This document shows positions 1 to 44,769 of a stretch of 44,769 nucleotides of DNA, piece after piece. How positions within the stretch are numbered: the stretch's first letter is position 1; each line of letters opens with the position of its first letter. The position numbers and the translations under genes are program-made. The notes beneath the pieces were generated by a model, which was given only the letters and a program-made list of their open reading frames with translations, ran no database searches and was not told where the DNA came from. This DNA comes from a virus. The stretch covers positions 1 through 44,769 of the IMG/VR virus record IMGVR_UViG_3300046727_000507. The stretch is one strand, 5' to 3'.

Positions 1-2
1 GC

Positions 3-149
3 CGCGTGATGCTGTTCGGCATCCTCATGGTGATCCTGGCACTCTGGGCGATCGTCGCCGCGACCAATGCCGACGCGGCCTGGGCGGTACTGATCGGGCT
101 GTTCGGCACGGTCGGGCTGATCTTCTGGGCGCTGGCCACCGTGCTATAG
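3..149 (+). CDS. Small two-helix membrane protein, possibly 5'-truncated
   Basis: The reading frame is open from the window edge to a TAG at 147-149. An in-frame GTG at 6 and ATG at 9 could be starts, but the upstream sequence is missing, so the gene may be partial. From the ATG the product is 46 residues: a hydrophobic helix (LFGILMVILALWAIVAA), a short polar turn (TNADA), and a second helix (WAVLIGLFGTVGLIFWALA). This hairpin topology is typical of small phage membrane proteins, including holin-like ones, but no family signature is visible and I do not assign a function. The coiled-coil gene starts 6 bases downstream, so the two are probably cotranscribed. Confidence 0.5.
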   Translation, partial: RVMLFGILMVILALWAIVAATNADAAWAVLIGLFGTVGLIFWALATVL

Positions 150-155
150 GGGGTG

Positions 156-311
156 ATGGAGACCGCCCTGGAGCGTGAGCTGCGGGCCGAGATCGCCGAG
201 CTGCGGCGCCAGAACGCCGATCTGGAGCGGCAGAACCGTGAGCTGCGCGAGGCGGTCACGGCGCTGATGGCGGCGCCCAAACCACCCGACGAACCCGGAT
301 CGTTCTGGTAG
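156..311 (+). CDS. Small coiled-coil protein
   Basis: A 51-residue ORF starts at ATG 156; a GTG directly before it at 153 is an alternative. It begins 6 bases after the preceding stop. Residues 4-38 are a highly charged helix with leucines at heptad-like spacing (ELRAEIAELRRQNADLERQN), predicting a short parallel coiled coil, followed by a proline-rich tail ending in GSFW. Small coiled-coil proteins next to small membrane proteins are common near phage lysis or host-takeover genes, but nothing here proves a role. The next 104 bases (312-415) contain no other gene, only the leader of the following one. The function is not recognised. Confidence 0.55.
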   Translation: METALERELRAEIAELRRQNADLERQNRELREAVTALMAAPKPPDEPGSFW

Positions 312-415
312 GGTCGCGGCGCATCAATGGGTTAGCCCTGTCGGAACTCTTTACACATGCGTTGCGAGATACTGTGCTTCACTATGGCGGTTACCTTGCA
401 AGGGAACCCACCACG

Positions 416-1069
416 ATGCGCAACCTCCTCCTCTCCACCATCGCCGCTGCCGGACTGGCCCTGGCCACGCCGGCAAGTGCCGCGCTGATCTCCTCGGCGT
501 CCGCACCCGGCCAGCTCGCCGCCGGCGCCTGCTCGGCCAACGACGGCGGCACCGGCTCGCTGAACACCAATTGCTCCGGCGGGATCTACTCGTCCATCGC
601 CATCTCGGCGGCGGCCCCACCGCTGCTGAACGCGCCAGACCTGAGCGCCACCACGCTGACGGTGAAGACCACCGGCCTGGGCGCGGGTAGCTCGACGCTG
701 GACATCAACATCGACAGCAGCGGCTTCGCGTTCGCCGGTGGGCCGGTGACCGCGATCTTCACGGTGAACAACCTGATCGGCGGCGGCGCGGGACCCTTCG
801 TGCTGATCGCCTCGTCACCGGCGGGCACGCTGTCGCATACGTTCACCGCGTCGGGCAGCGCGCAGGACGGCCCGACGGTGCTCGGGGCGTTCACCTCCGA
901 TCACGCCGAGTTCCAACTGACGTTCACGGGGAACACGGTGCAGTCGCTCGATGCCACGATCGAGATCGTCGGTGCATCCGAGCCGGTGAGCATGGCGCTG
1001 CTGGGCGTCGGCCTGCTCGGCCTCGGCATGGTGCGCGGCAAGCGTCGCGATCCCGGTGCGGTCGCATGA
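416..1069 (+). CDS. Secreted protein with PEP-CTERM-like sorting signal
   Basis: I chose the ATG at 416 (217 residues) because it opens directly on a classical signal peptide (residues 1-22, ending PASA before ALISS) and has AGGGA about 10 bases upstream; an in-frame ATG at 362 would bury the signal. The mature part is rich in Gly, Ser and Thr, with two cysteines, and looks like a beta-rich extracellular domain. The C-terminus has the three-part layout of PEP-CTERM signals: a short motif (here S-E-P at 188-190 rather than P-E-P), a hydrophobic segment (MALLGVGLLGLGMV), and a basic cluster (RGKRR). In the known system an exosortase removes this tail and the protein reaches the cell surface or exopolysaccharide. 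The gene overlaps the next one by ATGA. A surface or matrix role is inference. Confidence 0.75.
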   Translation: MRNLLLSTIAAAGLALATPASAALISSASAPGQLAAGACSANDGGTGSLNTNCSGGIYSSIAISAAAPPLLNAPDLSATTLTVKTTGLGAGSSTLDINIDSSGFAFAGGPVTAIFTVNNLIGGGAGPFVLIASSPAGTLSHTFTASGSAQDGPTVLGAFTSDHAEFQLTFTGNTVQSLDATIEIVGASEPVSMALLGVGLLGLGMVRGKRRDPGAVA

Positions 1070-1764
1070 TGCGGCTGGCGGCAGCCGCTGGGATGGTGGG
1101 AGCGCTTGCTCTCACCACGCCCGCCATGGCGGTGCCGGTGACGGACACGTTCTGCGGGCCAAGCTCCGGCCAGGGATGCGAGGTCGGTGGCGAGAAGATG
1201 GTGTTCCTCCAGGCCAAGACAAACACCATGCATGGCCTGGGGAATATCGGTTCGCAGAACGGGTTGCCGCTGATGCACATCGATAGCGATGGCGGCAAGC
1301 TATCGTTGTTCATCGACCTGAAGAACGGGTTCGCGACGATCAAACCGACGAACGGGATTTCGTTTAACGGTTTGGACATCACGGTGCCCGGCTTCGGTTT
1401 TACCGAGCTGGTGTTTGACGTGCAGCTCACGCCGGAGTCGAAGAAAGCCAAGACCGAGTCCTTCACCATCGAAGGTTTCAGTGGAAACCATATCAGTGAC
1501 GGCCTCGGCACCGAGACCGACAAACCGGACGCGGACACCGAGTTCTCGATCACCGCGCATGGCGGGGTGTTCGATGAGGTCAACATCGCCAGCCTCACCG
1601 GTTTCGATGAAATCAAACACATCGAAATCGGCGGGGTCTGCGCCATCCAGTCGAATGGTTCCTGCACGCCGGTGATCATCGAGACGCCGGAGCCGCTCAC
1701 CCTGGCGCTGCTCGGCACCGGGCTGTTCGGCCTCGGGCTGGTGCGTCGGATACGTCGCGACTAA
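1066..1764 (+). CDS. Secreted protein with PEP-CTERM sorting signal
   Basis: This 232-residue protein starts within the stop of the previous gene (ATGA at 1066-1069; a second ATG lies at 1069), so the pair is translationally coupled. Residues 1-23 are a signal peptide ending AMA before VPVTDTF. The body carries four cysteines in two CxnC groups (CGPSSGQGC and CAIQSNGSC), possibly disulphides, and alternating hydrophobic strands. The tail is textbook PEP-CTERM: P208-E209-P210, then LTLALLGTGLFGLGLV, then RRIRR. Related tails occur in PEP-CTERM proteins of alphaproteobacteria, processed by host exosortase. No enzymatic motif is visible. It is either host-derived DNA beside the phage or a phage-carried surface protein; the sequence does not settle which. 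Confidence 0.78.
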   Translation: MMRLAAAAGMVGALALTTPAMAVPVTDTFCGPSSGQGCEVGGEKMVFLQAKTNTMHGLGNIGSQNGLPLMHIDSDGGKLSLFIDLKNGFATIKPTNGISFNGLDITVPGFGFTELVFDVQLTPESKKAKTESFTIEGFSGNHISDGLGTETDKPDADTEFSITAHGGVFDEVNIASLTGFDEIKHIEIGGVCAIQSNGSCTPVIIETPEPLTLALLGTGLFGLGLVRRIRRD

Positions 1765-1828
1765 GCTCGCAGCACTCACGTCCCTATGGGGGTTCTGCCC
1801 CCGTGGGTGTTCAACCGAACCGGACTAT

Positions 1829-1862
1829 GCCCCGCCCGCCCCCCAATGGGCGGGGCTTTTTT
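1829..1862 (+). terminator. Rho-independent terminator after the PEP-CTERM pair
   Basis: A perfect 9-bp GC stem (1829-1837 with 1848-1856) closes a 10-base loop and is followed by six T residues (1857-1862). It lies 65 bases after the second PEP-CTERM stop and ends just before the methyltransferase start. A second, shorter G5/C5 hairpin lies upstream at about 1788-1802. The methyltransferase therefore probably needs read-through or its own promoter; I see no convincing one. Confidence 0.85.
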
Positions 1863-1877
1863 ATGCGGGGGTCGCCG

Positions 1878-2672
1878 ATGCCGCAGATCGCTTTCATCCT
1901 GGCCGCGACCGAGGCGGGGCCGATGATCGTCAACCGCCTCGACGTCCACACCACCGAACACGGCTTCTTCGGCGTCGGCGCCGAGCTGCTACAGGCCGGG
2001 CACTACGCCGAGCAGGACATCCAGGGGCTGGCCGGCGTGCTGAGCCTGCGCCGTCAGCACTGCGGTGACGGCGTGGTGGCGCTTGATATCGGCGCCAATA
2101 TCGGCACCCACACTGTCGCCTGGGCCAAGCTCATGACCGGGTGGGGCGAGGTGCTCGCGGTCGAACCGCAGGAGCGCGTCTACTACGCGCTGGCCGGCAA
2201 CATCGCGATCAACAACCTGTTCAACGCGCGGGCGCTGCAGGCGGTGATCGGTGAGCACGACGGCTGGATCGAGATCCCGGTGCTCGACCACACCAAGCCC
2301 GCTTCGTTCGGCTCGCTGGAGCTGCGGCCCTGCTCCGAGGAGGCGATCGGCCAGACGCCGGAGCGATCCGAGCGCGCCAGGATGGTCCGCATCGACACCA
2401 TCCTCGACACCGGTCGCGTCGACCTGATCAAGCTCGACGTCGAGGGGATGGAACTGGCGGCGCTGGGGGGTGCCGAGATGACCATCGAGCACTGGCGCCC
2501 GGTGTTGTTCGTGGAGTGGGCCAAGTGTGGCGCCGAGCCGCTGCGGACGTGGCTGGCGGCGCGTGGCTATGACAGCCACGTGCTGGGCATCAACCTGCTG
2601 GCGATCCACCAGCAGGACCCGGTGGCGGCGCACGTACAAAAAAGCCCCCCTGGCGCGGGCCAGGGGGGATAA
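1878..2672 (+). CDS. FkbM-family SAM-dependent methyltransferase
   Basis: The family O-methylates sugars and other small acceptors. The 264-residue product shows the class I SAM fold: motif I DIGANIGTHT (residues 70-78), the acidic VEPQ end of strand 2 (95-98), and the FkbM hallmark DLIKLDVEGME (182-192). I chose ATG 1878 (GGGGG 5-10 bases upstream) because ATG 1863 lies on the T tract of the preceding terminator; ATG 1923 is another option. The last 12 codons run through the hairpin that terminates the opposing late operon. FkbM genes are frequent in phages, where they are thought to modify capsule, LPS or virion glycans. The acceptor here is unknown; a GT9-like enzyme is encoded in the late operon. 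Confidence 0.85.
   Translation: MPQIAFILAATEAGPMIVNRLDVHTTEHGFFGVGAELLQAGHYAEQDIQGLAGVLSLRRQHCGDGVVALDIGANIGTHTVAWAKLMTGWGEVLAVEPQERVYYALAGNIAINNLFNARALQAVIGEHDGWIEIPVLDHTKPASFGSLELRPCSEEAIGQTPERSERARMVRIDTILDTGRVDLIKLDVEGMELAALGGAEMTIEHWRPVLFVEWAKCGAEPLRTWLAARGYDSHVLGINLLAIHQQDPVAAHVQKSPPGAGQGG
2638..2668 (-). terminator. Terminator of the leftward late operon
   Basis: On the minus strand a perfect 10-bp stem (2659-2668 with 2645-2654, CCCCCCTGGC) and a 4-base loop are followed by G-to-C and then six U residues (plus-strand A run 2638-2643). There is no T run on the plus-strand side, so it acts on leftward transcripts. It lies about 80 bases beyond the last leftward stop codon and inside the 3' end of the FkbM gene. 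Positions 2673-2748 hold no gene. Confidence 0.88.
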
Positions 2673-2748
2673 GGCTGGAGTGCAAACGAGTAGGAAAACG
2701 AACGTCGCTGGCTATGTATGGCCGGACGACGGCGCGGCAAGTGACGAT

Positions 2749-3012
2749 TCAGTCACCGCTCTCGCCGATATCCGTCAGGCTCACCCGCGACGGTGACAGC
2801 GTCGAGGCCACCGCCTGGGCGCGCTGCTCTTCCGCCCGCCGCTGCTGCGCCACCTGTTCCGCCGCTTGGTTGCGGAAGAAGAAGATCAGCTCGCTGATCT
2901 CTTCGAACGGCTGCTTGGCCAAGATCCCTTGCATGCGGTTGAACACGTCGAGCGGCATGCTGAGCGTGATGGTCGGGTTGTTGGTGGGCTGCGGTGGTGG
3001 CTGCATGAGCAC
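2749..3012 (-). CDS. Small hypothetical protein, last gene of late operon
   Basis: The 87-residue ORF starts at GTG 3012, 7 bases after AGGAG; ATG 3006 is an alternative with poorer spacing. The N-terminus is proline- and asparagine-rich (QPPPQPTNNP). A central amphipathic part (MPLDVFNRMQGILAKQPF, then EISELIFFFRNQAAEQ) runs into a strongly helical, Gln/Arg/Ala-rich stretch. The layout resembles small phage proteins found beside tail fibre genes, but I do not recognise the family. As the promoter-distal gene of a late operon it could be a fibre-assembly or lysis-associated accessory; this is a guess from position only. Confidence 0.6.
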   Translation of the reverse strand: MLMQPPPQPTNNPTITLSMPLDVFNRMQGILAKQPFEEISELIFFFRNQAAEQVAQQRRAEEQRAQAVASTLSPSRVSLTDIGESGD

Positions 3013-3027
3013 GGTGCGTCTCCTAGG

Positions 3028-3684
3028 CTAGACCGGCGTCGGCGTCGGCGGCGAGCCGCTGGGCGGCAGCGTGTTGTCCACCCCAGGCGGTGCCGACGGC
3101 AGGCCCTGGTCGGGGTGCAGCGAGGGATCGACGCAGACGTAGCGCCAGCCGATCCCGGGGATGCCGACGACCACCCAGTAGTATTGGCTACCCGGCAGTC
3201 CTTGATCGGGAGCGGTCGGCCCACCCGGCAGGCCCTGGTCGGGGTGCGGCGGTTCGCCGGTTGGCGGCACCGGCCCACCACCGACCACCGGCGGCGGCAC
3301 GATGGGACCACCACCGACATGCGGCGGGCGTCCAGGCGCGGGACCGCCACCGACATGCGGCGGGCGTCCAGGCAGACCCTGGTCGGGACGCGGCGGACGG
3401 CCACCACCACCCCAGGACGGCGGGCGGCCCCCACCGATCGGCGGCCAGATGGCACCCGGAGGCGTCCCCGGCGGCGCCGGCTGGATCGGATGGGAGGGCG
3501 TCAGCGGCGGCCACACACCGGGCGGTGGGCGCGGCAGCGAGTTGTCGATGCCGGGCGGTATCCCGGGCAGCGAGTTGTCGATACCGGGCGGCAGTGTGTT
3601 GTCGGGGCCGGGCGGCACGCCGGGCAGCTCGTTGTCTACGGAGCCATGCGAGGTGACGCGCAGAAAGCCTTGAACAAAAGGCAT
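3028..3684 (-). CDS. Pro/Gly-rich repeat protein
   Basis: I chose ATG 3684 (218 residues) because GAGGAGGGGAGA lies just upstream; a longer frame to 3777 would run through that site. After a short N-terminal segment (MPFVQGFLRVTSHGS) the protein is low complexity: NELPG, DNTLPPG and DNSLPG repeats, then RPPHVGGG repeats, and PDQGLPG repeated about four times. A compact hydrophobic patch (QYYWVVVGIPGIGWRYVCVD) lies near residues 165-185 and may be a small folded domain. The composition suggests an extended, exposed virion component or linker, but I know no characterised homologue. It follows the spike-fibre gene by 89 untranslated bases. Confidence 0.65.
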   Translation of the reverse strand: MPFVQGFLRVTSHGSVDNELPGVPPGPDNTLPPGIDNSLPGIPPGIDNSLPRPPPGVWPPLTPSHPIQPAPPGTPPGAIWPPIGGGRPPSWGGGGRPPRPDQGLPGRPPHVGGGPAPGRPPHVGGGPIVPPPVVGGGPVPPTGEPPHPDQGLPGGPTAPDQGLPGSQYYWVVVGIPGIGWRYVCVDPSLHPDQGLPSAPPGVDNTLPPSGSPPTPTPV

Positions 3685-3773
3685 ATGATTCTCCCCTCCT
3701 CTTCTAGTGGGTGATGAACAGGCACGTAATGGCAGCAGATGTAAAGGCCGCTGCAACCTGGGCGGGCTGAACG

Positions 3774-6700
3774 TCACACCATCATCACCACCCGCGCCTG
3801 TCCACTCGACGTGGCGTCTTGCAGCTCGGCGGTGGACAGCACGCGCGGCCAGTAGCGGATGCGCGACTTATAGCCGTTCTGCGCGGCTTGCCGAATGGCG
3901 CTTAGGTTCATCCGGGTGATGGTGACCGGCGTGGTGCCGGTGGCGGTGGCTATCGGGCCGGCGTTCAGACAGCCGGTGAGAGTGCCACCGGCATAGGTGA
4001 TCGCCGCTCTGAGTGGTGCGTTCGCGGTCGCGAGGTTGGTGGTGTTTCCTGGCGTCCCTCCGACGCCGGCGCTCGCCGCCACGATCTGCCACTGCGAGGT
4101 GCCGGCAGCAACGCGTCCGATGTAGCAGTTGTTGATGCTGGCATCATCGAGACCGATGACATCCTGATTACCCGACGCACCGACCTGCGGCATCGTCATG
4201 TCCACTGCCATGGTGCCCTGCGCCGGGTTGAGCCACGGCGCGATCGTCATCGGTATGAAGCAGACATCAGCCGCCCGCGTCAGGGACCCAGCCGGCGTCG
4301 GCAGATAACTGGTGGCGAACACCGTCGCCGCGATCGACGTCTCGACCTGCGGTCCCCAGACGAAGATACCGAGGCCGGTGCTGGCGGGCGTGTAACCCTG
4401 GCCGACCAGCGTGACGGTCGACGGAGCGGGGGTGATACCAAACACATAAGCCCCGCCGCCGGTGGCAACGCTGGTCGCGGTGACCGACACGCGATACCAA
4501 CCGTTTGGGAACGCCGTGATGGTGCAGGTCGAACCACCCGACGTCGTCACGATGGTGCCGGTCGTCAGATCGAACAAGCCGCCCGTATTGCCGGCAGGAA
4601 ACGCGGTATTGCTAAAAAACAGCGACACGCGCGTATAGGTATTTGCCTTTACAAACGCACTGCCACAATAGTTGGTGCTTACCGCGCCGGTATATGGCCG
4701 GTATATAAGATGGGCATTACCCGCCACATCATTGGTCACCACGCTCGACGCGTTGGTGGTGCCGTCCGGTGACACAGCCACATTGTCGGTCGCCAACACG
4801 CAGCCTGCCGGCGAGGTGGCCCAGGGCACCAGGGCGACACTGGAATTGAGCAAATTCGCCCGCGCCTCTTCGATCAGCAGGCCGAGCGGCGTGCGGGAGA
4901 CCGGATCGTAACCGAACCTCGGCACGTTGGCTGCCGCGTATTGGATCGTGGCGTTGGCGTCGATATAGGTCGCGGTCGAGTTGCGTGCGAACGAGAGCTG
5001 CGGATCGAGCGTCGGGCCGAGCAGACTGATATCGATCGTCGGCGCGAGATCCGGTCCGGTGACCTGTTGCAACTCGGTGTCGGCCAGGATGCGCGGCCAG
5101 TAACGCGTGTGACGTATCCAGCCGCCCAGCGGCGAGGTGCGGCCAGAAGCAATCGCCAGCCGGTTCAGCACCGTCGGCGTCGCGGTGAAGGTGAACGGCG
5201 CGATGGTGCCGGCGTTCTGCACACAACGCCCGGCCAGCCCGGTGCCGTCGAACGTCGAGGCCTGCTTCATCACGATGTTGGCCGAGAAATTACCGGAGGC
5301 GCCAGTGCCCACGGAGACGCCGGCTGAAAACACCGTCACCGAATTGGTATTCGTGGGGCTGGCATTGCGGATGTTGTAGAGGTTGTTGGTCGAGCCGTCG
5401 TCCAGCTCGATCGTGACGAGACCCGACCCGGCGGGCAGCGTCGCGTAGGTGACCACGCTCTCGGACTCGATGGTGTTGCTCAGCAGGTTGACCCCTGGGA
5501 CCGCGTTGGTGGCGGTGTAAGCCGCTTCACCGGCGCGCGTTGAGGCGCCGGGCGTGCCGGCGGGCGGCAGCACCAGCGAGGTTACCTGGGACCCCAGCTC
5601 GATCTGTATTCCGGCGAGGCGCACGGTGAAATCAAGCGCGCTTGCGGTGATCGGGATCTGCAGGAAGGGTTGCACAAACGCACAGTTCGACGCGGTGGTG
5701 AATGCGTAGTTCACTCGCGTCTTGGTGAGAGCGTCTCCGACGGACATGCCAATGGTGGACAGCACGAAATTGGTCGATGACAGCGTGGTAAGCGCGGTGC
5801 CGGTCGAGTCGTATTGGTTGAACCGCAGGTTGAAGTTGGTGAACCCGGTGAAACTGCCAGCTGGAAACGACAGATAGAGCGAGAATATATAGGCGGTGCT
5901 GGCGGTCACCGGGATCGACGCGGTCGAGGCTGCCGAGAATATGAAGTTGTTGTTGAACGTCGGCGCCGCAGCGTTCTGATTGCGATATTCCACATAAGGC
6001 AAACCGCGCTCGGTGCCGGTGGCAATGGTGCGCGTGACGTTGACCGAGTTGGTGCTCCACCCGGTCGGGTCGGTGCCCGGCGACCCCACGACCGCGCCCT
6101 CGCCCCGTGGGTTGGGCACGAGGTTGGTGCGGGCGACTTCCATCAGCAGCCCGAGCGGCTGCAGCGAGACCGGATTGTAGTCGAGCCTCGGTATGTTCAA
6201 GCCGGCGGACTGCAGCGTGCCGTGATTGTCAAAATAGGTGCCAGCCGAAGCACGCTGGAACGTCAGACCGCCGGGCAGCACGCCGGTGGTGAAGTCATGA
6301 TCGAGCGTTGGCGCCAGAGTGGCGGCTTGCAGGTCGGCGTTGGCCAGATCGTAGGGCCAGTAGCGAGCGCGGTAGATCGTGCCACAGAGATATAGGCTGG
6401 TGTTCGCGGAGCCGATCCCCAGCGTGGTCAAGCCGCTCTGGATGTTTGCAAAAACGCCAGCACCCACCGTCCCGCCATTGAGGCTGCCGGCCTGCCTGCC
6501 GCCGCGAATCGCGCCGATCGCCTGATAGATCGGGCCGTTGAACGACGTGCCCCCGGGCAGGTCCACAACCCCGGCAACCGCGTCGCTGATCGAGATGTTG
6601 CCCGAAGCGCGATGCAATAGGCCGGAACGGTTGGCACCGACATAGGCGCCAAAGGGCACGCAGGCGTTGATGTTAAGGAACGGTTCCGACGCCTGCACGT

Positions 6701-7277
6701 AGTAGGTGCTGGCCGCCGGATTGAACCAACTGCCGACCGGCATGGTGCAAAGATCCGCCGCGCGCGTGACGAAGGTGCCGGTGGTCGGGATGTAGGATGT
6801 CGGGAATGAAACGCCGGACGTGGAGACACCACGCTCCAGTTGAAATCGCGTCAATGATCCGCTGACAGTAACGACCATGGTGCCGGCAGTCGTCATGATG
6901 AAGGACGCCGGGGTGCCGGCGGTGGCGGTGACGGGGAGAGTGGTGGAGGACGCGCCGGTGCCGGCGGTCACTGTAGCGCTGCCGGTGCCGATCACCCAGA
7001 GGATATGCACGTTATTCGCCGGCGCCCCGAGCGTGACCGTGGTCTGTGTCGCCGGCGCATCGCTGTTCAGCAGGTAATTGGTGCGGAGTTCTTCGGTATA
7101 GAGGCCGCCACCGATGAAGCGCGGCGCATTGGCCGCGTAGGTCGTGTAGGTCGACCCCGCCGCATCGGTGTAGAAGCTGTTCGTCGCAACACTGGCGCGT
7201 GCGAAGGTCAAGCCGGCGGGCAGCACGCCGGTGGTGAAATCGAGATCAAGCGCTGGAACCCTGAGCGTGCCGGACAT
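3774..7277 (-). CDS. Three-module phage spike/fibre protein
   Basis: The 1167-residue product contains three tandem modules. Each opens with a strand such as DFTTGVLPAGLTFARAS (near residues 12 and 325; a divergent copy LGPTLDPQLSFARNS near 755), then a turn with YxD and PRF or PRL, then an EEARTN-like segment. A beta-rich domain follows, ending in Q-[LIV]-E and a TRA motif. Modules end in a conserved YWP...LQ..T linker (RYWPYDLANADLQAAT, RYWPRILADTELQQVT, RYWPRVLSTAELQDAT). This is the pattern of phage head spike-fibre and carbohydrate-binding virion proteins. The ATG overlaps the stop of the upstream fibre gene by one base (TAATG). Binding of host surface sugar is inferred. Confidence 0.8.
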   Translation of the reverse strand: MSGTLRVPALDLDFTTGVLPAGLTFARASVATNSFYTDAAGSTYTTYAANAPRFIGGGLYTEELRTNYLLNSDAPATQTTVTLGAPANNVHILWVIGTGSATVTAGTGASSTTLPVTATAGTPASFIMTTAGTMVVTVSGSLTRFQLERGVSTSGVSFPTSYIPTTGTFVTRAADLCTMPVGSWFNPAASTYYVQASEPFLNINACVPFGAYVGANRSGLLHRASGNISISDAVAGVVDLPGGTSFNGPIYQAIGAIRGGRQAGSLNGGTVGAGVFANIQSGLTTLGIGSANTSLYLCGTIYRARYWPYDLANADLQAATLAPTLDHDFTTGVLPGGLTFQRASAGTYFDNHGTLQSAGLNIPRLDYNPVSLQPLGLLMEVARTNLVPNPRGEGAVVGSPGTDPTGWSTNSVNVTRTIATGTERGLPYVEYRNQNAAAPTFNNNFIFSAASTASIPVTASTAYIFSLYLSFPAGSFTGFTNFNLRFNQYDSTGTALTTLSSTNFVLSTIGMSVGDALTKTRVNYAFTTASNCAFVQPFLQIPITASALDFTVRLAGIQIELGSQVTSLVLPPAGTPGASTRAGEAAYTATNAVPGVNLLSNTIESESVVTYATLPAGSGLVTIELDDGSTNNLYNIRNASPTNTNSVTVFSAGVSVGTGASGNFSANIVMKQASTFDGTGLAGRCVQNAGTIAPFTFTATPTVLNRLAIASGRTSPLGGWIRHTRYWPRILADTELQQVTGPDLAPTIDISLLGPTLDPQLSFARNSTATYIDANATIQYAAANVPRFGYDPVSRTPLGLLIEEARANLLNSSVALVPWATSPAGCVLATDNVAVSPDGTTNASSVVTNDVAGNAHLIYRPYTGAVSTNYCGSAFVKANTYTRVSLFFSNTAFPAGNTGGLFDLTTGTIVTTSGGSTCTITAFPNGWYRVSVTATSVATGGGAYVFGITPAPSTVTLVGQGYTPASTGLGIFVWGPQVETSIAATVFATSYLPTPAGSLTRAADVCFIPMTIAPWLNPAQGTMAVDMTMPQVGASGNQDVIGLDDASINNCYIGRVAAGTSQWQIVAASAGVGGTPGNTTNLATANAPLRAAITYAGGTLTGCLNAGPIATATGTTPVTITRMNLSAIRQAAQNGYKSRIRYWPRVLSTAELQDATSSGQARVVMMV

Positions 7278-10200
7278 TACACGCGCGACGCCAGGATCGT
7301 GATGCCGATATCGGCGAGCGTCGCATCCTGCGTCGCGGGAGCGACCATCTGCATCACGTCGCCGATCGCCAGCGAGCCGCCGGCGCCGGCCAGGGTGGCG
7401 CTGGTGTTGGTGGCGCTGGTGATGGTGACGGTGCCCAGTGCCGTCGTGGTGCCGCCGGAGATCTTGTTCAGCGTGAACACCGCATTCCCGGTCGCCTTGG
7501 TGGTGTCATACGCCACCGCGCCCGCGAGCGCCGCCGGCACGGTGATCGCCATTGCCATCGGCACGTTGACCACACTGCTGCCCGGTGGCTTGCCGGCGAA
7601 CGGGAAGCTGATCGGCAGTTGCTGCACCTCGGTGGGCAACGCGCTATAGGGCAGCGGGCCGGTGGTCGAGGAGTCGGTGATCAGACCGAAGCCGGCCATC
7701 GCGGCCAGCAGGCTGGTGACTGCGGGGATGCCGCCCTGCACACCGGTCACGGTTTGCTTGGCGATCGGGGTGGCACCATTGAACCCCAAGCGCGCGGTGC
7801 TGCTCATATTGATCTGCAGACCGCCGTTGGTGCTGGACGAACCATAGATCGCGGCGGGGGATGTCGAGGTGGCGCCCGGCAGCAGCAGCAGGTTGTTGCC
7901 GCCAGGGGGTGCCGCGACATTGAATCCGCCGCCATTAACCTGCACGACACCGGACCCGCTCGGCGCGAGCACGACGTTGTCGCCCGCTGTCGCACCCGGA
8001 GTGATCTGCAGCGCGTCGTTGGTGCCGACGGTGCCGAAGCTATGCGGGCCGACACCGGTCGCGGTCAGGTTGTCGGCGACGGTGAGGCCGCCGGTGCCGG
8101 TGGTTGCCAGCGTGACGTCGTTGGTTCCCGCTGCACCCGGCGTGACCGTCAGCGCGTTCTGCGCCCCGGCGCCGACCGACAACGTGCCGGTCTGGGTGGC
8201 ATTGGTCACCGTCAGCGCGCCGATCTGCGCGTTGTTGGTCACCGTCAGCGCGGTGCCAGCAGCAGCGAACGTGGTCGCGTTCGGCACCGTGCCACCGGTG
8301 AAGCCGGTGGGGGGAACGCCGGAAATCACCCCGGTGCCGTCGATGACGATCGTGGTGCCGTCGATCTTCACGCCACCCAGCACGGTGGTGCTGGCGATGG
8401 GCAGCACATAGTTGCCGCCGGCAATCGAGGAGTTGGTGATCAGTCCGTAATTGGCCAGCGAGGTCAGCAGGCTGGCGAGCGCGGTGCCGTCACCCTGGTT
8501 GCCGCTGACGGTGGGCTTGGCGATAGGGGTGGTGCCCAAGAATCCCAAGGGCCGCGTGTTGGCGCCTACCATCAGGCCGCCAGTGCCGGATGGCGTGATG
8601 CCGGCATAGGCCGAGCTGCTGGCACCGGACACCAGGGAGACGGTGTTGTTGGTGAGTGTGAGACCCACCGTCAGTGAGGTGGTGATCGGCGGCAGGATCA
8701 GGCCGCCGGTGCCGGTCTGCGCGATCGATATCGCGCCGGCGGCGGTGGACCCCGGGGTGATCTGCAGCGCGTTGTTGGTGCCGCTCAGGCCGAACACGTG
8801 GCCCCCTGGCCCGGTGGCGACGACGTTGCCGGTGGCATTGACGTTGCCCTGCGACGTCAGGCTCGGGACGGTGACGGTGCCGGTGCCGCCGACGGTGAGG
8901 CCGCCGGTGCCGGACGGCGTGAGTGTGACCGGGTTGGTTCCCGCCGCGCCCGGCACGATCGTCAGGTTGTTGGTCGTGCCAGGAGTGTTGGTGATGACGA
9001 AATTGCCGGCGCGGGTGAAGCCGGTGCCGAGCGTGACGGTGACATCGCCGCCGATGCCGGAGGTCAGCGCATTGCCGGCGGTCAGCGTGATCGGGCCGCC
9101 GCCGAGCTTGGAGTTGCCGGCCTTCAACGCGATCGAAGCCGGATTGCCGCTGGTCTGGCCGGACGCGTCACCGGTGGTCAGGCTTATGCCGCCGGTGCCA
9201 GTTGTCGCGGTGGTGCTGGTAATGGTTGATATACTTACTCCGCCGGAAGACGTCGTGCCGGCGCCGGATTGTATAGTTATAGCTCCGGAAACTACCGCGT
9301 TCGTGGTTTGTAGAAAAACAGTACCGCTGGAACCGGTGGTGCTGCCGCCGCTTTTAAGGGTTACCGAACCACTATTAAATCCGGTGCCGCTGCCGCTCTG
9401 CACTAATAGGTTTGCGGTGTTGGTGGTGGCGCTGTCAGCCGTCTGGATGGAGAGCTGGCCACTCGCGCTGGTGACGATCGTCGCGCCCTGCGTCGCGGTG
9501 CCGCCGGGGGTGATGGTGACGCCGTTCACTGGCGCGGCGCCGACCTGCAACGTGCCGGTCTGCGTGGTGTTGGTGACGGTGACCGCCGTGCCGGTCGCGG
9601 TGAAGGTTGTGGCGTTGGGAACGGTGCCGCCGGTGAAGCCACCGCCGCTCGATGCCACGGCGGCGGTGACGTAGGCGGTGGTGGCCACCGTGGTGTCGTT
9701 GATGGTGGGCGCCGGTGTCGGCGTGAACACCGGCCCGGCAAACGAGAACCCGCCGGTGCCAAACTGCGCGAAGGTGATCGGGTTGGCCAGCGCCGGCCCA
9801 GGCGCCACCGTCAGGTAGTTGTTCGTGGTGCCGGGGGCTTTGACGACGAAATTGCCGCCCTTGCCGGTGCCGAAGCCGGTGCCGAGCGTGACGGTGAGGT
9901 CACCGCCATTGGCGTTGCTCGCGGTGGCCACACCGGTCAGGAGCTGGATGCCCGCTGCGTCCCGCCCGCCGGTGCTCTTGCCGACCGTCAGGACGATCGG
10001 GTTGCTGGCACCGAAGGTGCTGGAGGCGTCGCCGGTGCTGATGTTGACCGCGCTGCCGACCGTCCCGCCGCCGGTGCCGATGGTGACCGCACCGGTGACC
10101 GACGGATCTGTGCCGGTGCTGGTGCCGGTCTTCAGGGTGAGCGTGCCGGTTGCGGTGGTGGAGTCAGGCGTGGTGATGCTGATGGCGCCGCTGGTGGCAC

Positions 10201-12880
10201 CGGCGGCGGTGCCGCCGGTCAGCGTGATCGCGCCACCCGGCCCGGTTGCGCCACCCGGCCCGCCCCTGATGGTAACAGCGCCGCCGGCGCCGGTGCCGAA
10301 GCCGCCGCCCGAGGTGACGGTGATATCGCCGCCGGCGGCGTTGCCGGTGGTGGTGGCATTGCTACCGAGGAGCGAGAGGGGGCCACCGCGCTGGCCGCCC
10401 GAGGAAGAGCCAACCTGCAAGTAGATGCCGTTGGAGCCGGTTGTGGCGGTGCTTGAATGCGTGCCCGTGGTAAGCTGGATGTTCTGCGCCAGCGACGCGT
10501 TGCCGGTGGTCAGCGAGATCGCACCGCTCATGCCAAAGCCGGTGGTGGGTCCTCCTCCGGTTTTCAGGACCACACCGCCGGCCTGCCCATTGGCGGCGCT
10601 CGCGGTTCCGGTTTGCAGCGTCAGGGTGCCGGTGACGGGGCCATCAGGCGAAGCCAAGGTCAGCGGGCCGGTGCCGGCGCTGCCCCCGGCGGCGGCGCCG
10701 CTGGTCATTGTAATGCCGCCGCCATTTCCTGTCGCACCGCCGGCACCAGCATTGACGGTGACATTGCCGCCCTTGCCGGTGCCGAAGCCGCTGCCGATCG
10801 TCACCGTCAGGTCGCCGCCGAGGCCGTTGCCTGTCGTGGTGGCGCTGCCGGTGGTGAGCGTAATGGCACCGGCATTCTTGCCGCCGGTCGTGTTGCCAGT
10901 CCGCAAAGAAATCGGCCAAGTGTTGGCGGTAGTGTGTGAATGCGTGCCGGTGAACAGATTAATACCGTTCACATTACCTGAACCGGTAGATATATTTATT
11001 GTGCCACTAATACCAGTGCCGGTTCCATTACCGGTTGTCAGATTGATGTCACCGGTTTGCACGCCCGACGCGCCGGTTTTCAGCGTGATGCCGCCGGACG
11101 AACCGGTCACGCCATCCGGTGTTAGCAGCGTGAGCGCGCCCGAGTCGGTGGTTGACGCGATCGTCGCGGCGCTGACCGTCGTCGCCCCCGGCGTGATCGT
11201 CACGGCATTGTTGGCGCTGGTGCCCACCGCGAGCGTGGTGAAGGCACCGGTGTTCGGCAGCGCGCTGCCGATCGGCGGCGGTGAGGAGAACGCCCCAGTC
11301 AGCCCAGCGCCGGAGATCTGCCCGGTGACCGCGAGCGTGCCGCCGAGGGTGGTGTTGCCGGTGGCGCTCAGCGTGCCGTTGATCGATACCCCGCTGGCAC
11401 TGATCTGCGTCCAGTAGGCGCTACTGTTACCGACCGGCGCGCCGGTGGCATCCGCCGGATAGAACGAGATCTGCGAGCCGAGATTGGTGCCGTAGATTCC
11501 CGAGCCTGAGCCGGAGCGGAAGAATGCGATCCCTGCCGCATCCGTCGGATCGGCGAGCGATGACCAGTTCAGCAGCAGCCGCGCCGAGCCTGACGTCGCC
11601 GCGTTGGCCAGCGTGGTGAGCGGGCCGAGCTTAGTGTTGTTGGTCACCGTCAGCGCGGTGCCGGTCGCGGTGAACGTCGTGGCGTTCGGGACGGTGCCGC
11701 CGGTGAAGCCCACGCCGGGGGCCGAGATCACGCCGGCATTGATGGTCACCGTGGTGCCGTCGATCTTCACGCCACCGAGCACCGTGGTGCTGGCGGTCGG
11801 CAGCACGTAGCCGCTGGTCCCGGCGGCGATCGCGGCGGTCACGTAGGCCGTGCTGGCGACCTGGGTGGTGTTGGTGCCGGGTGCCGCTGTCGGCGCCGTC
11901 AGCACACCCGTGACGGCCAGCGTGCCACTGACGGTGGCGTTGCCAGTGATCTGCACCACGCCGGCAGGCGTGCCGGTGCCGGGCTGCAGCACGATATTGC
12001 CGGAGGGTCCGCCGGTGTTTTGATTGCCGGTCGAAATGGTAACCGCGCCGGTCGCCCACGGCCCAGACGGCACGGTGCCGGTCGTGATGAGAACCGGACC
12101 AGACGAAGATGTGGCGTTGCCGGTGCCGGAATAGAGGGAAATCCGGCCACCCAGTCCTGCACTACTCGACCCGGCTACCATCATCACGCTAGGAGACACG
12201 GCACCGGTGGTGGCGGCCCCCTGGAATACAAGCGTGCCGACGTAACTGACGGTCTGGTTGCTGGTCTGGGTGAGGTTGATCGTGTTGGCGAAGGTCGCGA
12301 TGCCGCTGACGCTCAGCGCGCTGAACGCGCCGGTCGACGGATTGACGAGGCCGATCGGCGTGCCGGTGAGGCCGTTGGCCACCGACAGGGTGTCCATCAG
12401 GAAGGCGGACCCCTGCACGACGAACTGGCAGCCGACGGTGATCGTGCCGGTGCCGCCGGCGCCCTGGTCGATCGTGCCGCCGGGTAGATGCAGGTTGAGG
12501 CCGGTGATGTTGCCGGAGGCCTGCACGGTGGCGCTGTAGACGCCGCCGCTGACGTGCAGGTCGCCGACCACGTTACCGGTCAGCAGCGTAGGCGCGGGGG
12601 TCCAGTCGTGGTTGAGCCGGCAATAAGGTGTGCCGTCCGATGGCGCGTCGGGGATGCCGCCGCCGGCGCCGCCGACGCGCGCGTCGACATAGGCCTTCGA
12701 CGCGGCGTGCAGGTCGAGCGACGGCGATTGGCCGAGGGTGAGGTTGCCGACCACGCTCGGGTTGGTGAGCACACCGCTCTCGGCGTCGACCTTGCCGGCG
12801 AACAGCCGGTTCCAGTCGTCGGCCAGCGGCACGTAGTCGGGATAGAAGTTGGCGCTGCTGTTGGGAATGACATCGCTCAT
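7277..12880 (-). CDS. Giant Gly/Thr/Ser-rich tail fibre
   Basis: I chose ATG 12880 (1867 residues): it overlaps the upstream stop as ATGA and follows GGGGAGAACGCC. The N-terminus (about residues 1-60, with [19 protein letters not shown]) resembles virion-attachment domains of tail fibres. The shaft repeats fibre motifs: [18 protein letters not shown] three times, [14 protein letters not shown] twice, [11 protein letters not shown]-like twice, and a [15 protein letters not shown]-like unit at least four times. Almost the whole protein is Gly/Thr/Ser/Val, predicting a long beta-helical or triple-stranded shaft. The C-terminal 150 residues are less repetitive and may hold the receptor-binding tip. 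No chaperone gene is evident beside it. Confidence 0.82.
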
Positions 12881-13287
12881 GGCGTTCTCCCCTGGCCGAT
12901 GCCGATTGCCTGGATGATGAACGGCCCGGTCCCGGCGATCGGCCCCAGCACCATGAACGAACCCGCCACCGCCTCGCACTGCACCTGACCGGTGACCACG
13001 CGGTCGCGCGTCACCGCGATGAACGCGGTGGCATACTGCATCAGCGGCACCGACAGCGCCGCGCTGGTCAGCTCGGCCTTGAGCAGCGGCAGCGGCGGGG
13101 TCTTGCCGAGGATGTCCTCGAAATAGCGCACGCCCTTGGAGGTGTCATAGTATAGCTCACCGTTGAATAGACGGATCGCACTAGCAACGTCCTGCGCGAT
13201 CGAGTAAGGCTCAGCCGCGACGGCGATGTTGCCGAACGCGTCGAGCACGAGGTCCCATGTCAGTGTATCTAACAACAGAGTCTGCAT
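12877..13287 (-). CDS. Baseplate wedge protein, gp25 / Mu gp46-like
   Basis: The 136-residue protein starts at ATG 13287, which overlaps the stop of the upstream S74 fibre gene by one base (TGATG). The first 85 residues show the lysozyme-like gp25 fold signature seen in many myophages: a beta hairpin ([15 protein letters not shown]), an acidic helix ([18 protein letters not shown]), and [18 protein letters not shown], followed by a helix ending in ALSVP. gp25-type proteins join wedge to sheath and start sheath polymerisation. The C-terminal third ([19 protein letters not shown]) is an extension. Being sandwiched between two fibre genes is unusual but the match is good. Confidence 0.72.
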
Positions 13288-15194
13288 CAACCACCCCGTA
13301 ACTTGGCCACCTCGGCATCCAGCTCCTTGATCGCGTTGAGCATGGCATAGATCAGCGGCGTCTGGTCGAGGCCGCGCATGTCGGTCAGCTGCAGGTCGCC
13401 GACCACCGCCTCGGGTATGACGTGCTCGACATCCTGCACGCTGACACCGACGAACGGGCGCTCTGGCACGGTGACGTCCGGCGGTGCCATCTCCTGGCGG
13501 TAGGTGTAATAGCGCGGCGTCAGTTGCCTGACTTCGGCCAGCCCACCGGTATAGACATCACCGATGGTCTTCATTCTCTCGTCGGAATAAGTATACCACT
13601 GCCCGCCGCCATACTTCCAGGCACCCTGGGTCCACAGAAACATATCGCCGTCTTCGGCGCTGTTGAGGCGCGGATAGGTCAGCTTCATCACCGGCTTGCC
13701 GTTGCGTATCCAGGTCAGGTCACCGGCGAAGTTTTGGCCATCGCCCGAGTCGCTGCTCAGCCAGTCGAAGTAATATCCGCTATTGGCACCGGAGAACTGC
13801 AGGCGGCGGACGTTGCCGCCGGTGGTCAGGTAGAAGTCTCCCAAATTGCCGATATAGACCGGGCCGCGCGAGAAGAGATCGCCGGCAGCGAGCTGGCCGG
13901 CGACATCGGCGTTGCGCCCGACGGTCAGATCCAGAGATACGCCAGCCGAGGCGCAAGTGACGTTGCCACTGACCGCGACCGCGCCGCCGGTAAACGCGCT
14001 GGTCGCGTTGATGTTGCCGGTCGAGTTGATGTAGCCACCGGTGATCGTGCCGGCGGCGGCGATGTTGCGCTGGGCGGTGAGGTCGAAATTGGCATTGAGC
14101 GAGCCGTTGACCTGCACGTTGCCGTCGATCTGCGCCGAGCCGGTGTCATGGATGTATGCGGTGGTGATGCTGCCGTTCACCACGAGGTTGACGTCGATCT
14201 GCGCCGAGCCGGTGCTGTGAATCCATAAACCGACCAGCGCACCAAGTGCGGTGATGTTGCCGTTGGCGATGATCGAGCCGTCGATCTGCACGTTGCTGGT
14301 GCCGTGGATGGGGCCGACGGTGATGCTGCCGGCGCTGACCGATGCGGCGGTGACGGTGCCGTCGATAGTGGCCGCGCCATGCACGATGGCGCTGCCGTTG
14401 ACCGTCAGGTTGCCGGTGCTCGCCGCGCCGTAGACCGTCAGCGTGCCGGCCTGCACGCCGAGGTTAATGGTGGCATCGCCGTGGCTGGTCAGCGAGCTGG
14501 CAGAGATCGCGCCGCCGGCGGTGATGTCGTGGACATTGGTGATGTTGCCGGTGTTGTCCACCGAGAAGATCTCGGCGGTATAGGCATCGTTGATCAGCGC
14601 GAAGGTGCCATTGTAGACGCGCAACCATTTCTTCGGACCCAGCACGGTGGTCCTGCCGTCGGCCTGGATCGTGTTGCCGGCGAACGCGATCTGCGCGCCC
14701 AGCGAGGTGTTGGTGGCCGGCGCGGCGGCGGTGACCGTCAGGCCCGGAACGATGCCCTTGCCGGAGGCGCTCACGTCGGGGAACACCGGCGTCTGCCAGC
14801 CGCCGCCCCCGGTGTCGGGGTTGGACATATTGTTGTTGGCGGTCGACTGCCAGACCAGATAGGGCGTGACGTTGGAGCCGATGCGCGCCTCGGCGGGATA
14901 GCCGCCGATCTGGCTCTGGAACAGCGGATCGAGCCGCACCGGCCCGCCCGCCTGGAACCAGCGATCCCACTCGGTGATCTGCTTGATCACGCCGTTCAGG
15001 TCGGCGCCCGACGGTGGGATGCCGCCCGCCGAGACCGGGGTGAAGTTGAGCGGAACGAAGCCATCGACAAACGACGCGGCACCATTGACCGCGCCGATCT
15101 GCGAGGCATTGGGCACGGGGTGGACGAACCCGGTCTTGGCGCCCGACGCCCAGGGCGTCGGGATCTTCAGCGGCAGGTTGGCGACGCGATCCAT
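13287..15194 (-). CDS. Tail fibre with C-terminal S74 intramolecular chaperone
   Basis: I chose ATG 15194 (635 residues) because GGAGG lies just upstream; longer in-frame starts overlap the previous gene. The N-terminal ~150 residues form a virion-attachment region (PLKIPTPWASGAKTGFV, then PPSGADLNGVIKQITEW). The middle is a shaft with repeats of the type TGSAQIDGNVQVNGSL. The C-terminal ~99 residues, from YSDERMKT (S537), match the endosialidase-type peptidase S74 chaperone: the Ser-Asp cleavage position, GGLAEVRQLTPRYYTYR, the FVGVSVQDVE segment and a final helix (MLNAIKELDAEVAKLRG). This domain trimerises the fibre and is then cut off autocatalytically. It overlaps the wedge gene by one base. 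Confidence 0.88.
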   Translation of the reverse strand: MDRVANLPLKIPTPWASGAKTGFVHPVPNASQIGAVNGAASFVDGFVPLNFTPVSAGGIPPSGADLNGVIKQITEWDRWFQAGGPVRLDPLFQSQIGGYPAEARIGSNVTPYLVWQSTANNNMSNPDTGGGGWQTPVFPDVSASGKGIVPGLTVTAAAPATNTSLGAQIAFAGNTIQADGRTTVLGPKKWLRVYNGTFALINDAYTAEIFSVDNTGNITNVHDITAGGAISASSLTSHGDATINLGVQAGTLTVYGAASTGNLTVNGSAIVHGAATIDGTVTAASVSAGSITVGPIHGTSNVQIDGSIIANGNITALGALVGLWIHSTGSAQIDVNLVVNGSITTAYIHDTGSAQIDGNVQVNGSLNANFDLTAQRNIAAAGTITGGYINSTGNINATSAFTGGAVAVSGNVTCASAGVSLDLTVGRNADVAGQLAAGDLFSRGPVYIGNLGDFYLTTGGNVRRLQFSGANSGYYFDWLSSDSGDGQNFAGDLTWIRNGKPVMKLTYPRLNSAEDGDMFLWTQGAWKYGGGQWYTYSDERMKTIGDVYTGGLAEVRQLTPRYYTYRQEMAPPDVTVPERPFVGVSVQDVEHVIPEAVVGDLQLTDMRGLDQTPLIYAMLNAIKELDAEVAKLRGG

Positions 15195-15204
15195 GCAGCC
15201 TCCA

Positions 15205-16251
15205 TCATTGGACGGTCCCGTTCGCGCGCACGCTGCCTGCGCCACGGATCGGCACGCTGAATCTGGTCGAGCTGCTGGCATGCACGCCGCCACGCCCGTC
15301 GATCATCGCGAAGGCCAGCACCCTGCGCTGGATCGAGGCGTTGGCGCTCAGGCTGCCCACGCCGCCGATGCCGGCGCGGACCTGCGGCGGACCCACGCCG
15401 CGCATGGTGCCGACGCCGTCGATGCGCGCCGCCGCCGCCAGCTTTTGGCCCAGCAGCGGCACCGCATTCGCCGCCACCCCGCCACGCCCCGCCATACCAC
15501 TGCCGCGCGCGGCGACCTGGGTGGTGGCCGAGGCGCGCACCGTAGCGACCCCCCGGAGCGTCACCGGCAGGCCGACCACGTCGGCGGTGGCCTGCACGCC
15601 ACCGATGCCGCCGATGACCGAGCCGACATGGTAGGGCGCGGCGGTGCTGGGGTTGAACGAGTAGGTGACCGAGACGCCGGTCGGACGCGGGATGACGCCG
15701 GACTGCGAGATGATCGCCGCCGTGACCGGGGTCGGTTGGAACTCAAAGATGTAGCTGATCGACATATCCTGGTTGTCGACCACGTAAGCCCGGCCCTGCG
15801 AGGCGAACAGGTTGATCAGGATCTGGTTGATCGACGGGATCGAGCCGTTGGTGATGTTGAACATCGCCTTGGCCAGGATCAGCGTGCGATAGCCCTCGTC
15901 GTTGAGCACGTAGTTCGCGGTGAGCGGCTGGTTGGAATAGAAGATGCCGCCGCCCTGCGCTGCGGTGGGCGCCACCCATGACGTGTTGAACGGCCACGCC
16001 GATTGCACGGTCGCCTCATTGAACCCCCAATAGGGGTCGGTGGTCTGGATCTTGAGCACCCGGCCCACCGCGACGATGCGGCCCCAGACGTCGAGGCCGT
16101 AGCCCCGCGCGGTGTCGACGTTCCAGATGAAATTATAGAAGTCCTCCAGATCCTGCTTCGGGTCGATCCACTGATTGATGGCGTAGAGCAATGTCTGGAT
16201 GGTCGGCGACTGATTGTATTGACTGATAACGGTGCCTTGCCAATTGATCAC
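15205..16251 (-). CDS. DUF2612 baseplate protein with C-terminal GVRA-type repeats
   Basis: The start is GTG 16251, overlapping the gpJ stop as GTGA. The first ~200 of 348 residues fit the DUF2612 baseplate family (tail protein I role): SPTIQTLLYAINQWIDPKQD, YGLDVWGRIVAVGR, and an LNDEGYRTLILAKAMFNITN block close to the family core. From about residue 210 the protein changes to six or seven copies of a ~20-residue repeat (GGIGGVQATA, GRGGVAANA, GGVGSLSANA, DGRGGVHASS, GAGSVRANG). This is the same repeat type that fills the 874-residue protein at 36383-39007. The repeat tail is extra to the family and probably makes a projecting arm. Confidence 0.8.
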   Translation of the reverse strand: MINWQGTVISQYNQSPTIQTLLYAINQWIDPKQDLEDFYNFIWNVDTARGYGLDVWGRIVAVGRVLKIQTTDPYWGFNEATVQSAWPFNTSWVAPTAAQGGGIFYSNQPLTANYVLNDEGYRTLILAKAMFNITNGSIPSINQILINLFASQGRAYVVDNQDMSISYIFEFQPTPVTAAIISQSGVIPRPTGVSVTYSFNPSTAAPYHVGSVIGGIGGVQATADVVGLPVTLRGVATVRASATTQVAARGSGMAGRGGVAANAVPLLGQKLAAAARIDGVGTMRGVGPPQVRAGIGGVGSLSANASIQRRVLAFAMIDGRGGVHASSSTRFSVPIRGAGSVRANGTVQ

Positions 16252-17714
16252 GGCGCCGAAACCAGTGCGATGGAGATGTTGGCCGCCGACAGGACTGGCG
16301 CGTGGGCAACGCCGACCGCCACGTCGTCCAGGGTCGGTATCATGGAGAACATCGCCTCAGAGGTAATCGCCGGGGTCGGCGCCATGTTGAGGTTGTAGGT
16401 GCCGACGCCGCCGGTGCCGGTGCCAAGCGAGACGATGCGGGTGCCGTCCATAACGACGTGAGCAGAGTCCACCGGGGCAGTAGCAGCCACGGTTTGCCCG
16501 ATGGCGATGGCGCCGGTGGTCATGGCGGAGACGGTCATCACGGTGCCGCTGATCGCGGCGGTGAACTGCGCCGCCGGTGCCACGCTCGATCCCAGCTTGA
16601 TCGACACGAGCTGCACCCACGGGCCAAGCCCGGCGACCGCCGCATAGTAGCGCGAGGCGAACACCGTCGAGCCGATCCTGGCGCGCGAGCCGCCGTCGGC
16701 ACCGCTCCACGCGTTCAGCACTACGTTCTGCACCTGGATCAGCGCGTCCTGCGGGACCTGCACGCTGTTGATCAGCGTCACCAGCATGACGAAGGTCTGC
16801 GGCGCCGCGTTCTGATAGGTGATCGGGTAGCTGGGTGCGGGCGGCGAGTAGCCGCCGTTGGTGTCATACACCGTGATCGTGGTGTTGCCCGCCATGTTGC
16901 AGCCCGGCGCCTTGCGGGTGAAGATCGCATTGGCGATGTCGGCGCCGATACCACCCGAGACGCACACATAGAGCGAGTGCGGCTGCAGCGTGACACCGTC
17001 CACGGTGACCGCCGAGCTGGTGAAGTTTTCCGTGACATAGGCGTCGAGCACGTCGTTGACGTTCAGCACGGCGCCCAGCACCGAGGCCAGCATGCCCGCC
17101 GAATTGCCGGCCACCGAATTGAAGCGCCGGCGTTCGAACTGCGCGCGCGTCTCGACGTCCTGGCCGACCACGCCATCGGCGTTGTTGATGATGGCGTCCC
17201 AGCCGGGAATGACGTTGTAGACCCTGTTCAACGAGCCGGTCGGACACGAGATCGGCCCCATCACGTTACATTCGAATGGCACCGTCGCGGTGCCGTCGGC
17301 GCCGATCACGCCCTGCGCGGTCGAGGTATAGAAATTGCCGTCCTTCGCCAGCGCCATCACGCCGACCGGGATGACCACGCCTTGCAGGCCGATGCAGGTC
17401 GCCTGCACCGTGGTCGGCAATGCCGGATAGCGGGTCAGGAAATAGATGCGACCGATGCCGTCCTGCATGCGGCCTTGCGAATAGGCCGGGTCGACGTTCT
17501 GCGTCAGCAGCAGGAACTGATCGTTCTTGTCCGAGATGATCGCCGCCTCGGTGGTGGCGAGCTGACCCTGCGGGGTCTCCAGTGCAGGGTTCAAGGCGCC
17601 GCCGAAGCAGGCGTTCAGATCGGCCCGCACACCCTTGAGGATGTCCTGTTCGGTCGGCAGGAGAAATCCGGTGTCAGTCCATCGTGGGCGCGGAACACTT
17701 GTTGTGCCACTCAC
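16248..17714 (-). CDS. Baseplate J-like protein
   Basis: The 488-residue protein starts at GTG 17714, four bases after GGGAGG. Diagnostic features are TEQDILKGVRADLNACFGG near the N-terminus, the ATTEAAIISDKNDQFLLLTQ helix, PAYSQGRMQDGIGRIYFLTR, and the later DVETRAQFERRRF block: the order expected for baseplate J/gp6-like wedge proteins. About 75 residues near the C-terminus (AISGTVMTVSAMTTGAIAIG through GTGTGGVGTYNLN) form a small beta module also seen in the plug protein here (GSLAVGHTI...GTQGTYALN). It works in the baseplate wedge with the DUF2612 protein and the plug. Confidence 0.87.
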   Translation of the reverse strand: MSGTTSVPRPRWTDTGFLLPTEQDILKGVRADLNACFGGALNPALETPQGQLATTEAAIISDKNDQFLLLTQNVDPAYSQGRMQDGIGRIYFLTRYPALPTTVQATCIGLQGVVIPVGVMALAKDGNFYTSTAQGVIGADGTATVPFECNVMGPISCPTGSLNRVYNVIPGWDAIINNADGVVGQDVETRAQFERRRFNSVAGNSAGMLASVLGAVLNVNDVLDAYVTENFTSSAVTVDGVTLQPHSLYVCVSGGIGADIANAIFTRKAPGCNMAGNTTITVYDTNGGYSPPAPSYPITYQNAAPQTFVMLVTLINSVQVPQDALIQVQNVVLNAWSGADGGSRARIGSTVFASRYYAAVAGLGPWVQLVSIKLGSSVAPAAQFTAAISGTVMTVSAMTTGAIAIGQTVAATAPVDSAHVVMDGTRIVSLGTGTGGVGTYNLNMAPTPAITSEAMFSMIPTLDDVAVGVAHAPVLSAANISIALVSAP

Positions 17715-17744
17715 ATGGACCTCCCTTACGCCATGTGGGCGTTG

Positions 17745-18305
17745 CTATGTGGGGGCAAAGTAACCGAGGAAATACCGCGTGTTGAGTTCGGTCCAGTTGG
17801 GGTCCTCGGTGCCCTGACTATCCCAGAACGCCAGATCGCCGGTGAACCCGAGATAGGCGTCGCGCACGATCTTGCAGCGATCCAGTGCCAGCACGCCACC
17901 GATGATCAGATTGCCGTCGCGCCCGAGATCGATGTAGAGGCCGGTGGTGCGCTGATAGACGTTGATGTTGCAGTTTATGCCGTTCAGGCTGATCGTCAGG
18001 GTCTGCGCCGGCACCGCCAGCAACGGCACGACATATCGCGTCGTCGCGGGCACCAGCAGCGAGGCCTGAGCCAGATCCTCCGCACCCGACGTCATCGGCG
18101 CGGTAGCGACGCCGAGCGGCAGGCGCCGGTTGAGCGCGTAGGTGCCCTGGGTCCCCTGGGCGGTGCCGAGTGCGGTGATGCGGACATCGGACGGCACGTG
18201 ATCGCCGTTGATGGTATGGCCGACCGCCAGCGAGCCGGCCTGCACATCGCCGACCAGCAGCGTGTTGCCGTCGATGGAACCGGTGAAGCGCGACAGGATG
18301 ATCAT
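17745..18305 (-). CDS. Baseplate plug protein (DUF6983 / Pam3 gp18-like)
   Basis: ATG 18305 overlaps the upstream stop by one base (TGATG). Of 186 residues, the N-terminal ~65 form a beta module (FTGSIDGNTLLVGDVQAGSL ending GTQGTYALN) resembling the one inside gpJ. The rest matches baseplate plug proteins: QTLTISLNGINCNINVYQRT, a strand pair (GLYIDLGRDGNLIIGGVLAL), and the conserved end GFTGDLAFWDSQGTEDPNWT followed by TRYFLGY. Plug proteins close the tail tube at the baseplate before injection. The fused N-terminal module is an addition to the usual ~110-residue protein. Confidence 0.8.
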   Translation of the reverse strand: MIILSRFTGSIDGNTLLVGDVQAGSLAVGHTINGDHVPSDVRITALGTAQGTQGTYALNRRLPLGVATAPMTSGAEDLAQASLLVPATTRYVVPLLAVPAQTLTISLNGINCNINVYQRTTGLYIDLGRDGNLIIGGVLALDRCKIVRDAYLGFTGDLAFWDSQGTEDPNWTELNTRYFLGYFAPT

Positions 18306-19330
18306 CAGAAGAAAAACGATGTCGGCGGCACCGTTGTGCCGTCCTGTGGTGGCACCGGCAGTGGTGGAGCGGTCTGAGTTGGTGCGTGCGGATGCGAAGC
18401 GTCTGGCATGTTGGCCGGCGGCGGCGGCGTGGTGGCATCCGTGCGCGTCGGCATGTTGGGCCTGATCGGCTGGAACGGTCCAAAATTGGGATCGGATTCG
18501 ATGGGAAGGTGCAGATCCTCCGGCTTAACCTCCTTCGGCTGCACCGAACCAACATTGGTGGACGCCGCGCCGGTCGGCGACTTGCCTGACGTGTTGTCGG
18601 TGAATGTCGCGCCGGCGCTGATGCGAACCTCCTGCACCCAGACATCCACCACCAGCAGGTTCAGCCCGCGACGGCTCTCGCGGCTATACTCCATGTGCGT
18701 CAGGTTGGCCTGCGGATAGATCGCCTCTGGCGTCACCACGACATACATATCCAGCGACGCCACCGCGCGCTCAAGCTGGGCGAGGAACTCGGTGCGTTGC
18801 ATCGTGCCGCTGCCGATCGCGAACGAGATGCGGATGTCGAAGGGGACCTGCACCTTGTTGTAGGACGCGAAGGCGCCGCGCTCGATCGGGAAATCCGCGA
18901 TCTTCATTTCGTGGCGGTAGTCCACCTTGATCACGCTGTCCCAGTTCGCGACCTCCTGCATGTTCTTATCGAAGATGCCCCATATCGGCTTGCTGAACAG
19001 CGCGCCCGGTTGGTCCTCGGTCATGGGCGCCACCAGCGCGGCGCTGAGTGCCATGCCGTAGGGGCTGACGTCGCCCGCTAGCGGCCCGCTGATGCCGGGG
19101 GCGTTGACGTTGATGCCCTGGGCCATGCCGCCGGCCCCTGGTGTGATACCGGAGAACGGCAGGCCGAGGCCGGCGGATGCGTTGATGTCGCCGGCGCCTT
19201 GGGCGATGCCGATGACGTTGCCGAAGCCGCCCTGTAGCGGCGGCACACCGGGGAATTGCAGCACGCCAGGAGCGCCTGCGGTGTTGAACGATCCGTCGGG
19301 ATTGAAGCCATAGACCGGGACCAGCGGCAT
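18305..19330 (-). CDS. Dit-like phage tail protein
   Basis: The 341-residue product has a Gly/Pro-rich N-terminal ~115 residues (many GI, GLG and PG turns), followed by a Dit-like core: FSKPIWGIFDKNMQEVANWD, then SVIKVDYRHEMKIADFPIE, RGAFASYNKVQVPFDIRISF, and RTEFLAQLERAVASLDMYVV. Dit-like proteins form the ring joining the tail tube end to the baseplate. From about residue 270 it becomes a Pro/Thr-rich tail (TPPPPANMP...PVPPQDGTTVPP) ending SFFF. The gene begins one base after the tape measure stop, and its own stop overlaps the plug start. Confidence 0.8.
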   Translation of the reverse strand: MPLVPVYGFNPDGSFNTAGAPGVLQFPGVPPLQGGFGNVIGIAQGAGDINASAGLGLPFSGITPGAGGMAQGINVNAPGISGPLAGDVSPYGMALSAALVAPMTEDQPGALFSKPIWGIFDKNMQEVANWDSVIKVDYRHEMKIADFPIERGAFASYNKVQVPFDIRISFAIGSGTMQRTEFLAQLERAVASLDMYVVVTPEAIYPQANLTHMEYSRESRRGLNLLVVDVWVQEVRISAGATFTDNTSGKSPTGAASTNVGSVQPKEVKPEDLHLPIESDPNFGPFQPIRPNMPTRTDATTPPPPANMPDASHPHAPTQTAPPLPVPPQDGTTVPPTSFFF

Positions 19331-19331
19331 T

Positions 19332-22300
19332 TCACACCAGCCCCGTATCGACCTGCGACACGTAGTCGTAGCGCTTCAGCTCGCCCTTGATGCTCTTGGC
19401 GATACCGGCGGCATCGGTCGCGGCGGTATGCACGTGCAGATCGCCGATATGGGTCTGTGACGACTGCGAGCGATCGACGTTGGAGGTGTTGCTCGCCATC
19501 TGGAACTCCTGCGCCGTGGTCGAGGCGCCGACCGGCGGGAGCGTCTGGCTGCCGCCGGCCCAGGAACCGCCACCAGCGCTCGCCTGAGCGGCCACCGGGA
19601 CTGGGGGTGTCAGGGTAGAGACCGCCGCCGGGGATGGCGCCAGCGGTGCCCTGGGCGGCAGCGTCTGGGGTGTTGGCGGGGTCGCCGCCGACGCGACCTG
19701 GGGCGCCGGCGAGGTGCCGTAGCGTTTGTGGATGGATTCCAGCGTCGACTGATAGTTCGACGCGGTCGCGTAGCCGCTGTGTCCCTGCGCTTCCAGCCCT
19801 TCGGCGACGGTTTTCGCCGCGAGCACGGGGGCATAATGCTTCGGGTGTCGCTTGAGGAACTCGACATAGCCGGTGGCGGCTTCCTCTTTGCTGCCGAACG
19901 TCGCGAAGCTGGCATTGATGGTATACCGCCCGCCCTTCCCCTCTTCTTGCGTCGAGACCGGCGCGCCGGCACCGCCGACACCACCGCCCGACTTGATGCC
20001 ATAGACGTTGTAGCCGCCCGGCGTGTGGGCGCCGCCGCCCGATTCCAGCGTTGCCTGCGTCGCGCCGACCTCGGCGACGACCTCGGGATGTGGCAACCCA
20101 GCCTTGACCGCCGCGTCGTAGATCAGCTTCCGCTGCTCGTCGTAAAACGCGCTCTTGCCGCCGCCGACCCCCAGGGGTGCGACGGGGCCATCGGCAGCAG
20201 CGGGCGCCCCGGCGCCCTCGCCGCCACCACCGCCGCCGCCACCCTCACCCTGACCGCCACCACCGCCGCCACCGGGACCTCCCGGCCAGCCGGGAGCGTC
20301 AGCGGCAGGCGTGCCGATCGGTGGTAAAGCGCGTGGGGCGCCTTCGCCGATACCGGTGCCACGGCCCCACACCGCCGTCGAAGCGGGCATTGCGGCGGCC
20401 CCACCGGCGGGAGTTGGCTGCGCCGCTGCGGCGGAACCACCAGCAGGAGCGGCCCTCGGTCCGCCGATGAACTCAGGCACCCAGTTCGGCATCCAGCTCG
20501 GGCGTCGACTGCTGGTGTCATCATCGCCGTGTCGAGCGGCGAATTGCTGGGTCAGTGCGGCGCTCGCGAACCCGCCACCGGCGGGCGCCACAGGCCCCTC
20601 GACGGGCGTGCCGATCGGCGTCAGTGATGCCGAGCCGCCGGGCCTCGGTGCCTCTGTAGCAGCCGCTGCGGGCGTTGGTGTAGGCGCGGGTGTCGCGGAA
20701 GACGTTGGGGCGGGCGCCGTGGGCGCAGCGGCGGGCGGCGTTGGTGCCGGCGCTGTGGGCGTCGTGAAGGCCGGCGCAGCGGGTGTCGTGGGCGTTGGTG
20801 CGGGCGCTGTGGGCGTCGCGGCGGGCGGTGGTGGTGCCGGCGCTAGTGGTGCCGGCGCTGGCCCGCCACGGTTGCTCGGCGCCCACCAGTCGGACGCCGG
20901 GGCCGCTGGTGCTACCGGGTGCCCTGCTGGCTGGGCGGGTGTTGCCGAGTGCGCAGCCTCTGCCGCCTTCGCCGCCTCCTCGTCAGCCTTCTTCCCCGCC
21001 GCCGCCTGCGCCGCCGCGACGCGCTTTTCCATCTCCTCGCGGCTGATGACTTCGCCGGTCTGGCGATGGCGATAGCTCGCGGCATTGCCGCCGCCCGCCT
21101 CAAATTCGCCGGTGACGTCCTTCACGTCGTAGCCCAGCGCGTCGGCGGCTTGGTTCGCGTGCCGCTCGGCGAGGATGTCGCTGCCTACGGCGATCCCCGC
21201 GATCACGCCCACGGTGCCGGCGCCAGCGGCGACGCTGGCGGCGGTGCCGGCGACAGCGCCGGCGGCGCCCACAGCGCCAGCGGCAGTGCGGGCCGCGACG
21301 AGAGCGAGCAGCGCGTCCTTCAGCGATATGATCGTTTTGATAGCCGCGAAGATCTTGCTGCCGAGCCAGAACGTCGCGAACGCTTCCATCACCATGTGCC
21401 AGCCGCCGATCGCCTGGACGGCCTCGTTGGCGACGTGGGCGATTTCACCGATCGTCGTGGCAAACTGACCGGCGCCGCCGTTGATCAGCAGATCGAAGTC
21501 ACGCGCCAGGGCGAGGATCGCCTCGCCAAGTCGCTTGCCCCACTCGGTGGCCTTCTCGGTCAGCCAGTCGCGGTTCTTGTCGATCCAGCGCTCGATCCGC
21601 TCCACGATCTGGGTGATGCCGGGACCTAGTTCGCGCCAGAACGCCCTGGCCAGCCCCATGGCCGAGTTCTCGACCTTGTCGAGCGCCGCGCTTAGCGCCA
21701 GCGCGTCCTTGGCATCTTGCGGCGTCGTGATGTTGCCCGAGCGCTGCTGATACTCCCGTTCTTTGCGGATCTCCGCGCCACCGGAAATGACCGCCGGCGC
21801 CAAGCCGGGGACGCCCATCTGCTCGACACCATATTGCCGCTGAGCGCCGGTCATCCCCTTGCGGTCAGCAGCGTCGGCCAGTACCAGGGCGATGTCGTCT
21901 GGCGACATCATTTCGCCGTCGGGGCCGATGATGTTGGCGCCGAATATCTCGCGCGCCTGCGACGGCATGTTGGATTTGCCGGTGTAGTGCCACGCCTGAC
22001 GCTCGCGCGCCAACGTCGCCAGCGCGCTGGCGGTGCCCTGCGCCGTGCCGCCCAGGCGGCCCGCCATGTTCTCCCAGGTGGTCAGCGCATCGACGTCCAT
22101 GCCGATGCTGCGTGCTAAATTGGAGGCCTGCTCGTTGGTCCGCAGGATGCCGCTGAACAGCCGCTCGATCGCCGAGACCGACATCGAGATCCCGAACAGC
22201 GCCAGCAGCTCGGTGGCGACGCGCTTGACGCTGTCGGCGGTCTTTCCGTAGGCCTCCTCCGCCCGGCGCGCCGCTTCACGCTGCACCTCGGCGGTCTGCT

Positions 22301-22577
22301 TCGCCGCCTCCTGCTGCTCGTGCGCGGCCTTCTTCGCCGCCGCTTCCTGCGCCGCCGCTGTCTTCTCGGCAGAATCGATCGCCTGCTCTGCCGAACGCTG
22401 CTGGGTATGCGCGGTGTTGGTCGCGGTCTTCTCGGTCTCCTGCTCGATCCTCTGCAGGGTGGCGAGAACCTGTTGCAGGAAGCTGTTGGTGGTGGCCTTG
22501 GCCTGCTCGATCCCGTCACCGAACTCGGTGGGATCGAGCTTCAGCGTCATCGTCAGTTCATCGATGATCGTCGGCAT
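19332..22577 (-). CDS. Tape measure protein with embedded glucosaminidase domain
   Basis: The 1081-residue protein opens with an alpha-helical N-terminus (TLKLDPTEFGDGIEQAKATT) and a long Ala/Glu/Gln/Lys coiled coil (about 30-115). Next come a globular helical part with a tape-measure style region (160-330) and two strongly hydrophobic stretches near 395-480. A Pro/Ala/Thr-rich linker follows (~550-660), then a poly-Gly tract (~775-800). Residues ~815-960 are a FlgJ/GH73-like glucosaminidase with the catalytic-type motif ATLESGGG (E845) and YNVYGIKSG. Such domains locally cut peptidoglycan during DNA entry. The C-terminus (HIGDLHVHTAATDAAGIAKS) is typical of tape measures. Confidence 0.88.
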   Translation of the reverse strand: MPTIIDELTMTLKLDPTEFGDGIEQAKATTNSFLQQVLATLQRIEQETEKTATNTAHTQQRSAEQAIDSAEKTAAAQEAAAKKAAHEQQEAAKQTAEVQREAARRAEEAYGKTADSVKRVATELLALFGISMSVSAIERLFSGILRTNEQASNLARSIGMDVDALTTWENMAGRLGGTAQGTASALATLARERQAWHYTGKSNMPSQAREIFGANIIGPDGEMMSPDDIALVLADAADRKGMTGAQRQYGVEQMGVPGLAPAVISGGAEIRKEREYQQRSGNITTPQDAKDALALSAALDKVENSAMGLARAFWRELGPGITQIVERIERWIDKNRDWLTEKATEWGKRLGEAILALARDFDLLINGGAGQFATTIGEIAHVANEAVQAIGGWHMVMEAFATFWLGSKIFAAIKTIISLKDALLALVAARTAAGAVGAAGAVAGTAASVAAGAGTVGVIAGIAVGSDILAERHANQAADALGYDVKDVTGEFEAGGGNAASYRHRQTGEVISREEMEKRVAAAQAAAGKKADEEAAKAAEAAHSATPAQPAGHPVAPAAPASDWWAPSNRGGPAPAPLAPAPPPPAATPTAPAPTPTTPAAPAFTTPTAPAPTPPAAAPTAPAPTSSATPAPTPTPAAAATEAPRPGGSASLTPIGTPVEGPVAPAGGGFASAALTQQFAARHGDDDTSSRRPSWMPNWVPEFIGGPRAAPAGGSAAAAQPTPAGGAAAMPASTAVWGRGTGIGEGAPRALPPIGTPAADAPGWPGGPGGGGGGGQGEGGGGGGGGEGAGAPAAADGPVAPLGVGGGKSAFYDEQRKLIYDAAVKAGLPHPEVVAEVGATQATLESGGGAHTPGGYNVYGIKSGGGVGGAGAPVSTQEEGKGGRYTINASFATFGSKEEAATGYVEFLKRHPKHYAPVLAAKTVAEGLEAQGHSGYATASNYQSTLESIHKRYGTSPAPQVASAATPPTPQTLPPRAPLAPSPAAVSTLTPPVPVAAQASAGGGSWAGGSQTLPPVGASTTAQEFQMASNTSNVDRSQSSQTHIGDLHVHTAATDAAGIAKSIKGELKRYDYVSQVDTGLV

Positions 22578-22610
22578 GCGGCCCTCGCTATCAGACCGCG
22601 TCGGTCGCTG

Positions 22611-23564
22611 TCAGATCGGGTTCACCGACGCCATGATCGTGGAGAACCACGGACCGTTCGGCATCTCGCTTTCAAGCGTGTAGGTGTATGAATAGGTCAG
22701 GTAATACCAGATGTCGCCCGGCTTGTCGGGGGTGTCGCCGCCGTTGAACAACTGGCTCTGCACGCCGATCTTCTTGCCGCCCAGCAGCACTTTGCGGAAC
22801 AGGCACGTGAAGATGATGCCCTTCTCGTTGAAGGTCGGGTAATCCTTCAGGCCGTTCTGCGGAGTGAACAGCGGCACGTCCTGCCCGGCGGCGCGCTCCT
22901 TGTTGCGCTCCCAGATGGCAAGCACGTTGTTCTCCAGCGTGAAGTTGATACCGGAATGCTCGGCGATGCGCCTGATCTGCTGCAAGACCGTGCCGGGATA
23001 ATAGATATCGCGCAGCTTGGCCTGCACGCCGCCGGCGTCTTCGAAATGGGCACCCATCCGCTGGGCGAGCTGCTGCATGGTGCTCGACACGTCGACCGTG
23101 CCCTGGATGCTGACCGGCGGCGCCGGCTTGATGGCGGCGAGACCACCCTCATAACCGGTGACCTGCAGCGCCACGTCGGGCTGCGACGTGCCGTCGAAAT
23201 AGGCGTCGTAGATGTTGCCGTAGAACACCTGGGTCATGCCGGCGAGATCGTCGCCCGCCTCGACAATGACGCGGTTGTCGCGGGTGCCGTCGTATTTCCG
23301 ACCGAAGGTGAGCACCTTCTGCATGTCGCTCAGCTTCATGCCCCAGATGCGAAGGTTCAGCGCCGTCTGCTGGCCGAGCGCGCCCTTGGTGATGGTTGCC
23401 TGGGCGCGATAGCCGCGCAGGGTGATGGTGTTATGGCCACTCTCGCCGAACTGTCCGGTGCCCATCGAGAAGGTGATGTCGAGCTTTCGCCTGATATAGG
23501 GGACCGCCGATGCGAACGCCCCCTCTGTGTCGGCGGCGGTGAATTGCGCGGAGGCGTCGGACAT
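22611..23564 (-). CDS. Baseplate hub protein
   Basis: The 317-residue protein fits the hub family of Mu-like and related myophages. It starts with PYIRRKLDITFSMGTGQFGE, then strands TITLRGYRAQATITKG and LNLRIWGMKLSDMQKVLT, and VIVEAGDDLAGMTQVFYGNI. A central helical piece resembles gpD-type hubs (STMQQLAQRMGAHFEDAGGV, then GTVLQQIRRIAEHSGINFTL). The C-terminus has YPTFNEKGIIFTCLF and LESEMPNGPWFSTI, common to this group. The hub holds the spike and the tube end. It is 3 bases downstream of the spike gene and 33 bases upstream of the tape measure gene. Confidence 0.8.
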   Translation of the reverse strand: MSDASAQFTAADTEGAFASAVPYIRRKLDITFSMGTGQFGESGHNTITLRGYRAQATITKGALGQQTALNLRIWGMKLSDMQKVLTFGRKYDGTRDNRVIVEAGDDLAGMTQVFYGNIYDAYFDGTSQPDVALQVTGYEGGLAAIKPAPPVSIQGTVDVSSTMQQLAQRMGAHFEDAGGVQAKLRDIYYPGTVLQQIRRIAEHSGINFTLENNVLAIWERNKERAAGQDVPLFTPQNGLKDYPTFNEKGIIFTCLFRKVLLGGKKIGVQSQLFNGGDTPDKPGDIWYYLTYSYTYTLESEMPNGPWFSTIMASVNPI

Positions 23565-23567
23565 CGG

Positions 23568-24239
23568 CTACACCGTCGGTGGCGCGGTGCTGCCGAGGCC
23601 GCCCTGCACACCACCATGGACATGCGTGTTGTCGATGTGCTTGCCGTTGCTGGTGATGGTGCCGCCGGTCTGCTCGATCGGACCGACGATCTTGATCGCC
23701 GCCGCGTTGATGGTCAGCGTGCCGGTCGCGGTGATCGCCATGTCCTTCTTGGTCAGCAGCGCCATGCCGTCATCGGTGAATTGCACATACTGCTCCGGCG
23801 CCTGCTTGGCGATCACCGTGCCGATATAGAGCGCGTCGGCCAGATCGTGGCGGCGCAGCGATCCCGGCGTCGAGGCGTCGCCCTTGTTGGCCTTGACCGC
23901 GCTGATGTCGCGCGAGGCGCAGACGATGACCCCGATATCACCCACCTTGGGGTCCATGATGATGCCGTTGGCGCCGGTCTGCGCACGGTGATACGGGATG
24001 TTGAAGATCGTGCCGTGCGGATGGGCGTTGCCGTCGCCGTCGATCTGATGCACCAGCAATTGCACGTCGATCGTGCCGGGTGGTGCCACCTCGCCGTTGC
24101 TGCGCGCACTGACCACGGTGACCACCGCCGATGTCGCGACCTCGGACAGCACGCTGTCGACCATGAAGCGCAGCGCGGTGGCCTCGGAGCCGATGCCCTT
24201 GGCGCCGCGAAATCCGGTATAGCCATCCGAGCCTGACAT
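23568..24239 (-). CDS. Baseplate spike protein, Gp138-like
   Basis: The 223-residue protein has the Gp138 N-terminal OB-fold pattern: residues 25-130 with FMVDSVLSEVATSAVVTVVS, GTIDVQLLVHQID and the DPKVGDIGVIVCASRDISAV block. A short triple-helix-forming C-terminal part with strand repeats follows (LTKKDMAITATGTLTINAAA, IKIVGPIEQTGG). It ends GKHIDNTHVHGGVQGG, a widespread spike-tip motif whose two histidines could take part in the metal site seen in related spikes. It forms the membrane-piercing needle with the hub. The start directly follows the TAG of the frameshifted chaperone product. Confidence 0.82.
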   Translation of the reverse strand: MSGSDGYTGFRGAKGIGSEATALRFMVDSVLSEVATSAVVTVVSARSNGEVAPPGTIDVQLLVHQIDGDGNAHPHGTIFNIPYHRAQTGANGIIMDPKVGDIGVIVCASRDISAVKANKGDASTPGSLRRHDLADALYIGTVIAKQAPEQYVQFTDDGMALLTKKDMAITATGTLTINAAAIKIVGPIEQTGGTITSNGKHIDNTHVHGGVQGGLGSTAPPTV

Positions 24240-24877
24240 CTAGCGCTCCTGGTCGCGTGTCGCCCATCGCGTGGCAAGCTGATGGTTGAAGTTGTCGACC
24301 CTGATCACCTCTGACAGCTTATAGAGATCCGCAACCCCGTAGACGGTGTCAAGCTGGTTTAGCGTGGCGAGCTTGGCCGAGATCACCGCCCCGAGCGCGC
24401 CGCTGCCAAGGTTGCGATATTCTGACCAGATGGGTTGCTCGCCTCCGACGTATCCGCTGTCGAGGTCCAGAACCTGCCGCGCACGGAAAAACCCAGATGG
24501 GTGTCGAACCACGCCTCCCGCAGCGTCATCAGCGTGGTGAGTTCTTCGATGTCGTCGTTGATGATCAATTGCCGCACGATGTTGGATCGCTCGGGGTTGG
24601 GCTGGTAGGTGACGCACGCCATCATCTCGTCCAGCAGCGGCTTGCACACCGTCCAGTCGATGCCGCCGATGCCATGCACGGCGATCCACGCGGCACAGCC
24701 TTCGAAGCCCATCTGGAAGAACCCCGGCGGCACGTTGGTGTTGCCGGCAGCGAACATGGTCAGCAGCCGACCCGCCCAGTATTCCGCGTCGGTCGCGGCC
24801 ATCTCGGTGATCCAGAACACCTTGCCTTTGTCGCGCCCCTCGCGCTCGATCACCACGCGATCGCGCCGGCGCGCCAT
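24240..24877 (-). CDS. Tail assembly chaperone, long form made by -1 frameshift
   Basis: This is the fusion made if ribosomes slip back one base at 24488-24494. It would be 212 residues: 130 shared with the short form, then 82 from the -1 frame (FRARQVLDLDSGYVGGEQP onward, ending LATRWATRDQER). The -1 frame has no good start or ribosome site of its own, yet stays open to a TAG immediately before the spike ATG, leaving no gap. In lambda (G/GT) and P2 (E/E+E') the long form links the tape measure to tube subunits. The position, between tube and tail-tip genes, fits. Frameshifting itself is inferred from the heptamer and the frame geometry. Confidence 0.78.
24383..24877 (-). CDS. Tail assembly chaperone, short form
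   Basis: The zero-frame product is 164 residues from ATG 24877, which overlaps the stop of the tube gene by one base (TAATG). It begins MARRRDRVVIEREGRDKGKV and continues FWITEMAATDAEYWAGRLL, a pattern I associate with myophage tail chaperones (a strand, D-x-GKVF-x-ITEM, then an aromatic helix). A helical body follows (WTVCKPLLDEMMACVTYQP). After the slippery site the zero frame adds 34 more residues (SVRGRFWTSTADTSE...) that look non-conserved in character. Lambda-type systems use a high ratio of short to long product. Confidence 0.8.
   Translation of the reverse strand: MARRRDRVVIEREGRDKGKVFWITEMAATDAEYWAGRLLTMFAAGNTNVPPGFFQMGFEGCAAWIAVHGIGGIDWTVCKPLLDEMMACVTYQPNPERSNIVRQLIINDDIEELTTLMTLREAWFDTHLGFSVRGRFWTSTADTSEASNPSGQNIATLAAARSGR
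24488..24494 (-). other. Slippery heptamer for -1 programmed frameshift
   Basis: On the minus strand the zero-frame codons CTG GGT TTT TCC contain G GGT TTT, a canonical X XXY YYZ heptamer (GGGTTTT); two further bases of T/C run follow. Slipping gives GGG TTT and continues as TTC CGT GCG, which opens the 82-residue extension. The downstream sequence is GC-rich (CGTGCGCGGC...), and a stimulatory stem is possible, but I did not identify a clear one. Confidence 0.75.
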
Positions 24878-25341
24878 TAAAGAAGCTGCTCCACAGCCGC
24901 CGGCAGCGCGCTGAGCGGCACCGTCGTGATGCTCTGCCACGTGATCGAGAACCGGCGCGGCTGCAGGATGCGCCGCGCATCGGCCATCGGCGGATAGTTG
25001 GTGAGGAACCCTTTGACGCAGTGGAACGCCCGGGACACCGACTGCAGCGTGATATGCGCGTCGGCGACGAGCACCTCGCGTGCCGCCTCCTGCGCCGCAT
25101 ACCAATTGTCGAACAGGTCGTTCGACCGGCTGTCCGCCTGCAGCGCGATGGTCTGCACCTTGGGCTGCGGCGTCCAACCGCCCGACAGGTAACCATCGAC
25201 GCCCATCAACGTCTCCACCGGTGCCACCAGGGCATGCGAGAAGATGTCGTCGGCGGCGAACCCGTGCAATTGTTGCGGCGTGTCATACAGGGTCGGTATC
25301 GCGATCATGAACACCGCGTTGGCGGCAGTGATAGTTGCCAC
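24877..25341 (-). CDS. Tail tube protein
   Basis: The start is GTG 25341 with a strong AAGGAGG 6 bases before it. The 154-residue product is mostly beta: MATITAANAVFMIAIPTLYD, then a region rich in turns (AADDIFSHALVAPVETLMGV), DGYLSGGWTPQPKVQTIALQ, a helix DNWYAAQEAAREVL, and FSITWQSITTVPLSALPAAV. Size, fold impression and place (between sheath and tail chaperone) identify it as the inner tube subunit of a contractile tail. It has no signal or membrane segment. The assignment rests on context more than on a single motif. Confidence 0.78.
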   Translation of the reverse strand: MATITAANAVFMIAIPTLYDTPQQLHGFAADDIFSHALVAPVETLMGVDGYLSGGWTPQPKVQTIALQADSRSNDLFDNWYAAQEAAREVLVADAHITLQSVSRAFHCVKGFLTNYPPMADARRILQPRRFSITWQSITTVPLSALPAAVEQLL

Positions 25342-25372
25342 GGTAACCTCCTTACCCGCGCGAGCGGTGCTA

Positions 25373-27199
25373 TTATTGGACCATCACTGACGCGAGGGTG
25401 AGCCGCTGGATGCTGCCGCCGTCCATATACCAGAACGTCATGGGCGGCGTGCCACGGGAGACACGAACCTCCGGCGGTGGATCGAGAACCTGCAGGTAGT
25501 AACCGTTGGACTGGAGGATGCGATCGATCTCCACGCCCGCCATGGTGTTGACCTCGGCAACCTGCGCCTGCGACAACACCACGCCGATGCGGATCGCGCC
25601 GAAATTCACCGCGCGATTGATCACGTCCTGGCACGCCGCCTTGATCATGGTGTAGCCGACCTGATTGTAGGGGATCGACCCCGCCTGGGTGAGCAGGTCC
25701 ATCAAGGCGAGTTGGAACGCGTTGTTCATCCAGATCTGGTTGACGTAGCTGTCGATCCAGCGATAGGGGCCGGACACCAACCCGGGATACAGGAAGCGGA
25801 ACAGATCGTTCGCCGTCGTCCAGATGCCGTAGTAGTTGTAGAAATTGGATTCCAGGTTGGAGGCAACCGCACCGCTGGTGACCTCGGGCACGATGCCGGT
25901 CTGGCCACGGAACGCCAGGGTCTTGCGACCGTTGAGGCGATTGAAATCGATCGCCGCGATGGTGCCCATGGTGAACATCGCGAGGTTGCGACCATTGGTG
26001 ACCGACGTCGATGAGATCGGCACCGTGCCGGATGTCAGGTTGGTGTTGAGGATGCGCCCCAGGCTGCTCTGCGCGTTAGGCGAGACGGTCGGCGAGCGGT
26101 CGAGGTCCCACGCGACATAGAGATAGTTGTTCTGCTGCAGATTGGTCCAGGCGGCAAACTGCTGCTTGTAGGTGTTGGTGGTGCCGGCAACGGCATCAAT
26201 GTCGAAGTCAGTGGTGAATGACGCCCAGTTCTGCGTCAGCTTCAGTATGTTGTCCATACAAGCCGCCACCGAATCCAGCGGGCGTCCCCCAGACGTCCAC
26301 GACATGCCCATCGGCTGCAGACGCGCGCCGGTGGACTGCGACAGGCCGATCTGGGTTGCCAGATTGCCGGACCACCCGGTCAGATGCGACATGGTCGGCA
26401 CGCGCGTAGTGGTGTCGGTGTTGGGGGCCAGGAATGGTGCGACGGCGATCATGAACTGGAAGGTCGCGCTATCCCAGGTGCAGCAGTTGACATACGCTTT
26501 GATCGTTATGGGTGTGGTAATGTTCAGCGTGCGGTTGATGGTGAAAGTGCCGGTCAACCAGTTATCCGTCGTGGCGATGCCGTTTATGATGTAGGTGCCG
26601 GCGGGAATGCCGGGACCGGTGATCGGCGATCCAGCCTGGAAACTTCCGCCGACGGCACCGTGCGAGATGATCCTGAGCGTAGTGCCACTGATCGTGCCGC
26701 TGGCTTGGGTGATCATCGGGGAGCCATAATACGGGATAGCGGCACCGATCATCTGCGCCGCCATCGAGAACGATGTGGCGCTCGCCAGGGTGATGGGCTG
26801 GCTGGTCAGGCTAACGCCGTCCATCATCAGGGTGATCGTGGAGTTCGCCTGCGTCGCCTGGAGCTGCGGCAGCGTCATGGCCGGCAATTGCGCCGATCGC
26901 AGCCACGCCGGCAGCCAACGGCCACCGCCGGTCCAGGTGGCCATCAGCAGCGCGCCAGGGCGCTTGGTGGCATTGATGTCAGCAAGGAAATACGTGCCGG
27001 CCAGCATCGAGATGTAGCTGGTCGGGCCGAAGAATGCCTGCACCGACGTCAGGTCAGGGAACGAATAGACCTGATCGATTGGAATGTGGTTATCGTAGGT
27101 GATCACCAACCCAAGCAGATCGAGGCCGACGCCACCCGCGTTGAGAACGGACGGAACGACAGAGACGATTTGACCGGCGGGAATCGCAGAACCGCTCAT
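25373..27199 (-). CDS. Tail sheath protein (DUF3383 family)
   Basis: The 608-residue protein starts at ATG 27199 after GAGGAG. The N-terminus (IPAGQIVSVVPSVLNAGGVG, then DLLGLVITYDNHIPIDQVYS and SVQAFFGPTSYISMLAGTYF) and the C-terminus (NYYGIWTTANDLFRFLYPGL, INRAVNFGAIRIGVVLSQAQ) fit the DUF3383 sheath family known from KPP10-like myophages. An insertion around residues 180-245 (TQASGTISGTTLRIISHGAV to ITIKAYVN) looks like an added beta domain on the sheath surface, similar in style to the small modules in gpJ and the plug. Contraction of this sheath drives DNA injection. Confidence 0.85.
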   Translation of the reverse strand: MSGSAIPAGQIVSVVPSVLNAGGVGLDLLGLVITYDNHIPIDQVYSFPDLTSVQAFFGPTSYISMLAGTYFLADINATKRPGALLMATWTGGGRWLPAWLRSAQLPAMTLPQLQATQANSTITLMMDGVSLTSQPITLASATSFSMAAQMIGAAIPYYGSPMITQASGTISGTTLRIISHGAVGGSFQAGSPITGPGIPAGTYIINGIATTDNWLTGTFTINRTLNITTPITIKAYVNCCTWDSATFQFMIAVAPFLAPNTDTTTRVPTMSHLTGWSGNLATQIGLSQSTGARLQPMGMSWTSGGRPLDSVAACMDNILKLTQNWASFTTDFDIDAVAGTTNTYKQQFAAWTNLQQNNYLYVAWDLDRSPTVSPNAQSSLGRILNTNLTSGTVPISSTSVTNGRNLAMFTMGTIAAIDFNRLNGRKTLAFRGQTGIVPEVTSGAVASNLESNFYNYYGIWTTANDLFRFLYPGLVSGPYRWIDSYVNQIWMNNAFQLALMDLLTQAGSIPYNQVGYTMIKAACQDVINRAVNFGAIRIGVVLSQAQVAEVNTMAGVEIDRILQSNGYYLQVLDPPPEVRVSRGTPPMTFWYMDGGSIQRLTLASVMVQ

Positions 27200-27259
27200 G
27201 GCGCGAGGCTCCTCTGGTATGTCGGGGAAATACGCGCGGCGTGACGCGACGCGGTCGGA

Positions 27260-28000
27260 TCAGGGGGTGTGCGGGGTCACTTGCGGCATCGTCACCACAT
27301 CGACCGAATAGATGCCGAGCCTCAGTTGGTCGGCGAACTCCTGATCGAGCGAGACGACGAGATTGACCTGGGTGTGCAGATCAACGATCCAGCGGTCTTC
27401 CCACTGTGACTCGGCATTGGGGAACGGCACCATGCGCGGATCTTCGGCATAGAGCGGTGTCATGCCGTAGGGTTGCGACGCCTGCGCCAGGAGCTGGCAG
27501 CCCCGTTCGTCACGCCACGTGGTCTGGATCGCCAGCGCGTTCATGTTGCCGTTGGGACCATGCACGTCGCACTGATAGACCACGTCCATCGGCTGCAGCA
27601 TGGTGTGCCGCCCGGCATAGATATTACTGCCTGCCGCGACCATCTGCGGCGGCGCCACGGTGTAGCTCCCGGGGGTCTCCAACACGGCGGTGACCACGCT
27701 GCCAGGAACCATCACCGAGCCGTAGAGCAGGTATCCCGGCAATAGCTTTGGGCCGGAGGTCACGGTCAGCGTGTCGTTGACGATGCCACCGATCAGATGA
27801 AGATCCGCGTCGGCGTCGACATTGGTCGACAGCCGTTCGCGTCGCAGCGTGGTCAGCACGCAGAAGTCCGGCGACAGCGGTTCCGGCACCCGGTTGCCAT
27901 AGGCGCGGATCACCTCGACGCCGGTTGGCAGGATGCCGAGCAGCACCGCGCGCACCGCTGTCATGATCTCGGTGTCGCCGATACTGACCAGGGCTGGCAT
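27260..28000 (-). CDS. Neck terminator protein (LIC_12616 / gp12-like)
   Basis: The 246-residue protein starts at ATG 28000, overlapping the preceding stop (TGATG). The N-terminal third has an alpha/beta layout (EIMTAVRAVLLGILPTGVEV, then IRAYGNRVPEP and DFCVLTTLRRERL). The C-terminus carries the family-typical ESQWEDRWIVDLHTQVNLVV followed by SLDQEFADQLRLGIYSVDVV. Between them (about 80-140) is an inserted module with GSVMVPGSVVTAVLETPGSY and the TVAPPQMV strand, again like the beta insertions in the sheath and gpJ. The family caps the tail at the neck. The position directly before the sheath gene supports this. Confidence 0.75.
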   Translation of the reverse strand: MPALVSIGDTEIMTAVRAVLLGILPTGVEVIRAYGNRVPEPLSPDFCVLTTLRRERLSTNVDADADLHLIGGIVNDTLTVTSGPKLLPGYLLYGSVMVPGSVVTAVLETPGSYTVAPPQMVAAGSNIYAGRHTMLQPMDVVYQCDVHGPNGNMNALAIQTTWRDERGCQLLAQASQPYGMTPLYAEDPRMVPFPNAESQWEDRWIVDLHTQVNLVVSLDQEFADQLRLGIYSVDVVTMPQVTPHTP

Positions 28001-28257
28001 CAGTCCTCGTCGTCGCGCTTGGTAGTGGCGAAGCCGGGGACCGCCGCATTCGGCGTGGTCACCAGCATTGGCTGCTGGTCCTTGGCACCGTAGTAGATGT
28101 CCTTGCCGCGTTTGGCACCGTAGAGCGGACGGATGGAATCGACGCCCGAGATGGTGCCCTTGTTGCGCGACGCATAGAACACCTCCTCGCCCTTCTCGGG
28201 TCCGTAGGTGTCTTCCATGTTCGCCTTGATCTTGGCGCCCTTCTCGGTCAGCGGCAT
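28000..28257 (-). CDS. Small conserved-type phage protein
   Basis: The 85-residue protein begins MPLTEKGAKIKANMEDTYG and continues KGEEVFYASRNKGTISGVD, a segment I recognise from small proteins in many phage head operons (a helix followed by a basic, glycine-containing loop); the family has no known role. The remainder (KRGKDIYYGAKDQQPM) is basic and probably flexible, and ends in an acidic KRDDED. It is translationally coupled to the neck terminator gene and starts 2 bases after the upstream stop. A virion or assembly role is plausible but unproven. Confidence 0.7.
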   Translation of the reverse strand: MPLTEKGAKIKANMEDTYGPEKGEEVFYASRNKGTISGVDSIRPLYGAKRGKDIYYGAKDQQPMLVTTPNAAVPGFATTKRDDED

Positions 28258-28259
28258 CG

Positions 28260-28727
28260 CTACAGCTTCAGCCGGATCGCGCGGCGCAGGCCGTCATCGA
28301 GATGGCCGACCAGACGTGGTCGCGGGAAGTAAAGCGGATTGACCACAGGCGTGTCATCCGGCACCACCGGCGGTGCCTGCATGACGATCTCGGACGCCCA
28401 GGCCGGACCCATCCGCAGCCAGTGATAGATCAGCCGCTGCTTGATGTCGTCCGGCACATAGTCGTCCGCCGCGAAGTCCGCCGGCCACTCGGGAGCCGGT
28501 GGCGCTTCGACCTCGACCGCCGTCACCTCTGGCGCCGCCTCCACCACCGGCGCGGGGGCTGGCGCGGGGGCGACGTAGACGACCGGCAGATACTCGACCT
28601 TCGCCTCGGTGATGAGCCTCAGGTCAAGGAAGTCCTGGGTCGCCTCCTTGAGCTGGACGACCGGCTCGACCGGCTCGACCGGTGCGGTGTCGCTCACGAG
28701 GTTATCCGAGCACGGTCCACGTGCCAT
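28260..28727 (-). CDS. Proline-rich head-region protein with HWLRMGP domain
   Basis: The frame gives 155 residues from ATG 28727; a GTG at 28697, four bases after the upstream stop, is an equally good or better start and would give 145 residues (VSDTAPVEPVEPVV...). Residues ~60-90 are an Ala/Pro/Val/Glu linker (APAPAPAPVVEAAPEV). The only folded-looking part is DDYVPDDIKQRLIYHWLRMG and PAWASEIVMQAPP, which shares its spacing with the 65-residue protein at 29040-29237 (VPSDVQAQLMEHWRRFGP). Function is unknown; its place among connector genes suggests an accessory virion role. Confidence 0.6.
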   Translation of the reverse strand: MARGPCSDNLVSDTAPVEPVEPVVQLKEATQDFLDLRLITEAKVEYLPVVYVAPAPAPAPVVEAAPEVTAVEVEAPPAPEWPADFAADDYVPDDIKQRLIYHWLRMGPAWASEIVMQAPPVVPDDTPVVNPLYFPRPRLVGHLDDGLRRAIRLKL

Positions 28728-29013
28728 CGCCGCCCGAGAGATACAGCACCGCGCCTACCGTGCCGCTGGAATCGGTGTAGAGCGAGCCGATCTGATCGAA
28801 CCCCGGCGTCGCGCCACCGGGCGCGCCCTGGCCGACCGAGATCACCATCGAGATCGGCGGCGTGCCGATGTTCACCGCACCGCTGGCTGATGCGGCACCG
28901 ACGGTCTCCTGCAGCGCGGAAATTTCGCCGGCGATGGTTGTGAAATTGGCGCGGACATCGGCGGTGTAGGCCTCGCCGCTCGCCGGCTTGGTAACGTCGA
29001 CCATGGAAGGCAT
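28702..29013 (-). CDS. Small fibre-like virion protein
   Basis: The 103-residue protein starts at ATG 29013 after GGAG. It opens VDVTKPASGEAYTADVRANF then TTIAGEISALQETVG, a short helical attachment segment seen in small phage fibres. Its C-terminus has the beta signature GSLYTDSSGTVGAVLYLSGG, DGTWTVLG, common in tail fibre and head-fibre tips. It probably makes a small trimeric decoration. It overlaps the next gene's longest frame by 26 bases, or precedes its GTG start by 4 bases. Function remains inferred from pattern only. Confidence 0.62.
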   Translation of the reverse strand: MPSMVDVTKPASGEAYTADVRANFTTIAGEISALQETVGAASASGAVNIGTPPISMVISVGQGAPGGATPGFDQIGSLYTDSSGTVGAVLYLSGGDGTWTVLG

Positions 29014-29039
29014 TGCTGTTCTCCGTTGCTACAGGATGG

Positions 29040-29237
29040 TCACGCGGGCCAGATCGTCGCGCCGTCGTCCCAGGTCGTGCCGTCGTCGTCCCACGACGTC
29101 AGCGGCACGATGGCGCCGTGGTTGGGACCAAAGCGCCGCCAGTGCTCCATGAGCTGCGCCTGGACATCGCTCGGCACCGAGGTATCCACCGGCGTCGAGG
29201 CGTCGAAGACCACCGGGCCGCTACCGCTTCCACTCAT
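29040..29237 (-). CDS. Small HWRRFGP-domain protein
   Basis: The 65-residue ORF begins at ATG 29237 after AAAAGGAG. A Ser/Gly/Asp N-terminus leads into VPSDVQAQLMEHWRRFGPNH, which lines up with VPDDIKQRLIYHWLRMGPAW in the protein at 28260-28727. The C-terminus is Trp/Asp-rich (TSWDDDGTTWDDGATIWPA) with three tryptophans spaced by acidic residues. I do not recognise a named family. The duplication of this motif inside one operon suggests a binding element for a shared partner. Confidence 0.58.
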   Translation of the reverse strand: MSGSGSGPVVFDASTPVDTSVPSDVQAQLMEHWRRFGPNHGAIVPLTSWDDDGTTWDDGATIWPA

Positions 29238-29250
29238 CGCAGGCTCCTTT

Positions 29251-29667
29251 TCAGACGGGGGACGGAGGGGGTGCCACGAATGGCTGCGACGGCTTCGGCG
29301 ACTGCAGCGTGACGATCACCTTGCACCAGTCCGGCCACTGCTCGGACACCATCGTCACCAGCCACTCGTAGCCGTCGAACAGGAACACATCGCCGCCGGT
29401 CTCGTCGGCGCGGACGATCCCTGACCAACTGCCGTTGATGTAGACCGACAGGCGGTTCGCCTGGACGTTGAAGCCGACATCGGCCAGCAGGCGCAGCTCG
29501 TCCGATGTCAGGTTCTGCACCTGTCCAGGCCCCGACAGCAGCTCGTAATTTGGCACGCGCGAGCCGTCGGGGTTGGTGGTGTAGCCGGCGGTGGCACGAC
29601 GGATCTGGATGGTGCGGAACGGATTGACGATGCCGATCAGCGGCGCCGCCATTTGGTGGAGGTTCAT
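29251..29667 (-). CDS. Head closure / neck protein
   Basis: The 138-residue protein starts at ATG 29667, overlapping the stop of the tail-completion gene (ATGA). It has the beta-barrel pattern of phage neck proteins: VNPFRTIQIRRATAGYTTNP, then NYELLSGPGQVQNLTSDELR, VQANRLSVYINGSWSGIVRA, and DGYEWLVTMVSEQWPDWCKV ending VTLQ. Such proteins close the connector after packaging and bind the tail. The C-terminal PSQPFVAPPPSPV is a proline-rich extension. The genes on either side (gp10-like, DUF4054, neck terminator) complete the connector set. Confidence 0.68.
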   Translation of the reverse strand: MNLHQMAAPLIGIVNPFRTIQIRRATAGYTTNPDGSRVPNYELLSGPGQVQNLTSDELRLLADVGFNVQANRLSVYINGSWSGIVRADETGGDVFLFDGYEWLVTMVSEQWPDWCKVIVTLQSPKPSQPFVAPPPSPV

Positions 29668-30110
29668 CCCTCGACCACTTCGTGCTCGACGCTCTTGACC
29701 ATCAGGCTCGTTTCGATGAGCGGCTTATCAAACCCCTTCCGGTCGATCGTGCTCTGCGCCAGCGGGGGTTCCATCAGCGTGTTGATCGACTCGCGCACCC
29801 GCCCGGCGATCTCCTGACCCAGCGTGTCCAAGGTCGCGTCAACGTCGAGGTCGTTACTCTTCAGTATCACCGACGCCATCTTGCCCCACTTGGGCGACTG
29901 CGCGGCGATCATGTTGCGGAAGAACGGGCGCGGTGGCTGGCCGTGCTTGGCGATGCCGAACTCATTCCACGCCGCGACCTGCGGCACCGAGGTGCCGTCG
30001 GGGTAGGTGCCACCCTTCAGGAACCCGACCTTCAGCGTGCGCGGGTGCTCGGCGATCTTGCGCCGCAGCTCGTCCAGCGCCCCGGAGTTTTTCCTTACCA
30101 GTGCCGCCAT
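29664..30110 (-). CDS. Tail completion / HK97 gp10-like protein
   Basis: I chose ATG 30110 (148 residues, MAALVRKNSGALDELRRKIA) because residues upstream of it in the same frame are out-of-frame reading of the DUF4054 gene, which it overlaps by 16 bases. Signatures are LKVGFLKGGTYPDGTSVPQV, then AAWNEFGIAKHGQPPRPFFR and NMIAAQSPKW, and a C-terminal helix GQEIAGRVRESINTL. The NEFG...PPRPFFR core is typical of gp10-like tail completion proteins that set the head-proximal end of the tail. ATGA coupling to the head closure gene supports joint expression. Confidence 0.8.
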   Translation of the reverse strand: MAALVRKNSGALDELRRKIAEHPRTLKVGFLKGGTYPDGTSVPQVAAWNEFGIAKHGQPPRPFFRNMIAAQSPKWGKMASVILKSNDLDVDATLDTLGQEIAGRVRESINTLMEPPLAQSTIDRKGFDKPLIETSLMVKSVEHEVVEG

Positions 30111-30598
30111 GCGCCGAGCCTGCCGGTGAAGGTGTTGGCCTCGGGGAAGGGCTGCGGCCCGATATGGTATTGCCACGTGCGATACTGCGCGGTGGCCGCC
30201 CAGTAGAGCGCGCCGTATGGCGTTTGTGTATACCACGCCTCGCTCGGTCCGCCGCTGCCGGCGGAACCGTAGTCGGAGGTGATCGACACCGAGCCTTCGG
30301 TGGCGGAGTTGATTCGCCCGACCATGCCGACACCCTGGCCCGGCGTGACGAACCCGCACGCCGTCAGTCCGCCGTTCAGTGCCGCGATGTGGGCGGTCAG
30401 CATGTCGAGGTAGCCGGCGCGCGGCTGCTGCGCCGGCACCGGCGAGCACGGCGAGTTGTCGCAGAACATCGTCGCCTGATTGAAGAACATCTGCGCGCGC
30501 GGTTGGGTGACCGCCTGAAACTCCGGATAGCACGCCATCCAGTGCGGGTAGTCGAACACCACGACATTGGGATCGACCGGGACGATGACGTCGCTCAT
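30095..30598 (-). CDS. DUF4054 head-tail connector protein
   Basis: The 167-residue product has the family layout: VVFDYPHWMACYPEFQAVTQ, an alpha helix QPRAQMFFNQATMFCDN, a proline-rich turn, then GYLDMLTAHIAALNGG, which resembles adaptor proteins that bind under the portal. The middle part (GFVTPGQGVGMVGRINSATE) and the C-terminus (YGALYWAATAQYRTWQYHIG) match DUF4054 members. It starts 3 bases after the upstream stop. Role: head-tail adaptor with the gp10-like and neck proteins. The TMP, tube and sheath genes lie downstream. Confidence 0.77.
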   Translation of the reverse strand: MSDVIVPVDPNVVVFDYPHWMACYPEFQAVTQPRAQMFFNQATMFCDNSPCSPVPAQQPRAGYLDMLTAHIAALNGGLTACGFVTPGQGVGMVGRINSATEGSVSITSDYGSAGSGGPSEAWYTQTPYGALYWAATAQYRTWQYHIGPQPFPEANTFTGRLGAWRHW

Positions 30599-30601
30599 GG
30601 G

Positions 30602-31204
30602 TTACGCCGGATACTGCGTCGGATACTGTTGCGGCGGCTGCTGCACTGGTTGCGCCACGGGCTGCTGTGGCGGCGGCGCCATCGGGCGCTCCTGCTGGCG
30701 GCGCTCCACGATCGCCAGGGCCTGCTGCTGCGCCTGCTCTGCCGCGCCACGCTCGGCTGTCGCCGCCTCGGCCTGCGCATCGGCCTGCTTGCGCAGGATC
30801 TCGGCCTGCCGGATCTGGGCGTCGGCCTGCCGCACCCGTTGGGCGGCCACCTGGGCGGCGGTGCGCGCCGCGTCCAGCGGGGTGTCCTCGGCGAGCGCGC
30901 CGCCGGTGTCATCCTCCAGCCCTAGCTCAAACCCGTATTCGTCCTGCGTATCTTGCATGGCATCCACCTCGGCCTGGGTGACCGGTCTAACGGTGTCCAG
31001 CAGCGCCGGGTTCGCGGTCATCCACTCGTTGAACGCCGCGAGATCGACGTCATAGGTGATGCCGGTGCCATGCACCGCGCCGGGGTCGCGCTGGCCGACG
31101 ATGGTGACGGAATAGGGGTCGACCCCCTCCGGGTGCGTCGTGGCCGAGCATAGCACCGAGACCGGCAGGGTGCTGGCGACGATCGTGGTGGTTGATCCGG
31201 ACAT
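30602..31204 (-). CDS. Head-region paralogue with Ala/Gln-rich tail
   Basis: The 200-residue protein is the last of three adjacent paralogues. Residues ~1-72 share a core with the two upstream genes: a short beta N-terminus, then VTIVGQRDPGAVHGTGITYD and VDLAAFNEWMTANPAL (compare TIVGQRDPSAVNGWGLTYD upstream). The rest is different: an Ala/Arg/Gln helix (~112-170) likely to form a coiled coil, and a tail of Pro/Gln/Tyr (PPPQQPVAQPVQQPP). The core domain is widespread in phage head operons next to major capsid genes but lacks a defined role. Confidence 0.68.
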   Translation of the reverse strand: MSGSTTTIVASTLPVSVLCSATTHPEGVDPYSVTIVGQRDPGAVHGTGITYDVDLAAFNEWMTANPALLDTVRPVTQAEVDAMQDTQDEYGFELGLEDDTGGALAEDTPLDAARTAAQVAAQRVRQADAQIRQAEILRKQADAQAEAATAERGAAEQAQQQALAIVERRQQERPMAPPPQQPVAQPVQQPPQQYPTQYPA

Positions 31205-31219
31205 GGAGAGAACTCCCTT

Positions 31220-32260
31220 CTATGGTGTGCCGTCGATTCCTTGCACGGTGATCGCGCCGACCGACTGGCGCAGTCGCATGGAGATCGACAGATCCTGGGT
31301 TGGTCGGGCGAACGCGTCGCCATTGCGGAAGCCCATACTGGCCATCAGCGCCGCGACGGACCCTGCCTGTGCGGCGGTGCTCGGCGCCGACGCGTAGGAG
31401 ATGGTCGAGGTGATGCCGGTGGTGTTGCTGTGGATGAGAAACTGCCACGGCGCGGCTGCTGACACGGACGCCGTCAGATAGGCGCCAAGATCGGCATTGA
31501 TGCCGGCACAGATATCGTCGGCGCTGGCGACCGTGCCGAACACCCGCGCCAGCTTCAGGGTGAGGCCGTCGACCACGATGTCGAACCCGAGGGGAAAGAG
31601 GGAATTGTTGTTGAACAGGGCGAGCAGATCGAGCACGTCCTGATCGCTGAAATCGCCACTGATCAGCAGTGCCGATGTCGCTTCAACCGGCGCGGTGTAG
31701 AGCACGCTGTTGGAGGGCGGCGCCTCGGTGGCGCCGCTGGCATTACTTGCGGTGACGACGCAGCTTATCGTGTGGCCGTCATTGCTCGCCAGCAGCGGCA
31801 AGGTGTCACCGTTCGGGCCGATCGGCAGCGTGTCGTCCTGCATCCACTGGTAATCATAGTGGGTTGGGACATTGGTCCAGTTGCCCATCGTGCAGCGCAT
31901 GCGCTGCTCTTCCTGCCAGACATAGGGCACGTCGACATTGACCGGCGGCAGGAGCGGGTCGATCGGCGGTGCCGGCTCGAAACCATTCTCCAACCCGTAG
32001 GTCTGCAAGGGATCGCCGTTGGCGTCGAGCTGCTCCTGGGTCGCGTCGGTGATGAACGGGGTGAATTGTGGGTGCGCTACCATCCATTGGTTGAACAGCG
32101 CGCTATCGACGTCATAGGTCAGGCCCCAGCCGTTGACGGCGGACGGATCGCGCTGGCCGACGATGGTCTGCGAGATCTCCATGCCACCAGTGGTGCCGTG
32201 CGGCCCCTGCATCAGGACCGAGGTCTCCATTTTCGACGCGACGGTCACGGTGCCTGACAT
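31220..32260 (-). CDS. Head-region paralogue with Ig-like insert
   Basis: This 346-residue protein has the core domain in residues 1-80 (TVTVASKMETSVLMQGPHG, ISQTIVGQRDPSAVNGWGL, DVDSALFNQWMVAHPQ). Residues ~110-190 look like an Ig-like domain: a Cys pair (RMRCTMGNWTNVPTHYDYQW ... GHTISCVVTASNASGATEAP) around a Trp core. The rest (~195-346) is beta-rich with SGDFSDQDVLDLLALFNNNS and a C-terminal ITVQGIDGTP. Ig-like domains on phage heads often bind cell-surface sugars weakly. The order of genes suggests a decoration protein. Confidence 0.68.
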   Translation of the reverse strand: MSGTVTVASKMETSVLMQGPHGTTGGMEISQTIVGQRDPSAVNGWGLTYDVDSALFNQWMVAHPQFTPFITDATQEQLDANGDPLQTYGLENGFEPAPPIDPLLPPVNVDVPYVWQEEQRMRCTMGNWTNVPTHYDYQWMQDDTLPIGPNGDTLPLLASNDGHTISCVVTASNASGATEAPPSNSVLYTAPVEATSALLISGDFSDQDVLDLLALFNNNSLFPLGFDIVVDGLTLKLARVFGTVASADDICAGINADLGAYLTASVSAAAPWQFLIHSNTTGITSTISYASAPSTAAQAGSVAALMASMGFRNGDAFARPTQDLSISMRLRQSVGAITVQGIDGTP

Positions 32261-32269
32261 GCTGACCCC

Positions 32270-32698
32270 TCACACCGCGTCGGCGGTCGCGATCTTGCGC
32301 TGGAACTCCGGCGGCAGATTCTTCGGATCGATCGGCTCGAAACCGCTCTTCTCGTTACGGTGGTCGTTGGCCTGGGCGATCGTGTCACCCACCTTGGCCT
32401 GGGCGAATATCAGGCCGTTGCGCACGATGTCGGCGTCCTTGTATTGCTCCAGCCACTGCGCGAACCGGTCGGCATCGACGCCATGGGTCAGCGCGGCGCC
32501 GTGGGCGATCTGATAGGGCGCGTCCTGTCCGAGCTTGCGTGCCGGGCCGTTGATCTTGTGCTGCCACGGCAGCGCCTTGGCGATCTTCATGTCCTTCACG
32601 CCGCCGGTCATCACCGGCACGCTGATGGTCTCAAACTCGTAGACCTGCAGCACGAGGCCGTTGGGGATCTTGCAGGCGACGGTGACGGTTCCCGGCAT
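32270..32698 (-). CDS. Head-region paralogue, core domain only
   Basis: The 142-residue protein is the first of the triplet and looks like the ancestral form: VTVACKIPNGLVLQVYEFE, a linker with KALPWQHKINGPARKLGQDA, then GAALTHGVDADRFAQWLEQY and KDADIVRNGLIFAQAKVGD. It ends KSGFEPIDPKNLPPEFQRK. The strand-helix pattern (V-T-V-A, then D-V/A-D-x-x-x-F/R-x-x-W) aligns with the two downstream genes. I recall similar proteins next to major capsid genes in myophages, annotated as hypothetical. It starts 4 bases downstream of the major capsid stop. Confidence 0.7.
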   Translation of the reverse strand: MPGTVTVACKIPNGLVLQVYEFETISVPVMTGGVKDMKIAKALPWQHKINGPARKLGQDAPYQIAHGAALTHGVDADRFAQWLEQYKDADIVRNGLIFAQAKVGDTIAQANDHRNEKSGFEPIDPKNLPPEFQRKIATADAV

Positions 32699-32702
32699 CG
32701 CC

Positions 32703-33758
32703 TCAAACCCCGATCATACCGGCGATCGCCAGCGGGTAGCGAATGATCGCACCCCAGGTGCCGCCGGTCTTCTTCTGCGCGTAGCTCGACAGGCTGCGCA
32801 CCAGCGCGTGGTCGCGGCTCTTCTCGTTGAAGCCGCAATAGCCGGTCTTGTTGCCGTCGAACTCCTTGGCGATGAGCTGCACCAGATTGCCGCCGGCCAC
32901 CGCCGAATAGCGCGGGTCGGTGACGTAGGAGATGTTCGGGAAACTCTCCTTGATAAACGCCTTGATGGTGATGCCGAACGAGTTAATCGCGGTCAGCGCC
33001 GAGGCGACCGTGTTCGGATACACCAGGGTCATCGCGGTGTCCTGCGTGATGTAGCCCTGCGAATTGGAGGTGAGCTGATTGAACATCAGCTGGAAATCCT
33101 TGTAGATCTCCTCGGCGGTCGCGGTCACCGCGCCGTTGAACACCCACTTATTGGCGTTGCCCGCCGCCTTCAGGGTCGGCAGCAGATTGGCCGGCAACGA
33201 CGGATCGTTGGTGATGCCGTAGTTCAGCAGCCCGCTGACCCCGAAGTGATAGGTGAGGTCGAGGAACTTATCGAGCGTCTTGGCAGCGCTCTGCTGCTTC
33301 TCGCTGACCAGCTCCAGCTTGGCCGCGCCGGCGCGCTCGACCTCCAGATCACCGTATTCGATGATGGTCTGGAACAGATAGGCCTGCCGCTGCTCCCACT
33401 GCTCGTTGACGTCGGAGCGGCCCATCGTGTTGTAGTCGCCGTATGACGACACTTCGCCGGTGTTCTCGACCACCGGGATGAAGATCGTCTGGTCGACCCA
33501 CGAGCCTTTCTTCTGCTCGCCGAGGATCTCGGCGCCCTTGTTGGGCGCCTGCAGGATACGCACCACCTCGGAGTCTACGAGCTGGGTAAAGAACGCCGGA
33601 ATGCCCGCGTTCGGCAGCGTGACCAGCCCCGGCTGCGCGTCCATGCCCAATGGCACGCGCATGTCATCTGGCATGTAGTCGTAGGTGAAGGGCATGTGGA
33701 TGCCCCACTCCTCGGCAAGGCGCTGGGCGTCACGGGCGAACTCGGAACTGCGTTGCAT
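32703..33758 (-). CDS. Major capsid protein (DUF2184 family)
   Basis: The 351-residue protein starts at ATG 33758 after TAGGAGAGC. It has an N-terminal arm of ~60 residues (SSEFARDAQRLAEEWGIHMP), then the HK97-fold pattern of DUF2184 capsid proteins: IPAFFTQLVDSEVVRILQAP, KGSWVDQTIFIPVVENTGEV, NEQWEQRQAYLFQTIIEYGD, LELVSEKQQSAAKTLDKFLD and a C-terminal TWGAIIRYPLAIAGM. Highly conserved-looking throughout, with no low-complexity part. It lies after the protease and cement genes, an order typical for this head type. Confidence 0.88.
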   Translation of the reverse strand: MQRSSEFARDAQRLAEEWGIHMPFTYDYMPDDMRVPLGMDAQPGLVTLPNAGIPAFFTQLVDSEVVRILQAPNKGAEILGEQKKGSWVDQTIFIPVVENTGEVSSYGDYNTMGRSDVNEQWEQRQAYLFQTIIEYGDLEVERAGAAKLELVSEKQQSAAKTLDKFLDLTYHFGVSGLLNYGITNDPSLPANLLPTLKAAGNANKWVFNGAVTATAEEIYKDFQLMFNQLTSNSQGYITQDTAMTLVYPNTVASALTAINSFGITIKAFIKESFPNISYVTDPRYSAVAGGNLVQLIAKEFDGNKTGYCGFNEKSRDHALVRSLSSYAQKKTGGTWGAIIRYPLAIAGMIGV

Positions 33759-33800
33759 AGCGGCTCTCCTACAGCTCAGCTTGAGGGGGTTGTTGCTCGT

Positions 33801-34361
33801 TTAGCCGAGCGGCTGGCTGGTCATTTTGATCAGCTCATTGGCGAGGCCGGGAGTTGCTGCCCACCACTTGGTCTCGGTGAACCCGGCGATGGTGGCGCCG
33901 GTGGCACCGAACTGGATCGTGCCGCCATCCATCACCGCGCCGCTGGTGTGGGCGTTCTTGGCGAACGCCCGCTGGCCGACCGCGACGGCGCCCGCGCCGG
34001 TGTTGCGCACGAAGAAGGTGCCGCCGGTGAACACCTCGCCCACCGGGAAACCCGCCGGGATGAAGAACGAGGTCGAACTCGGCGTGGTGAAATAGATCAG
34101 GTTCAGTCCGTTCATGTCGCGGTGCAGGAAGCCGCTGGGCACGCCGCTGCCGGTGTTGAGCACCAGCGTGTTGGTGGCGACGTCGGCCCACACGAAGCGC
34201 GCGATGAACACCCCGGCTGCCGCCGGTGGCACCGCACCCTGCGTGCCGCCCGCCTTGAACCCGCCTTCGACCGACGGCAACGACCAGCGCGGATCTTCCG
34301 ACGCGAAGTCACCCTCGACGCCGATCGCCTGGGTGATGTTGATAACAGTTTGAAACGTCAT
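33801..34361 (-). CDS. Structural cement protein (Gp24-like)
   Basis: The 186-residue protein shows the family pattern: AIGVEGDFASEDPRWSLPSV near the N-terminus, then AAGVFIARFVWADVATNTLV, VLNTGSGVPSGFLHRDMNGL, SSTSFFIPAGFPVGEVFTGG and the TFFVRNTGAGAVAVGQRAFA strand. It ends in GFTETKWWAATPGLANE. Cement proteins of this kind bind the outer capsid lattice and stabilise it after expansion. The position, between protease and capsid genes, fits. Confidence 0.83.
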   Translation of the reverse strand: MTFQTVINITQAIGVEGDFASEDPRWSLPSVEGGFKAGGTQGAVPPAAAGVFIARFVWADVATNTLVLNTGSGVPSGFLHRDMNGLNLIYFTTPSSTSFFIPAGFPVGEVFTGGTFFVRNTGAGAVAVGQRAFAKNAHTSGAVMDGGTIQFGATGATIAGFTETKWWAATPGLANELIKMTSQPLG

Positions 34362-34379
34362 CTCGCTGGCTCCCTGGGA

Positions 34380-35918
34380 TTAGTGGCTGTGCAGGCGGTT
34401 GGCGTTCGGGAACCGCTGGAGGTATTTGTCATTGCCCGCCCGATCCATCGCGAGCGGTCGTGATGGCTGCTCGCCCGGCTTCGGGATGCGCGACAGCAGC
34501 GCCTTGTAGGCGCTGGGATGGATGTCGGTGACATCCTCGCCGGCCTGCTCCAGCGCGAACCTGTAGACCTCCTGCGCGCTGTCCATCGCGCCGAGGATGT
34601 CGCCCACCCAGGGGCGCACGAACCGCTTCGCCTCGTCGCGCTGATTGAGGCGGTCGGTGGTCTCCTTGACCGCTTTCGCAATGGCCGCGTCCATCGCGAC
34701 CCGGGTGACAGGCTTGTTGTCCATCGCGGGGGTGTCCTTGTTTGCAAGACCGGGAAGCTTCTCGGCGACGTCTTCCTGATCGGTGGCGCAGTCCTCGTTG
34801 TCCGCGCCGCCGCCATTGTCGGGCTTGGCGGCGGGCTTGGCGGGCGGCGCGTTGGCATCGGGCGGCGCGGGCGGCTTCACTTGTTTCAACGCATGCAGGA
34901 TGATCGCGAGGTCATTGTCATCGATCTGGCCCTGCAACAGCTGTTGCACTTTCGCCGCGAGGTCGTTGTCGCCGCCCGCCGCCGGATTGGCCGCCGGATC
35001 GTTGACCGGCGCCACGCCGCTGCCTTCGGCGGCAGCGCCACCCATGGCGAGGTTGCCGCCACCGGCATCTGGCGCACCACCGGCACCGGCCATCAGGTTG
35101 TCGGGCGGGGCGCCGGCGCCGGCGCCGTCGAGATGCTCGTGGATATGCACCTCGGCGTCCTTGGCCAGCACCGGCTGCAGCGCGCGCTTCAGCGCCGCCT
35201 CGATCTGCACGCGCTTGTCCTGCCACGCCTTTTCGCTGGTGGCCGGAGAGAAGATCCTGACGAGGTCAGGCATCTTCTGATCCTTCGCCAGGAACGGCGC
35301 GACATAGGCTGCCGTTGAGCCTGCCATCCAGGCCGCGCGCGGCGATAGCGTCATAGCGGTCTCCTTGGGTTTGCTGTCCATCACCACGACATCGGAACCG
35401 GCGCGACCGGCCTCGACCAAAGCGATATGGTTGGCGCGGATGTTGGTCATCACGCCGTCGTATCGCTGGCTCATGTAGACGCCCGGCTGCATCACCGGGT
35501 CGTAGCGATAGCCGGAACTGAGTTCCTTCATCTCGCCGGACTCGATCATGGCGATGGCTTGGTCTGACCAGAAGACCAGCGAATTATCGATGTAGGGCGG
35601 GTTCCAGCGCGCGTCGGTGCCGGTCGAGCCGACGACGCGACCACGCTGGTCGTCCGCCGCCGTAACCGGAATATGCTGGTCGAGGATCTGGATGTTGTTG
35701 AACGTCGGCACCGCGCGCTGCAATTCGCCGGGATGCCGCAGCAGGTTGTAGAGACGGTAGGGGTCCAGCCCGAGCTGCTCAAAGCCGGGGATCTCGTTGC
35801 CACGGTATTGGTTGACGCAGGCCTTGGTCAGATGACTGACCGCGACGTGCAGCCTGCCGTCCTGGTCGTAACTGCGCATCGAGCGATCGAGCGCCAGCAT
35901 GACATTGTCGAACGGCAT
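34380..35918 (-). CDS. Prohead protease/scaffold (DUF2213)
   Basis: The 512-residue protein begins with the DUF2213 domain (residues ~25-190): HVAVSHLTKACVNQYRGNEI, PGFEQLGLDPYRLYNLLRHP, the His-bearing FNNIQILDQHIPVTAADDQ (H82) and the Ser-bearing MKELSSGYRYDPVMQPGVY (S134/S135), together a probable Ser-His active site. After ANHIALVEAGRAG (about 160-173) comes a long Ala/Gly/Pro/Asp-rich scaffold-like section (240-390) and a helical C-terminus (VAMDAAIAKAVKETTDRLNQ). Cleavage of scaffold and capsid occurs in procapsids. The start lies one base after the 23-residue membrane peptide gene. Confidence 0.83.
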   Translation of the reverse strand: MPFDNVMLALDRSMRSYDQDGRLHVAVSHLTKACVNQYRGNEIPGFEQLGLDPYRLYNLLRHPGELQRAVPTFNNIQILDQHIPVTAADDQRGRVVGSTGTDARWNPPYIDNSLVFWSDQAIAMIESGEMKELSSGYRYDPVMQPGVYMSQRYDGVMTNIRANHIALVEAGRAGSDVVVMDSKPKETAMTLSPRAAWMAGSTAAYVAPFLAKDQKMPDLVRIFSPATSEKAWQDKRVQIEAALKRALQPVLAKDAEVHIHEHLDGAGAGAPPDNLMAGAGGAPDAGGGNLAMGGAAAEGSGVAPVNDPAANPAAGGDNDLAAKVQQLLQGQIDDNDLAIILHALKQVKPPAPPDANAPPAKPAAKPDNGGGADNEDCATDQEDVAEKLPGLANKDTPAMDNKPVTRVAMDAAIAKAVKETTDRLNQRDEAKRFVRPWVGDILGAMDSAQEVYRFALEQAGEDVTDIHPSAYKALLSRIPKPGEQPSRPLAMDRAGNDKYLQRFPNANRLHSH

Positions 35919-35919
35919 G

Positions 35920-35991
35920 CTAGGACGCTCCCGCCGCCATGATGACCAGCAGCGTCGCGATCACGATGATCAGCGGCGCCCAGGTCTGCAT
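35920..35991 (-). CDS. 23-residue single-helix membrane peptide
   Basis: Reading the minus strand, the stop TGA of the gene at 35991-36386 overlaps an ATG by one base (TGATG). That ATG opens a 23-codon frame (MQTWAPLIIVIATLLVIMAA then GAS) ending in TAG one base before the protease ATG. The product is almost wholly hydrophobic and would span a membrane once. Neither neighbour extends into it, so without it there would be a 71-base gap in an otherwise gap-free operon. Possible roles are holin-like helper or membrane anchor; nothing in the sequence chooses. Confidence 0.55.
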   Translation of the reverse strand: MQTWAPLIIVIATLLVIMAAGAS

Positions 35992-36386
35992 CAGCCGAGC
36001 ACCGGTGCGACGACCATGGTCAGATCGCGGATGTAGAGCCGGTCGAGCGCGGTCTTGTTCACCGTCAGCGTCACCCAGTAGGGCACGCCCGCCGATCCTG
36101 GCGGCGCGTGAAATCCCACGGTGATCACCATGCCGCTCGGGTCGATCGAGTTAGGCCAGTCCGATCCGGCGACGTGTAGGTCGTCCTCGCTGAGCGCTTC
36201 GCCGTCGGCGCGGTTCACGCCGATGGTGACGGTGGCAATGTCGGTGACCTTGTCGCCCACGCTGCCGAGGTCGGAGGAGACGTCGATATAGCGCCCATCG
36301 ATCTCGCCCGCGCGCAGCGGCGGGATTGGCACCGGCGCGTAGTTGGGCGTGCTGCAGCAGGCTGCCGGTGCATATGAATAGGTCAT
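35991..36386 (-). CDS. Beta-rich virion protein of unknown function
   Basis: The 131-residue protein starts at ATG 36386, overlapping the stop of the repeat protein (ATGA). After a Tyr/Pro/Cys N-terminus (YSYAPAACCSTPNYAPVPIP) come alternating strands: GRYIDVSSDLGSVGDKVTDI, ATVTIGVNRADGEALSEDDL, VITVGFHAPPGSAGVPYWVT and LTVNKTALDRLYIRDLTMVV. The general shape is an Ig-like or fibre-domain sandwich seen in phage virion proteins of this type. No catalytic motif. The coupling to the repeat-fibre gene upstream suggests that the two act together. Confidence 0.6.
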   Translation of the reverse strand: MTYSYAPAACCSTPNYAPVPIPPLRAGEIDGRYIDVSSDLGSVGDKVTDIATVTIGVNRADGEALSEDDLHVAGSDWPNSIDPSGMVITVGFHAPPGSAGVPYWVTLTVNKTALDRLYIRDLTMVVAPVLG

Positions 36387-39007
36387 GCGGCCACGCTCCG
36401 CTTGGTGGCAGGTAGATGCACGCCATACAGAGCCACGCGGTCACGCGGTATGAACGGATCAGGCGCGATCCCTCCCTGGCCGGCGATGCGCGCCACGGCG
36501 TGGTGGATGAACTGCTGATCGCCGTCCGCTATGACACCACCCTGGCCGGCCAGCCGCGTGCGCGCGTGCAGCTCGCTATGGGCCTGCAGCCGCACCCGAC
36601 CGGCCCCGGCGATCCTGGCCGCCGCCGGCAGCGCGACGCCCGGATGCGCCCTGAGCGCCGCCCGACCATTGATCCTGGCGCCGCCGGAGGTCACCCATCT
36701 GCCGGATGGCCGCACGCCGCCGGCACCAACGATGCGCGCCGCGACATGCCACGGCGCCTTGATAGCGACCCCTTGCACGTGACCGGCCCCGGCGATCCAG
36801 GCCCGCACGCGCGCCAGGAGGCGGCTGGACGCCCGTATGCCGCCGGCCCCTGCGATGACAGCGTGGGCTTGGCGCGCGGCCCCAGGCGCGGCGCGTAGCC
36901 CGCCGGTGCCATGAATTATCGCACTCGCTACCCAGGTCGTGCGCTTCTGGCCGGCAGCGCGCACCGCGCCCGCGCCGTGAATGGCGGCAGATCCCGCCCA
37001 GTGTATGCGCGGTTGGCCGGAGGCACGCACCGCACCGGTGCCGTGGATGGCGGCAGACGCTGCCCAGGTCGTGCGTTTCTGGCCGGAGGCACGCAACCCG
37101 CCGGTGCCGTGGATGGCGGCAGATCCCGCCCAGTGTATGCGTGGTTGGCCGGAGGCGCGCACCCCGCCGGTGCCGTGGATGGCCGCCGCCGTGTGCAGCA
37201 CCGCCCTGCCGATCGCGCGGACCGCACCGGTGCCGTGCAGCGCCGCCGTCACCTGTTTCGGCACGCCCCGCACCAGGGCGATCGCGCGGACCGCGCCCGT
37301 GCCGCCGAGCAGCGCGGCAGCGTGCTGGGCAAACTTGACGATGGCGGTTGGCCGCACCGCGCCGGTCCCGGCGATATGGGCCGCCGCTGCCAGCTCCCGC
37401 GTGGTGGTGGCGCGTGCCGTGCCGGCCCCGGCGATCCGCGCTGCCGCCGGCTGGGTCACCTTGTTCGGCGCGTTGGAGGCGCGCAGCCCGCCGGCCCCAG
37501 CGATCACCGCCGTCGCGTGGTAGGCGCCCCGGAAGATGCCGTCCGCCCGCACCGCGCCGGTGCCATGGATGGTGGCGGTGAGGTGATAGGTCTGGTGGAC
37601 CTGCGTGGCGGCGGCACGCAGCCCGCCGGCGCCGTGGATGATCGCCGCCGCGCCGCGCGCGATCGTCGGATTGGCGGTCAGCCGACCGACCCCGGCGACG
37701 GCGCCGCCGGTGTGGTGGAACGAGTCGATGTCGGCTTCGACATAGCCGCCGGCATCGATCTGTGCCCGCGCCCAGGCCAGCGGCGTGATCGTGGCGCGCA
37801 GTGCGCCGACCCCGACGATGCGCGCCTGGGTCCGCGCCAGCACCCAGGCCGAGACGGCGAAGCCACCCCGGCCACCGAGCACCGCGACCGGCTGATAGGT
37901 ACGCGCACGCACCCCACCGGTGCCGGCGATGCGGGCCGCCGCGCTCTTGAGCGAGGCACCCGCCGAGGCGCGCAGCCCACCCGTGCCGGCGATCGCGGCC
38001 CGCGCCGCGCGCAGCACCCGCGTGTCCGCCACGCGGCCACCGAGGCCGGCGAACTTGGCGCTGGCCGGTCGCAGCGCCACCGCCGCCGCGTAGACGCTGC
38101 CGAGGCCGCCGAGCCGCGTGTTGGAAACCGGCACCCGCCCCGAGGCGTTCGCCGTGGCCGAACCGGTGCCCGGGATCAGCGCCGAGGCCGGCAGACGCAC
38201 GTTGAGCAGCGGGGTGATCTTGCCTTCGCCGGCGATCAGCGTCCCGCCATAGGCCTGCCCTGGCACGGCAGCGGTGGCGCGCAGCGAGGTCGCGCCATCG
38301 ATCTCGGCCTGCGCCAGCACTTGGCCGCGCGTTGCGGCGCGCACGCCGCCGGTGCCGTTTATCTGCGCCGCCACCGGCACCAGCGCGCTGCCACCCGCCA
38401 GCAAAGGACGCGTGGTGATCTGCGGCGATCCCAGCGGGGGCAGGATCAGCGGCGTGCGGAACAGGCCGCGCTCCAACTGAAAGCCACCCAGCCGCAAGGT
38501 GATGTTGACGTCACCGGCCCGGACAAACACCGAGAAGTAACAAAGCCCAATGCTGGTGCCACCGGCGCCGACGGTGCCCGAGCCGCTGTAGAGCACCAGC
38601 GGATGGCCGGGCGGCGCGACGTTGAGTGTGATGTTCCCGGTGGTAATGGTGACGTTATAGGCGATTTGCCCGATATTAGTTAGATCACCATCGGGCATGC
38701 CAATATAGGCTGTGGCGGTAAAAGTATCGCCATGGGCTACGATATTATAGCTGCTCGGCTCGACGTAGATAAACAGGTTTCCGTCACTGAAGATCGTGCC
38801 GAAATACTGGATGTCGACGTAGGCTATGCCGCTCGCCGCGTCGGTGCCGACGCCGACCACCTGTTGCGAGAGGCCCGGCAGCAGCGGACTGGACCAGAAG
38901 GTCGGCATACTGCCGCCGACCACCGCGCCGTCACCCCGGGGATTGCGTATCCAGTTGGTCTTGCCCCCGCGTCCTGAGATCAGGGCTTGGGCGTCGACGG
39001 TCGCCAT
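36383..39007 (-). CDS. Repeat fibre: jelly-roll-like head plus ~31 GVRA repeats
   Basis: The 874-residue protein starts at ATG 39007. Residues ~18-205 form a beta module (RNPRGDGAVVGGSMPTFW ... RLGGFQLERGLFRTPLILPP) homologous to module 2 of the protein at 3774-7277 (PNPRGEGAVVG ... RLAGIQIELG). From ~215 to ~850 I count about 31 copies of a ~22-residue repeat with core I-[HA]-G-[TA]-G-[GA]-[VL]-R-A and a variable, often aromatic or basic spacer. Repeats 20-24 are nearly identical in pairs. The regular spacing predicts a long beta-solenoid or needle-like fibre. The same repeat ends the DUF2612 protein. Its position among head genes suggests a head fibre. Confidence 0.78.
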   Translation of the reverse strand: MATVDAQALISGRGGKTNWIRNPRGDGAVVGGSMPTFWSSPLLPGLSQQVVGVGTDAASGIAYVDIQYFGTIFSDGNLFIYVEPSSYNIVAHGDTFTATAYIGMPDGDLTNIGQIAYNVTITTGNITLNVAPPGHPLVLYSGSGTVGAGGTSIGLCYFSVFVRAGDVNITLRLGGFQLERGLFRTPLILPPLGSPQITTRPLLAGGSALVPVAAQINGTGGVRAATRGQVLAQAEIDGATSLRATAAVPGQAYGGTLIAGEGKITPLLNVRLPASALIPGTGSATANASGRVPVSNTRLGGLGSVYAAAVALRPASAKFAGLGGRVADTRVLRAARAAIAGTGGLRASAGASLKSAAARIAGTGGVRARTYQPVAVLGGRGGFAVSAWVLARTQARIVGVGALRATITPLAWARAQIDAGGYVEADIDSFHHTGGAVAGVGRLTANPTIARGAAAIIHGAGGLRAAATQVHQTYHLTATIHGTGAVRADGIFRGAYHATAVIAGAGGLRASNAPNKVTQPAAARIAGAGTARATTTRELAAAAHIAGTGAVRPTAIVKFAQHAAALLGGTGAVRAIALVRGVPKQVTAALHGTGAVRAIGRAVLHTAAAIHGTGGVRASGQPRIHWAGSAAIHGTGGLRASGQKRTTWAASAAIHGTGAVRASGQPRIHWAGSAAIHGAGAVRAAGQKRTTWVASAIIHGTGGLRAAPGAARQAHAVIAGAGGIRASSRLLARVRAWIAGAGHVQGVAIKAPWHVAARIVGAGGVRPSGRWVTSGGARINGRAALRAHPGVALPAAARIAGAGRVRLQAHSELHARTRLAGQGGVIADGDQQFIHHAVARIAGQGGIAPDPFIPRDRVALYGVHLPATKRSVAA
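36981..37244 (-). repeat. 132-bp tandem DNA repeats within the fibre gene
   Basis: The sequence atggcggcagatcccgccca begins at 36981 and again at 37113, exactly 132 bases (44 codons, two 22-residue repeats) apart, and most flanking bases also match. Half-unit (66-base) copies with more changes lie between. The end coordinate is two unit lengths and is approximate. This is the least diverged part of the ~31-repeat tract. Confidence 0.75.
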
Positions 39008-39028
39008 GTCTCAGCGACCGGGTGGTGG

Positions 39029-39424
39029 CTAGGCCAAGGTGATGATCAGCGCGCCGGGCGAAAATACGAGGCTGTCGCCGGCGTTCAGCGCGCGCGCCGT
39101 GGTCAGCGTGCCATACCAAAGCATATTGCCACCCGCCGGCGCGGCGGTGTCCCAGACCTGTAGCCCACTGATCGTCGCCGAGGAAAGGATCGGCCCGAAG
39201 GTCATGGCGTTGGTGTTGCTGGCGCTGCCGGCGGGCGAAGCGGCGGCGGCCATCTGCAGCGTCTGACGCGTCATGCCGGAGCCGGTGGCGATCTCAGATC
39301 CCGACACCGACGACGGGATGCCCAGCGACAGGCCGATGCTCCACGCCACCGGGCGCGTCGCCGGCTGGGCATTGAGGGAGAAGTCCAGCATGCTCTTCTG
39401 TAGATACGCTCCGATTCCGGCCAT
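39029..39424 (-). CDS. Gp80-like phage tail fibre protein
   Basis: The 131-residue protein starts at ATG 39424 with a strong GGAGGAG about 10 bases upstream. It matches small fibre proteins of the Gp80 type: MAGIGAYLQKSMLDFSLNAQ, then a sandwich with RPVAWSIGLSLGIPSSVSGS, SGMTRQTLQMAAAASPAGSA, SNTNAMTFGPILSSATISGL and the end GGNMLWYGTLTTARALNAGD. Such proteins are receptor-contact or capsid-fibre parts. The gene's first 131 bases overlap the 3' end of the glycosyltransferase gene in a different frame. Confidence 0.78.
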   Translation of the reverse strand: MAGIGAYLQKSMLDFSLNAQPATRPVAWSIGLSLGIPSSVSGSEIATGSGMTRQTLQMAAAASPAGSASNTNAMTFGPILSSATISGLQVWDTAAPAGGNMLWYGTLTTARALNAGDSLVFSPGALIITLA

Positions 39425-40457
39425 CTCTTTGCTCCTCCAAAGCGGCCTTGGCCGCGATTAACACGTCCTCATGGCCGATATCGGCGATGCACGCGGCGGC
39501 TTCCGCGTTCTCGGCTTTCCTGCATGTTTCGATCGTGTCATGAAGCTGATGACACGGCCAGCAATCGACGTGCTTCGGATCAGCGCGCAAGGTCGTCGTG
39601 TTGCGCCAGTGCTTGGTGATGTTCTCCGGCGAGGCGTGGCTCAGCAGCATGATCTTCGGCAGCGCTTCCATCGCCACGCCCCAGGCCAGCCCGGTGTCGG
39701 GGGTGATCACCAGATCGCAGTGCTGCAAGGTCGCGAGCGATCGGCGGATCGGCCAGGACGGATGCTCCGGATCGGTCGACAGCGCCGCGTGCATGCCGTC
39801 GGGGCCGCCGTTGAACTCAAGGCAGAAGTCCTGCACCCGCTTGGCGATCTTGGCCTCGCTGTCGCCGCCGAACATCACCACCGCGACGCGCAGCTCGCGC
39901 ACCAGTTTGGCGACCAGCAGCGGCAGATACGGCCACATCTTGTCGAGGCGCGAGCCGGCCAGGACGATGCCAACGACGTGGCGATAGCCGCCGGCGCCCC
40001 GCACATGCGCCAGGGTCTTCGCCGCGCGATCCTGTTCCTCGTCGGTCGGGTAGAAGCGCGGGTTGAACTCGTGGCGCACGCCGACGATGTCGTGGACGAA
40101 CTCCAGATAGTTCACGCCGCAATACTTGCGCCGCCATGCCGCCGGCCAATTGAACTGCGTCTGTCCCGGCAGCAGCGCCAGCATACCTTCGCAAGAATGC
40201 GATAAATTAAACCACTTGTCGTATTCGCGGCCCCGGTGGGCGAACCACGCCTGCCAGTGATTGCCGTCCGCCGGCAGATCGCCCGGCGCGCGCACGGTCA
40301 GCTTGGAAATGTAAGGGTTGCCCTCAAAAATCACATGCTGTGGCCGCTGCGCCATCACCTCGACGTGGTGGGTCTCGGCCAGCAGCGGCAGCACGGAAGA
40401 CGCGATCAGGTTATCGCCGATGCCTCCCAGCCGAGCCAGCAGGCACCAGGGCTTCAC
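39294..40457 (-). CDS. GT9-like (heptosyltransferase-type) glycosyltransferase
   Basis: The 387-residue protein starts at ATG 40457, overlapping the upstream stop (ATGA). Features of family GT9 (GT-B fold): the N-terminal LARLGGIGDNLIASSVLPLL, the inter-domain VVGIVLAGSRLDKMWPYLPL, and the C-terminal CDLVITPDTGLAWGVAMEAL with the DTG motif. CWPCHQLHDTIETCRK is Cys-rich and may bind metal. Family members transfer heptose or similar sugars to LPS. The last ~43 residues (from EEQRDGRNRSVS) are off-frame reading of the Gp80-like gene and are unlikely to be functional. In a late operon it may decorate virion proteins or alter host LPS; both are inference. Confidence 0.82.
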   Translation of the reverse strand: MKPWCLLARLGGIGDNLIASSVLPLLAETHHVEVMAQRPQHVIFEGNPYISKLTVRAPGDLPADGNHWQAWFAHRGREYDKWFNLSHSCEGMLALLPGQTQFNWPAAWRRKYCGVNYLEFVHDIVGVRHEFNPRFYPTDEEQDRAAKTLAHVRGAGGYRHVVGIVLAGSRLDKMWPYLPLLVAKLVRELRVAVVMFGGDSEAKIAKRVQDFCLEFNGGPDGMHAALSTDPEHPSWPIRRSLATLQHCDLVITPDTGLAWGVAMEALPKIMLLSHASPENITKHWRNTTTLRADPKHVDCWPCHQLHDTIETCRKAENAEAAACIADIGHEDVLIAAKAALEEQRDGRNRSVSTEEHAGLLPQCPAGDAPGGVEHRPVAGHPVVGVGI

Positions 40458-40642
40458 TCCGGCTTATGCACGACGTGACGGATCTTTCCGGTGGGCAGCT
40501 CGACGGAAAATGGTGGTGGCCCGAGACCGGCCAGCAGCATGGGGGTCTTGGGTAAGAGATGCCACACCCCATCATCGGTAATATGCCCCCACGGTAATCC
40601 GTCGTCAAAGTCCTCAAAGCCGACCTTCGCATCGCTCGCCAT
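40454..40642 (-). CDS. Small hypothetical protein
   Basis: I chose ATG 40642 (62 residues, MASDAKVGFEDFDDGLPWGH) because GAGGAGG lies 6-12 bases upstream, whereas the frame's earlier start at 40657 lies on the ribosome site itself. The sequence GHITDDGVWHLLPKTPMLLA then GLGPPPFSVELPTGKIRHVV reads as a small beta-rich protein. No family is recognised. It is translationally coupled to the glycosyltransferase (ATGA). Confidence 0.6.
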   Translation of the reverse strand: MASDAKVGFEDFDDGLPWGHITDDGVWHLLPKTPMLLAGLGPPPFSVELPTGKIRHVVHKPE

Positions 40643-40653
40643 CACGCGCCTCC

Positions 40654-41265
40654 TCAATGGGTTGCCAATTTGCGCGCGACCTCGCGCGCGGTGCCAACCG
40701 CGACGTTCTCATTGGACACATCGGTCGGCTGTTCCCACGCCAGATATATCACGCCCAGGAACGATTCGGGGTTCGGCGGGATCGGTATGCCGCACCCGCG
40801 CCGCATGCCACGTTCCGCCAATCGGCGCGCGACGGGGGTTCCCTCCGGCGTCAGGTCGACGCATACCGGACGTCCGTCGAGCACCTCCACCAGCTTTCTC
40901 ACGTCCGAGGTGTGGTCGATGATCGGCAGGCGCCTGGGCGATGGAATGACGGGCCGCTCGCCGTTGTGGCGGCGGGCGCCGAGAAACCATTGTGAGTTGG
41001 AAGACAAATCGACCTGCCAGATCTGCACAAGGTCCGCATTGGTCTCTATTGCCAGTTTCTCCAGCGCCTCCGGCACATCGCTCACGCGCAGTTCCGGCGA
41101 TGTGGGCGTGAGCCACGCTTCGAATAGTTCGTCGCGTTTGTCGTAGATCAGCGCGCCGATGCCGGCCAGCACAAGCAGTCCGGCAAGGGCGAACGCTTTC
41201 CACGGGCGATCGATGAACCGCAAGACGCGGTCAAGTAACCCGGCCACTCCCCGGTGATCGCCCAT
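40654..41265 (-). CDS. Membrane-anchored protein with GAF-like domain
   Basis: The 203-residue protein has a short basic N-terminus and one transmembrane helix at about 23-41 (WKAFALAGLLVLAGIGALIY). Residues ~60-203 resemble a GAF/PAS-like sensor fold: EALEKLAIETNADLVQIWQV, SSNSQWFLGARRHNGERPVI, VLDGRPVCVDLTPEGTPVAR, GMRRGCGIPIPPNPESFLGV then IYLAWEQPTD, and a final helix. The frame allows ATG 41265, but the ribosome site is weak. I know of no characterised homologue. In a phage late operon it could sense or modify the cell envelope; this is speculation. Confidence 0.62.
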   Translation of the reverse strand: MGDHRGVAGLLDRVLRFIDRPWKAFALAGLLVLAGIGALIYDKRDELFEAWLTPTSPELRVSDVPEALEKLAIETNADLVQIWQVDLSSNSQWFLGARRHNGERPVIPSPRRLPIIDHTSDVRKLVEVLDGRPVCVDLTPEGTPVARRLAERGMRRGCGIPIPPNPESFLGVIYLAWEQPTDVSNENVAVGTAREVARKLATH

Positions 41266-41287
41266 CGCCGGGATGCCCGGGACGTAG

Positions 41288-41443
41288 TTACTCGCCAGCC
41301 CTCCCGTCGATCACCACCTCGCCCGGGCCGATGACGTGGACGCGGCCCTGGGCTGCCTCCCGCTTCGGCTCTTCGGGCTGCGGCGTCGGCGCCGGCGTCG
41401 GTGCCGGCTGCTCGGGTTTCGGCTGCTCTGGTTGGTCGGACAT
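41288..41443 (-). CDS. Small Pro/Glu/Gln-rich protein
   Basis: I chose ATG 41443 (51 residues) because TGAGGAGAC is well placed upstream. The first half is low complexity (QPEQPKPEQPAPTPAPTPQP); the second has a short beta hairpin (QGRVHVIGPGEVVIDGRAGE), a pattern of two strands around a glycine turn. The function is unknown. The gene lies between two genes for small membrane proteins in the same operon. Confidence 0.55.
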   Translation of the reverse strand: MSDQPEQPKPEQPAPTPAPTPQPEEPKREAAQGRVHVIGPGEVVIDGRAGE

Positions 41444-41471
41444 CACGGCTGTCTCCTCAGGTTGCGGCGGA

Positions 41472-41645
41472 TCACCACCATCCCATGCGCGGTCCGCCAA
41501 ACGCGCCCAGGAGTAGCAGAACGACGATGATCACCAGCACCAGCATCAGCGGGCTGCCGTAGCCCGGGCCGAAATAGCCGGTGCGGTAACCGTAGCCGCC
41601 ACCGAACAGCAGGAAGATGACGAGGATGATCAAAATCAAAGTCAT
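41472..41645 (-). CDS. DUF3309-like small hydrophobic membrane protein
   Basis: I chose ATG 41645 (57 residues, MTLILIILVIFLLFGGGYGY) because GGGAGG lies 5-10 bases upstream; a longer frame would add a basic leader with no ribosome site. Two hydrophobic helices flank a Gly/Tyr turn (GGGYGYRTGYFGPGYGS) and the end is GPRMGWW. This matches DUF3309-type small proteins, common in alphaproteobacteria and found in phages. The role is unknown. It is now the first leftward gene left of the endonuclease insertion. Confidence 0.65.
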   Translation of the reverse strand: MTLILIILVIFLLFGGGYGYRTGYFGPGYGSPLMLVLVIIVVLLLLGAFGGPRMGWW

Positions 41646-41680
41646 TGTAGCCTCCCGAAGGTGACGTGCTACAGTCGAGA

Positions 41681-41706
41681 CGCGGCGTCCTTGCCGGGGC
41701 GCCGCG
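41681..41706. other. GC hairpin in the divergent intergenic region
   Basis: A 10-bp stem with one T-G pair (41681-41690 with 41697-41706) and a 6-base loop lies between the leftward DUF3309-like gene and the rightward endonuclease gene. No T run follows on either strand, so it is not a simple terminator. It could be a protein-binding or transcript-end structure left at the insertion junction. The rest of 41646-41737 holds only the leader of each gene. Confidence 0.5.
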
Positions 41707-41737
41707 CCTCTGACCACCCGATCTGTGGAGAGATCGC

Positions 41738-42277
41738 ATGGCTGTCCCCAGACGTATCATGCCAACGCGTCGCCGACTGCTGCGGCTGTTCGCCTATGAC
41801 CCGGCGACGGGTGATCTGATCTGGCGCGAGCGCCCGGCGTCGGATTTCGTCAGCGCCGGGGAGGCGAAGAGATGGAACGGTCGCTATGCAGGCAAGGTCG
41901 CGGGATCACAGGGGGATTTTGGCTGCTTGGTTACGATTGATGGTGTGAGCTATAAGGCACATCGGATTATCTGGCGTCTGCTCAATCATGGTCTTGTCCC
42001 CGACATAATCGATCACCGAGATTTGGACAGGCTAAACAATCGGCCCGACAATATCCGTCCCGCAACGCATTCTCAGAATGAGGCCAACAGAAAGTTACGT
42101 CGCAACAACACATCTGGATACAAGGGTGTTTACAAGCACGGGAATAAGTTTGGGGTGAAGATCAGATACAATAGATCAGTTCGCTTTCTTGGATACTTCG
42201 ACACCGCAGAGGCTGCGTCAGAAGTATATCAGACGGAGGCAGTGCGCTTGCACGGCGAGTTCGCTAGGTATGAGTGA
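41738..42277 (+). CDS. HNH homing-type endonuclease with AP2 DNA-binding domain
   Basis: The 179-residue protein has an HNH_3-type core: H75 in SYKAHRIIW, then DIIDHRDLDRLNN (D92, H93, N101) and RPDNIRP (102-108), followed by the typical N-x-x-E-A-N-R segment. Residues ~124-179 are an AP2-type DNA-binding domain (SGYKGVYKHGNKFGVKIRYN, then RFLGYFDTAEAASEVY). This is the layout of free-standing phage homing endonucleases. It is opposite in strand to all surrounding structural genes. Its stop is one base from the stop of the head morphogenesis gene. From about 41930 on the DNA is much richer in A+T than the neighbours, a sign of recent transfer. Confidence 0.9.
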   Translation: MAVPRRIMPTRRRLLRLFAYDPATGDLIWRERPASDFVSAGEAKRWNGRYAGKVAGSQGDFGCLVTIDGVSYKAHRIIWRLLNHGLVPDIIDHRDLDRLNNRPDNIRPATHSQNEANRKLRRNNTSGYKGVYKHGNKFGVKIRYNRSVRFLGYFDTAEAASEVYQTEAVRLHGEFARYE

Positions 42278-42278
42278 A

Positions 42279-43088
42279 TTATTCGAAACCCTCCAATATG
42301 ATCCTGCTTGTGCATCTGCAGTTAATTTCGAAACCTGGGTGCGTCCATCGGCCCTCTAAATATGCACCGTCCGCCACGATGTAAATCGGACCCTTTGCAC
42401 CAGGGCTGTGCTCGCCGCGACTGAAGCTCAAGTGCTCGGGCCTGAAGTGTCCAGGCGCGGTCACGTTCGAATGCATCCACCGCGCCCTCTTGATCCCAGC
42501 CTGCATTTGGCGCGCCCGGGTGATAGCGCTACCCATCTTGCTATTCTGATCCCGGGCGATGAAGGCGGCGCGCTTGAGCGGCACGTCGAACTGCTCGTGC
42601 AGCTCGCGCGTCATGGTGCGCAGATCCGAGCCTTTCTGCACGTTGCGCATCACGATGCCCTCGACGCGCTGGAGGTGTTCGGCGGCGATCGAGCGGATCA
42701 GCCCGACATTCTCCTGCACCGCGCTGTCCATGATCGCCTGCACCTGGGGCGAGACCTTGAACTCGACGGTCCAGCCGGCGTCATCGAGTAGTTGCTTGAT
42801 GCGGTTGGTGGTGTGCTTCTCAGCCCTGCCGCCCCACTGGCCGGCGACGTCGGGCGCCAGTTCATCGAAGTGCGACTGCCAGCGGTGGCCAAGCTCCTTC
42901 ATCGTCGCCAGCACCCGCCCGGCGGCCACCGGGTCTTCCTCCCACCGCACGCCGAGCCAGTAGTCGAGCGAGTTGTTCATCCGGTCGACCGACTTGGTCA
43001 GCTTGCTGCGGTAGACCGCCGCGACCCCGGCGCTGGGGACGATCGGCGGCAGCACTTTCTTCTGGTCCTGCGGCGGCTGCTGCGCCAT
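42279..43088 (-). CDS. Head morphogenesis protein, Mu gpF / SPP1 gp7-like
   Basis: The 269-residue protein starts at ATG 43088 with GGGGGC upstream. Features: VDRMNNSLDYWLGVRWEEDP, a helical middle (SPQVQAIMDSAVQENVGLIR, then SIAAEHLQRVEGIVMRNVQK), FDVPLKRAAFIARDQNSKMG and the C-terminal signature WTHPGFEINCRCTSRI with its paired cysteines. These define the minor capsid protein family that joins the capsid near the portal. It normally follows the portal gene, which is absent here. Its last ~40 codons share the raised A+T content of the neighbouring endonuclease gene. Confidence 0.87.
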   Translation of the reverse strand: MAQQPPQDQKKVLPPIVPSAGVAAVYRSKLTKSVDRMNNSLDYWLGVRWEEDPVAAGRVLATMKELGHRWQSHFDELAPDVAGQWGGRAEKHTTNRIKQLLDDAGWTVEFKVSPQVQAIMDSAVQENVGLIRSIAAEHLQRVEGIVMRNVQKGSDLRTMTRELHEQFDVPLKRAAFIARDQNSKMGSAITRARQMQAGIKRARWMHSNVTAPGHFRPEHLSFSRGEHSPGAKGPIYIVADGAYLEGRWTHPGFEINCRCTSRIILEGFE

Positions 43089-43107
43089 GGCGCCCCCAAA
43101 GAATTAT

Positions 43108-43137
43108 CTTGACATCATGGGTCAAGACCATTATTTA
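43108..43137 (+). promoter_or_regulatory. Promoter/operator copy 1
   Basis: The 19-base palindrome CTTGACATCATGGGTCAAG (43108-43126) contains a perfect -35 TTGACA (43109-43114). After a 17-base spacer comes TATTTA (43132-43137) as -10. A transcript from about 43144 would serve the genes at 43177 and 43434. The palindrome's right arm lies in the spacer, where a dimeric regulator would block polymerase. It also lies 20 bases upstream of the leftward head morphogenesis start. Confidence 0.8.
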
Positions 43138-43176
43138 ATACGGGTAACCCCCTCCCAACCCCGAAAGGAGTTCCCC

Positions 43177-43431
43177 GTGACCTTCGACCCCGACAGCCTG
43201 CTCGGCGGCTACACCCAGGCCGAGCTTGAGGCAGCGTTCGCGCTGGTGGCGCCCAAGGATAACTGGAAGCTGCCGATCAACGCGAAGCTGCCCGGCAAGA
43301 CCACGCCGAGGGAGATCGACAAGATCGCGTTCGCGATCGGCTTCTTCACCGGCGGCGTGGCCACGTTCACCTTCGATGGCATCAGCTACGCCGTGACCGC
43401 GCCCGGCTACTACGCCGCTGTGGGGGCCTGA
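43177..43431 (+). CDS. Small phage accessory protein (84 residues)
   Basis: I chose GTG 43177 because AAGGAG (43165-43170) lies 6 bases before it; an ATG at 43087 in frame would start before the promoter. The protein reads TFDPDSLLGGYTQAELEAAF, then NWKLPINAKLPGKTTPREID, KIAFAIGFFTGGVATFTFDG and VTAPGYYAAVGA: an alpha/beta protein of a type I associate with small ORFs of unknown function in phages (NWK-x-PI, FFTG, GYYAA). It is in an operon with the 41-residue gene 2 bases downstream. Confidence 0.68.
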   Translation: MTFDPDSLLGGYTQAELEAAFALVAPKDNWKLPINAKLPGKTTPREIDKIAFAIGFFTGGVATFTFDGISYAVTAPGYYAAVGA

Positions 43432-43433
43432 CC

Positions 43434-43559
43434 ATGGTCAAGATCGTATTCAACAAACTGCTCGGCGGCTGGCTCGTGGTGCGCGGTCCGCACCACACGC
43501 CGCTGTCCGGCGTATTCCCCACCAAGGCTGCCGCCAAGGCATCGCTCGTCCGTAAATAA
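43434..43559 (+). CDS. 41-residue hypothetical protein
   Basis: A short ORF starts at ATG 43434, two bases after the preceding stop, and ends in TAA one base before the second palindrome. The sequence MVKIVFNKLLGGWLVVRGPH and HTPLSGVFPTKAAAKASLVR predicts a compact beta hairpin followed by a helix; GGW-x-VVRGPH-x-TPLSG resembles small phage proteins often found with such genes. It has no good ribosome site and is probably translated by coupling. Confidence 0.6.
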   Translation: MVKIVFNKLLGGWLVVRGPHHTPLSGVFPTKAAAKASLVRK

Positions 43560-43560
43560 T

Positions 43561-43590
43561 CTTGACTGCCCAGGTCAACATACATAAATG
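43561..43590 (+). promoter_or_regulatory. Promoter/operator copy 2
   Basis: CTTGACTGCCCAGGTCAAC (43561-43579) keeps the palindrome except for its last base. The -35 is TTGACT (43562-43567) and the -10 is TAAATG (43585-43590), 17 bases apart. The expected transcript start (about 43597) falls at the ATG at 43598, so the mRNA would be leaderless or nearly so. Confidence 0.75.
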
Positions 43591-43597
43591 TGGCGGC

Positions 43598-44116
43598 ATG
43601 GCAGATTACATCCACTACGTGGCCGTCAGCGGCGATTATGCGTTCTTCGGCCTGTCCGAGGACCCGGTCGCTGACGTGGCCACCATGCAGCGCGGCTCGC
43701 CCGTCCCGATCGATCTGGTCGCGGCCTGGGTGGTGCCGCCGGCGGAGCGTGCCGGCCTGAAGGACCGGCTCGATCGCAAATTCCGCCGCGCCCCGCATCG
43801 CGGCTACTGGGTCAAGGTGCCGGAGGACGAGGCGGTCGGCACGCTGCAGATGTTCGCCGCCTACCTGGGCGGCAAGCGCAAGAAGCTACGCATGCGACGC
43901 AGCCCCGAGGAGGCGCCGCAACCGATGCGCGCCAGGGCTGTGGTGACGCCACGCGGGCGCTACCCCACCGCCAAGGCGGCGGCAGAGGCCCACGGCATCA
44001 GCCGTCAGGCGGCCTGGGAGCGGGCCAATCGGCAGTCCCCCGGCTGGCGGTTCGAAGACGAGGATCGCCCACCGCCGGTGCGCGCTCGCCCTGGCCGGCC
44101 ATCGAAGGTCGCTTAA
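43598..44116 (+). CDS. Degenerate GIY-YIG-like protein with NUMOD-like C-terminus
   Basis: I chose ATG 43598 (172 residues) because it lies at the predicted transcript start; no ribosome site is seen upstream. Residues ~1-85 follow the T5orf172/MUG113 GIY-YIG layout: YIHYVAVSGDYAFFGLSEDP, VADVATMQRGSPVPIDLVAA, LKDRLDRKFRRAP, GYWVKV. The residues expected at the active site are changed: the Arg after the DP motif is replaced (DPVADV), the His of the E-x-x-x-H element is missing, and Tyr stands for Glu before WV. After a basic linker (GGKRKKLRMRRSPEEAP), residues ~118-155 (RGRYPTAKAAAEAHGISRQA, then WERANRQSPGW) resemble NUMOD1 DNA-binding repeats. It is likely a DNA-binding, catalytically dead derivative. 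Confidence 0.55.
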   Translation: MADYIHYVAVSGDYAFFGLSEDPVADVATMQRGSPVPIDLVAAWVVPPAERAGLKDRLDRKFRRAPHRGYWVKVPEDEAVGTLQMFAAYLGGKRKKLRMRRSPEEAPQPMRARAVVTPRGRYPTAKAAAEAHGISRQAAWERANRQSPGWRFEDEDRPPPVRARPGRPSKVA

Positions 44117-44122
44117 AACCCT

Positions 44123-44152
44123 CTTGACATCTTAGGTCAAGTGTGTTAAGAT
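44123..44152 (+). promoter_or_regulatory. Promoter/operator copy 3
   Basis: CTTGACATCTTAGGTCAAG (44123-44141) is a perfect palindrome arm pair. -35 is TTGACA (44124-44129), -10 is TAAGAT (44147-44152), spacing 17. It begins 6 bases after the stop of the previous gene and drives the gene at 44216 through a hairpin leader. Confidence 0.85.
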
Positions 44153-44155
44153 GGC

Positions 44156-44189
44156 TTCGCCGCCGGGAGGTGGATCTCCCGACGGCGAA
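44156..44189 (+). promoter_or_regulatory. 5' leader hairpin
   Basis: Bases 44156-44169 pair with 44176-44189 (13 of 14 pairs, one C-A mismatch) around a 6-base loop. With a transcript start near 44159 the hairpin would be at the very 5' end of the mRNA, 27 bases before the ATG. 5'-terminal stems protect phage mRNAs from decay in known cases; a protein-binding role is equally possible. Confidence 0.75.
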
Positions 44190-44215
44190 TGTTTGGTTCT
44201 TTGAGGAAGGTGAAG

Positions 44216-44698
44216 ATGAAGATAATCAACGGCAAGCCCGTTTGCAACCCCGTGCGCGCGATCAAGCTGCGCGACGTGGACCACCCGAAAACCGGCGGCA
44301 ACCGCTACTGCGGCCCGGCGGTCATCTCGGCGCTGACCGGGCTGGACACCGGCGAGACAGCGGCGCTGCTGCGCCACGTCACTGGCAAGCGCTCGATCAA
44401 GGGCACCAGCCACTGGTCGGTGCGCCGGGCGCTGGCGCTCTGCGGTATCGACACGCTGCCAAACGCGCGGGGCGACTTCCGCCCGACCCTGGCGCGCTGG
44501 CACCGCTGGGCACGTGAGGCCGGCCTGTTCGCCGATGACGCGGTCTGGCTGCTCGTCGCCGGCAACCACTGGCAGGCGGTCACCGCCCGCCGCTACGTGT
44601 GCGGCAGGATCGGCGAGATCGTGTCGATCCGCGACGAGCGGGTGAAGCGGCGCGCCAGGGTGGACGCCGCCTACCGGGTGACGCTGCTCCCGGCGTGA
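44216..44698 (+). CDS. Papain/C39-like cysteine protein
   Basis: I chose ATG 44216 (160 residues) because GAGGAAGGTGAAG lies directly upstream; an in-frame ATG at 44189 is part of the leader hairpin. The motif NRYCGPAVISALTGLDT (C32) at the start of a helix and LLVAGNHWQAVTARR (H118) form the Cys...His pattern of papain-fold peptidases such as C39; an acidic residue (for example D140 in SIRDE) could complete a triad. Between them a helical region carries SHWSVRRALALCGIDTL. It is not secreted. It may be a protease, peptide cyclase-like enzyme or inactive binder; I cannot tell which. A terminator follows 6 bases after the stop. Confidence 0.6.
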   Translation: MKIINGKPVCNPVRAIKLRDVDHPKTGGNRYCGPAVISALTGLDTGETAALLRHVTGKRSIKGTSHWSVRRALALCGIDTLPNARGDFRPTLARWHRWAREAGLFADDAVWLLVAGNHWQAVTARRYVCGRIGEIVSIRDERVKRRARVDAAYRVTLLPA

Positions 44699-44704
44699 CG
44701 GCAT

Positions 44705-44737
44705 GGGGCGATCCTTCGGGGTCGCCCCTTTTCTTTT
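44705..44737 (+). terminator. Rho-independent terminator with UUCG loop
   Basis: A 10-bp stem (44705-44714 with 44719-44728, one T-G pair) encloses the very stable tetraloop TTCG and is followed by TTTTCTTTT. It lies 6 bases after the cysteine protein gene and insulates it from the fourth promoter. Confidence 0.9.
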
Positions 44738-44748
44738 GGAGAAACTCT

Positions 44749-44769
44749 CTTGACATCTTTTGTCAAGAT
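44749..44769 (+). promoter_or_regulatory. Promoter/operator copy 4 (cut by window end)
   Basis: CTTGACATCTTTTGTCAAG (44749-44767) repeats the palindrome with its TTGACA -35 (44750-44755); the -10 would lie outside the window. A further rightward gene is therefore expected beyond the end. Confidence 0.75.

Follow-up and report, generated by a model that had tools for sequence, protein, structure and literature searches.

Palindromic promoters and a probable shared-operator early regulon in a soil myophage

The palindromic promoters of an uncultured soil phage probably form an early regulon with a shared operator. Nine copies of a promoter built around CTTGAC-N7-GTCAAG lie on one strand of the genome, all of them intergenic or at gene starts, and each opens a rightward gene or operon. 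The explanation that best accounts for the whole set, and that appears reasonably likely, is that these are early promoters for the host RNA polymerase carrying a common operator, to which a dimeric helix-turn-helix (HTH) repressor encoded by the phage would bind. The promoter family reaches beyond the cluster in which it was first noticed, and related phages carry other families of the same kind.

The window analysed here is the full 44,769 nucleotides of one IMG/VR record, and it makes up about half of a soil myophage genome of ~81 kb. Window positions 1-18421 are 100% identical to record G010:24776-43196, and the right end of the window continues in G001. Further overlaps join G001 to G011 (9.6 kb) and G011 to G010 (4.4 kb), again with 100% identity. 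By arithmetic from these overlaps, the pieces therefore close into a circle of ~81.3 kb. Its minus strand encodes a contractile-tail virion operon, in which PHROGs identify baseplate, sheath, tape measure, major head protein and protease genes. Elsewhere in the window, a 126-bp repeat occurs as two near-adjacent copies, 89% identical, within a long structural ORF (36926-37183). At 362-2672, an FkbM-type methyltransferase is lined up with two secreted-type proteins that have PEP-CTERM-like tails, an unusual cargo for a phage. Searches for Rfam and tRNA elements found none.

Seven of the nine promoter copies reside in a small-gene island that interrupts the late operon between the portal and MuF genes. 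This island reads in reverse to the operon that contains it; MuF adjoins it, and the portal gene lies further on. The remaining two (copies 8 and 9) are found upstream of the terminase, between its small subunit gene and an early rightward operon. A genome-wide search had been proposed by the first-pass annotation, and it bears out the association with genes: every copy is upstream of a gene, and the pieces covering the whole circle hold no further copies. Moreover, the top four hits of a whole-genome sigma-70 promoter scan, and five of its seven hits in total, contain the palindromic element.

Within the window, four CTTGAC-N7-GTCAAG palindromes had been annotated (Table 1). Three of them are exact (43108-43126, 44123-44141 and 44749-44767), whereas the one at 43561-43579 carries a mismatch (CTTGACTGCCCAGGTCAAC, with GTCAAC for GTCAAG) and is therefore not literally the claimed pattern. 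A first-order Markov model predicts 0.005 exact matches against the 3 observed. For sites with at most one mismatch, the corresponding values are 0.065 and 4, and the maximum among 200 simulations is 2; allowing up to two mismatches gives 5 sites, where dinucleotide shuffles average 1.1. Shuffles and simulations together rule out a chance origin of the palindromes.

Table 1. Features at the right end of the window (positions are those of the window unless a contig is named).
Feature	Position	Strand	Details
MuF-like head morphogenesis gene, left boundary of the island (late operon)	42279-43088	-	
Promoter copy 1, 31-bp dyad AAnnnTCTTGAC-N7-GTCAAGannnTT	43102-43132	+	-35 TTGACA 43109-43114; -10 TATTTA 43132-43137
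Small ORF, GTG start, AAAGGAG ribosome site	43177-43431	+	no family match
41-aa ORF	43434-43559	+	homologue 76% identical in the corresponding array of relative G004
Promoter copy 2, right arm GTCAAC (one mismatch)	43555-43585	+	-35 TTGACT 43562-43567; -10 ATAAAT 43584-43589
172-aa protein, GIY-YIG-like N-domain (predicted), C-terminal HTH and RPGRP tail	43598-44116	+	
Promoter copy 3	44117-44147	+	-35 TTGACA 44124-44129; -10 TAAGAT 44147-44152, TG ahead of -10
160-aa protein	44216-44698	+	relatives in Roseobacter phage CRP-901 and Erythrobacter phage XM05
Intrinsic terminator of unit 3	44705-44737	+	stem 44705-44728, 10-bp, plus T-run
Promoter copy 4, truncated by the window end	44743-44769	+	-10 TATATC in the overlapping contig, L004 8585-8590

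All four window copies precede a rightward gene, against the direction of the late operon, as had been annotated. The accompanying claim of a -10 box at 17 nt also holds, with a -10-like hexamer 17 nt past TTGAC(A/T) in all three complete copies. The best promoter among them is TTGACA-17-TAAGAT (44124-44152). By the E. coli consensus, copies 1 and 2 have weak -10 boxes, TATTTA and TAAATG. In the alphaproteobacterial register, copy 1 has TTATTT and copy 2 ATAAAT, which fit the form CTTGAC-N17-CTATAT (PMC2873474) better. This consensus is also the better fit for the family, the majority of whose copies read CTTGAC-N17-TTATNT. A bidirectional promoter was considered and rejected: both strands have -35-like arms, but the minus-strand -10 is missing in most copies.

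The case for an operator draws on an alignment of 20 promoter copies from three phages, namely this phage (9) and its relatives G004 (9) and G005 (2). AA at positions -5 and -4, CTTGAC and GTCA are invariant in 20/20 copies, and their spacing is fixed. The left arm doubles as the -35 box, and its conservation alone therefore proves nothing; for this reason, it is the right arm, together with the fixed spacing and the symmetry of the outer pairs, that carries the argument. GTCA is invariant inside the promoter spacer, where sigma-70 has no need of it. The dyad extends to 31 bp: centred on the palindrome, its outer six pairs agree in 77 of 120 cells, a score that no other tested axis reaches (runner-up, 60/120). 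Covariation of the outer arms copy by copy is not significant, with 530 of 5000 re-deals reaching the observed value. The earlier proposal of one repressor-type site, superposed on the promoters and answerable to a single regulator, is supported as a possibility by this symmetry and conservation.

In the second window unit, the 172-aa protein lacks the usual motif residues in its GIY-YIG-like domain, and a PDB fold search returned a weak Slx1 GIY-YIG match and nothing else. Its homologue in G004 is 54% identical and also lies downstream of a palindromic promoter. The start codon at 43598 is within ~10 nt of the -10 box (window 43584-43600), and the unit 2 mRNA is therefore predicted to be nearly leaderless; the G004 homologue of this unit has a similar layout. 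The start of the 160-aa protein was assigned from its ribosome site and homologues. By eye, this protein is papain/C39-like, with YCGPAVISALTG and GNHWQAV motifs, and a strong hairpin in the leader of its gene (44154-44190, about -25 kcal/mol, z = -1.8 only) is a possible attenuator. The terminator annotated for this last complete unit is genuine, with an RNA fold z of -4.5.

Island cargo has almost no matches in Pfam, PHROGs or NCBIfam, apart from one DUF7717. In the regulon, the cargo is mostly without family matches, and no anti-CRISPR gene was recognised. The portal protein (L009 10129-14022) bears a very long C-terminal extension with repeated DPSEHPRGQPENAGEFGPGGGG-like linkers, and a 272-aa island gene (L004 11014-11832, minus strand) shares this linker. 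The common linker suggests polymorphic domains that may be packaged in the capsid.

The promoter family and its layout are conserved in the closest relatives. G004, whose MuF and TerL are 75% and 90% identical to those of this phage, has its nine copies in the matching two places, six of them in the island and the other three upstream of the terminase. The two phages share several homologous island genes in the same order; other genes are replaced or missing, and the 160-aa, 441-aa and 595-aa proteins of this phage have no match in G004. In ~70%-identical relatives, the island is lacking at the portal-MuF site, where G007, G009 and L063 carry nothing but a long portal ORF and small ORFs on the same strand. 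Among 66 related loci collected with a TerL profile, the palindrome is present where TerL is at least 86% identical and the upstream region is available, and in no relative at or below 73%.

These comparisons qualify the description of the promoters and their genes as a moron-like array. Extra genes do stand between core genes in this phage and G004, and they are missing there in G007, G009 and L063, but the promoter is not independent of the regulons of the phage. Nor is the array self-contained, as had been proposed: it extends past the window to seven island copies, and copies 8 and 9 drive the early operon beside the terminase. Because the palindromic promoter also drives that operon, the set would be better described as the early regulon of the phage than as a moron array.

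More distant clades have repeated promoter families of their own. Four copies around AGTGGGTCA occur in G007/L104, with CATAAC or CATAAT as -10 boxes, and the early regions of L111/L118 and L140 have four copies each of TTGACATAGTGCGCCA and GGTTACCCAAAWTGGATAC, respectively. Another inverted repeat is present in three copies in the early region of L128, and the spacer element of the G007 clade shows no clear palindrome. Among L104, L111/L118 and L140, the layout is kept while the spacer element is replaced, which points to a changing phage-encoded regulator. A different repeated feature is seen in the early regions of L130, L135 and L123, where a ribosome-site leader (ACAGAAAGGAACA, ACAGAGGACACC and TTGAACAAAGGAC) precedes many start codons in the manner of start-associated sequences. 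In unrelated viral contigs, the 44 CTTGACATCTNNNGTCAAG sites examined group into a handful of repeated families; only 10 of the sites have at least 4/6 of a -10 at 17 nt, and no general operator class is claimed. One unrelated AT-rich contig, L021, has four to five TTGAC-N7-GTCAA-like palindromes, several with a TA-rich stretch at 17 nt.

The most likely candidate for the regulator, advanced tentatively, is a ~118-aa HTH protein with an Aca2/HigA-like predicted fold, encoded at G010:6251-6604. In each of the three palindrome-bearing phages (G010, G004 and G005), its gene lies 0.5-0.9 kb downstream of a copy of the promoter. Homologues are found in the G007, L111/L118, L140 and L114 clades. Motif families were seen in 4/5 clades with the HTH gene and in about 1/9 of those without it, a post hoc count on incomplete contigs (one-sided p about 0.02, calculated by hand). 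No motif family was detected in L114/L117, which have the gene, and L128 shows the reverse, a motif family and no HTH gene. The AlphaFold model displays a helical HTH domain, its first 60 residues having a pLDDT of about 90. In Foldseek searches with this model, HigA2 and Aca2 rank on top (probability ~1.0, Aca2 rmsd 1.3-1.5), with E-values of 0.06-0.2 that are weak, as is usual for a small domain. The protein has no match in Pfam, PHROGs or NCBIfam, libraries that may not model every Aca family, and these searches placed it in no known Aca family; a PDB sequence search with the HTH alignment gave nothing relevant. Other candidates are the 172-aa protein of unit 2, the sole regulator candidate in the window's own units, an XRE protein (G010:10041) and an RHH-like ORF near G010:22.7 kb.

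Together, these elements suggest how the regulon could operate. Host RNA polymerase would transcribe rightward, mostly small, non-structural genes from nine near-identical strong promoters, each with one two-fold-symmetric operator superposed on its -35 box and spacer. A dimeric phage HTH protein, itself a product of the regulon, would most likely bind this operator and block the polymerase, and all units would be turned off together after an initial burst. The small genes may have anti-host or anti-defence roles. A more far-reaching version of this scheme is doubtful. It holds that one Aca-like autorepressor and nine promoter-operators fire and then shut the whole early regulon, including a probable counter-defence island in the late operon, in a phage without detectable lysogeny genes. 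Sister phages would then have swapped operator-repressor specificity while retaining the layout, like temperate immunity types.

The same sites could instead be the operators of a lysogeny master repressor in a temperate phage, a CI- or MrpR-like protein keeping all units off in the prophage. Temperate phages do typically have operators dispersed over many promoters (SPbeta, PMC10516654; Cluster A, PMC6550527). The same operator sequence recurs here at nine promoters, as in a temperate immunity set, and the XRE protein has weak similarity to PHROG repressors. Against this, searches of the records covering the genome found no tyrosine integrase, serine (resolvase-type) recombinase, rve transposase or S24 repressor, although the controls matched. 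The genome records also yielded no CI-type repressor, leaving the set without a detected integration or lysogeny module, and a MuF profile search of genome contigs for a host confirmed no relative. With neither an integrase nor a CI-type repressor found, lysogenic silencing, part of the first-pass guess about these genes, is not supported. A lysogeny function is unlikely, and control by a master repressor is improbable.

Little probability attaches to a host transcription factor that binds the palindrome and ties the early genes to the state of the host. CTTGAC-N17-TTATAT is a normal form of the alphaproteobacterial housekeeping promoter (PMC2873474), and the unrelated marine-type contig mentioned above has similar palindromes at promoter-like positions. 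However, related phages retain repeated promoters and swap the spacer element completely, which a conserved host factor would not explain unless their hosts differ too. Equally hard to credit is a positive role for the spacer element, as a middle-promoter element for a phage activator or modified polymerase. In this phage as in the G007 clade, GGTCA does precede the -10 box by 10-11 nt, despite a different distance to TTGAC. Yet with a perfect consensus -35 box and an optimal 17-nt spacing no activator is needed, and an extended dyad around the -35 box is the usual form of a repressor site. That the palindromes serve cassette exchange as dispersed repeats or recombination seams, with a secondary promoter function, would fit the differing cargo and retained promoters and flanking genes of the two sequenced islands, but is very improbable given the constant orientation, the fixed 17-nt distance to the -10 box and the two copies outside the island.

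For the favoured reading, a shared operator under a phage-encoded repressor, the regulatory logic has precedents in acr-aca operons, the SPbeta SPBRE element and Cluster A stoperators. The earlier statement that no array of this form had been described was thus too strong, given the dispersed operators of SPbeta/MrpR and Cluster A and the early-promoter inverted repeats of acr-aca. phiC31, with its conserved inverted repeats, and P1, with its c1 operators, likewise have operators repeated at many of their early promoters; both phages are temperate and have known repressors, and their site sequences differ from the palindrome described here. A literature search found no description of this exact palindrome in phages.

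In SPbeta, one conserved element, SPBRE, lies in many intergenic promoter regions and is bound by MrpR (PMC10516654). The likeness lies in a single element shared by many promoter regions of one large phage. However, SPBRE is 15 bp long and serves lysogeny, and MrpR has a tyrosine-recombinase fold, whereas the present site is palindromic and no integrase was found in the phage. Cluster A stoperators are phage-wide repressor sites, many in number and mostly in one orientation, with a clade-specific consensus that tracks repressor divergence (PMC6550527). They resemble the present sites in number, orientation bias and clade-specific sequence. In contrast, a stoperator is an asymmetric site of 13 bp and in most cases lies outside promoters, while every site here is a dyad in a promoter.

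If the proposed regulon is real, its promoter signature would tag all early genes in these uncultured soil phages, and a motif search alone would yield candidates for takeover and counter-defence. Immunity-like operator divergence could then arise without lysogeny. With only a few small candidate regulators and sites, the idea is directly testable.

Acr-aca operons offer a further likeness. In these operons, strong early promoters contain inverted repeats to which Aca proteins bind, turning the promoters off (PMC9410906, PMC8434428). The phage described here shares with systems of the autorepressors Aca1-Aca10 a strong host-like early promoter, an inverted repeat within the core promoter, small genes, and a small gene for a candidate HTH repressor downstream in an operon, though outside the window's own units. 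Unlike acr-aca, it has neither a recognised anti-CRISPR gene nor a family match by sequence, and one motif serves nine units over ~81 kb rather than one operon. The on/off design of acr-aca would, on the favoured reading, be widened from a single operon to a genome-wide regulon.
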